A stretch of 47,855 nucleotides of DNA. It comes from Elusimicrobiota bacterium. GTDB taxonomy: Bacteria; Elusimicrobiota; Elusimicrobia; UBA1565; UBA9628. The notes under the pieces were generated by a model that worked only from the letters and a program-made list of their open reading frames with translations, ran no database searches and was not told the origin of the DNA. Below, piece after piece: positions 1-47,855 of this stretch (positions are counted from its first letter, which is position 1; each line of letters starts with the position of its first letter). The DNA lies in assembly GCA_030696455.1 (NCBI GenBank), contig JAUYSH010000049.1, forward strand, positions 1 to 47,855, read 5' to 3'. Made by a program: the position numbers and the translations under genes.

Positions 1-13
1 CCTGACGGGTCAT

Positions 14-140
14 CGGGGAGGAGGATCGTCCCTCGCCGGGGCGGAGGGTCCGCCGGGACAAGGGTTGTTCATGCGTCGCGGACGGACCCGAGAGTGAGGT
101 CAATCCGAACGCCCCCGGCGAGGGTCGATCCTCCTCCCCG
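14..140. repeat. 28-bp inverted repeat with nested stem (large hairpin)
   Basis: Bases 14-41 and 113-140 are reverse complements over 28 positions with one mismatch. Inside the loop, GGGTCCG (46-52) pairs with CGGACCC (83-89), so the whole segment can fold into one long nested stem-loop. It begins 19 nt past the stop codon of the LysM gene. No U-tract follows it on the minus strand, so it is not a classical intrinsic terminator. It could be a large terminator, a structured RNA or a small palindromic (MITE-like) insertion. I see no target-site duplication and no gene in 1-158. Confidence 0.7.
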
Positions 141-158
141 GCCCGCATCGGCGTCCTA

Positions 159-1538
159 TTATCTGCGCCGGGTCACGCGACGCGAGATCTGGGTGGAATT
201 GCCGTTGGGGTCGGAGACCGTGATGAGGATCTCGTTCACGCCCTCCTTCAGAGGCACGACGACGAGAAAGTTGCCGTCCTGGTCGATGCGCATCGGCTTG
301 CCCGCCACGTCCACGCGCAGGCGGTCGTCGCGGACGATGCCCGACACCCGCACGCTCTCGGCGTCGATATAGGCCTCTTCGGCCGGGCTCGCGATGACGA
401 TCGCCTTCTTCAGGTCGGCGGTGATGGCCCTCGTCGCGCGCGGGACGCCGACCGTGTAAAAGCGCGGCTCGGAAAAGCGGCCCTCGGTGCCCAGAAGGTC
501 GATGATCGCGATGCGCCACCAGTACGCGCCGGGCTTGAGGCCCTCGTCGTTCGGCCTCAGCCGTTCTTCCGCCTCGTACTGCTTGTTGAGGACGATCTGC
601 TTGAACTCCCGGTCGGTCGCCGCCTGGACGAGGTAGCCGGCGATCGGCAGACCGACGCGCAGGGACTGCAGGTCGCCGCGCAGGCTGTCGGCGTCGGCCT
701 CGGGCGTGGGAGGAAGGCCCGCCGGGCCGCGGGGCTCCGGAGCCGGCCCGCCGCCGACCTTCACGGCGGAGGCATACTCGAAGGCCCGGTTCTCCATCTC
801 GGGCAGGTTGACGATCGCGCGCGGCACCTCGGGCGCCAGGCCCGGCCGCACGCGCGTGCTCATGCCGGCGGGGACCTCGACCTGGCTGCCCTGGGCGTCG
901 ACGCCGGCGGCGCCCTTGAAGACGTCGACGCGCGTGGTGAGGTCGGCTTCGACGGTGGCGGAGTAGCGCGTGTCGCGCGTGCGCGGCGTGATGAGCGCCG
1001 AGGCCGTGACCACGCGGGCGCGGCCCGCGAAAACGGAGCCCGCCCTCAGCTCAAGGTCCCCGTCGCGGTCCTGCGGCTTGATGACGGCCATCGAGTTCTG
1101 CTCGAGGCTGAGCAGCTCCTTGTCGAGGAGCTTGACGCGCGCCTTGGACGAGTCGAGCGTGCGCACCGTGTCTCCCTGGAACAGCTCCATCGAGAGCTTC
1201 CCGGCGCTCCAGTTCGCGGTCTCCTTGCGGCGATAGAGCACGCGGTTGATCGAGTAGACGAGGTGCGCGGCGCGCAGCTGGGACTTGATGAGGCGGACCG
1301 GGACGCGCAAGGTCATGCCCGGGAGGGCCACCGTGGGGTCCTTGGTGGGCAGGCGGTTGTGCTTGAGGATCTCGTCCCAGCGGGCCGGGTCCTTCAGATA
1401 TTTGTTCGCGATCGCCCACATCGTGTCGCCGGGCTGGACGACGACGTTCTGATAGGTCGTGCCGTCGGCGCCGTCGGCGCCGCCGGCGCGGCCCGGCAGG
1501 GAGACGGCCAGGAGGAGGACGGCGACGAGCAGCCTCAT
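159..1538 (-). CDS. Exported LysM / FecR-like / Ig-like cell-envelope protein
   Basis: This 459-aa protein has a signal peptide (about residues 1-20). A LysM module follows at about 31-78, recognisable from the VQPGDTMWAIANKYL start and a GMTLRVP end; LysM domains bind peptidoglycan. The middle (about 85-260) resembles a FecR-type domain: it has a W..L......GD.VRT..SS core. The end (about 375-459) is a beta-rich Ig-like module with the pattern VSG.V.....V.V.G....D..G.F...V.L..G.N.I.I.. and a basic C-terminus. The start is chosen because its ATG forms an ATGA overlap with the histidine kinase stop codon, implying translational coupling. The likely role is a periplasmic peptidoglycan-binding scaffold or sensor accessory; the FecR assignment is weaker than the LysM one. 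Confidence 0.82.
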   Translation of the reverse strand: MRLLVAVLLLAVSLPGRAGGADGADGTTYQNVVVQPGDTMWAIANKYLKDPARWDEILKHNRLPTKDPTVALPGMTLRVPVRLIKSQLRAAHLVYSINRVLYRRKETANWSAGKLSMELFQGDTVRTLDSSKARVKLLDKELLSLEQNSMAVIKPQDRDGDLELRAGSVFAGRARVVTASALITPRTRDTRYSATVEADLTTRVDVFKGAAGVDAQGSQVEVPAGMSTRVRPGLAPEVPRAIVNLPEMENRAFEYASAVKVGGGPAPEPRGPAGLPPTPEADADSLRGDLQSLRVGLPIAGYLVQAATDREFKQIVLNKQYEAEERLRPNDEGLKPGAYWWRIAIIDLLGTEGRFSEPRFYTVGVPRATRAITADLKKAIVIASPAEEAYIDAESVRVSGIVRDDRLRVDVAGKPMRIDQDGNFLVVVPLKEGVNEILITVSDPNGNSTQISRRVTRRR

Positions 1539-3691
1539 ACGAGCGCGGCCGCGGGCTTCGCGCTGCCGTCGGGCTGGAGCGTCAGCCCCTTCTTGATCGT
1601 GAAGTAGAAGCGCGCGCCCTGGCCGGGCACGGACTCGACCCAGATGCGGCCGAAGTGCGCCTCGACGAAGTAGCGTGTGATCGTCAGGCCCAGGCCCGTG
1701 CCGCCGCGCCGCTGCCCCGGCACCTGCTCGAACTTCTCGAACACGCGCTGCAGGTGCTCGGCGGGGATGCCGTCGCCGTTGTCCTCCACGCAGGCCGTGA
1801 GCTCCCCGTCGCCGTCGGTGATCGAGACCGTGATCGTGCCGCCGTCGGGGGCGAACTTGATGGCGTTGCCGAGCAGGTTCGTGAACACGCGCTCGAGCAT
1901 GTCGCTGTCGCCCTCGATGGAAAATTCCTCGACGGCGACCAACTGGACGTTGATCCTCTTGGCCTTCGCGAGCTGTTCGAGGATGTCTATCGCGCGGCCG
2001 GCGACGCCGGCGAGCGACAGCGTCTTGAGCTGGAGCTTCGCGCGCCCGGATTCCATCTTCGCGATGTCGAGGATGTTGTTGATCATCGCCATCAGCCGGC
2101 TCGTCGAGCGGCGCACCGAGGAGACGATCGCGTGCTGGTCCGCGTTCAGCACGCCGGCGGTGCCCTTGAGGAGGATGTCGATGAAGCCCATCGCCGAGCC
2201 GAGCGGATTGCGCAGGTCGTGGGTGATGTAGTTCAGGAAGTCGTCCTTCATCATCTCGAGCTCGCGCTCGAGCGTGACGTCCCGGATGGCGAACACCACG
2301 CCGAGCTCGGCGCCGCGCCCCGGAGTGACGACCGAGCTCGCCGCGACGCGCAGGATCTTGCGCGTCTGCGCGCCGGACAGGTCCGCCTCCTTGAATCCTT
2401 TGCCCGGCGCCTCGGAGACGGCGGACAAGGCGTCGCGCAGCGCGCCCGCGGGCAGGGCCTCGGAGATCGGACGGCCTTCGATGTCGGCGTCCGCGGCGAG
2501 ACCGAACATCTCGCGGGCCTGACGGTTGGCGAGCTGGACGCGGCCCTCGCGGTCGGCCATGACGATGCCTTCCGCGATCGAGAACAGGATCGCCTCGGTC
2601 TTGCGCTGCTCCGCGATCAGGCGGTCGACCTGCAGGACGGAGTACGAGCGAAGGCGCGCGGTCATCGTGTTGAACGTCTCGGCCAGGTGCTGGAGCTCGT
2701 CGCCGGTGTGGATGTCGACGCTGGTCAGGAAGTCGCCGCCCGAGACGGACTCGGCGGCCCGGGTCAAGGTGAGCAGCGGCGCGGTCAGCGCGCGGGCCAG
2801 GAGGAAGGAGACCAGCACGGAGATGGCGATCGTCACCAGCACCGCGATGCCGGCGGTGCGGCGCGCCTCGGTGGAAGCGAGGTAGGCCTCCTCCCGGTTC
2901 TGGAGGACGAGCACGGCCCCTCCGAGCACCGGGACCGGAGCGTAGGCGCCCACGCGCGGGACGCCCTTGGGGTCGACGAACTCGCTCGAGCCGACGGTGC
3001 CGCCGGAGGAAAGGGCCGCCCGGGTGATGGCCCATCGCGGCAAAGTCTCGAGGTCCCGGCCTCGCGGGGTCTCCTCGGACGACAGGGCCCGTCCTTCTCC
3101 GTCGACGAGGACGGCGAAGCCGGTGCCGCCGACGCGCTCGGCCGAGATGCGCTCGGCGAGCTCCCGCAGCGGCACGACCACGCGCGCGTACACGCCCCCT
3201 TGGATCGGGCGATGAAGCACGAGCATCGGGCCCGCGGGGCCGTGGAGCACCTCGGCGCCTCCGCTGCGGGCGATCGCGCGGCGCAGGGAGGCGCGCGCGG
3301 CCTTCGGGTCGAGCGCGGTCGGGGCGCCGGTGAGCACGGGGCTGAAGGCCTCGAGGATGGCTCCCCCGTTCTCGCGCAGCAAGGTCACGGAGGCGACGCC
3401 GCTGCCGGCCTCGACAAGGGCCTTGGTCAGGTCCTGCTTGTCCTTCCAATCCATGCGCGCCCGCAGGCCCACGATGGCGACCTTGACGCGCTGGTCGACC
3501 GAGTCGACCCAGCCCTCCACCTGCTCGGCGCCCTTCTCCGCGAGCTTCACGTGCAGCTCGAGGACGGCCCCCTGCACGGCGGCCTGATTGGACTGCAGGA
3601 TTTTCCAGGACAGGACCGAAACGGGAATAAGGGCCAAAGCCCCCATCACCAGCGCGACGCGGCGGAATAGACCGGAACGGAGCCAACCCAT
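1535..3691 (-). CDS. Membrane sensor histidine kinase (HAMP-PAS-HisKA-HATPase)
   Basis: This 718-aa kinase is anchored by a first membrane helix (about 11-31) and a second (about 277-300). The roughly 245 residues between them form an extracytoplasmic sensor, possibly Cache-like. A HAMP linker (about 300-350), a PAS domain (about 365-430) and the catalytic core follow. The H-box reads THDLRNPL (about 490), so the phosphoacceptor His is present. The ATPase N-box is NLLGNAIKF (about 608), with G boxes DNGDGIP and GTGLGL (about 667). No response regulator lies in the window, so the partner is encoded elsewhere. The 4-nt overlap with the LysM gene suggests that the two share an envelope-sensing task. 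A good sigma70-like promoter lies directly upstream. Confidence 0.93.
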   Translation of the reverse strand: MGWLRSGLFRRVALVMGALALIPVSVLSWKILQSNQAAVQGAVLELHVKLAEKGAEQVEGWVDSVDQRVKVAIVGLRARMDWKDKQDLTKALVEAGSGVASVTLLRENGGAILEAFSPVLTGAPTALDPKAARASLRRAIARSGGAEVLHGPAGPMLVLHRPIQGGVYARVVVPLRELAERISAERVGGTGFAVLVDGEGRALSSEETPRGRDLETLPRWAITRAALSSGGTVGSSEFVDPKGVPRVGAYAPVPVLGGAVLVLQNREEAYLASTEARRTAGIAVLVTIAISVLVSFLLARALTAPLLTLTRAAESVSGGDFLTSVDIHTGDELQHLAETFNTMTARLRSYSVLQVDRLIAEQRKTEAILFSIAEGIVMADREGRVQLANRQAREMFGLAADADIEGRPISEALPAGALRDALSAVSEAPGKGFKEADLSGAQTRKILRVAASSVVTPGRGAELGVVFAIRDVTLERELEMMKDDFLNYITHDLRNPLGSAMGFIDILLKGTAGVLNADQHAIVSSVRRSTSRLMAMINNILDIAKMESGRAKLQLKTLSLAGVAGRAIDILEQLAKAKRINVQLVAVEEFSIEGDSDMLERVFTNLLGNAIKFAPDGGTITVSITDGDGELTACVEDNGDGIPAEHLQRVFEKFEQVPGQRRGGTGLGLTITRYFVEAHFGRIWVESVPGQGARFYFTIKKGLTLQPDGSAKPAAALV

Positions 3692-3703
3692 GATTATCCT
3701 CTA

Positions 3704-3732
3704 AGGATAGGTGCTGGCCCGCGGCCTGTCAA
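3704..3732 (-). promoter_or_regulatory. Sigma70-like promoter of the histidine kinase-LysM operon
   Basis: On the minus strand TTGACA (3732-3727) is followed after 17 nt by TATCCT (3709-3704). The -10 box ends 12 nt before the ATG, which leaves a leader of only about 5 nt. An AGAGGA element lies in that gap and could serve as a ribosome-binding site if transcription starts slightly earlier. Confidence 0.65.
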
Positions 3733-3751
3733 GCACCGCGCCCGGCCGATA

Positions 3752-5005
3752 TTAGAGGATGCCGCGAACGGCCGCGACGAACAACGGAAGGAGGAACCAG
3801 GCCCACCACAGCGGCACCGTCACCGGGGCGGACGCGGGGACGGCGGCGGATACCGCCGGCCTCGGTGTTCCCGGCGCCTGCAGGCGGGCCTCCGCGGCGG
3901 AGCGGGCGGCGTATTCGCCGGCGACGGCGAACGCCTCGAGCATCGCGCCGCGCTCGATCCAAGCGGTGGACGGCCCCGGCGCGAGTCGGCTCACGGGCTG
4001 AGGTGCCGCCGGCGCGGACAGGAGCGCTCCGCCCAAGGCCGAGCGCACGCGCACGATCAGGCCCGACCCCGACAGGTCGATGGCGAGCGGGCGCGGGACG
4101 CCGAGCACGGGAAGCGCCGCCGCCGCCGGCGACGCCGCGGCGCCGGCCCGCGCGAGGTCTCCGTTGGGCGACGCGGAGCGGTAGAAGGCGACGGCGCCGC
4201 CGGCACCGCCGGCCGCCGCGCCGCCCGGCACGGACGCGACCGCGTCATGAAGCGTCTCGCCGTCCGGGGAGTAGGACGGGCGGCCGGACGACGGCTCGTG
4301 GCCGGCGCCGAAGGCGCTTCCCGCGGCGGGCGCGCGCAGGCGCGAGCCCGAACCGAAGGCGCCTCCTTCGAGCATCGTCGCCGCGACGACCGAGGAAGGA
4401 GCGCCGGCGACGGAGGGATCCTCGAGCGTGCCGCGGCGAGACTCATCGCTCTGGTCGAAGAAGCCGCGGCCCAACCCGGCGGCTTTCTCCGGCCGCGCGT
4501 GCTCGAGAGAGGAGGTTTCGACAAGGGGGTTCGAGGACGGCCTGCCTTCGCGCTCCCGGGAGAACGACGCGCCTTCGTCCAACGCCGAATCCGCGGATTT
4601 CCGGTCCCGGGTGAAAACCAAAGTCGGCGCGCCGGGAGAGACCTTGCCGGGCAAAGCGGGCGTCTTATCGGCGGGACGGGTCCGCAGAGCCCTTTCAGCC
4701 GCGGGGGCGGGGCGGACGACGCCGGCCTCGGGCCGCACCGAGGCCGCGGCCGCCGCCTGCGTCTCGCCCAGGAAATGCCGCGCCGGTCCGACGAGACCGG
4801 GCACGGGCGAGGGCAGCAGCGGCAAGGACCCGCGCAGGTCGCCCGCGCTGCCCAGCGACGGCGCGCCCAGGGACGCGCCGCCGGGCGGCGCGACGGGCAT
4901 CACCGGCGCCGACGGGCGGGCCGGGGCCACGCCGCTCTCGACGGGCATGACGACGCCCGCCCAGGAGGACGCAGCCAGAAGCGCCAGCGCGAATAACGCG
5001 TTCAC
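3752..5005 (-). CDS. Ala/Pro/Ser-rich exported protein with C-terminal membrane anchor, unknown function
   Basis: This 417-aa protein starts with GTG and a short signal peptide (about residues 1-16, ending SSWA). A low-complexity Ala/Pro/Ser/Gly-rich body with no recognisable fold follows. It ends with one hydrophobic helix (about 395-413, containing WWAWFLLPLF) followed by a basic residue and almost no tail. That layout fits a surface or periplasmic protein tethered by its C-terminus. The adjacent 5444-aa protein also has a signal peptide, an Ala/Pro-rich N-terminal stretch and a WAW-type C-terminal anchor, so the two may work together or share a sorting route. No family recognised. No clear Shine-Dalgarno sequence precedes the GTG; a TAGACT hexamer lies 6 nt upstream. 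Confidence 0.7.
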   Translation of the reverse strand: MNALFALALLAASSWAGVVMPVESGVAPARPSAPVMPVAPPGGASLGAPSLGSAGDLRGSLPLLPSPVPGLVGPARHFLGETQAAAAASVRPEAGVVRPAPAAERALRTRPADKTPALPGKVSPGAPTLVFTRDRKSADSALDEGASFSREREGRPSSNPLVETSSLEHARPEKAAGLGRGFFDQSDESRRGTLEDPSVAGAPSSVVAATMLEGGAFGSGSRLRAPAAGSAFGAGHEPSSGRPSYSPDGETLHDAVASVPGGAAAGGAGGAVAFYRSASPNGDLARAGAAASPAAAALPVLGVPRPLAIDLSGSGLIVRVRSALGGALLSAPAAPQPVSRLAPGPSTAWIERGAMLEAFAVAGEYAARSAAEARLQAPGTPRPAVSAAVPASAPVTVPLWWAWFLLPLFVAAVRGIL

Positions 5006-5011
5006 GGCCCG

Positions 5012-5041
5012 AGTCTAGCACAAGGACGGGGCGGGATTCAG
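5012..5041 (-). promoter_or_regulatory. Possible promoter of the 417-aa exported protein gene
   Basis: TAGACT (5017-5012) lies 6 nt before the GTG start, with CTGAAT (5041-5036) 18 nt further upstream. The spacing implies a leaderless mRNA. The -35 match is weak. Confidence 0.35.
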
Positions 5042-5074
5042 CGCAAAAAAGAACGATTTTTTCGTATTTTTTTC

Positions 5075-5116
5075 ATAGGACCTAGGGCCCACGAGCGGCG
5101 GGGCCAAAGGTCCTAT
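5075..5116 (-). terminator. Hairpin overlapping the stop codon of the 5444-aa gene
   Basis: Bases 5075-5083 pair perfectly with 5108-5116 (9 bp). A 2x2 internal loop and a 5-bp GC stem (86-90 with 101-105, offset 5000) follow, with a 10-nt loop. The TAG stop (5115-5113) lies inside the stem. On the minus strand A-tracts come next and a T6 run appears only about 35 nt later, so this is not a canonical terminator. It may act as a 3' processing or stability stem. Confidence 0.45.
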
Positions 5117-8100
5117 ACGGCGGGGGCCGGGGGCGGGGTAGGCGTGCGGCGCAGCCAATGCCACAGCGCGGAGGCCAGGGCTCCCAGGAAGGCCAGGGCC
5201 AGCATCCAAGCCCAGAACATCGGGTTGGGGCCGTACGGCGGGCGCGGGTTGGCGGGGTCGTTCGGATCGCCGGGATTGGCCCGGGCCTCCTCGAGCAGGC
5301 GCAGGTAGCGGTCCCAGAAGGCGATGCGGTCCTTCAGGTCCTTGATCTCGCCCTCGAGCACGGCGATGCGCCGCTCGAGCTCCAGCTGCTCGCCGATGCG
5401 CGAGATGATGCGGTGCCAGTCCCGGCGGATGGTCTCGATCTCGCCGCGCGCCTGGTCGCGGTCGGCCAAGGCGCCCGTGGTCGCGGCGGCGGCCTCCGCC
5501 AAGGCCGTCTCGAGCCCGACGCGCTCCGCCTCGGTGCGCCGCTGCATCGCCTCCGCGGTGTCGCCGGCGCGGGCGCCGTAGGCGGCGGCCTGATCGCCGT
5601 AGGCGTCGGCGCCCGGGCGGATGCGCACGCGGCGCTCCACCTGATCGACGAACAGATGGCCCGGGGTGGCGGAGGTCACGACGTCGCCCGCGCGGCCCTC
5701 GGGGCCCGTCCCGCCCGACATCGGGTTGGCGGCGATCGTCCCGTCGGCGAGGCGGCGGTTGATCGCGTCGAGGCCGAGCTCGGCGGTGCGCGTCGACTCC
5801 TGATACCAGCCCTCGCGGCCGCGGCGCGTCTCGAGGATCACCTGCTCGACGCCGCCATGGAAGCGCGACAGCGTGCGCACGCGCGCCGCGTCGAGGTCCT
5901 CGGCGGCGTGCGTCGCCGCGCGCTGCAGGGACTGCCGGCCGAGGTGGATGTCCATGTCGTCCTTAGCCGCCTTCGCGCCTCTGCGGTCGCCGGGGCGCGC
6001 CGCCGCCAGCTCATCGCCCTCGCGCACCGTCATATCCTTGTCCCACAGGCCCTCGCCGGGGCGGATGGCGGAGTCGATGCGCACCTTGTCGGGGAACTGG
6101 CTCGGGTCGTAGAAGCGGTCGGCCGGGTCGGGAAGCAGGTTGAGGATGTCGACGGCGCCCAGCACGCTGCGGAAGAAGCCGTGGTCCTCGGTCGCGCCGC
6201 CCTCGGTCTTATACATGTACGCGCGGCCCAGGTAGTGGTGCTGGCGCGGGTCGCGGCCGGCGAACTCCGCGGGGATGCCGGCGACGCCGCGCGGGATCTC
6301 GAGGGCGATGTTGCCCCAGTTGAAGGGGAGGTACGACCAGTGCTTCGCCTTCCACAGCGCCGACTGCGCGCCGCTCAGCCGCTCGACGAGGTAGTTCTCG
6401 CCGAGCAGGACGGGCAGGTCGCCCTGCTGATAATGGCTGAAGCGGACCTTGGTCAGCGCCTCGTCGCCGTCGGCGCCCGCCTTGTCCGCGCCGGCGCGGT
6501 AGGACAGGAGCTTCCAGCCCTTGAACGCGTCGTCGACGGCCTGCTCGCTCGTGTAGGCGGAGACGAGCCGGCCTTCCCCATCGACGACGGCGGCGAACAG
6601 CGGGCCCGAGATCGTCTTGACGGCGGGGCCGCTCAGGAGCGGGTCGAGGGCCTTCGCCTTCTCCGCGCCGCGCGCGGCCGGCGCGGCGACGTTGACGAGC
6701 TTATCCCGCGAGTCGAGGCCGAGGCGCAGGTCCGCCGTGCGGTGCAAGGTCCAGGTCCCGGAGCGCTCCAAGGTCGTCACCGCGGCCTTGACCGCGGCGT
6801 CGGCGTTGACGGCGCGCGCCGAGGCGAGCTTGAGCTTGGAGGCCGCCTCGGTGTAGGCCTTGGCCGCGGCGTCCATCGCCTTCATCTCGACGGCGTAGGC
6901 CTCGTGCGCGTCCCGGATCGCGCTCTGGCGGGCGGCGTCCGCGGCCTTCGGGATCTTGCTCAGCTTGGGCTCGGCGACGCGGCGGTCGAGCTCGAGCTTG
7001 AACGTCGGCTCGCCCTCGACGAGGCCGGACTCGAGCATGGCCTGGCGCAGCTCGCCGCGCAGGCGGAGCTGGGCCGTCGAGTACGAGCGGCTCTGGCCGT
7101 CGGCGGCGGACTTGGCGGTCTCCGCCTCGGCCTTGCGCGCGGCCGCCTCGGCCTGCGCGGTCGCCAGGTCGCGCTTGGCCGTGGCGAGGTCGCGCTCCGC
7201 GTGATCATAGGCCTTCCACTGCGCCTCGAAGTCGTCCTTGGTGCGGTAAAGCTGGCTCACCTCGCCGTTCTCGTCGCGGGCGAAGCCGAAGCTGTTCAGC
7301 TTGACCTCGATCCAGCCGCGGCTGCGCTCGTAGAGCTGGTGGCCGCGGGCGTTCTTGACGAGCTCCGCCGCGCCGAGCGGCGAGATGGTCAAGGTCGTGA
7401 ACGCCGAGGCCTCCTCGGAGGCCTCGAGGCTCTTCAGGTTCGGGAAGCGGTCGCGGCCCAAGGGCGTGGCGCCCTCGTAGAGCTTCATGACGACTTCCTC
7501 GGGCGCCAGCTTGAGCGCCGCGATGGGGTGCAGCGCCTTGCCGGACTTGCCGTCCTCGAAGAAGAACACGCGCCCCTTCGAATGGAAGCCTTCGGGCCCG
7601 AAGACCTCCTGGAAGGTCCAGCCCCGGCCCTTCTGGTCGGCGCCGCCCGGAGCGACGAAGTGCTTCGACTCCATCAGCTTCTGCAGCTTCGCCTGGCCGA
7701 GGTTGGCGTTGTAATTCGTCTCGGCGGAGCGGCGCGCGGCGTCGGCGGCGTCCACGCCGCCGATCACCTCGTAGCGGCCCGAGACCTCGAGGCCGGTCTT
7801 GGGATCCTTCGGGCGGTCGATGAACCAGCCGTCGAGGCCCGTGGCGGGATCCTTGCGCGTGATGATCGCGCCGAGCTCGCCCGGATGCTTCTTGCCGTTC
7901 TCGACCATCTCCAGGACCTTGTCGGCGGTCATCCAATCGTCGACCGTCCAGGTGCGCCGGCCGTCGGCGTCGAGCCGCGTCACCGCGTACAGCGGCTGCA
8001 GATCCGGACCGACCTGGCCCGAGACCCAGCGCTCGCGCGTCTCCTTGAGGCGGGACAGCGCCTCGGCGATCGGGTCGATGCGGGCCGGGGTCTGGCGGGT

Positions 8101-11100
8101 CCAGCGGGCGGCGCGCAGGCGCGACTCCTCGAGCATGATCAGAGAGTCGAGCGCCGCCATGCCGCGCCCATGCTTGGCGCGCGCGATCGAGCGCTCCAGG
8201 ACCCCGGCGGCGTCGTAGAGCCCCATGAGCGCGCGCTTGACCGCCTCCGACGGCTTGTCGCCGAGCGTGCGCACCAGCTCGGCGTCGAAGGCGCTCTGGG
8301 CCTTCAGGTAGGCGTCGAGATGAAGGTCCTTGAGCACGAAGCGCGTCGCGCTCTCGCCGGAGTCGGCGAGGTAGCTCGTCAGCAGAGTATCGCGCGCGTC
8401 CTCGAGCGCGGAGTTGAGCTTATGGAGGCGCTCGAACGTCGCGGCCTCCGCGGGGGTGAGGTCGTGCGCCTGCCAGAACACCTCGCTGAGCGCGCGGTTG
8501 ACGCGGATCTTCTCGCCGCGGTCGACGGAGAAGGCGTTCGAGGCGGCCGCCAGGTCGGCCTTCATGAAGGCCATGAACGCGCCGCCGGCGGTGTCCGACT
8601 TCGGGTCGAGCTGGCCGATCCCGCGCAGGGCCGTCTGCAGCTCGGAGCGCAGGTTGAGCCGCTTGCCCTCGACGTCGATCTTGATGCGGAGGTCGAACTT
8701 CTCGGCCGGCGTGAAATCGTGGGCGGCGACGGCCTCCGCGTCGCGCAGGGCGACGCGGTAGGACGCCGCGTTCTCGATGATTCGGGCGCGCACCGCGGGC
8801 GGCACGGCCGTGCCCATGCGCGAGAGCAGCGCGTCGACGCCGGCCTCGAAGGACGGGTCGGCGTAGCGGCCGGCCATGTAGTCGAGCAGCTGGCTCTTCG
8901 GGTCCGGGCGGGCGGAGAGCGGGGTCTCGGGCACGTCGCGGGCGATGAAGGGGCGCAGGCTGCCGGCGGAGCCCTCGCCCAGGGCCTCGAGCTCGGTCAC
9001 CAAGGTGATGAAGTCGGCCTTCGTCGTCGTCATCGAGCGGGCGAAGCCGTCCCATGCCGTGACCAGCGAGTCCTGGGCTGCTTTATACTCCGCGGAGCCG
9101 GGGCCGGTCGTCTCCGCGCGGGCGCGAAGGGCGGCCTCGGAGGACTCGATGAGCTTGCGCCGGGCCTCGAGGCCCTTGGCGCCGTCCTCGACGCGGATCA
9201 TCAGCGAGTGCAGGCGCAAGGTCAACTCCTGCAGGCGGCCCGAGGACTGCAGCTCCTTGCGCAGGACCTCGCCCATGACCTTCTCGAGGCCGGCCTCGAT
9301 CTCGCGGGGGTCGGGCGCCTCGATGAAGCCGCCGGCGATCGGGGTGCCGCGGAAGTAGCCGAAGGTGGCCACGGGCGTGAAGCCCTTGTAGCTCATGCGC
9401 TCGGCGATCGTGTTGGCCTTGATCTGGCCCATGAGCCCGTCTTCGTTGCCCCAGCTCGCGGGCACGCCGCCGTCGAACAGGGTGCGCCGGATCGAGTCGA
9501 TCTGGCGCAGGCGGATGTCCTCGATCAGCCGCCCCGCCAGGTCGCGCGGGTTGTCGGCGGCGGCCGCGTCGTCGGGCACCAGGCGCAGGAGGTCGTCGAG
9601 CTTGGTCGCCGGGGGCAGGCCCAGGCGCGCCACGAGCTGCTGCCGCTGCGCCTGCAGACGGACGACCAGGGCCTCCCGAACCTCTTCGATCTGGCCCGGG
9701 GCCGCCGACGCGGCGCGGCCGCTGATCTCGCGGTCGAGGTAGCGCAGGAGGCGCGCGTCGCCCTCGAACTGGGCGGCGACGATGTCGGCGCGCGCGGCGG
9801 CGCCGACGAGCGCGTCGCGGTAGAGGCGGTCGGCCTTCGCGGAGCGAAGCTCGGCCAGGCGCAGCAGGACCTCGGGCGGAGTGCCCGGGTCGGCGAGGCG
9901 CAGCTCGATCCAGCCCTCGACGAAGTTCCGGTCGATCGGCTCGTGGCCCAAGGTCTGCTTGGCGAAGTAGTAGCGCACGAACGCGGCGGAGCGGTGCTTC
10001 AGATTATCGGGCGTGAGCAGGTCGAGGCGGTCCTCGGGGGCGACCGTGGTCAGCGCCTGCTCCGACGCGGCGAGGCGGCGCGTGAGCTCCGGCCAGGTCC
10101 CCGGAAGCTCGCCCTTGGCCTGAGACCCCTTGGCTTCGGGATTGACGCCCAGGGAGAGCAGGCCCGCCTGCAAGGTGAAGATGGCGGAGGAGAGACTGCT
10201 CTTCTTGAGCAGGCTTTCCGCGTCGTTGCCGGTGACGGCCTCGAGCTCGGCGCGCGCGGCGTTGAGGCGCAGCGCGATCTTGGCGCTCTCGTCGGCGCGG
10301 CGGCCGTCGTAGGCGTCGCGCTCGCGCTCCTCGGTCAAGGTCTGGATGCGCGCGGCGGCGGCGAGCTCGGTGTTGTAGATCGGCGCGTCGGTCAGCGCGC
10401 CCATCAGGCGGCCGAGGGAGCGCACGACCAGGCTCACGGGCTCGAGCTGGAGCATCTCGACCTTCAGGTTCTTGTCGACGAGCTCCTCGACGGCCTTCGC
10501 CGTGGCGACGCGGGCGTCGAGTATGCGGCGCTGGGTGCCGACGGGGTCCTTCGCGGCGAGCAGGCGCGAGAGGGCCTCGAGGGCCTGACGCTCGTCGATG
10601 GAGGCCGTGACCGGCGCCTCGGCGGGGCGCCCGAGCAGGAAGTTGATCGTCTCGCGGGCGTGCGCGAACTCGAGGGCGGTCTTCTCCCGGGCGACCTTGG
10701 CCTCGTCGTGGCGGCGCACGGCGCCCGGCGCGCCGGAGGCGGCCGCGGCGGCGAGCTCCGGCAGCAGGCGGCCGTCGTAGACCGCGAGCCGCGACTCGGC
10801 GGAGCGCAGGACGACCATGTTCTGGTAGAACTGGACGGCGAGGCCGGCCTCGACGCGCCCCTTGAGGGCGTTGTAGTACTCGGCCTGCTGGCTGTGCTGG
10901 GTCACCTGCAGCTCGCGCATCTCCTCGGGCTTGAGCTCGAAGCCCAGGACGGGGGTGATGGGGATGCCGGTGATGCCGATCGAGGGCAGCCAGCCCACGC
11001 CCTGCGCCGTCAGACCCATGCCGACGTTGACGTCGAGCCACGCCTTCTGGACGCGGTGGTCCGCGGCGCGCGCCATCTCCTCGGCCGCCTCCTGGCGCTT

Positions 11101-14100
11101 GGCGATCTCGTAGAGGCTGTGGGAGCCCGCCGAGGCCGCGGCGAAGGCGTCGTCGAGAGAGGACAGGCGCAACGGCCCGCCGCCGCTGCGGGTGGGGCGC
11201 TCGAACGGCGCGGTGACCGCGGCCTGGGCCCGGAGCAGCTCATATTGAGACATCGCGTTTAGCGATGTGGACATGTACCAGTTCCAGTTCCCGAAGGCCT
11301 CGCTGAGCTTCTCGGGCGCGATGAGGCCGTTGCGGTAGGCGCGGATCGCGTCCGAGAGGGCGCGGGCGGAGGCGGGCGTGTTCGGCTCGACCGCCCGCGC
11401 GGTCGCGTCCCAGATGCGGGACTGCTCGAGGGCGGCCCGGCCCGCGAGCGTGCGCTCCGCGTAGGCCTGGCGCATTTCGGCCTGCACGGCCTGGGACTCG
11501 AGCGCGTAGGCCTTATCAGACGACGTCGAGGCAGGATTATAAATGGGCAGTCGCACGGAGGCGCCGAGCGTGAGGGCCTGGTTGGCCATCATGTCCTGGA
11601 ACTGCACGCCGAAGCCGACCGTCAGGCGGTCCACCCAGGGGATCCAGTCGATGACGTTGAAGGGATCCTCTCCGACGGACCGCTTCAGGGATTCCTCGTC
11701 GAGGCTGCCCAGGATGGTGGCGAGGCGGTCGGGAGAGGTCACCAGGCGGCGGATGTTGCCGAGCATGCGGCGCAGGTCCTCGGAGTTGAGGTCCTGGAAC
11801 GGGGGCGCGCTCTGCGGATCGCGGCCGGTGATCGAGTTGTAGCGCAGCACCGCCTGGTGCAGGCGGGACTCCGCGTCGGCGAGACGGACCGCGGCCTCGC
11901 GGCGGGAGGCCTCGGAGGGGGCGTTTTGGACGGCGAAGTCGGCGATCTTCAGCGCCCACTGCGCCTCGGCCACCTCGACCACCGCGGCCTGCCAGTCCTT
12001 GGTCAGCTCCAGCATGCGGTCCTGCAGGCGCAGGCCCTCGCGGTACAGAATTTGAGCCTTGGATTCGATCAACTGTTTCTGTGTTTTTGAAAGACTCATC
12101 TCGGTGTAGGTGCCGACGGTGAAGCCGCCGCCGACGGCGCGCTCGGCCAAGTCGTTGGAGACCGAGCCCGAGACGAAGCCGACCATGCCGCGCACGCGGG
12201 AGTTCTCCATGAAGGCGCCGGCGCGGCGGAGCTCCTGGATCTCGCGCGTCAGGTTGCCGATGTCCTGCGTCACGAGCTTGCGGGCGACGTCCCGCTCGAA
12301 CACCTTCTGTAATTCCATCGCCGTGCGGGAGGACTTCGCGTCGTCGCCCCCGAAGAAGTCCCCGAGCTCTCGGTTATAGGCCTTGAGCGTCTCGCCGCCG
12401 CGCAGGTTCTGGGCCGAGTTGTCGCTGACCTTCTGCCACAGTTCGGCGAGGGTGAACGAAGTGTTCATCGTGAGCGAGAGGCGGTTGTTCATCCCGACGT
12501 ACTGCGAGCCGTAGCTCAGCGCGATGTTCGCATTGCTGCTTATTTTCTTGGAAATCTCGCCGAAGTAGGTCTTCGCTCCCCCGATGATCTTGCCTTCGGC
12601 GCTGACGACGAGGCCCGAATCGGGGAAGGACACCGAGAGGCGGTCGCCGATCTCATTCTGCTTCGCGCCCATCTCGCCGGTCAGGCGGTTGTCGATGCGC
12701 ATCCAGGTCTTCCCCTCGTCGTTCTTGATGGAGAACCCTTTGAGGATGCTGACTCCGCCGACCTGCTGATTGATGTCGTCCGTGCCCGTGGTCTTCGCCC
12801 AGTACAGGTCGAGCGTGAAGGTGTCCCCCCCTCCGTCGGGATTCATCAGGCGGTTGAGGTCGAACTGCGGCCCGACCTGCGTGCGGAAGTATTCCTTCTT
12901 CTCCCCCTCGGCCATGATCGCGAAGGTGCGGTTGAGGTCGGGGTCGTAGCCGGTGAAGTCGAGGTTGACCTCCTGGAGGAACTTACGGGGGTCCTGGGCG
13001 AACAGGGTCCGCTGCTCGAAGTTCAGCTTCATGACCTCGGTCAGCTTCAGCGAGCTCTTCACGTTGCCGCCGTAGTAGTAGGGCTTCTCGCTCGTGTCGG
13101 TCACCGCTCCGTCGGCGAAACCGGCCAGGCCGACGTACAGGCGGTCTCCGAAGAGCATGACCGCGAAGTCGTCGAAGATCATCATCCGGCTCTCGCCGGC
13201 CCCGGTCTTGACGCTGTTGTCGGCCGGGATGTCGAAGGCGAAGCGGTGCAGATCGACGTTCAGATAATTGACCCAGTTCTTGCCCTGAAGGCTCTCGACC
13301 TGGACCTCGACGCCCTTGTCGCCGTACGGCGCGTTCTCCCCGTCCTTGCTCGGCGGGCTGGCGAGCTGGTAACCGGAGACGCTGACGTTGCTGCCGAAGA
13401 CGCGGCCGATGTTGCCCAACGTCACCCACGAGCTCGTGTTGAGCCCGTGGGGCACCGAGAACTGGGACTGGTAGACGAGGTAGAACCCGTCGGCGGTGTC
13501 CCCGAACTCGAGCACCTTGGAGTTCGGGATGAGGGACGCCAGGCCCTGCGGGTTCTTGAGCAGGTCGGCCTTGATCGCGGACACCTCCGCCGCGGAGTTC
13601 TGCGCGCCCTGCGTGATCATGCCGAGCAAGGTGTCCACGAAGGCTCCGTACTCGGATTTGCGGATGACGAGGGAAGCAGGATCGGATTTGCTGCCGTCGC
13701 TGGCCCAGCCCGAGCGTCCCATGCGCAGGGCCTCGATGCGGCGGACGAGGTCGGGCGGGAGCTCCCCCTGGACCTCGGGCTTGGCGAGGATGGCCGCAAG
13801 CTCGCCCTGCTTGTCGTCGATCTGGGTCAGCTGCGACTGGAGGATCTCGCGCGAACGGCCGAGCTGATCCTGAAGGCGGTGCCAGTCGATGTTGGCCTCG
13901 AGGACCGCGCGCGTCTTGTCCATGATCCGGGAAATGTCCTCGCTGACGTTGTTGAGGGCGCTCTTCTCCTTCGGATTGAGCTGGCCGAGCCAGGCGGAGA
14001 TCTTGACCCGCTTCTCCTCGAGATCGGTCATCGTCCTGCGCAGGGCTTCCTGCATCGTGTTCAGGGCCTCGACCTCGTTGTCATTGGCCGTCTGGCCGCC

Positions 14101-17100
14101 GTCGTAGATGTCGTGAAGAGAGTCGTAATAGCTCTGCACGCTGTCGACGGTGCCGTACTTGTCGCGATTCCAGGTCTGCTTGAGCCGGAAGAACTCCATG
14201 CCCTCGACCAGGACCGCGTCGAGGCTCGAGAACACCCGGATCTTGCGCGCGAAGACCTGCTCCGGGGTCTCGCTCGTGCCGTTGGAGGCGGCGTAGGCCT
14301 CGTCCCGCGGGATGTCGGCGATGGCGTCGCCGAGCACGGTCGATACGCGGGCGAGGAACCGCTCGGCCGCCGGCACCTGCAAGGAGAGGCCTTCGTTCGC
14401 GGCCTCGATGACCGTGTCCGAGTACAGCAGGCGCGCGATCGCGAACGCGGCCGGGGCGCTGTCGGGCTGGGCCAGGCTCGTGGGCACGAGCCGCTTGGCG
14501 GCCTCGAGCGCGAGCAGGGAGATCTGCTGGTTCTCGGAGACCGTGATCGCCGGCTGGGTGCCGGAGGGGACCGTGCCGTCCCCGCCGCTGCCGCCGAGGT
14601 CGATGGTCGCCGCCCCCGCCTGCGACTCGTCGGCCACCGCCTTGAGCCGGTCGACGAGCCTCGTGATCGCGTCGGAGTCGACGGCCGCCTGCACCCGGGC
14701 CACGCCCGCCGCGTCGGGGGTCACCCCCACCGGGAGGCGATAAGCGGACATTTGGAAGCGTCCCTTGGATATGGTCTCGATCTTGCCGATGATCTCGTTT
14801 ATCTGCGCATCCTGCGCGTTGATCTGCTCCGCGCGCTGAGCGCGCTCGGCGGTGTACTGCGCGATCTTCTTGGGGAGGCTGTAGGGCTGGGTCTCGCCGT
14901 AAACGACCTCGGTGCCGGAGAAATTCGGGTCCTTGCGGTTGGCCATCTCGACCTGGAACTCGCGGATGCCCTTGTGGTGGCCCTCGGCGTCGTCGTAGCC
15001 GTCCAGGTTCTTCTGCAGCTTGTGTCGCCATTCGCCGATCTTCCGCGTCGCCTCGGCCTGATTGCCGTCCGCGGCCCCGAAGGTCGCGAACGCCCACGGC
15101 ATGGTGCGGTTCTGGAGCTTGACGGCCTCGGTGATCACCGTCTTCTGCGAGTCGAACAAGGTGAAATAGTCGCTGCCGGCGGCCGCCACGTCGTCGATGG
15201 ACTTCTGCTGGTACGGGATCAAGGTGTCCGCAAGCATCGTGCGCGCGCCGCGCAGCGAGGGCAGGATCGTGTCGCGCAGCAGCGCCGTTTTGCGGTCGAT
15301 CACGGCCTGGCGCGCGGCCTTGCCGTTGCTGTCCGGCGGCGGAGGGTTGTTGACGAACGCGAGATCGACGTCGATGTCGGCGAGCACGGTGTCGAGCATG
15401 GTCACCACGCCCTGCAGACCGTCGCGGGCCTTGGGCAAAGTGTTCACCATCGCGTCGTCGATGGCGGTCACCGTCGCGTCGGCCTTCGACCAGCGGATCA
15501 CCTCGCGGGCCGCGCGAGGCACGAGCTTGGCCGAGGCCACCAGGTCCATCGTCGCCGCATGGACCTCGACGGAGTCGCCGTCCGGGAAATCGACCGCCTT
15601 GAGGCTGTCGCCGTAGGTCTTGATCGCCTCCTGCAGCGCGTCGAGGCCGAGGCCCGACAGCATCGGGATGTTCGAGCCCGCGACCCGGTTGATGGTGGCC
15701 GCGTTGGCGTCGAGGCGGCTCAGGTGGCCGGTCAAGACGCCGCGCGCGGTCGAGATCTCGGCCTGGGACTGGGCCTTCCACTGCGGCAGGGACTCGGGGT
15801 GCGGGTCGCCGAACTCGTCGATGACCGTCCGCCCGTTGCCGGCGTCGAGCATGCGGTTGACCGTGGCGAGCGACTCGCTGAAGTCGGCGCGCTTGTCCTG
15901 CCAGTGGACCCGGCGGTCGGCCAGGACCTGGCGCATCTGCTCCTGGCTCGGGTTGTTGAGGGAGACCTCGGGGCCGGGGATCTTGCCGATGAGCACGCCC
16001 GCGTACTCGTCGGGCATGCCGACCATGCTCGTCAGGCCGGCCTCGGCCGAGGCGATGTTGTCGTCGACCTCGGCCAGGTTCTCGTTGAACTTCTTCAGCG
16101 AGAAGGCGTCGGGATCGTTCGGGTTCCCGCCGTTAGTGCGCCAGGCCTTGATCTGCGGCAGGAGGTCCATGCGCCGCTGATACTCCGTCGCCGCGTCCGC
16201 GCTCCGGCCGCGGTCCTGCGCGTTGACCGCGTCGATGAACGCGCGCATGTCGGTCTGAAAGGAGCCGAGGGTCGTCGCGACCATGCCCGCCTTGGCCTGG
16301 GAATCGGCGAGGTCCCGCAGGGTCTTGTCGTCGGCGGCGATGTCGCGCTCGATCTCGGCGCGCCACGCCTGGGTGTTGGCCGCGTTCCCGTCCGCGCCGG
16401 CCTGGTTCTGCCGGTTGCCCGCGCGGGACGCGGCGATCTTCTCGCGCTTGGCCTCGAGGAGATCCATCATCTGCTTGATCGCGGCCTGGGCGGCGTTGAT
16501 CTCGTTGAGCGAGAGCGCCAGGTCCATCACGCTGGCGAGCTTGGCCATGTCGGTATGGAAGCGCAGCATGTCCTTGCCGTCGCGGCGGTCGCGCAGGGCG
16601 GCGTTGCGGATCCGGTTCGAGGAGGCGAGCAGCTGGGAGGTCGCGTCCCGCTGCGCGACCTCCCCCTTCGCCTCGGCGCGCAGCGCCTCGATCTCGCCGA
16701 CGAGCTTGTCGATCTCCGCCTTCGTGTCCGCGCTCAAGGTGGCCGCCACGCCGCCCGGCGTGCGCGGGCCCGTGCCCTCGGCGTAGTCGGACAGGCGCTG
16801 GGCCAGGGCCTTCATCGACGCGTCCTGGGCGGCGAGGTCCTCCCAGTAGCCGTTGCGGTCGGGAGGCGGCGGCGTCAGGCCCGCGAACTCCTTCTGCAGG
16901 GCCTCGAGGCGGGCCAGGGCGTCCGCGTCGCTCGGCGGGCTCAGCAGGTCGCGGCGTTCGGCCAGCTTCTCGCGCACCGCCACCTCGTCGGACTTGACGG
17001 CGAGCGCGGCCTCCAGGCGCGCGCGCTCGGCCTCCTCCTCGGGGGTCACGGGGCGGCTCAGCTGCCGAAGGCGCGCGAGCTGGGCCTCCTTGTCGTTGAG

Positions 17101-20100
17101 CTCGGAGAGGAGCCGGATGCGATGCTCCTGGACCGCCTCGATCTCGGCTTCCAGATGGCCGGCCTGCCCGGTCAGCTCCTTGATCCGCGCCATGACCTGG
17201 TCCATCGGCAGCTTCCATAGGTGCGGGTCGAACGGCGCGCCCGCGGTTGCCTGCTCGGGCGACCTCGCGTCGGTCCGATCGGACGAGGCGGCGATGAGGG
17301 CCTGGGCCGAGAGCATCGCCATCGGGAGATCCTTGGCGCTCTCGCCGAGCGCCGCGCCCTTGGCCATCAAGGTCGCGCGCATCACCGCGTCGGAGATGTC
17401 GAAGCCGGCGAGCGTCGTGAGCTTATGAAGGAGCACGTTGCCCCAGGTGATCGCTCCGCCGAACGGGATCAGGTTCTGGTGAGTGACGCCGTTCTCATCG
17501 ACCCATTCATCCGAGCGCTCCACCGCCGCGCCCACGGCATGAAGCAGCCCGGGTTTGACGCCGAAGGCGGACTCCAACGCGGGGTCTATGACAGCGTCGA
17601 GCTGGGTGGCGTAGGTCATGATGCCTTCGATCTCCGCGCCGACCGTGACCAGGGCGAAGAAGGACTTCAGGTTCGACTTCCAGAACTCCCAGGTGATCGC
17701 CGCGTGCAGCACCGCGACGATCAGCCCCTGGACGGGGAGGCTCGCCAGCGGGGCGTCGTCGCGCAGCTTCGCGATGCGCTCGCGGGCGGCGCGCGGGAAG
17801 GTCAGCAAGGTGGACAGGATCAGCGTATTGAGGAGGGGGCCCAGGACGAGATCCCTGGCCAAGGCCGCGGCCGCCGCCGCGAAGACCGGCGCCAGAGCCT
17901 CGCCCACGAAGGGCACCGCGGCGACGGCGACCGGCAGGCCGTTGAGCACGGCGACTATTGAGGGACCAAGCACCGGTATGGACGTCAGCGCGAAGGAGAG
18001 CGGCAGGACCGGCGCGAACGCGCCGAGCAGGCCCATCGCGATAGCGCTCATGACCGCCAGGGTCAGGCGGCGCGCGATGAAGGTCTTCATGGGTGCGGCG
18101 AACGGGACGATGAACCAGCGGTTGGCCGCCCGATACCAGCCCTTCGCGCGCAGGCCCGCCAAGGCTCCCGCGCCGTCGAACGCGTCCTTGCGCATCGAGG
18201 ACTGGAGCCACTGCTCCGCGAAGTTCTCCCGGTCCGACAAGGCCATGAAGTCCTCGGTCGAGTGGCGGAACTCGAAGGACATCGCCTGGCGGAAGTAGCC
18301 GAAGATGAACATGTCGAAGAGGTGATAGGGGAACCGCACCGCCGCGGTCATGAAGTGCTTGTGGAGCTCGAGGGTCCGCTGGAGCGCGCCCTTCCAGCCG
18401 GGGGCGTAGGTCTTGTTGGCGAGCTCGCGGAAGCTCTTCCAGCCGGAGTATTTCTTCTGATCGTAGCGCTTGAACTGGTCGCGGTTGGCCGCCTGGAGGC
18501 GGTCGTAGACCCCGACCCACGACTCGAGCGGGCTGAACTCGTTGAGGCGGTACTTGACGCCGAGCTCGATGACGCGGTCGCGCTTGATGTTGAACTGACG
18601 CGAGATCTGGTCGATGACCTGGTCGATGCTCTCGATCTTCAGGAGGGGCTTGAGGGAGGGATCGTGGCGCACGCCCTTGACGGTGCGGAAGCCGAAGAAG
18701 TCCTCGTAGATGTGCTTGGGAGCGACGCGGGGTCCGGGGAAGGAGGGCTCTTCGGGCTTGGGCACTTCCGGCTTGGGGATCTCGGGCTGTGGGACCTCGG
18801 GAGCCGGGGCGGCCGGGGGATCGGGATTCGCCGGAGGCCCGCGCTCGTCCGGCAGCTCCGGCTTCGGCAGCGGCGCGGCGGGCTTGGCGACCGAGGCGAC
18901 GGCTGTGCCCCGGCCGCGGGAATCCTTGAACGACCAGGCCGCGTCCCCCTTCCAGGTCGGGATCAGCTCCAGGCGCGCCGGCTTGAGGCCGGGCTTGGCC
19001 GCCTTCAGCGCGGCGTAGGCGACGGCGACGGGCGCCACCTTGGCGAGGCGGGAGTCGTGGAGGGTCGGGATGCGGCGCGCGCCCGGGCGCAGGCGCTGGG
19101 TCTCGATGCGCTTGGTCCACACCGTCAGCTCCTCGCGGCGCGCGTCGGAGCGGAAGATGAAGGTCCAGTGCGAGCGCGGGTCGTCGAGGTTGATCGTCAC
19201 GCGCACGAGGCGGGCGTCGGGGGCCAAAGCCCGGGCCCGCGCCCGCGCCTGAGCCTTCAGGACCAGCAGAGCCTTGCCGTCGGCGCCGCGCGCGTCCTCG
19301 GGCAGTCTCTCGAAGCTCTTCGGCGGCTTGGCGTCGGCCGTCACCGGCAGCGGGGCCGCCTCGAACACCGGCTTGCCGTCGGCGCCGACGAAGGCCGCCC
19401 GGCCGAGGGCGTCGAGGAAGCGGTAGGAGGCCGCGCCGGTCCACGCCGGGTCCACCTCGACGCGCACCGGCCGGAAGCCGCGGTTCGCCTTCTTGAGCGC
19501 CGCGTAGGCGCGATCGAGCGGGCCCATCTCGCCCAGCCGCGTGTCCCAAAGCGTCGGCGCCTTGGTCGGGCGGAAGCCGAGCTTGCGCACCCCGACGCGC
19601 TTCGTCCAGACCGTCAGCTCCTCGTTGCGCTTGTCGGAGCGGAAGATGAAGATCCAATGCGAGCGAGGGTCCTCGAGGTTGATGGCCACGCTGACGAGCC
19701 GGGCGTCGGGCGCCAGGGCCCGCGCCCGGGCCTGCGCCTCGGCCTTCGCGGCGAGCATCGCTGCGCTCGTCGCCTCGCGCGCGTCGGCGGGAAAGCGTTT
19801 CCAACTGCGCGGGAGAGCCGGTTCATCGGCGGCCTCCGCCGAAGCCTGGTCCTGAACGGCCGGGGCTTCCGCGCCCGGAGCCGCGGTCTCGGCGACCGGC
19901 GCAGGAGCCTCGGCGATCGGCGCCGAAGCCTCGGCGATCGAAGCAGGAAAGTCCGCGTCGGGCGCCTCGTCGGCGACGGGAGCGACCGGCTTCGCCGCGC
20001 GCCGGCCGACCCACCAGCTGGCTCCCGAGACGAGGACGTAGGCCGCGTTGAGCGCGGCGTACAGGCCGTACTGGGCGGCCTGCGGGGAGCCGGGCTCGGC

Positions 20101-21447
20101 GATCCAGGCGAGATGGCCGGTCCAGACCACGAAGCCCAGCGAAGCCAGCAGGAACAGCAAAGAGAAGCCGGGGGTGAAGCCCTTCGGCGCCTGGCCGCGC
20201 ACGATCGAGATGATGTCGGGCAGGAAGAGCAGGAAGAAGGCCCCGCCCGTCGCCGCCATGATCCCGAAGGTGACGTTGGCGATCGCCGCCGCGCCGAACG
20301 CGGCCGCGAGCGCCGCCGGGACCACGGCCGCGGCCCCGTAGTACAGCGCCGTCGCCGCGGCCAGGGCGATGACCGAGGTGACGGCGGTAGCGATGAAAGT
20401 CCTCTTCTTGCTCAGCCCCTGCGCGTCCGCGCCGGCGGCCTTCTTGCCCCAGCGGGCCGCGGGCCAGGCCATGAGCATGGCCGCGGCGGCGAAGGTGTTC
20501 TGTATGCCCCAGAACGGCATGCCGGCCACGGTCGCGTTGACGAGGCCGAGCGCCAAGCTCGCGGTGACGAGCACGCCCGCGCGCCAGGTCGGCGCGCCGA
20601 CCTTGCCGCCCTGGATCGCCTTGAATACCTCGGGAATGGGGAAGACGAAGGCCAGCGCGTTGCCGACCCAATAGCCCGCCTGCCCCAGATACTGGCCGAT
20701 GGCCGCCAGAGGCGTCGCGTCGGGCACGTTCAAGGGCACCATGCCCGCGGCCTTCGAACCGGAGTTGGCGACGGCCAAGGTGCCGCCCGCGGCGAGCGAG
20801 GCGGCCGTCAGGCCGAGGCGTCGCTTCCAGCTCTTACCCTCGGCGGCGGGGACCAGCGCCCGGACGGCGCCCGAGGCCGAGGCGCCGGACTCGTCCTGGA
20901 GCCGGCGGAAGGCGGCATCGGCGAAACCCTTCGCATCGACGCCCGCGGCCTCGGCGGGCAGGGCCGCGGCGTCGACGGATTTGGCCGGGGTCTTCGCCGC
21001 ACCGGGCGTCGCCGCGCGATCCGGGACGGCTGGGGCCGGCCGGGACATGAGCGCCTTGATCGACGCGAAGGGACCCGCCGGCGCGATGGCCGCGACGGAA
21101 GCCGGAGCGGCGGGGACCATGGACGGATTTGCGAGCGCGGGCAAGATGCGGCCATGGCCGCCGAAAGCCGCGGCCGACGGGGCCAGAGAGGGCGTCATCG
21201 ACGGGGACGGCAGCGCCGCCAAGGCGGGCGTCAGGGAGGCGTTGAACCCCGCGGGCGACAGCGGAGAGAGAACCTGGGGCAGGGCCGACGCGCCGGCCTG
21301 CGCTCCGTAGCCCGGAGCGTTGGGCTTGGCCGATATGGCCCGGATCTCCTGGGCGTAGATCGGGCCGACCCCGGACAGGACGAGGGCGGCCGCGAGCGCG
21401 GTCGCCGTGATTTTCCGTCCCAAGAAGCGCAGGGAGCGAGGGGTCAC
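5113..21447 (-). CDS. Giant 5444-aa envelope protein with TolC/OMF-like repeats, membrane helices and C-terminal anchor
   Basis: One uninterrupted frame. Layout by residue: signal peptide 1-33 (ends IYAQ); Ala/Pro-rich 34-200; about seven hydrophobic helices at 250-485; acidic Ala/Pro linker; two homologous repeats at 546-695 and 708-852; PEVPKPE-type Pro-rich linker 853-907; a second helix cluster at 1120-1270; helical and coiled-coil 1420-2600; beta-rich 2667-3003; outer-membrane-factor-like helical repeats about 3000-4100 (cues: LTLGASVRLPIYN near 3290, NFLLGRPAEAP near 3605, LVARLGLPP near 3940); long helical region to about 5400; C-terminal helix 5409-5433 containing FWAWMLALAF. The GTG start is chosen because it gives a complete signal peptide; a promoter-like element lies 9 nt upstream. 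The protein probably spans or bridges the envelope. The OMF assignment is inference from hydrophobic and sequence pattern. Confidence 0.8.
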   Translation of the reverse strand: MTPRSLRFLGRKITATALAAALVLSGVGPIYAQEIRAISAKPNAPGYGAQAGASALPQVLSPLSPAGFNASLTPALAALPSPSMTPSLAPSAAAFGGHGRILPALANPSMVPAAPASVAAIAPAGPFASIKALMSRPAPAVPDRAATPGAAKTPAKSVDAAALPAEAAGVDAKGFADAAFRRLQDESGASASGAVRALVPAAEGKSWKRRLGLTAASLAAGGTLAVANSGSKAAGMVPLNVPDATPLAAIGQYLGQAGYWVGNALAFVFPIPEVFKAIQGGKVGAPTWRAGVLVTASLALGLVNATVAGMPFWGIQNTFAAAAMLMAWPAARWGKKAAGADAQGLSKKRTFIATAVTSVIALAAATALYYGAAAVVPAALAAAFGAAAIANVTFGIMAATGGAFFLLFLPDIISIVRGQAPKGFTPGFSLLFLLASLGFVVWTGHLAWIAEPGSPQAAQYGLYAALNAAYVLVSGASWWVGRRAAKPVAPVADEAPDADFPASIAEASAPIAEAPAPVAETAAPGAEAPAVQDQASAEAADEPALPRSWKRFPADAREATSAAMLAAKAEAQARARALAPDARLVSVAINLEDPRSHWIFIFRSDKRNEELTVWTKRVGVRKLGFRPTKAPTLWDTRLGEMGPLDRAYAALKKANRGFRPVRVEVDPAWTGAASYRFLDALGRAAFVGADGKPVFEAAPLPVTADAKPPKSFERLPEDARGADGKALLVLKAQARARARALAPDARLVRVTINLDDPRSHWTFIFRSDARREELTVWTKRIETQRLRPGARRIPTLHDSRLAKVAPVAVAYAALKAAKPGLKPARLELIPTWKGDAAWSFKDSRGRGTAVASVAKPAAPLPKPELPDERGPPANPDPPAAPAPEVPQPEIPKPEVPKPEEPSFPGPRVAPKHIYEDFFGFRTVKGVRHDPSLKPLLKIESIDQVIDQISRQFNIKRDRVIELGVKYRLNEFSPLESWVGVYDRLQAANRDQFKRYDQKKYSGWKSFRELANKTYAPGWKGALQRTLELHKHFMTAAVRFPYHLFDMFIFGYFRQAMSFEFRHSTEDFMALSDRENFAEQWLQSSMRKDAFDGAGALAGLRAKGWYRAANRWFIVPFAAPMKTFIARRLTLAVMSAIAMGLLGAFAPVLPLSFALTSIPVLGPSIVAVLNGLPVAVAAVPFVGEALAPVFAAAAAALARDLVLGPLLNTLILSTLLTFPRAARERIAKLRDDAPLASLPVQGLIVAVLHAAITWEFWKSNLKSFFALVTVGAEIEGIMTYATQLDAVIDPALESAFGVKPGLLHAVGAAVERSDEWVDENGVTHQNLIPFGGAITWGNVLLHKLTTLAGFDISDAVMRATLMAKGAALGESAKDLPMAMLSAQALIAASSDRTDARSPEQATAGAPFDPHLWKLPMDQVMARIKELTGQAGHLEAEIEAVQEHRIRLLSELNDKEAQLARLRQLSRPVTPEEEAERARLEAALAVKSDEVAVREKLAERRDLLSPPSDADALARLEALQKEFAGLTPPPPDRNGYWEDLAAQDASMKALAQRLSDYAEGTGPRTPGGVAATLSADTKAEIDKLVGEIEALRAEAKGEVAQRDATSQLLASSNRIRNAALRDRRDGKDMLRFHTDMAKLASVMDLALSLNEINAAQAAIKQMMDLLEAKREKIAASRAGNRQNQAGADGNAANTQAWRAEIERDIAADDKTLRDLADSQAKAGMVATTLGSFQTDMRAFIDAVNAQDRGRSADAATEYQRRMDLLPQIKAWRTNGGNPNDPDAFSLKKFNENLAEVDDNIASAEAGLTSMVGMPDEYAGVLIGKIPGPEVSLNNPSQEQMRQVLADRRVHWQDKRADFSESLATVNRMLDAGNGRTVIDEFGDPHPESLPQWKAQSQAEISTARGVLTGHLSRLDANAATINRVAGSNIPMLSGLGLDALQEAIKTYGDSLKAVDFPDGDSVEVHAATMDLVASAKLVPRAAREVIRWSKADATVTAIDDAMVNTLPKARDGLQGVVTMLDTVLADIDVDLAFVNNPPPPDSNGKAARQAVIDRKTALLRDTILPSLRGARTMLADTLIPYQQKSIDDVAAAGSDYFTLFDSQKTVITEAVKLQNRTMPWAFATFGAADGNQAEATRKIGEWRHKLQKNLDGYDDAEGHHKGIREFQVEMANRKDPNFSGTEVVYGETQPYSLPKKIAQYTAERAQRAEQINAQDAQINEIIGKIETISKGRFQMSAYRLPVGVTPDAAGVARVQAAVDSDAITRLVDRLKAVADESQAGAATIDLGGSGGDGTVPSGTQPAITVSENQQISLLALEAAKRLVPTSLAQPDSAPAAFAIARLLYSDTVIEAANEGLSLQVPAAERFLARVSTVLGDAIADIPRDEAYAASNGTSETPEQVFARKIRVFSSLDAVLVEGMEFFRLKQTWNRDKYGTVDSVQSYYDSLHDIYDGGQTANDNEVEALNTMQEALRRTMTDLEEKRVKISAWLGQLNPKEKSALNNVSEDISRIMDKTRAVLEANIDWHRLQDQLGRSREILQSQLTQIDDKQGELAAILAKPEVQGELPPDLVRRIEALRMGRSGWASDGSKSDPASLVIRKSEYGAFVDTLLGMITQGAQNSAAEVSAIKADLLKNPQGLASLIPNSKVLEFGDTADGFYLVYQSQFSVPHGLNTSSWVTLGNIGRVFGSNVSVSGYQLASPPSKDGENAPYGDKGVEVQVESLQGKNWVNYLNVDLHRFAFDIPADNSVKTGAGESRMMIFDDFAVMLFGDRLYVGLAGFADGAVTDTSEKPYYYGGNVKSSLKLTEVMKLNFEQRTLFAQDPRKFLQEVNLDFTGYDPDLNRTFAIMAEGEKKEYFRTQVGPQFDLNRLMNPDGGGDTFTLDLYWAKTTGTDDINQQVGGVSILKGFSIKNDEGKTWMRIDNRLTGEMGAKQNEIGDRLSVSFPDSGLVVSAEGKIIGGAKTYFGEISKKISSNANIALSYGSQYVGMNNRLSLTMNTSFTLAELWQKVSDNSAQNLRGGETLKAYNRELGDFFGGDDAKSSRTAMELQKVFERDVARKLVTQDIGNLTREIQELRRAGAFMENSRVRGMVGFVSGSVSNDLAERAVGGGFTVGTYTEMSLSKTQKQLIESKAQILYREGLRLQDRMLELTKDWQAAVVEVAEAQWALKIADFAVQNAPSEASRREAAVRLADAESRLHQAVLRYNSITGRDPQSAPPFQDLNSEDLRRMLGNIRRLVTSPDRLATILGSLDEESLKRSVGEDPFNVIDWIPWVDRLTVGFGVQFQDMMANQALTLGASVRLPIYNPASTSSDKAYALESQAVQAEMRQAYAERTLAGRAALEQSRIWDATARAVEPNTPASARALSDAIRAYRNGLIAPEKLSEAFGNWNWYMSTSLNAMSQYELLRAQAAVTAPFERPTRSGGGPLRLSSLDDAFAAASAGSHSLYEIAKRQEAAEEMARAADHRVQKAWLDVNVGMGLTAQGVGWLPSIGITGIPITPVLGFELKPEEMRELQVTQHSQQAEYYNALKGRVEAGLAVQFYQNMVVLRSAESRLAVYDGRLLPELAAAAASGAPGAVRRHDEAKVAREKTALEFAHARETINFLLGRPAEAPVTASIDERQALEALSRLLAAKDPVGTQRRILDARVATAKAVEELVDKNLKVEMLQLEPVSLVVRSLGRLMGALTDAPIYNTELAAAARIQTLTEERERDAYDGRRADESAKIALRLNAARAELEAVTGNDAESLLKKSSLSSAIFTLQAGLLSLGVNPEAKGSQAKGELPGTWPELTRRLAASEQALTTVAPEDRLDLLTPDNLKHRSAAFVRYYFAKQTLGHEPIDRNFVEGWIELRLADPGTPPEVLLRLAELRSAKADRLYRDALVGAAARADIVAAQFEGDARLLRYLDREISGRAASAAPGQIEEVREALVVRLQAQRQQLVARLGLPPATKLDDLLRLVPDDAAAADNPRDLAGRLIEDIRLRQIDSIRRTLFDGGVPASWGNEDGLMGQIKANTIAERMSYKGFTPVATFGYFRGTPIAGGFIEAPDPREIEAGLEKVMGEVLRKELQSSGRLQELTLRLHSLMIRVEDGAKGLEARRKLIESSEAALRARAETTGPGSAEYKAAQDSLVTAWDGFARSMTTTKADFITLVTELEALGEGSAGSLRPFIARDVPETPLSARPDPKSQLLDYMAGRYADPSFEAGVDALLSRMGTAVPPAVRARIIENAASYRVALRDAEAVAAHDFTPAEKFDLRIKIDVEGKRLNLRSELQTALRGIGQLDPKSDTAGGAFMAFMKADLAAASNAFSVDRGEKIRVNRALSEVFWQAHDLTPAEAATFERLHKLNSALEDARDTLLTSYLADSGESATRFVLKDLHLDAYLKAQSAFDAELVRTLGDKPSEAVKRALMGLYDAAGVLERSIARAKHGRGMAALDSLIMLEESRLRAARWTRQTPARIDPIAEALSRLKETRERWVSGQVGPDLQPLYAVTRLDADGRRTWTVDDWMTADKVLEMVENGKKHPGELGAIITRKDPATGLDGWFIDRPKDPKTGLEVSGRYEVIGGVDAADAARRSAETNYNANLGQAKLQKLMESKHFVAPGGADQKGRGWTFQEVFGPEGFHSKGRVFFFEDGKSGKALHPIAALKLAPEEVVMKLYEGATPLGRDRFPNLKSLEASEEASAFTTLTISPLGAAELVKNARGHQLYERSRGWIEVKLNSFGFARDENGEVSQLYRTKDDFEAQWKAYDHAERDLATAKRDLATAQAEAAARKAEAETAKSAADGQSRSYSTAQLRLRGELRQAMLESGLVEGEPTFKLELDRRVAEPKLSKIPKAADAARQSAIRDAHEAYAVEMKAMDAAAKAYTEAASKLKLASARAVNADAAVKAAVTTLERSGTWTLHRTADLRLGLDSRDKLVNVAAPAARGAEKAKALDPLLSGPAVKTISGPLFAAVVDGEGRLVSAYTSEQAVDDAFKGWKLLSYRAGADKAGADGDEALTKVRFSHYQQGDLPVLLGENYLVERLSGAQSALWKAKHWSYLPFNWGNIALEIPRGVAGIPAEFAGRDPRQHHYLGRAYMYKTEGGATEDHGFFRSVLGAVDILNLLPDPADRFYDPSQFPDKVRIDSAIRPGEGLWDKDMTVREGDELAAARPGDRRGAKAAKDDMDIHLGRQSLQRAATHAAEDLDAARVRTLSRFHGGVEQVILETRRGREGWYQESTRTAELGLDAINRRLADGTIAANPMSGGTGPEGRAGDVVTSATPGHLFVDQVERRVRIRPGADAYGDQAAAYGARAGDTAEAMQRRTEAERVGLETALAEAAAATTGALADRDQARGEIETIRRDWHRIISRIGEQLELERRIAVLEGEIKDLKDRIAFWDRYLRLLEEARANPGDPNDPANPRPPYGPNPMFWAWMLALAFLGALASALWHWLRRTPTPPPAPAV
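18893..19811 (-). repeat. Tandem duplicated ~150-aa domain within the giant protein
   Basis: Residues 546-695 (19811-19365) and 708-852 (19326-18893) of the 5444-aa protein are clearly homologous. Both contain ARALAPDARLV, a NL-DPRSHW-FIFRSD block, EELTVWTKR, PTL-D-RL and a YAALK block in the same order. The DNA is also similar around the DPRSHW block, so the duplication is fairly recent or conserved. I do not recognise the domain. Confidence 0.88.
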
Positions 21448-21456
21448 TTCCTATAG

Positions 21457-21483
21457 CTTATACCCGCTTCCCCGTCTTGTCAG
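21457..21483 (-). promoter_or_regulatory. Probable promoter of the 5444-aa gene
   Basis: CTGACA (21483-21478) and TATAAG (21462-21457) are 15 nt apart; a TAAGCT alternative gives 17 nt. The -10 ends about 9 nt before the GTG start, so the transcript would be leaderless or nearly so. Confidence 0.45.
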
Positions 21484-21517
21484 CCCCTTGGAGGCCTAAA
21501 AGTGGCTTATTAAATGG

Positions 21518-21549
21518 CCCAGGGGTCCTTGGGACTAAGGACCCCCGGG
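21518..21549. repeat. Strong hairpin at the left edge of the transposase element
   Basis: GGGGTCCTT (21522-21530) pairs with AAGGACCCC (21537-21545) around a 6-nt loop. After one mismatch CCC (21518-21520) pairs with GGG (21547-21549). The hairpin lies between the transposase stop and the giant gene promoter. It abuts the left copy of the direct repeat. It could terminate transposase transcription or be part of the element end; no U-tract follows. Confidence 0.6.
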
Positions 21550-21562
21550 TGCCAGGCTTTAA
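21549..21562 (+). repeat. Left direct repeat flanking the transposase
   Basis: GTGCCAGGCTTTAA. It matches 22526-22540 except for one missing T and directly follows the hairpin at 21518-21549. Confidence 0.6.
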
Positions 21563-21589
21563 GTAATTAACGTAAAATCAGCGTTTTTT

Positions 21590-22492
21590 TCAGTTCATCG
21601 ATGGGGAGCCCGTCTCGAGGGACCGGATCAGCTGACTGATCGCGCTGGGGGTTCTCTGGAATAGACGCGCCAATTCGGACACGCCCATTCGGGTCTCCTT
21701 CCAAACCCGGTGGATGGCCTCGCGGCGGACCGCGGAGACCTCTCGCCACTGCACGCGGCCGAGGATCTTCTCCTCGGTGAGGCCGTGGCGGCCGGCGACC
21801 TCGGCGATGATCTTGCGGGCGGCCTCGATGGGAACGGGGCGCGGGGCGGCGGACGCCTCGCGGTGGACGGATATCTTGTTGAGGAACGCCTCGCCGCCGA
21901 TGGCCACGCCGCCCATGACGGGCAACGTCTGATCTCCGGCGGTTTTCATACGGTCCTTGATGTACTGAAGGTAGCGGACCGACTGCTTCAGGCGGCCGTT
22001 GCCGAACTTCCGCAGCACCAGGTCGGAGTCCACGAGCGGCTCCTTGTGCTCGGCCTCGACGTAGGCCGCGCAAGAGGACCACTGGTAGCGCCAGGGCTTG
22101 TCCTTGAGGGCGTCGCGTACGCAGGCGAGATGGACGTAGCGGGTCATCTCGGCGAGGTGGGTGTCCCTGTCGACGATGTACGCCCGGTAGCGGCCCTGGA
22201 ACACATGGCCGACGGCGTTGTGGGCCGCGTTGAAATACTTCGTGTACTGAGTGTTGAAGCCCTGCATGACGGCGGAGAGGTTCGCCTGCGACGTCTGGAT
22301 GAGGAGATTGACCGAATTGCCGAGGAGGCTGTAGGCGAACACCTCAAGGCCGTGGCGCTCCTTGCATTGCCGCAGCAAGGTGAGGAATTGGCGGCGGTCC
22401 TGGTTTGACAAGAACAGATCTTGACGGTTATTTCCCTGCAAGATGACGAGGTAGCAGGCTCCAGCGTATTGAATTCTCTTCGGTCGTCCCAT
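21590..22492 (-). CDS. REP-associated tyrosine transposase (RAYT, Y1/IS200-like) lacking the HUH motif
   Basis: This 300-aa protein has the full RAYT layout. An N-terminal RIQYAGA-Y segment with QGNNRQ and a middle Y1 transposase fold follow the family order, including FNTQYTKYFN, GHVFQGRYRA and RYVHLACVR. The likely nucleophile Tyr119 is kept. Where the family has NHVHLL, this protein reads NSVNLL (residues 59-64), so both metal-binding histidines are replaced by Ser60 and Asn62. The usual RGN is also QGN. A C-terminal DnaA-like helix-turn-helix (about 225-295: EEKILGR, R-EAIHRVWKE, VSELARLF-RTPSAISQLI) is intact. An AGGA element precedes the ATG. The frame is complete, so a non-catalytic, DNA-binding role is possible; early decay is the alternative. 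Confidence 0.88.
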   Translation of the reverse strand: MGRPKRIQYAGACYLVILQGNNRQDLFLSNQDRRQFLTLLRQCKERHGLEVFAYSLLGNSVNLLIQTSQANLSAVMQGFNTQYTKYFNAAHNAVGHVFQGRYRAYIVDRDTHLAEMTRYVHLACVRDALKDKPWRYQWSSCAAYVEAEHKEPLVDSDLVLRKFGNGRLKQSVRYLQYIKDRMKTAGDQTLPVMGGVAIGGEAFLNKISVHREASAAPRPVPIEAARKIIAEVAGRHGLTEEKILGRVQWREVSAVRREAIHRVWKETRMGVSELARLFQRTPSAISQLIRSLETGSPSMN

Positions 22493-22525
22493 AGTGAGGG
22501 CATCCTAGCATAATTCGCATGACCA

Positions 22526-22540
22526 GTGCCAGGCTTTTAA
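22526..22540 (+). repeat. Right direct repeat flanking the transposase
   Basis: GTGCCAGGCTTTTAA. It is the partner of 21549-21562 and lies between the transposase start and a GGAG-palindrome. Confidence 0.6.
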
Positions 22541-22546
22541 TGGTTA

Positions 22547-22572
22547 GGAGTCACTCCCATCGATGGGAGTGA
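22547..22572. repeat. GGAG tetranucleotide plus 22-bp perfect palindrome (REP-like or operator)
   Basis: Bases 22551-22572 form a perfect 22-bp palindrome centred on CGATCG-type symmetry (half-site TCACTCCCATC). GGAG (22547-22550) immediately precedes it, which is how classical REP sequences are built. It lies in the divergent region between the transposase and the HNH gene, 58 nt before the HNH start. A repressor operator is the alternative. Confidence 0.55.
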
Positions 22573-22630
22573 ACGCGCGGGCATGCAACTTTTCGGCGCT
22601 TCGATCGTATGGTAAGTGAGGAGGGGCTGA

Positions 22631-23807
22631 ATGCCAACGATCAAAGAACGCCGCGCCGAGCGCGAGCGCTGGAGCGACGAGCGGCTCACCGCTTCTCTCG
22701 CCGCCGCCGTCGGCGAGCGAAGCTCTCTCGTCGAGCTTCTGCTCGACCTCGTCGAATTCGACCATCGCTCCCTGTGTCAGAAGGGCGCCTATCACACCTT
22801 GTTCGATTACTGCACCCGCAAGCTCGGCTACTCGTCCTCGGAGGCCGGACGGCGCATCGCGGTCGCGCGCAAGAGCGAGAAGTTCCCCCTCCTGCTCGAG
22901 ATGATCGAGCGGGGCGAGCTTCATCTGAGCGGCGCCGCCATGCTCGCCGGGCTGCTCACGCCCGGGAATCACGCGGAGGTGCTGCGGCGGGCGAAAGGCC
23001 GTACGCAGGACGAGATCGGCCGCCTCGTCGCCGCCCTGGCACCCAAGCCTGCGCCGCGCGACCGCATCCGGGCGCTGAGCGCGCCAGCCTTCGCCGCTGC
23101 GGCCCCCGCCGCTCCGGCTCCGGCCACTCCGGCTTCCGCCGCGCCGGCTCCAGCCGCGTCGGCTCCAGCCGCGCCGGCTCCCGCCGCCCGCGTTCACGCT
23201 GCTCCAATCCCCACGTCCTCCGTTCCCGCCATTCCAATCCTTGCCGCTCCCGCCGCGATCCCGGCGGCGCTGACCGCTGTTCCCCTTCCCGCGGTTTCAG
23301 CTCCTCCCGAACCGCCTGAATCCCTTCCCGCTCAGCCCGCGGCATCGGCCGGCGTTCCCCCCGAGCCCAAGCCGCGCGAACCTTCAGAGGAGCTATTCCT
23401 CGTCAGCTTCCCCGCGACGCTCGAGACGCGGGAACTGATCGAGCGGGCGAAAGAGGTCCTGCGCCACCGAATCCCCAAGGCGGAACTCGACAAGATATTC
23501 AACAAAGCCGCGGCCGGCCGTACGCGCGGCGGCAAAGGACAAACGCAGCCGATACATCCCCGAGGCGGTCAAACGGGAGTCGTGGCGGCACGCCGGCGGA
23601 CGATGCGTCTTCACCGCCGAGGACGGCACGCGCTGCGCGTCTCGCGCCTGGCTCGAGTTCGACCATAAGGTCCCCTACGCGCTCGGCGGGAGCTCCGTCG
23701 ACGGCGCCAACATCCAGGTCTACTGCCGCGCCCACAATGCCTGGACGTCGCAGCAGACCTTCGGACCCTGGAAAGGAGGAAAATTGAAGCCCCAAGACAC
23801 CTCGTAA
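22631..23807 (+). pseudogene. HNH endonuclease gene disrupted by a frameshift
   Basis: The first frame starts at ATG 22631 behind a strong GAGGAGG ribosome-binding site. It encodes the helical N-terminal region typical of DUF222-like HNH proteins (SLVELLLDLVEFDHRSL, LFDYCTRKLGYSSSEAGRRI) and then an Ala/Pro-rich linker (residues about 150-245). From about 23505-23550 the family sequence continues one frame over: RYIPEAVKRESW, a GGRCVF start, LEFDHKVPYALGG and YCRAHN, ending at TAA 23805-23807. The HNH catalytic domain is thus intact but out of frame by +1. Without the shift the first frame runs into unrelated sequence and stops at 23668. It may be a recent pseudogene, a sequencing error, or programmed shifting at the GCCGCGGCCGGCCG tract. 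It is the only clear plus-strand gene here. Confidence 0.85.
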
Positions 23808-23943
23808 GAAAACGCCGGGCATCGCCCGAAGTCTTAGGCGGCCTCTCATGCGCAGGGCGAAATCCCGCCAGCGGCGCTATGGAATTCCTATGCCCAAAGA
23901 CCGCTCTGCTCCCGCAGCGGGAAGTTCGGGAGCGGGCAGCGGA
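23808..23943. other. Intergenic region between convergent genes
   Basis: These 136 nt separate the HNH relic from the metalloprotease stop. They hold two small GC hairpins: CGGGC-ATC-GCCCG just after the HNH stop, and GCTCCCG/CGGGAGC at 23908-23933 with a 12-nt loop. Neither has a U-tract. I see no gene. Confidence 0.4.
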
Positions 23944-25398
23944 TCACCAACTGTCGCCCGCGTTGATACCGCGAAGCCGGTCCAACGGGGGATTGTCGCC
24001 GTCCGGCAGGCGCGAGCCACGGTCGCCGCCGCCGGGGTCGCGCACGGGTTCCCCCGGGCCCCGCGTCGCGGCGCCCGAAGACGCCGCTCTCGCGAGGGCG
24101 GCGGTCCCGTCCGCGACGGCGCGGCGCACCGATTCGATCACGCCGCTGATGATCTCGCCGGCCCGTCCGCCGCGCCGCTCGTACTCGATGCGGTCCATCA
24201 TCCAGTCTGCGTCGACGGGCGCCGGCAGTTCGCGGATCATGCGGATCAGCCGCTCCCGGCAGCGCGCGATCTCGCCGTCGCCGCGGATGTCGCCGCGGGC
24301 AAGACCGGCGTCGATCTCGCCGCCCGGCAGCACGACGAGGTTTCCCCGCAGATAGCCCCGCAGCGCCTGCTCGCGTGCGCGAATGAGGTCCGGGCGTCCC
24401 CATTCGGGGGAGTTCGGCCTCGTCCCGTCCATGTAGACGCAGGCGTTCAAAGCCCAGAGGCTGAACTTCGCCCAGCGGAAGTCGCGTTGCGAGGCCTCCA
24501 GGCGATCGCGACGACCCCGCCGCAGCCGCTCGACGTGCCGGACCAGATCGTGGTACTCGAGCTCACGACGTTCCTGGCGCCGGAACTTTTTCTCGAAATC
24601 CGCCTCCTGCTTGGGGCTCGGAAACGGTGAACGCGTGTCGCCGGATGCGACCAGCGCCTCGGCATCGGCGATCCGTTTGCGCAAAGCGATCTTGACCTTG
24701 TCTCGAATCTCGGCGGGAAGCCCCGGCATGAAGGCGTCGACCATCGCCAGGCTTGCCTGGTCCGCCCTTATCTCCAGTTGCTCATGCGTGTCCCAGCCCG
24801 TCGTGATAAGGTTCGTGTAATGAACGGCCTCGTGATGAAGGGTGCTCGCCAATAACCCCGGCTCTTCTTTGCCGATGACCCGTTCGAAAACAGAGAACAT
24901 GATCGTCACCTTGCCGTCGGGGTCCGTGAAAGCGGCGACGTCGTCCGATTTGGGAACGTCTTTGGGATCCACGCTCAAGTAGTGGAGCCACCCGTCCACG
25001 CCGCGGATTTCCCGGTAACCCGGCGGCCCGAACTCCGGCGCCCAGGGAGCCGGCAATCCGGCGGTCCAAGCCCCGTCCGCTGATAGGGGTTTAGCCGCGC
25101 GGGGCTCGAGCGGCATCTCCGGCTTTAGGCGATAAGCGTCTTGAGTCAGGCGTATGGCGAGATCAAAGTCGGACTTCATCTTGCTTTGGGCCGTCCGGGC
25201 CGCGGTCCAATGAAGGAGCGTGATTTCGGCGTCGTTTGACGCGGCATTCCTCGCCCGCATGGCGGCGTGCATGGCCGCCCTGCCGGCCATCCCGTCCCGG
25301 ACGGCCTTCATAATCGGGATCTTGGCTTCGTCCGTCGGCGTGCGTTCAGCGCGCGCGACCGCCGGCAAAAGCGCGGCGGCCAACAGCAGTCGCCTCAT
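23944..25398 (-). CDS. Secreted putative zinc metalloprotease (HExxH)
   Basis: This 484-aa protein has a signal peptide (1-17, ending ARA). The zinc motif HEAVH lies at residues 189-193. EIRAD follows at 209-213, so Glu209 in an ExxAD context is a good third zinc ligand, a pattern seen in M48-like gluzincins. The N-terminal part is helical and charged. The C-terminal half has a basic helical stretch (about 270-320) and a Gly/Asp-rich tail. The catalytic Glu190 is present, so activity is plausible in the periplasm or outside. The ATG overlaps the stop of the upstream lipoprotein gene by 4 nt, so the pair is probably co-translated; the lipoprotein may be a cofactor, inhibitor or substrate receptor. 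The precise peptidase family is not identified. Confidence 0.72.
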   Translation of the reverse strand: MRRLLLAAALLPAVARAERTPTDEAKIPIMKAVRDGMAGRAAMHAAMRARNAASNDAEITLLHWTAARTAQSKMKSDFDLAIRLTQDAYRLKPEMPLEPRAAKPLSADGAWTAGLPAPWAPEFGPPGYREIRGVDGWLHYLSVDPKDVPKSDDVAAFTDPDGKVTIMFSVFERVIGKEEPGLLASTLHHEAVHYTNLITTGWDTHEQLEIRADQASLAMVDAFMPGLPAEIRDKVKIALRKRIADAEALVASGDTRSPFPSPKQEADFEKKFRRQERRELEYHDLVRHVERLRRGRRDRLEASQRDFRWAKFSLWALNACVYMDGTRPNSPEWGRPDLIRAREQALRGYLRGNLVVLPGGEIDAGLARGDIRGDGEIARCRERLIRMIRELPAPVDADWMMDRIEYERRGGRAGEIISGVIESVRRAVADGTAALARAASSGAATRGPGEPVRDPGGGDRGSRLPDGDNPPLDRLRGINAGDSW

Positions 25399-26132
25399 GG
25401 AGCGACTTCAAAAACGACGGGGAGAGACTCGGCGTGGACATTATCGGCGAGAGCGACCTGGTCGTACACGAAGCGGAGGCTGTATTTCCCGGGCCGGTCG
25501 AAGGCCGCGTCCGTCTTGAGCTCGCGGAAACGCCCGCCTGAATCATCGGGACGCGTGACGATCGTCTCGCCAGGGCGCAGGTACAAGATCAATTTGTTCT
25601 TAGTCCAGTCGCGAGACTCCAGTCGTTTCATGGCGACCTCAGCCTCCGCGTCCGTCATCCCCCGAAAATCCACCTCGGCTGGCTTCAGCGGCCCGCCGCC
25701 CCAGAGCCAAAGAGGCGGCGACAACTTGGATTCCACGCCGTCTGGCGTCTTCAAAAGCGGTTGGTACTCGGTGCCCAGGAATTTTCCGGTCTTTATGAAC
25801 GAAGGATCCTCATGCAGGAATATCTCTTTTTCCCCGATATTCTGAGCTTCCAGCCGGTAGCGCAGGGGCTCTCCCGTGCGGAGGGTCGTTTTTTCCAGGA
25901 AGAGCGTGAGCTTCAGGGCGCGTCCGCGGCTCTCCGGGCGCCAGAAGTCGGGAGCGGGACGCACCAACTCCTTGCGGTCCTCCGCCTCATGCTCCGCTTG
26001 GTCCTTGAGCCGCTCTTCGTTGGCGACGACCCACGGGTCGGGCGGAGGCGCCGTCTCGGGCGCACGTCCGCCCGCGCAGCCGAAGGTCAGAAGGAGCGCC
26101 GCCAAGGCCGCGGGACGCGAGCGAGAGAGCAT
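25395..26132 (-). CDS. Putative lipoprotein of unknown function
   Basis: The start at 26132 gives a 245-aa protein beginning with a lipoprotein-type signal: basic n-region, Ala/Leu core, then LTFGC with Cys19. A longer in-frame start at 26225 would place the hydrophobic segment internally, so I reject it. After a charged linker rich in Glu and Arg, the mature part is beta-rich (for example LKLTLFLEKTTLRTGEPLRYRLEAQN-like strands near 80-105). It ends with FDRPGKYSLRFVYD and VVFEVAP, the alternation of an Ig-like or intracellular-proteinase-inhibitor-like fold. That comparison is inference. A TATACT box lies 5 nt upstream of the ATG. It is followed directly by the metalloprotease gene. Confidence 0.7.
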   Translation of the reverse strand: MLSRSRPAALAALLLTFGCAGGRAPETAPPPDPWVVANEERLKDQAEHEAEDRKELVRPAPDFWRPESRGRALKLTLFLEKTTLRTGEPLRYRLEAQNIGEKEIFLHEDPSFIKTGKFLGTEYQPLLKTPDGVESKLSPPLWLWGGGPLKPAEVDFRGMTDAEAEVAMKRLESRDWTKNKLILYLRPGETIVTRPDDSGGRFRELKTDAAFDRPGKYSLRFVYDQVALADNVHAESLPVVFEVAP

Positions 26133-26137
26133 GCCTG

Positions 26138-26165
26138 AGTATAGCCCCTTGACGCCGAAACACAA
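26138..26165 (-). promoter_or_regulatory. Promoter of the lipoprotein-metalloprotease operon
   Basis: TATACT (26143-26138) is preceded by TTGTGT (26165-26160) with a 16-nt spacer. The -10 ends only 5 nt before the ATG, so transcription should start at or next to the start codon. Confidence 0.5.
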
Positions 26166-26229
26166 GCCCCGATGGCCTCGGTCTACCCGCGACACGGGGA
26201 ACGATGAGCGGGCAGGACGATCCACCGCG

Positions 26230-27900
26230 TCAGGCCGAGGAGGCGCCGCAGAGGAGCTCGTAGAAGCGGGCGCCGGCGAGCTCGGCGGAGGTCACGGCGT
26301 CGTGGGCGCCGGAGGCGCGCAGCTTCTCGGCGCTCTTGGCGTCGTCGGCGGCCATGATCAGGCGGGCGCGCGGCGCGAGTTTCTTGAGATGGCCGAGCAG
26401 CTTCTGGTTGCTCGTGCCCCTGAGGAAGATGTCGGGAACGGAGCACACGACGACGGCGGCGTCCTCGACGTGCAGGTGGCGCAAGGTCTCGGGATGGGCG
26501 AGGTCGCCGTACGCCCATTTAAAGCCGCGCTTCTCCAGGCCGGCGCGAAGCGCGGGGTTGTAGTCGACGACGATGACGCGCTTGGCGAGCTCGGGCGCCT
26601 CGCGATCGATCAGGTCGACGAGGACCTCGCCCGCGCGGAAGCAGCCGAGCAGGACGATGTCGCGGCCTCCGTGAGCATGGCTCCCGCGATGCTCGAGGTC
26701 CTCGCACAGCGCCTCGAGCCCGATCTTACGAAGGATGGCCATGATGCCGCGCGCGAGACGGTCGTTGAACAGGATCAGGTAGGTCGAGGACACCGAGGCG
26801 GCGAGCATCGCGGTCAGGACCAAGGTCTGCAGCTCCGGTCCGATGTGCCCGTAGCCGGCGCCGAGGGCGAGGATCACGAGGGAGAACTCGCTCACCTGGG
26901 ACAGGTTGGCCGCGGTGACGAGGCCGGTGCGCAGGCCCATGCCGAGAGCGCGGGCCGTGACGGCCACGGTCAACAGGCGCGTGGCGAAGACGAAGACCAC
27001 GATCAAAGCGGACATGCCGAGGATGCCGAGCGTCGGCTTGGGCACCTGGAGGCCCAGCGCCACGAAGAACAAAGTCACGAAGAAGTCCCGGATGCCTCCG
27101 ATCTTCGAGATCACGTCGACGCCGTACGGGAACGCGGCGATGCTCATGCCCGCGATCAAGGCGCCCATCTCCTTGGAGAGGCCGGCCGCTTGGGCCAGGC
27201 CGCACACGCCGAAGCACCACGCGATCGAGGTCAGGAGTACGAGCTCGGGATTCTTGCCCGCCGCGTGGAACAGGCGGGACAGGACGTGCCGGCTGACCAG
27301 GAAGGCCGCCGCGACGAGAACGGCGCCCTGGCCCATGGAGCGCAGGATGCCGCCGAGCTCCGGCGAAAGGAGGTTGGGCTGGAACGCCATGAAGGCGATG
27401 GCCCATAGGTCCTGGAAGACGAGGATGCCGATGGTCAGCCGGCCGGCCACCGTCGTCGTCTCGAACTTGTCGGCGAGCAGCTTCACGACGATCAAGGTCG
27501 AACTCAGCGACAGCGCGACGGCCAGGTACAGGAGGTCGAACTTCCCCCCTCCCAGGACGAAGCCGAAGGGCTTGAAGAAGGCCAGGCCGAGGGCCACGCA
27601 GCCGAGGAACTGCACCACGCCGAGGACGAGCATGCTGCGGCCCATCTTCAGAAGCTCGCGCAGGTCGATCTCGAGGCCGATGATGAACAGCAGGAAGATC
27701 AGGCCGATCTCCGAGATGAGGTGGACGCTCGCGGCGTCGGTGATCAGGCCGAAGCCGAGCTGGCCGCCGAGCAGGACGCCGCCCAGCACGTAGCCGAGGA
27801 TCAGGGGCTGCTTGAGCAGGCGGGCGACGTGGGAGGCGACGGCGGCGAAGACGATGCCGAGGCCGATGTCCTTGAGCAGCGACGCGCCGTGGTGATCCAT
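26230..27900 (-). CDS. Kef-type monovalent cation/proton antiporter (CPA2) with TrkA-N domain
   Basis: This 556-aa membrane protein has about twelve hydrophobic helices in residues 1-385 with CPA2 hallmarks: LGYVLGGVLLG, an FIIGLEIDLREL helix, a FQDLWAI helix and AGLSKEMGALIAGM. A cytosolic nucleotide-binding domain follows (about 410-550). In its first strand-loop the usual GxGxxG reads GCFRAG (near residue 417), so the middle Gly is Phe and nucleotide binding may be altered. The remainder of the Rossmann pattern is normal (VIVVDYNP, then GD near 450). It would exchange K+ or Na+ for H+ across the inner membrane. TATAAT lies 11 nt upstream of the start, with no convincing -35. Confidence 0.88.
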   Translation of the reverse strand: MDHHGASLLKDIGLGIVFAAVASHVARLLKQPLILGYVLGGVLLGGQLGFGLITDAASVHLISEIGLIFLLFIIGLEIDLRELLKMGRSMLVLGVVQFLGCVALGLAFFKPFGFVLGGGKFDLLYLAVALSLSSTLIVVKLLADKFETTTVAGRLTIGILVFQDLWAIAFMAFQPNLLSPELGGILRSMGQGAVLVAAAFLVSRHVLSRLFHAAGKNPELVLLTSIAWCFGVCGLAQAAGLSKEMGALIAGMSIAAFPYGVDVISKIGGIRDFFVTLFFVALGLQVPKPTLGILGMSALIVVFVFATRLLTVAVTARALGMGLRTGLVTAANLSQVSEFSLVILALGAGYGHIGPELQTLVLTAMLAASVSSTYLILFNDRLARGIMAILRKIGLEALCEDLEHRGSHAHGGRDIVLLGCFRAGEVLVDLIDREAPELAKRVIVVDYNPALRAGLEKRGFKWAYGDLAHPETLRHLHVEDAAVVVCSVPDIFLRGTSNQKLLGHLKKLAPRARLIMAADDAKSAEKLRASGAHDAVTSAELAGARFYELLCGASSA

Positions 27901-27911
27901 GCCGGGCCGAG

Positions 27912-27917
27912 ATTATA
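27912..27917 (-). promoter_or_regulatory. Consensus -10 box of the Kef-type gene
   Basis: A perfect TATAAT on the minus strand ends 11 nt before the ATG, leaving a leader of about 4 nt. It lies between the prolyl oligopeptidase stop and the antiporter start. The -35 region is weak. Confidence 0.5.
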
Positions 27918-27930
27918 GCCTAAGCGCCGC

Positions 27931-30018
27931 TCAGTCGATGAGGCTGCGGTACAGGTACGAGTACTCGAGCGCGGTGCGCTTGGCGCGCTGCTCGAGGTCG
28001 GCGGCGCCTCCGTGCCCGCCCTCGATGTTCTCGTAGTACAGCGGGTCGTTGCCGAGCTCGCGAAGGCGCGCCACCATCTTGCGCGCGTGGCCGGGGTGGA
28101 CGCGGTCGTCCTTGGTCGAGGTCACGAAGAAGGCGCGCGGATACGCGACGCCCTTCTTCAGGTTTTGATACGGGGAGTAGCCCAGGATCGCCTCGCGTTC
28201 CTCGCCCTCGGGATCGCCGTACTCCCCCATCCAGCTGTGGCCGGCGAGGAGCTTGTGGTAGCGCATCATGTCGAGCAGGGGCACCTGGCAGACGACCGCG
28301 CGGTACAGCTCCGGCTTGCGCGTCATCGAAACACCCACGAGCAGGCCGCCGTTGCTGCCTCCCATGATCCCGAGGCGCCGGGGGCTGGCGAGCTTGCGGG
28401 ACACGAGGTCCGAGGCGACGGCCTCGAAGTCCTCGAAGGCCCGCGGGCGGTTCTTCTTGAGCGCCGACTGGTGCCAGCCGGGGCCGAACTCCCCCCCGCC
28501 GCGGATGTTGGCCAGCGCGTAGGCGCCGCCGCGCTCGAGCCAGGCCTTGCCCGCGGTCTCGAGATAGAACGGTCCGTAGACCACCTGGAACCCGCCGTAG
28601 CCGTACAGCAAGGTCGGCGTCGTGCCGTCCACCGGCGCGTCGCGGCGACGGACGAGAAAATAAGGGACTTTTGTACCGTCGGCGCTCGTCGCCTCGAGCT
28701 GCACCGCCTCGAGGCCCTGGGGATCGAAGCGCGGCGGCAGGCTCTTGAGGACCTCGGCCTTGGCCCCGGGCTTGGGGATCAAGGTGAGCGTGGTCGGGAC
28801 GAGGAAGGAGGTGTAGGTGACGAACAGCTCGGAGCGGAACGGGTCGGCGGCGGCGACGGCGATGGTGCCGTTGTCGGGCAGGGGCACGAGTGAGCGCGTC
28901 CACGCGGCGCCCTCCCGCCGCGCGGTGTAGAGGCGCGTCACGACGTTCTCGCGGATCAGGAGATGCAAGGTCCCCTTCAGGAAGAAGGCGGAGGCCAGCG
29001 AGGAGCGCGAGTTCGGGAAATAGACGGTCTCGACCGTGCCGTCGAGCGCGCGCTCGTCATAGGCGTCGTCGGGGACCGAGATCAAGGTCCCGGCCTTGCG
29101 CGTGGCGCCGTCCACGGCCCAGTCCTTGAGCACGCGCACGTACAGGCGCTTTCCGTCCCAGTCCTCGATCTCGGAGTCGAGCGGCAAAGCGAGGCGGCGG
29201 AACGTCCCGTCGGGCGTCATGCGGTGATACTCGGTCTCGAAGAAGGTCTTGCTGACGTGGATCATCACGAGGCGGCCGCTCTCGTCCTCGTAGGACGAGG
29301 GCACGACCATCACGTCGCTTTCCAGCCCCTCGAAAACGACCGGGGCCGAGGACACCGAGGTCCCGCGCGCCCAGCGCCGGAGCGTGCGCGGGTAGCCTGA
29401 CTTGGTGAGCGTGCCCGGGCCGAAGTCGGAGCCGACGAGGAGCGTGTCGCTATCGAGCCAGTCGAGGCGGTGCTTGGCCTCCGGGAGGACGAAGCCGCCC
29501 GCGACCCAGGTCGAGCGGGCCGCGTCGAACTCGCGCACGACGACGGCGTCCTTGCCGCCGCGGGACAGGTTCACCAGGCAGCGCTCCGGGCGACGGGCCT
29601 GGCAGTTGGCGCCCTTGCTGACCCACGACTCGCCCTCGTCGCGGCCGAGCCTGTCGAAGTCGAGCACGGTCTCCCACTTCGGGTCCTTTTTTCGGTACTC
29701 GGCGAGCGTGGTCCGCCGCCACAGGCCGCGCACGTGCGCGGCGTCCTGCCAGAAGTTGTAGACCTCGCCCCCGCGCCACGAGGGCCAGGCGATCTTATCC
29801 TGAGCGTTGAGGATCGCGCGCATGTCCTGGCGCAGGGGCTCGAAGCGGGCGTCGCCCTCGAGCTCCGCGAGCGAGGACTTGTTGCGCTCCTTGACCCAGT
29901 CGATCGCGGCCTTGCCCTCGACGTCCTCGAGCCAGAGGTGAGGATCGGCGGCGGGCGCGGCCGTCGCGGACGCCGCGAGCAGCGCGAGGATCGCGGGGAT
30001 CAGTCGGATCACGGTCAT
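27931..30018 (-). CDS. Secreted prolyl oligopeptidase family serine peptidase (S9A)
   Basis: This 695-aa enzyme has a signal peptide (about 1-20), a seven-bladed-propeller-like N-terminal region (about 30-430) and an alpha/beta hydrolase domain. The nucleophile motif is GGSNGG (Ser near 555), preceded by GYGGFQV. The acid is in TKDDRVHP (near 637) and the catalytic His in EGGHGG (near 670), so the triad is complete. It would cleave short peptides after proline in the periplasm. Its ATG overlaps the engB stop by 4 nt, so it belongs to the rescue factor-EngB operon, an unusual combination that probably reflects compact packing rather than shared function. It is of normal length for the family. 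Confidence 0.92.
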   Translation of the reverse strand: MTVIRLIPAILALLAASATAAPAADPHLWLEDVEGKAAIDWVKERNKSSLAELEGDARFEPLRQDMRAILNAQDKIAWPSWRGGEVYNFWQDAAHVRGLWRRTTLAEYRKKDPKWETVLDFDRLGRDEGESWVSKGANCQARRPERCLVNLSRGGKDAVVVREFDAARSTWVAGGFVLPEAKHRLDWLDSDTLLVGSDFGPGTLTKSGYPRTLRRWARGTSVSSAPVVFEGLESDVMVVPSSYEDESGRLVMIHVSKTFFETEYHRMTPDGTFRRLALPLDSEIEDWDGKRLYVRVLKDWAVDGATRKAGTLISVPDDAYDERALDGTVETVYFPNSRSSLASAFFLKGTLHLLIRENVVTRLYTARREGAAWTRSLVPLPDNGTIAVAAADPFRSELFVTYTSFLVPTTLTLIPKPGAKAEVLKSLPPRFDPQGLEAVQLEATSADGTKVPYFLVRRRDAPVDGTTPTLLYGYGGFQVVYGPFYLETAGKAWLERGGAYALANIRGGGEFGPGWHQSALKKNRPRAFEDFEAVASDLVSRKLASPRRLGIMGGSNGGLLVGVSMTRKPELYRAVVCQVPLLDMMRYHKLLAGHSWMGEYGDPEGEEREAILGYSPYQNLKKGVAYPRAFFVTSTKDDRVHPGHARKMVARLRELGNDPLYYENIEGGHGGAADLEQRAKRTALEYSYLYRSLID

Positions 30019-30611
30019 CTTTGACCGGCCACGCCGATGAGCTTGGCGATCTCGTTGCGCAGCTCGCCGATGCCGGTGCCTTCCTGGGAGCTGACCCAGG
30101 CCAGGGCCTCGGGAGTCAGGCCCACGAGCTGGGCCACCTCGCGGCGGCGGACGAAAGCGCGCGAGGATTTGACCTGGTCGGTCTTCGTCGCGACGACGCG
30201 CAGCGGCAGGCTCTCGGCCTGAAGCCAGTTCAGCATCTCGACGTCGAGCTTCGTCGGTCCCAGCTTCGCGTCCACGAGCACGTAGATCGCGACCAAGGTC
30301 TTGCTGCTCAAGAGATAGCCCTCGATCATGGCGCCCCAGCCTTCCCGCGAGGAGGCCGGCCCCGTGGCGAAGCCGTAGCCGGGAAGGTCGACGAGGCGGC
30401 GCTGCGGGGCGGCCTCATAAACGTTGATGGTGCGCGTGCGCCCGGGCGTGTTCGAGGTGCGCGCCAGGTCCTTGCGGCACAGGGCGTTGATCATCGTGCT
30501 CTTGCCCGAGTTGGAGCGGCCGACGAAGGCGACCTCGGCGAGGCTCGCTCCGAGCTTGGCGGGGTCGGTGTCGGCGAGCAGGAAGCGGACGGCGTCCAGG
30601 GCATGGGCCAT
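30015..30611 (-). CDS. engB: Ribosome-assembly GTPase EngB (YihA/YsxC)
   Basis: The 198-aa form starts at 30611, where its ATG shares one base with the upstream stop (TGATG). A start six codons earlier is possible but would overlap that gene more. G1 is GRSNSGKS (31-38), switch I carries NTPGRTRTIN, G3 is DLPGYGF (about 75) and G4 is TKTD (about 141). This TrmE-Era family GTPase helps late assembly of the large ribosomal subunit in the cytoplasm. Length and motifs are normal. It lies between a release-factor-like gene and a secreted peptidase with overlapping ends, so translation of the three is coupled. Confidence 0.94.
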   Translation of the reverse strand: MAHALDAVRFLLADTDPAKLGASLAEVAFVGRSNSGKSTMINALCRKDLARTSNTPGRTRTINVYEAAPQRRLVDLPGYGFATGPASSREGWGAMIEGYLLSSKTLVAIYVLVDAKLGPTKLDVEMLNWLQAESLPLRVVATKTDQVKSSRAFVRRREVAQLVGLTPEALAWVSSQEGTGIGELRNEIAKLIGVAGQR

Positions 30612-31006
30612 CAGTCGTCTCCTCGCCACGAGCCGCGGCCCTGCTTGACGCCCGAGCGGCGGCGCTTGGCCTCGACGGTTATCTTCTTCGAGTTCCGCGA
30701 GCGGCCGCGCTTGGCGCGGCGGGCCTTCTCGGCGTCGTGGCGCACGCGGGCGGCGCGCTCACGGGCCAGGCCCTCGAGGCGGTCGGCCAGGCGGGCGCGC
30801 GCGATCAGGCGGTTCTGGCCCTGCGAGCGCTCCTCGGAGCAGCGCACCGAGATCCCCGACGGCAGATGCGTGAGCTGCACCGCGGTTTCCACCTTGTTGA
30901 CGTTCTGGCCGCCCGCGCCGCCGGAGCGCGTGAAGGTCTCCGTCAGGTCGCCGGGGCGCACGCCGAGCTTGGCCAGGCGCGCTTCGACGTCGTTCCAGGA
31001 AGGCAT
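30611..31006 (-). CDS. RF-1 domain ribosome-rescue factor (ArfB/MTRFR-like, GGQ protein)
   Basis: This 131-aa protein consists of the peptidyl-tRNA hydrolysis domain of class I release factors. It has GGQ at residues 32-34 within [15 protein letters not shown], and no codon-recognition domain. A very basic tail follows (about 85-131) with [13 protein letters not shown]. Such tails let ArfB-type proteins enter the empty mRNA channel of stalled ribosomes. The [19 protein letters not shown] segment is closer to the organellar MTRFR (C12orf65) type than to E. coli ArfB; this is a judgement by eye. It probably releases nascent chains from ribosomes without a stop codon. Its stop overlaps the engB start. 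Confidence 0.85.
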
Positions 31007-31011
31007 GATGG

Positions 31012-31040
31012 ATTCTAGCTGTTTCCGGAAACAGTTGGAG
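31012..31040 (-). promoter_or_regulatory. Promoter with palindromic operator-like spacer before the GGQ-engB-peptidase operon
   Basis: TAGAAT (31017-31012) ends 5 nt before the ATG. The 17-nt spacer (31018-31034) is almost entirely the perfect palindrome CTGTTTCCGGAAACAG (31019-31034). A weak -35 (CTCCAA) follows. A repressor bound there would block the promoter. The palindrome has no loop, so it is unlikely to be a terminator for the upstream gene, whose stop is 22 nt away. Confidence 0.5.
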
Positions 31041-31055
31041 GCGAAGGCCGGCGCT

Positions 31056-34000
31056 CTACCGGATGCGGTCGAGCGCGGGGTTCTTGCTCTGCGTGGTGGG
31101 CGCGTCGGTGAGGACGTTGGCCTGGCGCAGCAGGTTCTCCTCGACCTCGAGGTTGCGGCGGCCCAGGTTCTCCCGCACGGCCTTGTCCGCGCGCTGCGAG
31201 AGCAGCTGGCCCTCGCCCGAGCCGTCGTTGGCGCGCTTCACGAGGTACTCGTTGAGCGTGCGCCAGTCCTGCCGACCGCCATTGGCCCGGGTGAATTCCT
31301 GGAACGCCGGGTCCTTGCGCATCTCGACGAAGAACGGGTCCTTCTCGAACATGGTGCGGAAGACCGACTCGACCTTCGCGGTCTCGACGTCCATGAGCAA
31401 TGAGAACTTCCGCGGGGCGCGGTTCAAAGTACGTCCCGTATCGATTCGGCCCATGGCCTGGATCATGTGCACCGCCGACATCTCCTCCGGGCCGAGCACG
31501 AGCATCTCGAACTGGGTGTAGCCGCGGAAAGCCCCGGGGCGCGTCGAGCCGCGTTCGCCCTTGAAGTTCAGATCGAGCCCTCGGCCGCCGACGCGCGTGT
31601 CGAGGATGAGGACCTTCACCTGGCCGGTGTTGAGCCCCTCGATGTTCATCTGGCGCAGGACGTTCGCCTCGGGTACATTAAGACGCAGGTACTCGGTGTC
31701 GGCGAACACCTTCGCGATCTCGCTCTGCTTGACGCCGGCCTTCTTCAGCTCGCCCTCGACCTTGCGCAGCGCGCGGGTGTCCGAGACGCTGAGCACGATC
31801 AGGCCGGTGTTCTTCTGCGTCGCGCGGATGCCGTGCAGGAAGGCCTGGGCCTCCGCGCCCGGAACCTCGCTGATCTTGATGACCTGGGGATCGTTGAGGC
31901 TCATGCCCTTCGACGACAGGTACGTTTCGATGCTCTTCTTGGCGCCCGCCGGGATGATGTCGGTCTCGCGCAGCACGACCTGGTCCCGGGTCGCCGCCAG
32001 CTGGGTCTCGAGCGACCTCACGACGCGCGCCAGGCGCTGCTCGGGCGTCGAGACGACCTCGAGCAGCACGTTCTTGGGCATCGCCGAGCCTTCGCCGACG
32101 ACGGAGATCTTGTTGGCGCGCAGATGGGCCTCGAACTTGTTGCCGGAGGTGCCCGACAGCGAGATGAAGTAGGACTTCTTGTTCGTGGTGACGTCCTTGA
32201 TCGTGCTCATCGAGTTGTGGGTGTAGGGCAAGGTCAGGTCCGTGCCGTACTCGAGTTCCCACCAGCGGCGCGAGGCGTTGTCCATGGACTCGAACCATTG
32301 GCCGTTGTGCACGACGTTGAAGCGGCCCGTCTTGTTGTCGACGCGCACGCCGGCGGCGCTGTCGTGGAAGCCCTGGACCATGTTGATGATCTCGGAGCGG
32401 ATGTAGGAGCCGCGGCCCGCCAGGCCCTTGGGCAGGACCATGGAGCCCAGGTACGACCACATCAGGTTGTCGCGCTGATGCGGCGGGATCAGCGGGTCCT
32501 TCGCCAGGGCTTCCAGCATCTTCGCGGCGTGATAGCGGGTCAGGCCCATGCTCGCGGTGGGGACCTCGGGCAGCTTGCCCGTGACCGCCTGCCAGAGGAA
32601 CTTGGGCATGCTGGGCAGGAAGCTCAGGAACCCGGCGCCGTCGATCTGCTTGAGCATCACGTCGGCGGTGTGGAAGCTGTCCGCGCGCAGGAGCTCGAGC
32701 TCGAGCTTGCGCATGCGGTCCATCGCCGCGAAGTACTCCGGGGACTCCTTGGCTCCCGCCAGCGCCTCGAGCTCCGAGCGCGCCTTCACCAGGTCCCCCT
32801 CGAGGCGGCCCGCGGTACCGCCCTTGGGCTTCGCCTCGACCCTGCGGGCGCGGTCGATGAGGAAGTCGGCGCGCTTGAGCGCGGCGCCGGGCTCCATGCC
32901 CTCTCCGCCGGGGACCTCGTAGGGCTTCTCCGTCAGGCGCGGATTCTCGCCGATCGGACGGGCATGCTCCTTCATCTTGCGATAGGCGGCATACATCGCG
33001 CTCTCGTCGCCCGCATAGGCCTCCTGCAGGGCCTTGCGGCGCTCGAGCAGGCGGGTGACCTGGGCGTCCCAGCCGGGCTGGCCCTCGCGCGTCAGCTTGA
33101 CGATGTCGGCGCCGACGTCGTCGAAGCGCTTGATGATCTCGGCGCGCGCCTCCCGCCTCAGCGCCGCCTCCTCTTTTCTCGCGGACTTGAGCTCGGCCTT
33201 GAGGCCGCCCGTCCGTTCGCCCTTGGCCGCCGCGGAGGTGATCTGGGCCTCGAGGCGCCCGGCCTCCGAGGACAGGATGTTGATGCGGCGCAGGGTTCCC
33301 CCGAGGTCGCCCTTGGCCGGCGCGGCGCTCAGCTCGAGCTCGATCGTCCGCAGGCGGCCGCGGGCGGTCGCCCGCTCGGACTCGAGGCCGGAGCGGCTGC
33401 CCGGCTGCGCCTGCGCCATCTCCTCGCTGAGGTTGTTCACGCGGTCGAGCAAGGTCCGGTACTCCTGATGCGCCGCCCGGCGCTGCGCGGTCATGCCGCT
33501 CTCGAGCGTCGCCGCCTCGCGGACGAGCCCCTCGAGCTTCGGCGTGGATCTGACGGCGCCGAGGTTCGTTTCGAGCTTGCGGATCTCCGCCTTCGAGGTC
33601 GTCCGGCCGGCCTCGAGCTTGGTCAGCCGCGCCTCGAGGATCTCGGCGGGACGGCCCGAGGCCTTCGCGGTCTTGATCGACGCCTGCGTCGCCTCGATGA
33701 TCTGGTCGAGCCTCACCGCGCGTCCGGTCTCCGCGCGATAAGCCTTCACGACGGCCGCGTCGCCCGCGCCGAGGGACTTCAGGAGCTGATCGAGCCTGCC
33801 TTCGACGACGGTCCGCCGCGCCGCGGACTCGGGCGTCGCCAACTTCTCGAGGCGGACGGACTCGCGCATGAGCTGGCCGAGCTTGGAGTTCACCGTCAGG
33901 CGCTCCGCCGGCACCTGGCCCGAGCGGATGGCGGAGATCTGCGCATCCACGCTGATCAGGCGCGCGGAGGCGTCCACGCCGTCGAAGCGCTCGATCATCG

Positions 34001-37000
34001 TCTTCTCGACGCGCGCGAACTCGAGCTGCTCGCGCAGGAGCGTCGCGCGCCGCCCGGACGACGCGCCGCCCGACGCCTCGGCGGTGGCGATCTCCTGGGT
34101 CAGGCGCTCGATCTTGGCCTCGAGCGCCACGCGGGCCTTGCGCGCCTCGGCCGGCAGGCGGTTGAGGCCCTCGAGCGTGTTGGTCAGGTTCATCAGGCGA
34201 TTCTGGCTCAGGAAGGCCGTTTCCATCTCGGCGGCGCGCTGCGCCCGGATCGCGGGGTTGGACGCCGGCCGCTCGGCCAGGGCCTCCGTCATACGGTTGA
34301 GGCCGGAAAGGATGGTGCTCGCCGCCTCGGCTTCCGCCGCGGGCAGCCCGCCGCCCTCGATGAGGCGGCGCAGCGAGCCCATGCCCGTTTCGATGGACTT
34401 CTCGGCCAGGGCGATCTCGGCGGCGCCCTTCGCGCGCCTGAGCTGGCCGACGGCTTGAAGCACGTCGTCGGCGGCGACCTTGATCTTCCCGAGGCGGCCC
34501 TTCTCGATGTGGGCCTCTGAAAGCCCCGACGTCACCTTCTGGATGCGCTGCGCCTGGACCTCGGCGGCCTCGACGCGGATCGTGTTGAGGCGGCCCATGC
34601 CCCAGGAGAGCCCCGCGTTGCTCTCCATGATCGCGGTGGTCTGGCCGTTGAGGCGCGTGACGCGGCCGGACACCATGCCGATCGTGAGGGCGGGCTGCTG
34701 GCCGGCGGCGTCCATCTCGTCCTGCAGGAGCAGGTACTCCTCGACCTTGTTGAGGCCCTTGGACTTGCCCTCGGCGATCATCGTCTTGAGGCCTTCGTAG
34801 GTCTCGAATTTGACCGTGGAGCCGAGCTTGTTGAAGGCGAGGAAGTCGAACTCCGCCTGCGCCTGGAGCTTGGTGTTGAAGGTGAGGAACATGACCTTGC
34901 GGCCGGTCGCGGCCGCCTCGGCCTCCAGGTACGGGAGCAGGCCTTCATACGCCAGCAAGGTCTTGCCGAGGCTGGTGGGCGCCTTGACGAACAGCTGGAC
35001 ATGCTTGCCCTCGCGCCCGGAGCTGAGGATGCCCATGTGCAGCCCCTCGCGATCGAGGTTCCGGATCGACGACACCATGTCCTGAAGCGCGACGCTCTCC
35101 TTCGGCGTCAGCTCGCCCGTCTTCTCGGTGAGGCGCGTCTCGAGCCTCTCGATGAGCGTGGACATGCCCGTCGCCTCGAGCTTCGCCATCTCCTTCACCG
35201 CGTCCTTCGACTTCATCGCCGTTTCCGTCGCCGTTTCGCGGCTCTTCACCCAGGCCATGACGTCGGCCTCGACGCCGTCCACGGCGCTGGTCATCTTCTT
35301 GCTGCCCTTGTGCTCCGCGCGCATGTCCTTGAAGATCCCTTCGCTCGTCGATTTGACGAACTTGGCGTGACTGCCCTCGCCGAGGAAGGACTGCATCAGG
35401 CGCACGAACTGCTTGGGGCGCCAGGACGGGATCGCGCCGCCCTTGGCGTCGCGGACCACCCAGGCCGAGTTATTGACCGACGTCAGGGACGACTCGAGGG
35501 CGGCGCGCTCGGAAGGCCCGAGCAGATTCGGGGCTTGCTCCATCCTCACCTTCAGATCCCGCTGCAGGCGCTCGATGAGCACCGAGAGCTTGGTCTCCTT
35601 CGCGGCCGCCGGTCCGTCGGCGGGCTGGCCGTTGCGGCCGCTGGCCCACTTATCGACCTCCTTGCTGTAATTGTCGACCAGGCGCAGCATCTCCGGGCGC
35701 TCCGCGTACTCGATGCGCAGGGCCTCGAAGATCACGTCGGACTTCGACTTGACGATCTCCGTCCGGTTGAAGCTGTTGAAGCGCTTGTCGCCGGTGATGA
35801 TGTAGTCGTAGAGGGCGGTGAGGGCCTTGGCCTCCTTGGGCGACAGCTGGCCCGCCTGGAGCTTGGCCTCCGCGTTCGCCCGCAAGGTCATCGTGAGCTC
35901 GGCGTAGGTCGGCTTGCCCTTGCTCGGGGCCGTCTCCCAGGCGAGGACCATCTCGATGGCCTCCTTCTGAGCCGCGTCAAGCTTCGGGGAGCTGTTCGGC
36001 AGGGCCACCACCGCGGCGCGCAGGACCTTGCCGGCCTCGCCGATCGGGAGGTTCGCCTGCAGGTGGTCCTTGAGCACCTCGCGGACCTTGGCGCTCACGT
36101 TCGGCTGCAGCGTGCGGCCCAGGTTGACCTCGGCGCGGTAGAGGGCCTTGGCGATCTCGATCTGGATCTCGGGGGTGATCTTGCCCCAGCCCTTGACCGT
36201 GCCGCCCGGCTTCATGCTCATGGCCTCCATGGCCCGCCCCGACTGCGCGACCAGGCCCTCCGTGGCGACCTCGTAGGAGACCTTCTGGACTTCCTCGGTG
36301 ACGTGCAAAGTCCGGAAGGTGTCCTTGCCGGCCACCATGTCGCGCACGGCCATCAGCTCGAGCGGGTTGACCTCGCCTCCCTCCCGGGCGAGGCGCTGGA
36401 CCTCCTTGAGCTGGCCCGCCTCCTTGGCCTGCTTCGTCACGATCCACTCCGCCACCGGCTTGCGGCCGAAGAAGCGCGCCTCGAACAGGCGCTGGGACAC
36501 GGGCGGCTTGACCGGCGTGAGCTTCAAGGTGGCGCCCTCGGCGGCGTTGGCGTACTCCTTCGTGCGCCCGGCGGCGTCGTACTGCCGCATGCCCTCCCGG
36601 GTCTGCATGTACGGCCCGGCGTCGCGGGCCCCGTGCGCGGCGTGCGTCGGCAGCAGCAGCCAGGCGGGGGATTCGAGCCAGGCGTGGCCGACCTGGTTGA
36701 TGCGCTTCATGCGGCGCTCGACGTCTTCCTCGGGATGATTGATCACGCCGAAGAACGGGACGGCGATCGGTATGTTGGTATCGTACCAGTCCGCGTACTT
36801 TTGGCCGAGGAACCCCGCGGCCTGGCTGAACAGGACATACTTGGAGACGTTGTCGGCCATGCTCAGGCCGAAGGCGAGGGCGGGCTTGCCCGTGTATTTC
36901 GGAGCCGACGCCAGCCGCTCGAGCAGGCCCATGCGGCCCGAAGCCGCCGCCGCCTCCATGCCCGCCTTGCCGTTGGTCACCACCCGCACGCCGTGCGACA

Positions 37001-39419
37001 ACGAGCCGACGACGCCGCGCGTGCCGATGACGTCCATGGCCCCGGCGAGGCGCGTGCCGCCGTAGATCGTCGACGGCAGGCCGATGTAGCCGAGCAGGGG
37101 ATGGAAGGACTCGTTGGCCCAGATCGCCCCGCCTTTGAAGCCCATCGCGGCGGCCTTACCGACACCGTCCCAGTCCTCGGAGAACATCGAATGCCCGGGC
37201 TCGATGGCCTGCCAGCCTCCGATGTTGACCCCGCCGACCTTGGCGGCCGCCATGTCCCAGAGGTGGGTGCCGACCGTGAACCCGGCCGAGATGCCGCCGG
37301 CCAGGCCCGTGAAGGTCGCCTGGCGCGTGGCCACGCTGAGAGCGCGCGCGCCGCTGGCCACCGCGTAGTTGGCGATCCAGGTCTCTCCGGCCACCGCCCG
37401 CACCCGAGCGACGTCGGGCTCCAGTGACTCGAGGCGGGCCGCGCTGTGCTTGGCGATCTCGCCGACGACGATGAGCGAGCGGCCGGCGGCGCGTACCGCG
37501 AGGCCCTGCACGCCGCCCATCGCCTTGCCCGCCTGGATCATCGAGCCGCCGACGCCGCTGAGCCGGCCGACGCCGTTGAGCGCCGAGCGCGCCATGGGAG
37601 CCAGCAGCGCGATGCTGACGGCGTAAGTCACGAACGTCGACGCCGCGTCGAGCGACTTATTGGTCTCCGCCACCGCGCCGATGCGGTCGTGCGCGATCCT
37701 CAAGGAGGAACTGATGCGCAGGGCGTCGTTGACCTTCGCGGGATCCGCGCCGGCCGTGCCGCTCATGGAGTACTGGGCCGCATCGGGATTCATCGCCATG
37801 ATCCGCTGGCGCGCCTGGGCGAAGTCTCCCTTGGCGACCAGGGCCGAGAGCTCCGTATAGGTCCGCGCCATCGAGGCCGACTTCCCGTCGCCCTCGATCG
37901 CCCGCATGTTCTCCGCATAGTCCCTTCCCCACGGCGTCAGCTTGTAGCCTCCGCGCAGGGTGCTGGAGACGCCGTTGAAGAGGTGGCCGGGGAGGTTGTA
38001 CCAGTCGCGGGACTTCAGGGTCTGGCCTTTGGCGAGGAACGCGGTCGACGGAGCCTCGAGGTAGATCGAGTAGTCCACCGAGAGGTCGCCGAGCTCCTTC
38101 TGCGTCGAGGCGAGCGCCGCCTGCACCGAGTCCAGGCTGCTCGCGTAGGCCGCGTTGTTGAGCGCCCGGCGCGTCTTGTCGAGGATACCGCGCAGCTCGT
38201 CGAGCCGCTCTTTCATCCGCACCCCCTGGCCCTTGTAGGCGCTCTTCTGGTCGGCGGACATGTCCGACTCGTCGATCATCTTCATGATCGCCTGAGCGTC
38301 GGGGGAGGTCGGATCGACGCGCTCGCGCTGGTTCTTGACGTGGAACATCTGGGTCTCGAGCACGGTCAGGCTGAGCCAGCGCAGCGCGTTCTGCTCGTTG
38401 AGCGACATCGTCGCCACCTGGGAGTCGGTGATGGTGTTGGACGCCTTGAAGCGGTGCATGTCGGTCTCGAAGCGCTGGACCGCGAACCGGGCCCCCTCCA
38501 GATAAGCGCGCCGCTGCGTGAACTTCGCCTCGACGATGTCGAAAACGCTGTAGGTCTCGCCGCGGTGGTCGTAGGTCTTCGCCTTGGCCTGGCGGATCAG
38601 ATCCTCCTCGAGGCCCTTCTCGTTGAACCACATGTCGGTCGGATACTGCTTGCCCAGCAGCTCCGCGATCGCGATCATGCGGTCGACGCGCGTCGCCTTG
38701 ATGTACTCGGTCTCCTGGTTTTTCAGGCGCCAGTAGCTGTACTCCAACATCTCGTAGTTGTAGCGCCCGGTCTCCGGGATGGCGGCCACCTCGGCCGGCC
38801 GGTTCAGGTTCATCTGCCGCTGGGTCTTCTGCAGCTCGCGGTTGTAGGTCGTGACCTGGTTCTTCGTCATGCGGAACGCGAGGCCCTTCGCGTCCCAGAA
38901 CTCGAAGCCGTCGTTCACCTCGACCTGAAGATAAGCGTTCGCCTTCGGCGGGTCGGCGACCGCCGCGCCCGTCATCAGCGCCTCGCGCAGCGCGCCGATG
39001 CGGAAGGACTCCTCGACGCTGCCCGCCTGCGCCGTGTCCAGGTCACCGAACTTCTCGACGAACAGCTTCATGGCGCGCGCGGAGCCGTCCTGGCGCGCCT
39101 GGGTGAATTCGCCGTTGCCGCGCAGCCGCTCGAAGACCGGCTTCATCGACTCGACCTCCTCGGCCGCGTTGTAGCGCTTCTTCAGCGAGAGGTACATCAT
39201 GCGCCCGATCGGGGTGAGCTCCTTATCGCTGCCGAAGTAGGTCTTGAGCGGGTCGGCGTCGTCCTTGTAGACGCCCAGCGAGCGCAGGTATTTCATCGCC
39301 TCCGCGGGGGTCGGATCAGCGGCGCCGCCGGCGCCGGCCCAGGCGGACGCGGGCCATTGCGCCGCGAGCAAAGAGGCGCTGACGAGAACGGCGGCGGCAC
39401 GACGCGCGAGAGGTTTCAT
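31056..39419 (-). CDS. Giant 2787-aa exported protein with SecA-like superfamily 2 ATPase motifs
   Basis: It begins with a Sec-type signal peptide (1-29, ending AWAG after a basic n-region). Residues 35-1430 are mostly helical, with weak hydrophobic stretches at about 600-870. An ATPase core follows. Motif I is APTSLGKT (about 1485), then [16 protein letters not shown], which parallels the TVNDYLAxRD step of SecA. Motif II is QDEMDA (about 1568). A coiled-coil insertion runs from about 1640 to 2154. The second half has LSGTSGN (about 2424, like the SecA GMTGT), GGRGLDLNF (about 2614) and [10 protein letters not shown] (about 2657). The motif order matches SecA, but the protein is three times longer and apparently exported. 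The ATP source outside the cytoplasm is a problem; the signal may instead be a retained anchor. Function unknown. Confidence 0.8.
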
Positions 39420-39439
39420 GAGGGGCGCGACCTGGACTC

Positions 39440-39468
39440 AGTGTAGCAGAGGGACGCCCTCCTGTCAG
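39440..39468 (-). promoter_or_regulatory. Promoter of the 2787-aa gene
   Basis: CTGACA (39468-39463) and TACACT (39445-39440) are separated by 17 nt. The -10 ends 20 nt before the ATG. The same -10 sequence and spacing occur upstream of the 601-aa gene. Confidence 0.6.
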
Positions 39469-39484
39469 GGCCCATAGGCCCACT

Positions 39485-39533
39485 AAAAAGGAAGGCCCGG
39501 GACCCAGGCCGTATAGGCCTTAGGTCCCGGGCC
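39485..39533 (-). terminator. Strong intrinsic terminator after the 866-aa secreted protein gene
   Basis: GGCCCGGGACC (39494-39504) pairs perfectly with GGTCCCGGGCC (39523-39533). An inner AGGCC/GGCCT stem extends it. On the minus strand the hairpin is followed by TTCCTTTTTAG. It ends the upstream cluster and separates it from the 2787-aa gene. Confidence 0.85.
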
Positions 39534-39543
39534 GTTCACCGGC

Positions 39544-42144
39544 TCAGAACTTGTCTTCCTCGCAGGCCTTAAGCGCCGCGGGGCGGCCCGACAAGCCCCA
39601 CCAGAGCACCGGGCCGACGCAGTTCGCGGCGCCCTTTTTAGCGTTCGGCGCGCTGACCTGCTTGTTCTGGAACACGGCCAGAACGCCCCGCGCCTTCGTC
39701 GAGCCCGGGACGAACTTGTAGCCCGAGGCCACGCGGTCGTCCACGGCCGGGCCATCCGCCAGGCCGTGCAGCACGAGGCTGGCGCCCGGATGGGGGCTGG
39801 TCGAGTTGAAGACCTCGAACGGCTTCATCTGGAACACCTTCGCCTCCGTGGGGTCCTTCGCCTTGTACCGGAACGTCAGGTAGTATTTCTTATCCGTATC
39901 CTTGGCGATCGGGTCCTCCGCCTCGTACAGGGCGATCCCCTTCGACTCGGCGTCCTTCAAGTCGCCGATCAGCTTCGCATTGCGCTTATCGGCCGTGTCG
40001 AATTCAGGCTTGAACTTCTCGGGCACCGAGCTCACCGACCCGTCCATCACGTTGGCCGGCCCGCTGAGGCTCGAGTAGGGGTTGGGCGTGGCGTCCGGCG
40101 CGGCCCCGGGGTACGTCACCTCGGGCCAGACAATGAACGATCCGCCTCCCGACTGGACGTGCACGGTCAGCACGCCGTCGGCGAAGCCGCCCGTCACATA
40201 GTAAGGCTTGTTTCCCAAAGCGGCCTGGATGCGCCTGGGCACCTCGGTCAGAGCCGCGGCAGGCACGCCCGTTCCCATGTAGCGCCCGAGGGCGTCGACG
40301 TACGCTTTCGCGTCAGTGAATTTCGAGCCGTTCCTGTCCGCGACGAAGCCGGCCAGGGCGAACCCGCCGTCCTTGCCCTGCTTGAGCAGGTCGAGATACT
40401 GCACCTGCTTGTCGAACTCCAGGACCAGATAATGGTCGAAGAACCGGACGCGAACGAACCGATACGCCGGAGCGGTCGCGGTGCCGGGGATGCTCTTGTA
40501 CTCCAGCTGCTGATCGGGAGTCGCCGCGGTCTTCGGAACGATGACGATCGCGTGCGGCCCCTTTCTCTCATCGTTGCAGGCGACGACCCCGTACCGGTCG
40601 TGCAGGTCCCGCGACAGATCCTTCATGTCGGCGTCGTTGATCTTGCATTTCCCGCTGGCGATGTCCCCGGCGAGGAAGGTGCGCACGAACTCGCGGAAGG
40701 TATAGCCTCCCTCGGGAACCGGCCCGGGGTTGGGACCGCCGGGATTAGCGCCGCCGGGCCCGGTCCCGTCGCCGGTCGTCGGCGTCGCGGGCGGCGCGGG
40801 CGGATCGCCCGCGCCTTCCTTGACCTCCCAGAGCCCGAGGTCCTCGTTGAACTCGAGATGAAACTCATCCTTGCCGACCTTGCCCAGGTGAGGCTTGCCG
40901 GGCAGGTTCTGATTGCGGCCGTTCGGTCCGCGCTTGCCCACCTCGGCGAACAGCGTCGGCTCGAGCAAGGTGGGATCCGCCGAACCGCCGTCGATGAGCT
41001 TCTTCGAGAAAAACGCCACTCCGCTGCGCGCGCCGCCCTGGGGCAGCACGTAGAACTCCTGCGCGCCCACCTTCACGATATTGTTCATCGTGGACGCCTG
41101 CTCGGCCCGCTTCTCGAAGAGTTTCTTGACCGAGGTCTCCAACGGCGCACCACCCTCGCCCGGACGAGAAAGAATGATCGTGCGGTCGCCGTTCGCATCC
41201 GGCCGGCCGAACTTCAAATGGTATTTCTTGTGGCCGGGCGTTCGATCGTCGAGGATGAAGGACTGATCGCCCTTACCCAGCGGGAAGCGCCGGCCGAAGA
41301 GGTCCGGGGGCTTGGCATTGACATCGGTGATATCGAAGACCCCGACCTCATTGACGATCACGCCATCGACCCACTTCGAGTAGATCTTCAAAGAGATCGT
41401 GCGCGAATGCTCGTCCTTGGCCCCGTGAACGTTACCGACCTTCGCGCCGTCCACATAGAGATCATTGAGCGTGTACTGCTGCTGGGCGGCTCCCCCGACT
41501 CCCGTTCGGGTCGTGCTGGGCGGATCCACCTGGGTGTTGTTGTTGCCTTCGACGCTCGTCACGGTCTCGCCCTGCGTGCGCGGGTCCAGCGCCGACCAGG
41601 ACTTGCCCACGGCGGCGTTCAGAAAAGCGGTGACCTGGTCCTTATAAGTCGTCCCGCCGATCTGGCTCTTCCCGGCCCAATCCCCCTCATCCGGATCGGA
41701 AAGCAAGAACCGGACCTTGCCGAGCCACTTCATGCCGGGCTTGAACGTCGCGGGCGCCCACGAAGGCGCCGCCGCCCCGGGGCCGATCACGAAATAAAAC
41801 ACCGCGACGTCCGCGGGATCCCCCTGCTTGGCGCCCCACTCGTTGGCGACGACGCCGATAAGCCGGCGCGTCTCGGCGTCGACGTCCCCGACGAAGCTCT
41901 TCTTGGCGGGGCTGCTCTTGAGGGAGAATTCCTCGAGCAAGAACTCGGAGATGCGCTTGCCCGCGTCCACGCGCGCCTCGGGTTTTTCCTTCAGAATCTT
42001 GGTCAAGGCATCGACGGAGCTCGTCTCCGCTTCCTCGATGACGACGCCGGCGGGCTTGCTGCCGTCAGCGGCGAGCGCCCGCAGGGGGAAGACCCCGACG
42101 GACGCGATCGCCAAGACGGCCATGATGGGATTAAGGGGTTTCAT
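39544..42144 (-). CDS. Secreted 866-aa protein of unknown function
   Basis: It has a signal peptide (about 1-25, ending ALAA) and no other membrane segment. The N-terminal half alternates beta strands with Lys/Asp-rich turns (for example TISLKIYSKWVDGVIVNEVGVF near 250). A Pro/Gly-rich hinge (about 440-475) separates it from a second beta-rich half. There are few cysteines, with one pair near the very end (NCVG and KACEEDKF). A GGAG ribosome-binding site precedes the ATG by a good distance. It follows three Gly-rich membrane-anchored proteins and precedes the giant ATPase, with a terminator between. I do not recognise a family; two similar sensor- or adhesin-like halves are possible but not shown. 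Confidence 0.75.
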   Translation of the reverse strand: MKPLNPIMAVLAIASVGVFPLRALAADGSKPAGVVIEEAETSSVDALTKILKEKPEARVDAGKRISEFLLEEFSLKSSPAKKSFVGDVDAETRRLIGVVANEWGAKQGDPADVAVFYFVIGPGAAAPSWAPATFKPGMKWLGKVRFLLSDPDEGDWAGKSQIGGTTYKDQVTAFLNAAVGKSWSALDPRTQGETVTSVEGNNNTQVDPPSTTRTGVGGAAQQQYTLNDLYVDGAKVGNVHGAKDEHSRTISLKIYSKWVDGVIVNEVGVFDITDVNAKPPDLFGRRFPLGKGDQSFILDDRTPGHKKYHLKFGRPDANGDRTIILSRPGEGGAPLETSVKKLFEKRAEQASTMNNIVKVGAQEFYVLPQGGARSGVAFFSKKLIDGGSADPTLLEPTLFAEVGKRGPNGRNQNLPGKPHLGKVGKDEFHLEFNEDLGLWEVKEGAGDPPAPPATPTTGDGTGPGGANPGGPNPGPVPEGGYTFREFVRTFLAGDIASGKCKINDADMKDLSRDLHDRYGVVACNDERKGPHAIVIVPKTAATPDQQLEYKSIPGTATAPAYRFVRVRFFDHYLVLEFDKQVQYLDLLKQGKDGGFALAGFVADRNGSKFTDAKAYVDALGRYMGTGVPAAALTEVPRRIQAALGNKPYYVTGGFADGVLTVHVQSGGGSFIVWPEVTYPGAAPDATPNPYSSLSGPANVMDGSVSSVPEKFKPEFDTADKRNAKLIGDLKDAESKGIALYEAEDPIAKDTDKKYYLTFRYKAKDPTEAKVFQMKPFEVFNSTSPHPGASLVLHGLADGPAVDDRVASGYKFVPGSTKARGVLAVFQNKQVSAPNAKKGAANCVGPVLWWGLSGRPAALKACEEDKF

Positions 42145-42220
42145 GGCTTCTCCAAGTCTACGATGACGTTGCTCTTATTTTAGCTCCAAAGACTGATTCG
42201 CGCCTGGGCCTAAAGACCTA

Positions 42221-44644
42221 CTACTTCGCCGCCACCGGCGCCGCAGACGCCGAACCAATCGCTATCGTATTGATTGGCGTCACCACTTCCGCCGTCTTAT
42301 CTTTCAACGCCTTCTGCGAGGCCTGAACATCAGTATTTGCCTTCGTGACCGCCGGCTCAACCAGCTTCAAGGCTGCCGCCGCATCATCGTCAGCTTTCTT
42401 CTTGGCATCCCCAGTTGCGATCTTGGCGGCTTCGGCGGTCTCGTAAGCCTTATTGACCGCCCCTTTAAGATCCTCTACGGACTGACGGGCAGTGGGCTGC
42501 GCTTCGACCGCTCCCGAGGTCGCCTTATCGATCTCAGGTTCGTATTTCGTCTTCTTCTCGGCTGCCGTGGTCAATCCAGCCAAAGCTTTATTCAGATTAA
42601 TCTGATCTGACAAAGCTCCGGCGGGAGCAGTCTTACCCACCAGCGGCTCAAAAGACGTGATGCCCGCCTCCAAACGTTCGATATTTGAATTCAATGTCCC
42701 GATTAACGTCTTCGTTTCACCCTGAGCCGCATCGACTTGACCCACCGCCGTATCCACATCACCTTCGGCGGAGACATCAATTCCACGAGGCGGCCTCACA
42801 GCTGTATACGTTTGACCCAAAGCGGTATTCGCAGACACGATCTGGGCTTTGGCTTTTGCAATTTTGGCCACGGCCGCGTCGCGGGCCGCCCTCGCCTTAT
42901 CAGCTTCGGCAATTTCAACCTTATCCGCGCCAAATATGATCAGGCTTGCGGCGTCTTTGGCTGCCGCTTCACCGCCCGCCGCGATCAGATTAGCTTTCGC
43001 CTCGCTGAGCAGCTCCGATACCGTTTTCTCTGGCGGCGTGGAACCACACGCGGTAGAGCCTCCCCTGACCAGCTGATTCTGGGCATACTCCGTATTTTTC
43101 GCCTTGGGCCCAAGCGTCTCCGTATAGAAGGTTGCCAGCTTGGCCTGCCTATCATCCACGACAGCCACAGCGGTCCCGGCGGCCGCCGGGGTTGCGGCCG
43201 GCGCGCTGACTTTCGCGGGGATCTTGCCGCAAACGGTGCTGAGGCCCGCGCTGCTAGGCATCGGGGCCACTCGCGGCTGACCGTCCGTAGCGGGGGCCTC
43301 GGTCGACGGATCTTTTTTTCCATCTCCCGGCTTTCCGGTGGGGTAGCATTTCGTTCCAGTCTCATTGCCCTGGCCGCCGTTCAAATATTCCGAGTATGTG
43401 CCATCTCCATTAGGTTTAAAACATTTGCCGGCCGACTCGCCCGGCTTCACCGTTCCGCACATAGACAGCTTGGCGGCACTCGTGCCTATACCGCCGCACA
43501 TGAGTTCCGAGTCGGGAGCCGGGCACCCCATGCCCAAGCCCTTGCACATGCCCCAGGTGGTCAGCCCCTCGCCGAGCTTCCCCGCCGAGGCCTTCAGGAC
43601 ATCGTTGCGGATGCCGTACAGCAGGAGCTCCGGGTCCTTGAGCTTGCGCTTCTCGAACTCGAGTTTGAGCTCCTCTTCCTGGCGCTGCTTGGCCCGGAGG
43701 AACGCGAGCGACTCGCCCACACTCTTGCTGCCGCCGGGGCCGGTGCCGCTGCCCGGCTTGTCGTTGGCGCCCGCGCCGCCCTGGCCGCCGCCGCCGAAGC
43801 CCGACCCGCCGGTGGGAATCTGCTCGTTGGCCGCCGCGTTCAGGCCGGCCGCGGCGCTGCCCGCGCGGTTGAACGCGTCTCCGGCGTTGGCGCCGGCCTT
43901 CTTCGTATTGTCGAGCCCCGTCCCGCCCGTGGGGCTGCGGCTGCCCGCCACGCCCTTGAAGCCGGGGGTGTTGCGGACCAGGCGAAGGCCGCTGTTGCCG
44001 CCGCCGCCCACGCTTCCTGCCGCCGGGCCGACGGGCATGCTGCCGCCCGACGCGCTGCTGCCGCCCGACGCCACGCCCAGGCCGCGCAGGCCCGAGCCGC
44101 CGAGAGCGACCTTCGGAATCGGGAGCGGAGCCTTCTTGACCGCCGCCGAGGCCGCGCGCGACGCCGCGCCCTTGAGCGCGTCTTTATAATCCTCATCGCT
44201 GCGGGAAGGAGCCGTGGGCGGAGGCGCCGCCGGAGCCGCCGAGCCCGCCGGAGGCTGCTGCATGCCGCCGGGGCCCATCACGAGCGAGCTGGGGTCGCGC
44301 ACGTTCAGGGGCGTGATGATGTCGCCGCTCCCGCCGATGGCTCCGCCCGGGGCCATGCCGCCGGTCTCGTAGGGGCTGCTGCCGCTGCCGAAGAAGCTGC
44401 CGCTCGGCCCGCCCTTGCCCCAGCCCTGCTGGAGCGAGGCGTCGCCGTTCTCGGGAGCCATCATGAAGTGCTCGGCCAGAGGGGCCATGAACAAGGTGCC
44501 CAGGCCGGCCAGGATGAAGGCCAGGTCCTTCTTCTTGAACTGCTTGAGCCGATCGAAGAGGGTCAAGCCGGCGCCCATGCCCTTGATCTTCACCTGGGGC
44601 TTCTGAGCGTCCTTCAGAGTCGGGATCTTCGGTTGCTGATCCAT
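42221..44644 (-). CDS. Membrane-anchored Gly-rich protein with helical C-terminal half, unknown function
   Basis: The start at 44644 (807 aa) has AGGAG at the right distance and lies 10 nt after the upstream stop; a longer frame into that gene is a shadow. A short cytosolic N-terminus (KIPTLKDAQKPQVKIKG) precedes one membrane helix (about 32-50). Residues 60-320 are Gly/Ser/Ala-rich. A Cys-rich segment (about 375-440) contains GMGCPAPDSELMCGG and KCFKPNG. The last 300 residues form Ala/Lys-rich helices with heptad-like spacing. The DNA of the last third (42221 to about 43480) is visibly richer in A+T than its surroundings. No family recognised. Confidence 0.75.
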   Translation of the reverse strand: MDQQPKIPTLKDAQKPQVKIKGMGAGLTLFDRLKQFKKKDLAFILAGLGTLFMAPLAEHFMMAPENGDASLQQGWGKGGPSGSFFGSGSSPYETGGMAPGGAIGGSGDIITPLNVRDPSSLVMGPGGMQQPPAGSAAPAAPPPTAPSRSDEDYKDALKGAASRAASAAVKKAPLPIPKVALGGSGLRGLGVASGGSSASGGSMPVGPAAGSVGGGGNSGLRLVRNTPGFKGVAGSRSPTGGTGLDNTKKAGANAGDAFNRAGSAAAGLNAAANEQIPTGGSGFGGGGQGGAGANDKPGSGTGPGGSKSVGESLAFLRAKQRQEEELKLEFEKRKLKDPELLLYGIRNDVLKASAGKLGEGLTTWGMCKGLGMGCPAPDSELMCGGIGTSAAKLSMCGTVKPGESAGKCFKPNGDGTYSEYLNGGQGNETGTKCYPTGKPGDGKKDPSTEAPATDGQPRVAPMPSSAGLSTVCGKIPAKVSAPAATPAAAGTAVAVVDDRQAKLATFYTETLGPKAKNTEYAQNQLVRGGSTACGSTPPEKTVSELLSEAKANLIAAGGEAAAKDAASLIIFGADKVEIAEADKARAARDAAVAKIAKAKAQIVSANTALGQTYTAVRPPRGIDVSAEGDVDTAVGQVDAAQGETKTLIGTLNSNIERLEAGITSFEPLVGKTAPAGALSDQINLNKALAGLTTAAEKKTKYEPEIDKATSGAVEAQPTARQSVEDLKGAVNKAYETAEAAKIATGDAKKKADDDAAAALKLVEPAVTKANTDVQASQKALKDKTAEVVTPINTIAIGSASAAPVAAK

Positions 44645-44654
44645 ATTAATTCTC

Positions 44655-46460
44655 CTAGTGCGCCGCCGTTTGAATGAATTCTTCGATGTCGTCCAAATTC
44701 GTGATCTTGCAGCCTTCCTCATCGGGCTTGCACCCGTCGTAGGAGCAGGAGCGCTGGCTGCGGCACAGCTTCTTCGAGTAGCTCCGGCACGTGCTGACGA
44801 CCTGATTCTCGCGCCCCGCGCACTTGGTCTTGTACGCGAGCTTGTCCACCAGCGATCGGGACTGGCCCAGGGCCACGCAGCCGTTGGAGCGGTACTGATC
44901 GATGGCGTTCTGCACCGCCTGCTTCGCGTACGGGAGGTCCGCCTTCACCGCCGGGCAGCTGCCGCCCTCGATGTCTCCCTTGTCGTCCATCGTCGACGAC
45001 GTGATGACCCGGTCGGGCCGGCACGTCTCGCCCTCGGCGAGGACGTCCATGCACCCGCTGGCGACCTCATTGTACTCCACCTTCTTGGACTTCTCCTTGC
45101 CGCACTCCGACGCGGAGCACGGATTGCCCCGCGTCAGCGGGCACGCCTTGATGTGATCGCAGCGGACCGCCATGCTCTCGCGGCAAAGCTCCTGCATCTG
45201 ATCGCCCCAAGCCGCGCATTTCTTGATCTTGGACTTGTTCTTCTTGCTGCAGGACATGCCCTGGCCGCAGCCCAGCGCCTCGAATTCATTGCTCAGCTTC
45301 TCCTGCCTCTTGCTCAGCTCGAGCTCCTTGGGGCCGTACTTATCGTCGGCTTCGCGGCACTTCTCCGCGTCCCGGGTCATGTTCTCCGCGTCGCGGATAT
45401 AGTCGTCGGCCATGCCCGAGTCGGGCAGGTTCGGGGTGTCGATGCCGTCGATCTGCGGCGCGGTCAGGATGTCGGTGCGGTCGCCGGAGATCGCGTTGCC
45501 GTCGTACACCGCGCCGGTGTTGACCGACGCGAATTCGCCGGGGCAGTTGGTGCCCGGGGTGCAGTTGGGCGCCACCGAGATCGCCGAGCGTCCGCGCTGG
45601 GAGGCGAGCTGCACGAAGGCGCGCTGGCCGCTGATCGTACGCGTGCCGGCCACGCCTCGGTTCGCGCGGGTGTCGATCGCGGAGGCCCTCGCCTTGGACA
45701 GCCGGCCCTCGGCCCCGCCCTTGATCCGCACGCCCTTTCCGGGCTGCGCCGAGATCCCCTCGAGCCCGCCGGCGACCACGTCGCCGAGCTTGCCGCTCGC
45801 CGCGCCCTTGCCGTTGCCGAAGAAGTTCGCGCCCGCGAACGAGCCGCCGGACAGACCGCCGCCGGCCGCGCCCGAGCCGCCGCCGAACCCGCCCGCGAAA
45901 GCGCTCTTGACCAGGCCCTCGCCCTCGCCGGTGAGATCCTCGTCGGACAAAGCCACGCCCTCACCGTCGGCGGTGTTCCTGGCGTCTTCGGGATTAAGGA
46001 CGCCCTTGACCGCCCCGGGCTTGGGCAGGTTCGCCTCGCCGCCGCCCGCCGCTTCGAGATCTTTGGAGTTCCCTTTGACGAAGCCGAGCGAGCCGGTGCT
46101 GCCCGCGGCGCGCCGGATCGCCTCCGCGTCCGCGCCGCGCATGAACGCCGCCCAGCCCGCCTTCCCGCCGCCTTCCTTGGCCGAGCGGAACGCCGCCAGC
46201 AGGTCGCTGTAGTCGCGCTTGCCGCCGGCCAGCCCCCAACGAGAGGTATCCACGCCCACCTTCCCCGCCATCCACGCCACGCCCGCCGCCACCCGAGCGC
46301 CGCCCGGGAATCGGAGGATGAGGTTGGACGGGCTTATGAACAAGAACGAGGCCAAGGCCACCAGCAGGAGCAGCGCGGTCACCGTCTTGCGTGTCCTGAT
46401 GAAGAGAAGCAACGCCGCCAAAGCGCTCTTTTTCTTGTTCTTTTCAAGGAAAGTTGACAT
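44655..46460 (-). CDS. Membrane-anchored Gly-rich protein with cysteine-rich C-terminal domain
   Basis: This 601-aa protein has a basic N-terminus and one membrane helix (about 28-48). A Gly/Ala-rich middle follows, including GGFGGGSGAAGGG near 195. From about 400 to 595 there are about 19 cysteines (for example GCGQGMSC, CDHIKACPLTRGNPC, CSYDGCKPDEEGC), suggesting a disulphide-stabilised extracytoplasmic domain. A segment near residues 240-295 (AEGRLSK, RANRGVAG, GQRAFVQL, GRSAI) matches one in the neighbouring gene at 46546-47855. It is followed 10 nt later by the 807-aa gene. A TTGACA-17-TACACT promoter lies upstream. Function unknown; a pseudopilus or surface appendage component is one guess without direct support. 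Confidence 0.78.
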   Translation of the reverse strand: MSTFLEKNKKKSALAALLLFIRTRKTVTALLLLVALASFLFISPSNLILRFPGGARVAAGVAWMAGKVGVDTSRWGLAGGKRDYSDLLAAFRSAKEGGGKAGWAAFMRGADAEAIRRAAGSTGSLGFVKGNSKDLEAAGGGEANLPKPGAVKGVLNPEDARNTADGEGVALSDEDLTGEGEGLVKSAFAGGFGGGSGAAGGGLSGGSFAGANFFGNGKGAASGKLGDVVAGGLEGISAQPGKGVRIKGGAEGRLSKARASAIDTRANRGVAGTRTISGQRAFVQLASQRGRSAISVAPNCTPGTNCPGEFASVNTGAVYDGNAISGDRTDILTAPQIDGIDTPNLPDSGMADDYIRDAENMTRDAEKCREADDKYGPKELELSKRQEKLSNEFEALGCGQGMSCSKKNKSKIKKCAAWGDQMQELCRESMAVRCDHIKACPLTRGNPCSASECGKEKSKKVEYNEVASGCMDVLAEGETCRPDRVITSSTMDDKGDIEGGSCPAVKADLPYAKQAVQNAIDQYRSNGCVALGQSRSLVDKLAYKTKCAGRENQVVSTCRSYSKKLCRSQRSCSYDGCKPDEEGCKITNLDDIEEFIQTAAH

Positions 46461-46487
46461 ATTTATCTCTTTTCTTACAGCCCCGAT

Positions 46488-46516
46488 AGTGTAGTGCGTG
46501 CCTTCCGGACTGTCAA
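46488..46516 (-). promoter_or_regulatory. Promoter of the 601-aa gene and downstream cluster
   Basis: A perfect TTGACA (46516-46511) and TACACT (46493-46488) are 17 nt apart, and the -10 ends 27 nt before the ATG. It lies in the 85-nt gap after the preceding gene. Confidence 0.7.
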
Positions 46517-46545
46517 TGCGATCGACGCTCTTTTACCGAACTTTA

Positions 46546-47855
46546 TCACGGCTCTTTCCGCTCCAGATTCTCGACTTCTTTGGTTTCGGCATCCTTCTCG
46601 TTCTTGTCCTTGACCTCTTCGACCGCCTGGGTGTTCTCCTCGGTGACCCGGGAGTTCTCGGTCACGGTGTCGGGCGGGTTGCAGTTCTTGGGGTCGGTGC
46701 CTTCGTTATAGGCCTTGTCGATGCAGTACTTGTTGATCTCGTCCTGCTTGGTGTCGCCGGTGCGCGCGGCCAGGCCCTGGCTCATCGAGTCGGCCATGCC
46801 CTTCATCATCTCGGCCATCTGGCTCATCATGACGCTCATGCCGACGAGCATGCCGCCGATGGCGATCAGGATCGCTCCCCACGGCAAACTGGCGGCTCCC
46901 GCAGCCATCAATGCAATACCCACGATCATCAGCATGGCCGCCTTCTTCTTCATATCGCCGGCCTGCTTGGCCATCTCCGCGATCGCGGCGATCATGGCGA
47001 GCGAATTCGGATCCATGCCGACGCCCTCGGGGATGTCCACGTTCGGCGCCGTCACGTCGGGCGCGCCGCCGGGGCCGCTCGGAGTGTCCACGGCTCCGGT
47101 GCCCACGCCCGGGCCGCCTTCGATGTTCGAGCCTCCGGGCGTCGAGCCGTCGAACGCCGTCGCCGCCGATGACCGAGCGCCTTCCGCGGCCGAAGTCCCG
47201 GCGCCGAGAGCCGACATCCCCTTGGCCACCTTCAGCTGGCCGAAAGCCCGGTTTCCCCGCACCTGCTTGCCCGAGCCGCCCGCGACCCGGCGTCCCGTCC
47301 GCGCGTTCTTCGAGGCGGTCAACCGCCCTTTCGCGGCGCCTTTGATAGTGGTCTTCGACAATCCCTCGTTGAACTTCGGGGCCGCGTTGCTGCCGGCGAA
47401 GATGTTCTTGCCGCCGAAGCCGCCGCCGAGGCTCGAGGAGAGCTTGGCGCCGCTCAGGTTGTTCTCGAGGCCGGGGCGGCCGCCGAGGCCGGACGCGTCG
47501 CCGTCGGCGATCTGCTCGGGCATGACCGGCGCCTCCGCCGTCTGCTCCTCGGGAGCCTTCTCCGCCTCGGCCTTCTTGGCCGCGGCCGCCTTGATCGGGT
47601 CGAACATGATCTCGCCCTTGCTGGCGATGTAGCCGGTGCGGTCCACGTCGCCGGAGCGGATCTTCATCGAGGAAGCGATCGCGCCCAGGTCGCCGTAGCC
47701 GCCGGCCCCCGCGCCCCCTCCGTTGAGCATGGCGTAGCCGAACAGGCCCGCGCCCCCGAGGAACATCGCCGCGCCCGCCGCCAGGATCGCCTTGCCCATG
47801 ACCGTCGCCGTCAAGCTCGCGAGCATCGAGGAAAGCCAGCCGCCGCCGGCCGCGT
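46546..47855 (-). CDS. Gly/Ala-rich membrane protein, partial at the window edge
   Basis: The frame is open to base 47855, so the 5' end is probably missing; an ATG at 47826 would give 426 aa but leaves in-frame coding upstream. A hydrophobic helix lies near the N-terminus (AILAAGAAMFLGGAGLFGYA). A Gly/Ser-rich segment follows, then the module AAKGRLTASKNARTGRRVAG plus RGNRAFGQL (47203-47352), shared with the 601-aa neighbour. Two further helices are near 300-345 of the 426-aa form (MLMIVGIALMAAGA, ILIAIGGMLVGMSV). The tail is acidic and Glu/Lys-rich with two cysteines (YCIDKAYN, KNCNPPD). It is probably an inner-membrane partner of the next genes. Function unknown. Confidence 0.72.
   Translation of the reverse strand, partial: AAGGGWLSSMLASLTATVMGKAILAAGAAMFLGGAGLFGYAMLNGGGAGAGGYGDLGAIASSMKIRSGDVDRTGYIASKGEIMFDPIKAAAAKKAEAEKAPEEQTAEAPVMPEQIADGDASGLGGRPGLENNLSGAKLSSSLGGGFGGKNIFAGSNAAPKFNEGLSKTTIKGAAKGRLTASKNARTGRRVAGGSGKQVRGNRAFGQLKVAKGMSALGAGTSAAEGARSSAATAFDGSTPGGSNIEGGPGVGTGAVDTPSGPGGAPDVTAPNVDIPEGVGMDPNSLAMIAAIAEMAKQAGDMKKKAAMLMIVGIALMAAGAASLPWGAILIAIGGMLVGMSVMMSQMAEMMKGMADSMSQGLAARTGDTKQDEINKYCIDKAYNEGTDPKNCNPPDTVTENSRVTEENTQAVEEVKDKNEKDAETKEVENLERKEP

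Follow-up and report, generated by a model that had tools for sequence, protein, structure and literature searches.

Does a single very long polypeptide encoded at this locus contain enough repeats of the outer-membrane factor (OMF, TolC) type to build a channel alone? A review (PMC8277102, section 6.2) describes TolC-type ducts as homotrimers with a 12-strand barrel; each OMF protomer consists of two copies of a motif that has two strands, a 67-residue helix (H3/H7 in OprM) and further helices 23 and 36 residues long. A sequence-only reading of the window, which here means the whole analysed stretch of 47,855 nucleotides from an Elusimicrobiota bacterium, had proposed that a 5444-aa chain at 5113–21447 carries four or more such repeats at about residues 3000–4100.

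A conserved giant gene

The proposed frame is present and conserved. It lies on the minus strand, which the sequence-only reading had not specified:

5113–21447, minus strand: giant gene, 5444 aa, GTG start, no cysteine (ORF translation, conservation, codon-position pattern)

Besides lacking cysteine, the protein contains 15.6% alanine. Its residues 2900–4200 were matched in 43 of the 58 genomes searched (the window's own genome and relatives), and many of the relatives, in independent genomes, have unbroken frames of 3300–5650 aa. For the OMF-like part, full-length relatives free of stops were found in genomes G016, G003 and G006, at 72–87% identity. Compared with the relative L049, the OMF module has 124, 79 and 289 nucleotide differences at codon positions 1, 2 and 3, respectively, which is the pattern of a conserved protein. 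Given the full-length relatives without stops and the codon-position pattern, the 5444-aa ORF is a real gene. A false frame or an assembly artefact, in favour of which it can be said that long antisense frames arise in high-GC DNA, has next to no chance of being the explanation: frames of 4000–5600 aa stay unbroken across independent genomes, the differences are biased by codon position, and for the OMF-like part it is already excluded.

The relatives in named records (41 loci) come from Elusimicrobiota MAGs, or from MAGs titled just "bacterium". Alignment A3 comprised 30 rows, namely the window and 29 of the 41 loci, after partial loci were dropped; a 33-row alignment omitted frames of 1700 aa or less as well as L061, L063, L069, L088 and L089. 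The complete genome JAD_PAG50586_1 (CP096137), which came from an amoeba enrichment from Lake Zurich, belongs to GTDB order UBA1565, SILVA Lineage IV (PMC9476967). In this nanopore genome the giant genes (L088/G010) show a stop and breaks, for which assembly errors are possible, and these copies were excluded from the alignments.

Fold and sequence of the repeat module

An AlphaFold2 model of residues 2960–4159, built on 30 aligned rows, reached a mean pLDDT of 71.1 and a pTM of 0.65. The model is made of six successive units, each following the strand–strand–long helix–shorter helix order of the OMF/TolC repeat, at model residues 123–248, 315–456, 507–645, 705–806, 862–983 and 1065–1199. The expected four or more repeats thus became six, equal to the 3 × 2 repeats of a TolC trimer, with the hairpin of unit 4 degenerate:

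8971–12570, minus strand: OMF module of six units, residues 2960–4159 (AlphaFold2, Foldseek, VIA-align)
11827–12204, minus strand: unit 1, residues 3082–3207, ending at ITGRDP; model strands 123–133 and 150–161, helices 165–216 and 220–248
11203–11628, minus strand: unit 2, residues 3274–3415, containing LTLGASVRLPIYN; model strands 315–321 and 333–344, helices 348–413 and 419–456; OEP match in L062 (4.7e-6), hhalign 72.9%
10636–11052, minus strand: unit 3, residues 3466–3604, ending at NFLLGR; model strands 507–523 and 538–546, helices 549–611 and 617–645; hhalign 91.0%, full OEP repeat
10153–10458, minus strand: unit 4, residues 3664–3765, hairpin degenerate; sole model strand 705–709, then helices 717–726, 734–778 and 784–806
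9622–9987, minus strand: unit 5, residues 3821–3942, ending near LVARLGLPP; model strands 862–872 and 878–891, helices 899–950 and 960–983; recurs in a separate model, without a sequence match of its own
8974–9378, minus strand: unit 6, residues 4024–4158; model strands 1065–1073 and 1076–1085, helices 1088–1154 and 1160–1199; OEP match in L059 (2.8e-4), hhalign 61.9%, retrieves ordinary OMFs

The long helices of units 1–6 measure 52, 66, 63, 45, 52 and 67 residues. As modelled, they resemble the 67-residue helices H3/H7 of OMFs (PMC8277102). Ten clear strands and one remnant are present, versus twelve in an OMF barrel, and barrel closure is not shown; the remnant is the 5-residue strand that unit 4 retains. 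The pLDDT was below 50 in parts adjoining the unit 5 and unit 6 hairpins. Strand alternation was at least at the level of ordinary OMFs (0.46–0.47) in 5 of 11 tested segments (U1a, U2a, U2b, U3a and U5b), while unit 4 scored 0.44 and unit 6 showed no alternation (0.03 and 0.17). Each motif quoted in the earlier reading occurs once in the chain: ITGRDP at 3206–3211, LTLGASVRLPIYN at 3292–3304, NFLLGR at 3602–3607 and LVARLGLPP at 3938–3946. Three of these had been taken for repeat caps, and in the predicted structure ITGRDP, NFLLGR and LVARLGLPP do fall at or just past the points where units 1, 3 and 5 end, these units being the first repeats of each protomer equivalent.

When the six-unit model was compared with the PDB using Foldseek, ranks 1–38 were all OMF/TolC chains (best 6.9e-5); 17 OMF chains had E ≤ 0.001, and the next fold was an ABC transporter at 0.036. 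VIA-align placed units 3+4 (model residues 468–808) onto a whole OMF monomer, OprN (5azp_A), with a Z of 18.3, an rmsd of 4.5 and 315 residues aligned, and units 1+2 (model residues 69–456) onto CusC (4k34_B), with a Z of 12.8 and 208 aligned. TolC itself aligned to model residues 181–653, a register shift of about one unit, with a Z of 10. Units 5+6 were folded separately (residues 3740–4240, 33 rows; pLDDT 65.4, pTM 0.54). For this second model the Foldseek ranks 1–38 were again OMF chains (best 1.5e-5), with TM-scores of just about 0.2, and VIA-align matched its residues 60–420 to a NodT-family OMF (Z 11.0, 229 aligned). Since a Z of about 11 lies within the range attainable by helical bundles, and since the TM-scores are low, the case for units 5+6 leans more on the consistent list of matches, the hairpins and the sequence match of unit 6 than on the Z score.

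Similarity to OMFs was also sought in the sequence. A Pfam search with the window's protein, submitted in three pieces, gave nothing above the cut-off, and neither phmmer nor profile searches against PDB sequences found an OMF by sequence alone. Within the family, Pfam OEP (PF02321) was matched in 6 of 30 members at E ≤ 10; 16 of these 30 (alignment A3) had their Pfam rows read individually. The best match among family members, and one above the cut-off, was to unit 2 of L062 (4.7e-6; 27.0 bits versus a cut-off of 22), followed by unit 6 of L059 (2.8e-4) and unit 2 of L077 (0.01); L068 and L061 had weaker matches in unit 6. An OMF profile run on the full relatives reached E < 1e-3 for L059 and L065 only. 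The family profile was in turn run against 247 genomes of the phylum and matched 29: 21 in the window's order, two with distant giants elsewhere in the class (G048, G057), and six with short frames (425–528 aa) matched at unit 6. Four of these six frames were checked, and each was an ordinary OMF with two OEP repeats.

A profile of the OMF repeat was made from 35 ordinary Elusimicrobiota repeats and compared by hhalign with 107 overlapping segments covering the whole chain. Eight segments exceeded 30% probability, all within residues 3201–4250; segments starting outside 2951–4300 reached at most 4.4%, and a reversed-profile decoy at most 1.7%. By unit, the probability was 91.0% for unit 3, 72.9% for unit 2 and 61.9% for unit 6; units 1, 4 and 5 had no clear match to the repeat profile (each < 3%). 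Against full-length OMFs, unit 3 favoured repeat 1 (90.7 versus 83.2%), and units 2 and 6 favoured repeat 2. Judged from these alignments, the repeat parity of units 3, 2 and 6 is as required by three protomers in a row. Among the units themselves, a match of 97.8% between units 1 and 2 was rejected as an artefact of overlapping segments. Unit-versus-unit hhalign otherwise gave no clear mutual recognition (unit 1/unit 3, 60% over 32 columns), and a self-hhalign for internal repeats was empty.

The sequence-only reading had named two outcomes that would refute it, no OMF hits in overlapping segments and a predicted structure of plain coiled coils. Neither occurred: OMF matches exist, and the model has paired strands. 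The OMF-like pattern that it placed at about residues 3000–4100 is upheld by the six units of the model, by Foldseek ranks 1–38 and by hhalign peaks found only there. The alternative that long amphipathic helices (coiled coil) resemble OMFs by chance draws on the abundance of alanine-rich helices in this protein and on the absence of a sequence match in units 4 and 5, yet the other long stretches of the chain and the reversed decoy score nothing against the OMF profile, strand pairs are predicted in both models, and OMFs precede any other fold in Foldseek, 38 of them, twice. Already disfavoured, chance resemblance is very improbable. We therefore hold with high confidence that six OMF units lie in one chain. 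Since units 1+2, 3+4 and 5+6 are OMF-like, residues of about 3028–4159 are read as three consecutive OMF (TolC-type) protomer equivalents, with two strand–strand–helix–helix repeats each, which is the content of a TolC trimer.

Flanking regions and neighbouring genes

The module is embedded in long flanks, and the giant gene lies between two smaller genes:

21590–22492, minus strand: Y1-transposase-like gene, 300 aa, just upstream of the giant gene (PF01797, 8e-8)
21352–21447, minus strand: putative signal peptide, residues 1–32, signal-like and hydrophobic at 13–31; relatives begin alike; cleavage site inferred
20008–20715, minus strand: N-terminal hydrophobic cluster, residues about 245–480 (hydropathy)
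18883–19815, minus strand: tandem duplicated small domain, unnamed, residues 545–690 and 709–855 (the translation shows two copies that resemble each other)
17668–18120, minus strand: second hydrophobic cluster, residues about 1110–1260, inner-membrane type (hydropathy, 1123–1252; within the 22-row alignment A6)
13678–17250, minus strand: long region, residues 1400–2590, read from the sequence as helical/coiled-coil (alignment A5, 27 rows)
12463–13650, minus strand: beta-rich domain, residues 2600–2995, beta by eye (alignment A4)
5248–8970, minus strand: C-terminal region, residues 4160–5400, without known domain (alignment A7)
5161–5223, minus strand: C-terminal membrane helix, residues 5409–5429, followed by basic residues (hydropathy)
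3752–5005, minus strand: next gene, 417 aa, exported-looking with a hydrophobic C-terminus, conserved in close relatives

Membrane helices at both ends and a C-terminal anchor had been predicted for the chain, and hydrophobic stretches were found accordingly, by hydropathy only. The N-terminal cluster (helices 290–450) is mainly a feature of close relatives, 6 of 32 relatives covering it. The C-terminal helix is also present in L049, L050, L055, L056 and others. In a 31-row tree of the module, 21 rows separated from 10 with full support; the window's gene fell into the larger group, and a second copy from the same genome (G000:C100) into the smaller one. Complete members of the smaller group are without the C-terminal membrane helix, as judged by hydropathy, which indicates that the duct module, unlike the anchors, is constant across the family. 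The best conserved part is the beta-rich domain directly before the duct (identity 0.56–0.62 versus 0.3–0.56 elsewhere). It had no PDB match and no convincing Pfam match. No convincing match was found for regions 2590–3000, 905–1400 and 4160–5444 against PDB and/or Pfam, nor for region 1400–2600 against PDB (the Pfam scan did not include it).

A relative of the Y1-transposase-like gene lies upstream at 13 of 13 subfamily 1 loci (9 within 1 kb) and at 0 of 4 subfamily 2 loci (17 loci with more than 1 kb upstream); the gene looks vertically kept rather than mobile. Two genes downstream of the giant gene, the frame at 159–3686 (minus strand), kept in close relatives, has LysM, a below-cut-off FecR match and a glucodextranase-B domain. 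A second giant frame at 31056–39419 (minus strand) encodes 2787 aa with no cysteine, a signal-like start and no Pfam family. In another genome, locus L124 (G004:C34; frame at 2668 on the plus strand, 1469 aa) starts with two OEP repeats and has an RND-pump-like end by eye; it is possibly an OMF-pump fusion, or a read-through.

Transport partners were looked for in the surroundings. Scans of 14 other ORFs of the window recognised none as MFP, RND or ABC, and none was matched in 10 flanking ORFs chosen beside five subfamily 2 loci. Within the chain, the only trace of an MFP/HlyD adaptor (lipoyl and beta-barrel domains with an alpha-hairpin) was weak EmrA rows at unit 6 (E 0.11 and 0.14). Some OMF genes are located apart from their pumps, so the absence of adaptor and transporter neighbours weighs little.

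A proposed single-chain duct

What computation supports is the gene, its conservation, the six-unit pattern, the OMF-type fold and a weak but repeated OMF sequence similarity. Beyond this, we consider it probable that the chain contains a working single-chain OMF duct, although barrel closure, outer-membrane insertion and transport are inferred. In the proposed mechanism, a single polypeptide would supply the six repeats that TolC draws from three subunits, and the three protomer equivalents would, most likely, close into one pseudo-threefold outer-membrane duct. The hairpins would form or complete the outer-membrane beta-barrel, and the long helices would make the periplasmic tunnel.

The module might instead be derived from an OMF without being a channel any longer: with the unit 4 hairpin lost and the barrel incomplete, the six units would serve as a stiff strut or scaffold, tethering the two membranes or bearing other domains. 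We regard this as unlikely, without dismissing it. The degenerate unit 4, the weak strand alternation of unit 6 and huge flanks without recognisable transport partners speak for such a strut, whereas five hairpins persist in the model, cap residues are kept (in unit 1, G in 30 of 30 rows and R in 29 of 30; in unit 3, N in 30 of 30), and the module retains 36–86% identity to the window among relatives. By inference, moreover, the adjacent beta-rich domain could supply the strands missing from the duct. Several chains, for example 3 × 6 repeats, could also join into a wider duct. OMFs are trimeric by nature (PMC8277102), and the present data leave stoichiometry unconstrained; however, six repeats make exactly one TolC trimer and the unit parity matches the protomer order, and we give a larger assembly only a slight chance.

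On the single-chain reading, the chain of the larger subfamily may return to the inner membrane through the helical stretch, the hydrophobic cluster or clusters and the C-terminal anchor, and would thereby replace a separate adaptor; spanning is inferred. A natural single-chain TolC trimer, joined to an inner-membrane anchor and a periplasmic bridge of its own as a complete, asymmetric, envelope-spanning duct, is thus advanced tentatively, as possible rather than probable.

Compared with known systems, the module is like OMF/TolC proteins (PF02321 OEP; TolC, OprM, OprN, CusC) in its order of two strands, long helix and shorter helix, its paired repeats, its repeat-end caps and its weak sequence match. 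It differs in that one chain carries all six repeats, rather than three chains carrying two apiece, and in lying inside a 5444-aa protein, with one hairpin degenerate and membrane helices before and after it. Although OMF-like in its presumed working, it was kept apart from ordinary OMFs because one of the features that define them, two repeats per chain, was checked and is absent. Tripartite efflux pumps and type 1 secretion systems (OMF, adaptor and inner-membrane transporter) would have the same overall task if the giant chain spans the envelope, but no adaptor or transporter was recognised in the giant chain or the window. An artificial covalently linked AcrB trimer is mentioned in PMC8277102. 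There, too, a trimer was turned into one chain; that one is an engineered inner-membrane pump, while the giant protein would be a natural fusion of the exit duct. No report of a natural fused or single-chain OMF was found in the open-licence PMC literature, whose coverage is incomplete and which was accessible only in part.

If the single-chain duct is real, the protomer equivalents could be altered one by one, something difficult to do in a homotrimer, and the three would be free to diverge and specialise. Asymmetric opening and the roles of subunits would become directly testable. The family would also illustrate how three separate parts can become a single envelope-spanning chain, and would offer a first entry point to the study of giant proteins in uncultured Elusimicrobiota.

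Follow-up and report, generated by a model that had tools for sequence, protein, structure and literature searches.

The giant protein analyzed here has its closest described counterparts in SecA and in other SF2 motors. Its motifs I, II, III, V and VI follow one another as in SecA, with which it also shares an inserted domain between motifs II and III and a similar stretch before motif III, but it is exported, has no SecA Pfam match, lacks the scaffold/wing/two-helix-finger region and carries a helical arm where SecA has its cross-linking domain. SF2 helicases of the DEAD-box, ResIII and Ski2 types resemble it in the NBD1 motifs and general fold class, whereas they are cytosolic and have no insertion of 450-1170 aa separating motif II from motif III. 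The same class of Elusimicrobiota also has SecA paralogues that bear a signal peptide (L099, L226, L096, L097, L100 and L093) and are similar to the giant in signal peptide, SecA-type motor, low number of cysteines and class membership. They differ in having recognisable SecA domains and in being mostly 1.1-1.5 kaa long (5.3 kaa in L093); TPRs and an M50-like segment preceding the motor occur in some. The motifs are intact in L099 and L226, and each of the four SecA Pfam domains is present in L099. One signal-peptide protein of the same class, 5255 aa long, matches SecA_DEAD at 208 bits.

In 2023, West-Roberts et al. reportedly described divergent SecA-DEAD domains within Omnitrophota giant proteins. 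Those proteins are reported to be giant and envelope-linked too, with an SF2 domain of SecA-like type, but to be much larger and to have many transmembrane (TM) helices. ATP is normally confined to the cell interior and not expected outside the cytoplasm. HSP101 of the Plasmodium PTEX complex is an ATP-driven unfoldase acting outside the parasite plasma membrane, in the host-derived vacuole; the likeness to the giant would lie in an unfoldase placed beyond the plasma membrane, and the difference is that HSP101 is an AAA+ protein of the ClpB type, not SF2.

The gene, its neighbours and its distribution

The window (the whole stretch of DNA analyzed, 47,855 nucleotides from an Elusimicrobiota bacterium) has the following features around the giant.

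5113..21447, minus strand: gene l, a second giant of 5444 aa with a signal peptide, several TM segments and 0 Cys
31056..39419, minus strand: ORF of the giant, 2787 aa, ATG start, exported, with a C-terminal SF2 motor of SecA layout
39440..39468, minus strand: sigma-70-like promoter, CTGACA-N17-TACACT with TG extension (0 expected in shuffles; kept upstream of the genus orthologues)
39494..39510, minus strand: terminator-like hairpin and T-run that separate gene d from the giant, from the sequence
39544..42144, minus strand: gene d, exported, 866 aa, adjoining the giant here and in the loci of 13 other genomes
42221..44722, minus strand: gene c, membrane-anchored, Gly-rich, 833 aa, in conserved order
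44655..46460, minus strand: gene b, anchored, 601 aa, 21 Cys mostly C-terminal
46546..47826, minus strand: gene a, anchored, Gly-rich, 426 aa

The ORF was found with the limits and length first given for it, and it is not a chance ORF, since 53 of 147 relatives carry homologues and dN/dS against G016 is below 1 (0.39 overall). The values are lowest in NBD1 (0.21) and NBD2 (0.24) and reach 0.47 in the insertion described below. The start codon is supported by the conserved promoter, about 20 nt upstream of it. Given the terminator-like hairpin, the giant probably starts its own transcript, and an operon with the upstream gene d is unlikely, as terminator-like and promoter-like sites separate the two. 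The proposed link to a cluster of exported or anchored Gly-rich proteins recurs across the loci of relatives. A Pfam search with gene l gave no match.

The family is present in 46 of the 56 genomes of one Elusimicrobiota order, at about one copy per genome and with ORFs nearly always above 2.3 kaa, and is a core gene of that order. No relatives of the giant were found in the viral contigs and phage records searched.

The motor and its relation to SecA

34620..35036, minus strand: NBD1, aa 1462-1600, with motifs I, Ia, Ib and II (invariant columns; weak PF04851)
34959..34982, minus strand: motif I (Walker A), APTSLGKT, aa 1480-1487
34710..34724, minus strand: motif II, QDEMD, aa 1566-1570
32553..34619, minus strand: helical insertion, aa 1601-2289, located where SecA has its preprotein cross-linking domain (lengths in relatives; AlphaFold2 model of homologue L039)
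31260..32552, minus strand: NBD2-side region, aa 2290-2720, with motifs III, V and VI (conservation, profile alignments)
32139..32159, minus strand: motif III, LSGTSGN, aa 2421-2427
31563..31589, minus strand: motif V, GGRGLDLNF, aa 2611-2619
31440..31460, minus strand: motif VI, QAMGRID, aa 2654-2660

All five motifs named in the preliminary description were recovered at these positions and in the SecA order, and the succession of Walker A, DExD, motifs III and V and a Q/H..GR motif VI is that of the SF2 superfamily. In an alignment of 21 full-length members the motor is the best-conserved part of the protein. G1485, K1486, T1487, D1567, E1568, D1570, S2422 and T2424 are invariant, as are R2613, G2614 and D2616 (GRG.D) and Q2654, G2657 and R2658.

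This conservation bears on whether the motor is a dead fold that serves as a scaffold and does not hydrolyze NTP. Such a fate would fit a site where ATP is not expected, and in the sub-clade of the window Walker A reads APTSLGKT, no longer the TGGGKT of most relatives (KTGGGKT). Nevertheless, none of the 21 full-length members deviates at the catalytic residues, most divergent members retain them, with GKT/GKS kept, and purifying selection is strongest in the motor. So strict a conservation argues against a dead, repurposed fold, which we consider very improbable.

The insertion between motifs II and III, itself a SecA trait, is present as proposed, although the 900 residues first attributed to it need correction: motif II is separated from motif III by 850 aa, and the lineage-specific helical insertion accounts for about 690 of these (1601-2289). 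Its length is 447-1174 aa in the 21 full-length members and 62-200 aa in compact relatives. The coiled coil also suggested for it extends only to long helices: the insertion is all-helical in the AlphaFold2 model of L039, with pLDDT mostly 70-89.

Whether the motor is kin to SecA itself is less straightforward. The designation as a SecA ATPase does not hold as worded, whereas a SecA-like one is in keeping with the intact SF2 motor, the motif order, the site of the insertion and the layout in profile-profile alignments. PF07517, PF01043, PF21090 and PF07516 had no match in the window protein or in the scanned relatives of the motor family, and the C-terminal scaffold, wing and two-helix finger of SecA are absent, with about 127 aa following motif VI and no PF07516 match. 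The giant is not the canonical SecA, whose gene lies elsewhere in the genome (G000:C21). A phmmer search of the whole giant against PDB gave a chance match only, and NCBIfam gave nothing relevant. AlphaFold2 models were poor, with shallow alignments (pLDDT 60 for the L039 motor, low in NBD1, and 57 for aa 1-1200 of the window protein), and Foldseek with these models against PDB gave nothing significant.

Profile searches did match SF2 helicases and a profile of SecA paralogues. The motor may be of a generic ResIII/DEAD-like type, related to SecA only through the superfamily and with an insertion acquired independently at the same place, a reading to which we give appreciable weight, if short of an even chance. 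Among Pfam models only PF04851 passes its cut-off in a family member (homologue L056; weak in the window protein), an unrestricted PDB profile search returned DEAD-box, Brr2/Ski2 and Dicer-type helicases and not SecA, and NBD1 alone aligns better to DEAD-box proteins (E 2.7e-9) than to SecA (7.5e-5). The reverse holds for the stretch that begins after the insertion and runs to motif VI, which is closer to SecA-like paralogues (E 1e-8, 224 columns) than to DEAD-box proteins (7e-5, 166 columns), and the insertion sits at the SecA position. Compact relatives aligned collinearly from motif I to VI with a profile of SecA and SecA-like paralogues (425 columns, probability 96.7, E 4e-10), stably so after subsampling of SecA rows to similar depth, whereas the DEAD-box alignment was split in two pieces (E 2e-7 and 7e-5); a pure SecA alignment gave E 5e-4. 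A SecA-type layout of the motor is supported by these sequence comparisons. The generic SF2 reading concerns ancestry and is compatible with the other readings discussed here.

Export and the site of the motor

39333..39419, minus strand: signal peptide, aa 1-29 (sequence; equivalent N-terminus in every complete homologue)
37650..39332, minus strand: N-terminal domain, aa 30-590, predicted extracytoplasmic (follows the signal peptide; paired cysteines in relatives)
36720..37649, minus strand: conserved low-charge Ala/Gly-rich region, aa 591-900, a candidate membrane-associated belt (charge, 21 members)
35037..36719, minus strand: mainly helical linker, aa 901-1461 (conservation; AlphaFold2 helices of low-to-fair confidence)

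The Sec signal peptide reported earlier is recognisable by eye and by hydropathy, is conserved together with the start codon, and has a counterpart in 19 of 19 members with a complete N-terminus; it speaks against the cytosolic location that is typical of SecA. The giant has 0 cysteines in its 2787 aa. Cysteines make up 0.021% of the family motor and 0.159% of the N-domain, against about 0.75% in SecA of the same lineage. In calibration, ordinary signal-peptide proteins had a median of 0.41% and cytosolic ones 0.76%, so that cysteine depletion is only a moderate marker of export and serves as support only. N-domain cysteines of relatives are gained and lost in close pairs (reference positions 210/230 and 284/298, and two at 186), which implies disulfides in that domain.

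The belt contains on average 14.8% charged residues, compared with 25-31% elsewhere in the 21 members, and in most of them it lacks a clear TM helix. It is possible, though unlikely in our judgement, that this region makes an odd number of passes through the inner membrane, leaving the N-domain periplasmic and the motor in the cytosol of the producing cell, with ATP at hand and the ATP problem solved. Low charge and hydrophobicity across the family are consistent with such a tether, and aa 596-614, borderline hydrophobic, reach TM level in seven of 21 members (L043, L047, L048, L049, L050, L051 and L055). The family mean hydropathy of this segment is, however, just 1.38, most members have no TM segment there, and cysteines are even scarcer in the motor than in the N-domain. 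The compact relatives L057, L058 and L094, which have the same motor, carry nothing but a signal peptide before it and no TM segment in between, which places the motor outside.

Giant surface proteins of related bacteria have been discussed in terms of adhesion or predation (PMC10066038, PMC12057145), and such a role would suit an exported effector with a motor that is active in the cytoplasm of host or prey cells contacted by the producer. The belt could insert into a foreign membrane, and other giants in the data set contain ClpB, PPDK and carboxypeptidase domains. Nevertheless, no delivery apparatus, receptor domain or toxin domain was identified, and a near-universal single-copy gene of an order is unusual for effectors; we regard delivery into another cell as improbable.

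Proposed function and meaning for Elusimicrobiota

Our preferred explanation of the whole, held tentatively and at somewhat less than even confidence, is that the giant is an exported ATP-driven motor of translocase type working beyond its own cytoplasm. Gene, export signal, motif conservation, paired N-domain cysteines in relatives and insertion site are directly observed. The protein would be exported by Sec, with its N-terminal domain outside the inner membrane and the belt associated with a membrane, while the C-terminal part would be an ATP-competent SF2 motor of SecA-type layout. The long helical arm, which replaces the preprotein-gripping domain of SecA between motifs II and III, may act as a clamp or lever. 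We infer an ATP-driven polypeptide translocase or unfoldase, a nucleic acid substrate being less likely; the presumed site of action would be the outer envelope or a contacted cell.

In favour of an exported motor are the invariant motifs, the collinear SecA-like alignment, the signal peptide of all complete members, the cysteine pattern and the existence of signal-peptide SecA paralogues. Against it are the closeness of NBD1 to DEAD-box proteins, the lack of a SecA scaffold and wing and the segment aa 596-614, which might bring the motor back into the cytosol. That no extracytoplasmic ATP supply is known also counts against it. ATP/ADP translocases (PF03219) were considered as a source; matches were many but weak and mostly partial (21 bits in the genome itself), and are not convincing.

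More broadly, the giant family and the exported SecA paralogues may together represent ATP-using protein-handling machinery, such that Elusimicrobiota would regularly use ATPases of the SF2/SecA type outside their own cytoplasm, a generalization we consider doubtful at present. If true, it would imply that ATP is supplied in the envelope or within a partner cell. A motor working outside the cytoplasm would break with the cytosol-facing orientation that is the rule for ATP-driven translocases, and would raise the question of where the ATP originates, which the exported SecA paralogues, being small, make directly testable. For the giant proteins of Elusimicrobiota, which are poorly understood, the family offers a first point of entry that is conserved and single-copy.

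The gene, its conservation and its neighbourhood

31056-39419, minus strand: open reading frame of the giant, ATG start, 2787 aa
Ahead of the ATG: promoter-like site CTGACA-N17-TACACT with a TG upstream; shuffled sequence gives an expectation of 0 such sites

The window is one complete contig (C109) of an Elusimicrobiota MAG. In genus-mates the promoter-like site precedes the same start codon, with its position and sequence retained. Between the giant and the upstream gene lies a terminator-like hairpin; the start codon, and hence the signal peptide, is thus well supported. A positively charged, hydrophobic signal peptide, called by eye and hydropathy, occurs in 19/19 homologues with complete N-termini, and the Sec signal peptide proposed in the preliminary description is therefore upheld. 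All homologues with a taxon name are Elusimicrobia. Against the orthologue from genome G016 (80% identical), the dN/dS of the whole gene is 0.39, and the two motor halves have the lowest values (0.21 and 0.24).

Profile A1, covering the C-terminal motor half, was run on 235 genomes of the class and matched in 49 (46 of the 56 in the window's order and 3 outside it), usually in a single-copy gene; leaving aside fragments at contig edges and a small number of truncated ORFs, the matching ORFs measure 2.3-6.1 kaa. The remaining phylum sample gave a single weak match, in a 4037-aa ORF. A recurrent arrangement in the order is a (46546), b (44655), c (42221), d (39544), giant; d adjoins the giant in 13 other genomes, and a second giant and a Y1-transposase-like gene (21590-22492) often lie downstream.

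5113-21447, minus strand: second giant, 5444 aa with a signal peptide and clustered TM segments; it contains no cysteine and matches no Pfam family, and its proximity to the first giant is conserved
44655-46460, minus strand: gene b, anchored, 601 aa with 21 cysteines, in the same cluster as the cysteine-free giants

In the complete genome CP096137, an ankyrin and caspase-like (Peptidase_C14) protein is encoded upstream of the giant (L134:18353-19528, minus strand). A stand-alone 540-aa protein of the window's genome (L102:4725-6344, plus strand), with counterparts in relatives, resembles aa 182-457 of the giant (E 3e-11).

The motor and its relation to SecA

Positions invariant in the 21 full-length members include GKT (1485-1487), DE.D (1567-1570), S.T (2422-2424), RGLD (2613-2616) and Q..GR (2654-2658). 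Walker A reads KTGGGKT in most members and APTSLGKT in the window's sub-clade, still matching [A/G]xxxxGK[T/S], and GKT/GKS is retained in divergent relatives. With PF04851 (ResIII) above cut-off in one relative, L056, these motifs make SF2 membership secure at the sequence level. Relatives of another family carry the same motor near the N-terminus:

L094:249-18482, plus strand: 6078-aa exported giant; SF2 motor, PPDK ATP-binding and PEP-mobile domains
L095:353-15418, plus strand: 5022-aa exported giant; SF2 motor, M50 peptidase, ClpB-type double AAA+ (both Walker A motifs intact), zinc carboxypeptidase M14; 3 cysteines

PDB profile searches returned DEAD-box, Brr2/Ski2 and Dicer helicases. 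In profile-profile searches, where all E-values are for single comparisons of shallow profiles (Neff 2.3-4), NBD1 (motifs I-II) matched DEAD-box (2.7e-9) better than SecA (7.5e-5), and the rest of the motor matched SecA and SecA-like paralogues (2.4e-6) slightly better than DEAD-box (1.2e-5). The contiguous motors of compact relatives, which have a short insertion, aligned with a SecA-extended profile in one collinear stretch spanning motifs I to VI (E 4e-10, 425 columns; 1e-10 to 2e-9 with SecA rows subsampled to similar depth; 5e-4 with pure SecA alone) and with the DEAD-box profile in two separated pieces. Of the earlier reading as a SecA-like ATPase, the ordered SF2 motifs and a SecA-type layout thus stand, but SecA Pfam models match neither the giant nor the scanned relatives of its motor family, and the 127 aa that follow motif VI are too few for the scaffold, wing and two-helix finger of SecA. 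We infer an SF2 motor with SecA-type layout, whose kinship to SecA is possible but unproven.

The segment that separates motif II from the NBD2 side measures 62-200 aa in compact relatives versus 447-1174 aa in the window's clade. In the AlphaFold model of homologue L039 this insertion forms long helices and is the most confident part (pLDDT mostly 70-89). Since SecA has its preprotein cross-linking domain at the same place, a clamp or arm would be a natural reading.

Compartment of the motor

Universal signal peptides, scarce cysteine and paired N-domain cysteines point to a motor outside the cytoplasm. The mature giant has 0 cysteines (full length 2787 aa), and the family's motor region has 0.021% versus about 0.75% in the lineage's own SecA; ordinary signal-peptide proteins have a median of 0.41% versus 0.76% for cytosolic ones, which tempers low cysteine as evidence of export. 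Relatives gain or lose N-domain cysteines in closely spaced pairs (two at 186; 210/230; 284/298), a signature of disulfides. Alternatively, the motor could re-enter the producer's cytosol via aa 591-900, a region low in charge across the family (mean 14.8% vs 25-31%) with one borderline transmembrane segment, although compact relatives lack any such segment. As to ATP supply for an external motor, weak matches to PF03219 (ATP/ADP-translocase-like) in many genomes of the order (e.g. G000:C112:22521-22649, G047:C128:2421-3059) are a possible lead.

SecA paralogues with signal peptides

In Elusimicrobiota and Omnitrophota, giant ORFs are a known and frequent feature, with adhesion or predation roles discussed (PMC12057145, PMC11573180, PMC10066038). 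In the literature searched, neither the giant's family nor signal-peptide SecA paralogues were found described. Most Omnitrophota giants reportedly encode divergent SecA-DEAD helicase domains (2023 preprint by West-Roberts et al., cited in PMC12057145), which lowers the novelty of the giant.

A SecA search of the same genomes lent further, unforeseen support to export of the motor by surfacing the following paralogues:

L099:1684-4908, minus strand: 1075 aa, signal peptide, Ala/Pro linker, all four SecA Pfam domains, intact motifs; cysteines confined to the signal peptide
L226 (G047:C33): signal peptide, Ala/Pro linker, intact motifs; nearly all cysteines lie within the signal peptide
L096:1532-6091 and L097:2888-7153, both minus strand, and L100: signal peptide, M50-like HExxH membrane segment, then SecA; TPRs at the end of L096 and L097
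L093:2161-17925, plus strand: 5255-aa signal-peptide protein; SecA_DEAD (208 bits), SecA_PP_bind, P-loop_SecA, DnaJ

Judging by these signal peptides, the lineage has more than one protein family whose SecA-type motors are predicted to be exported.
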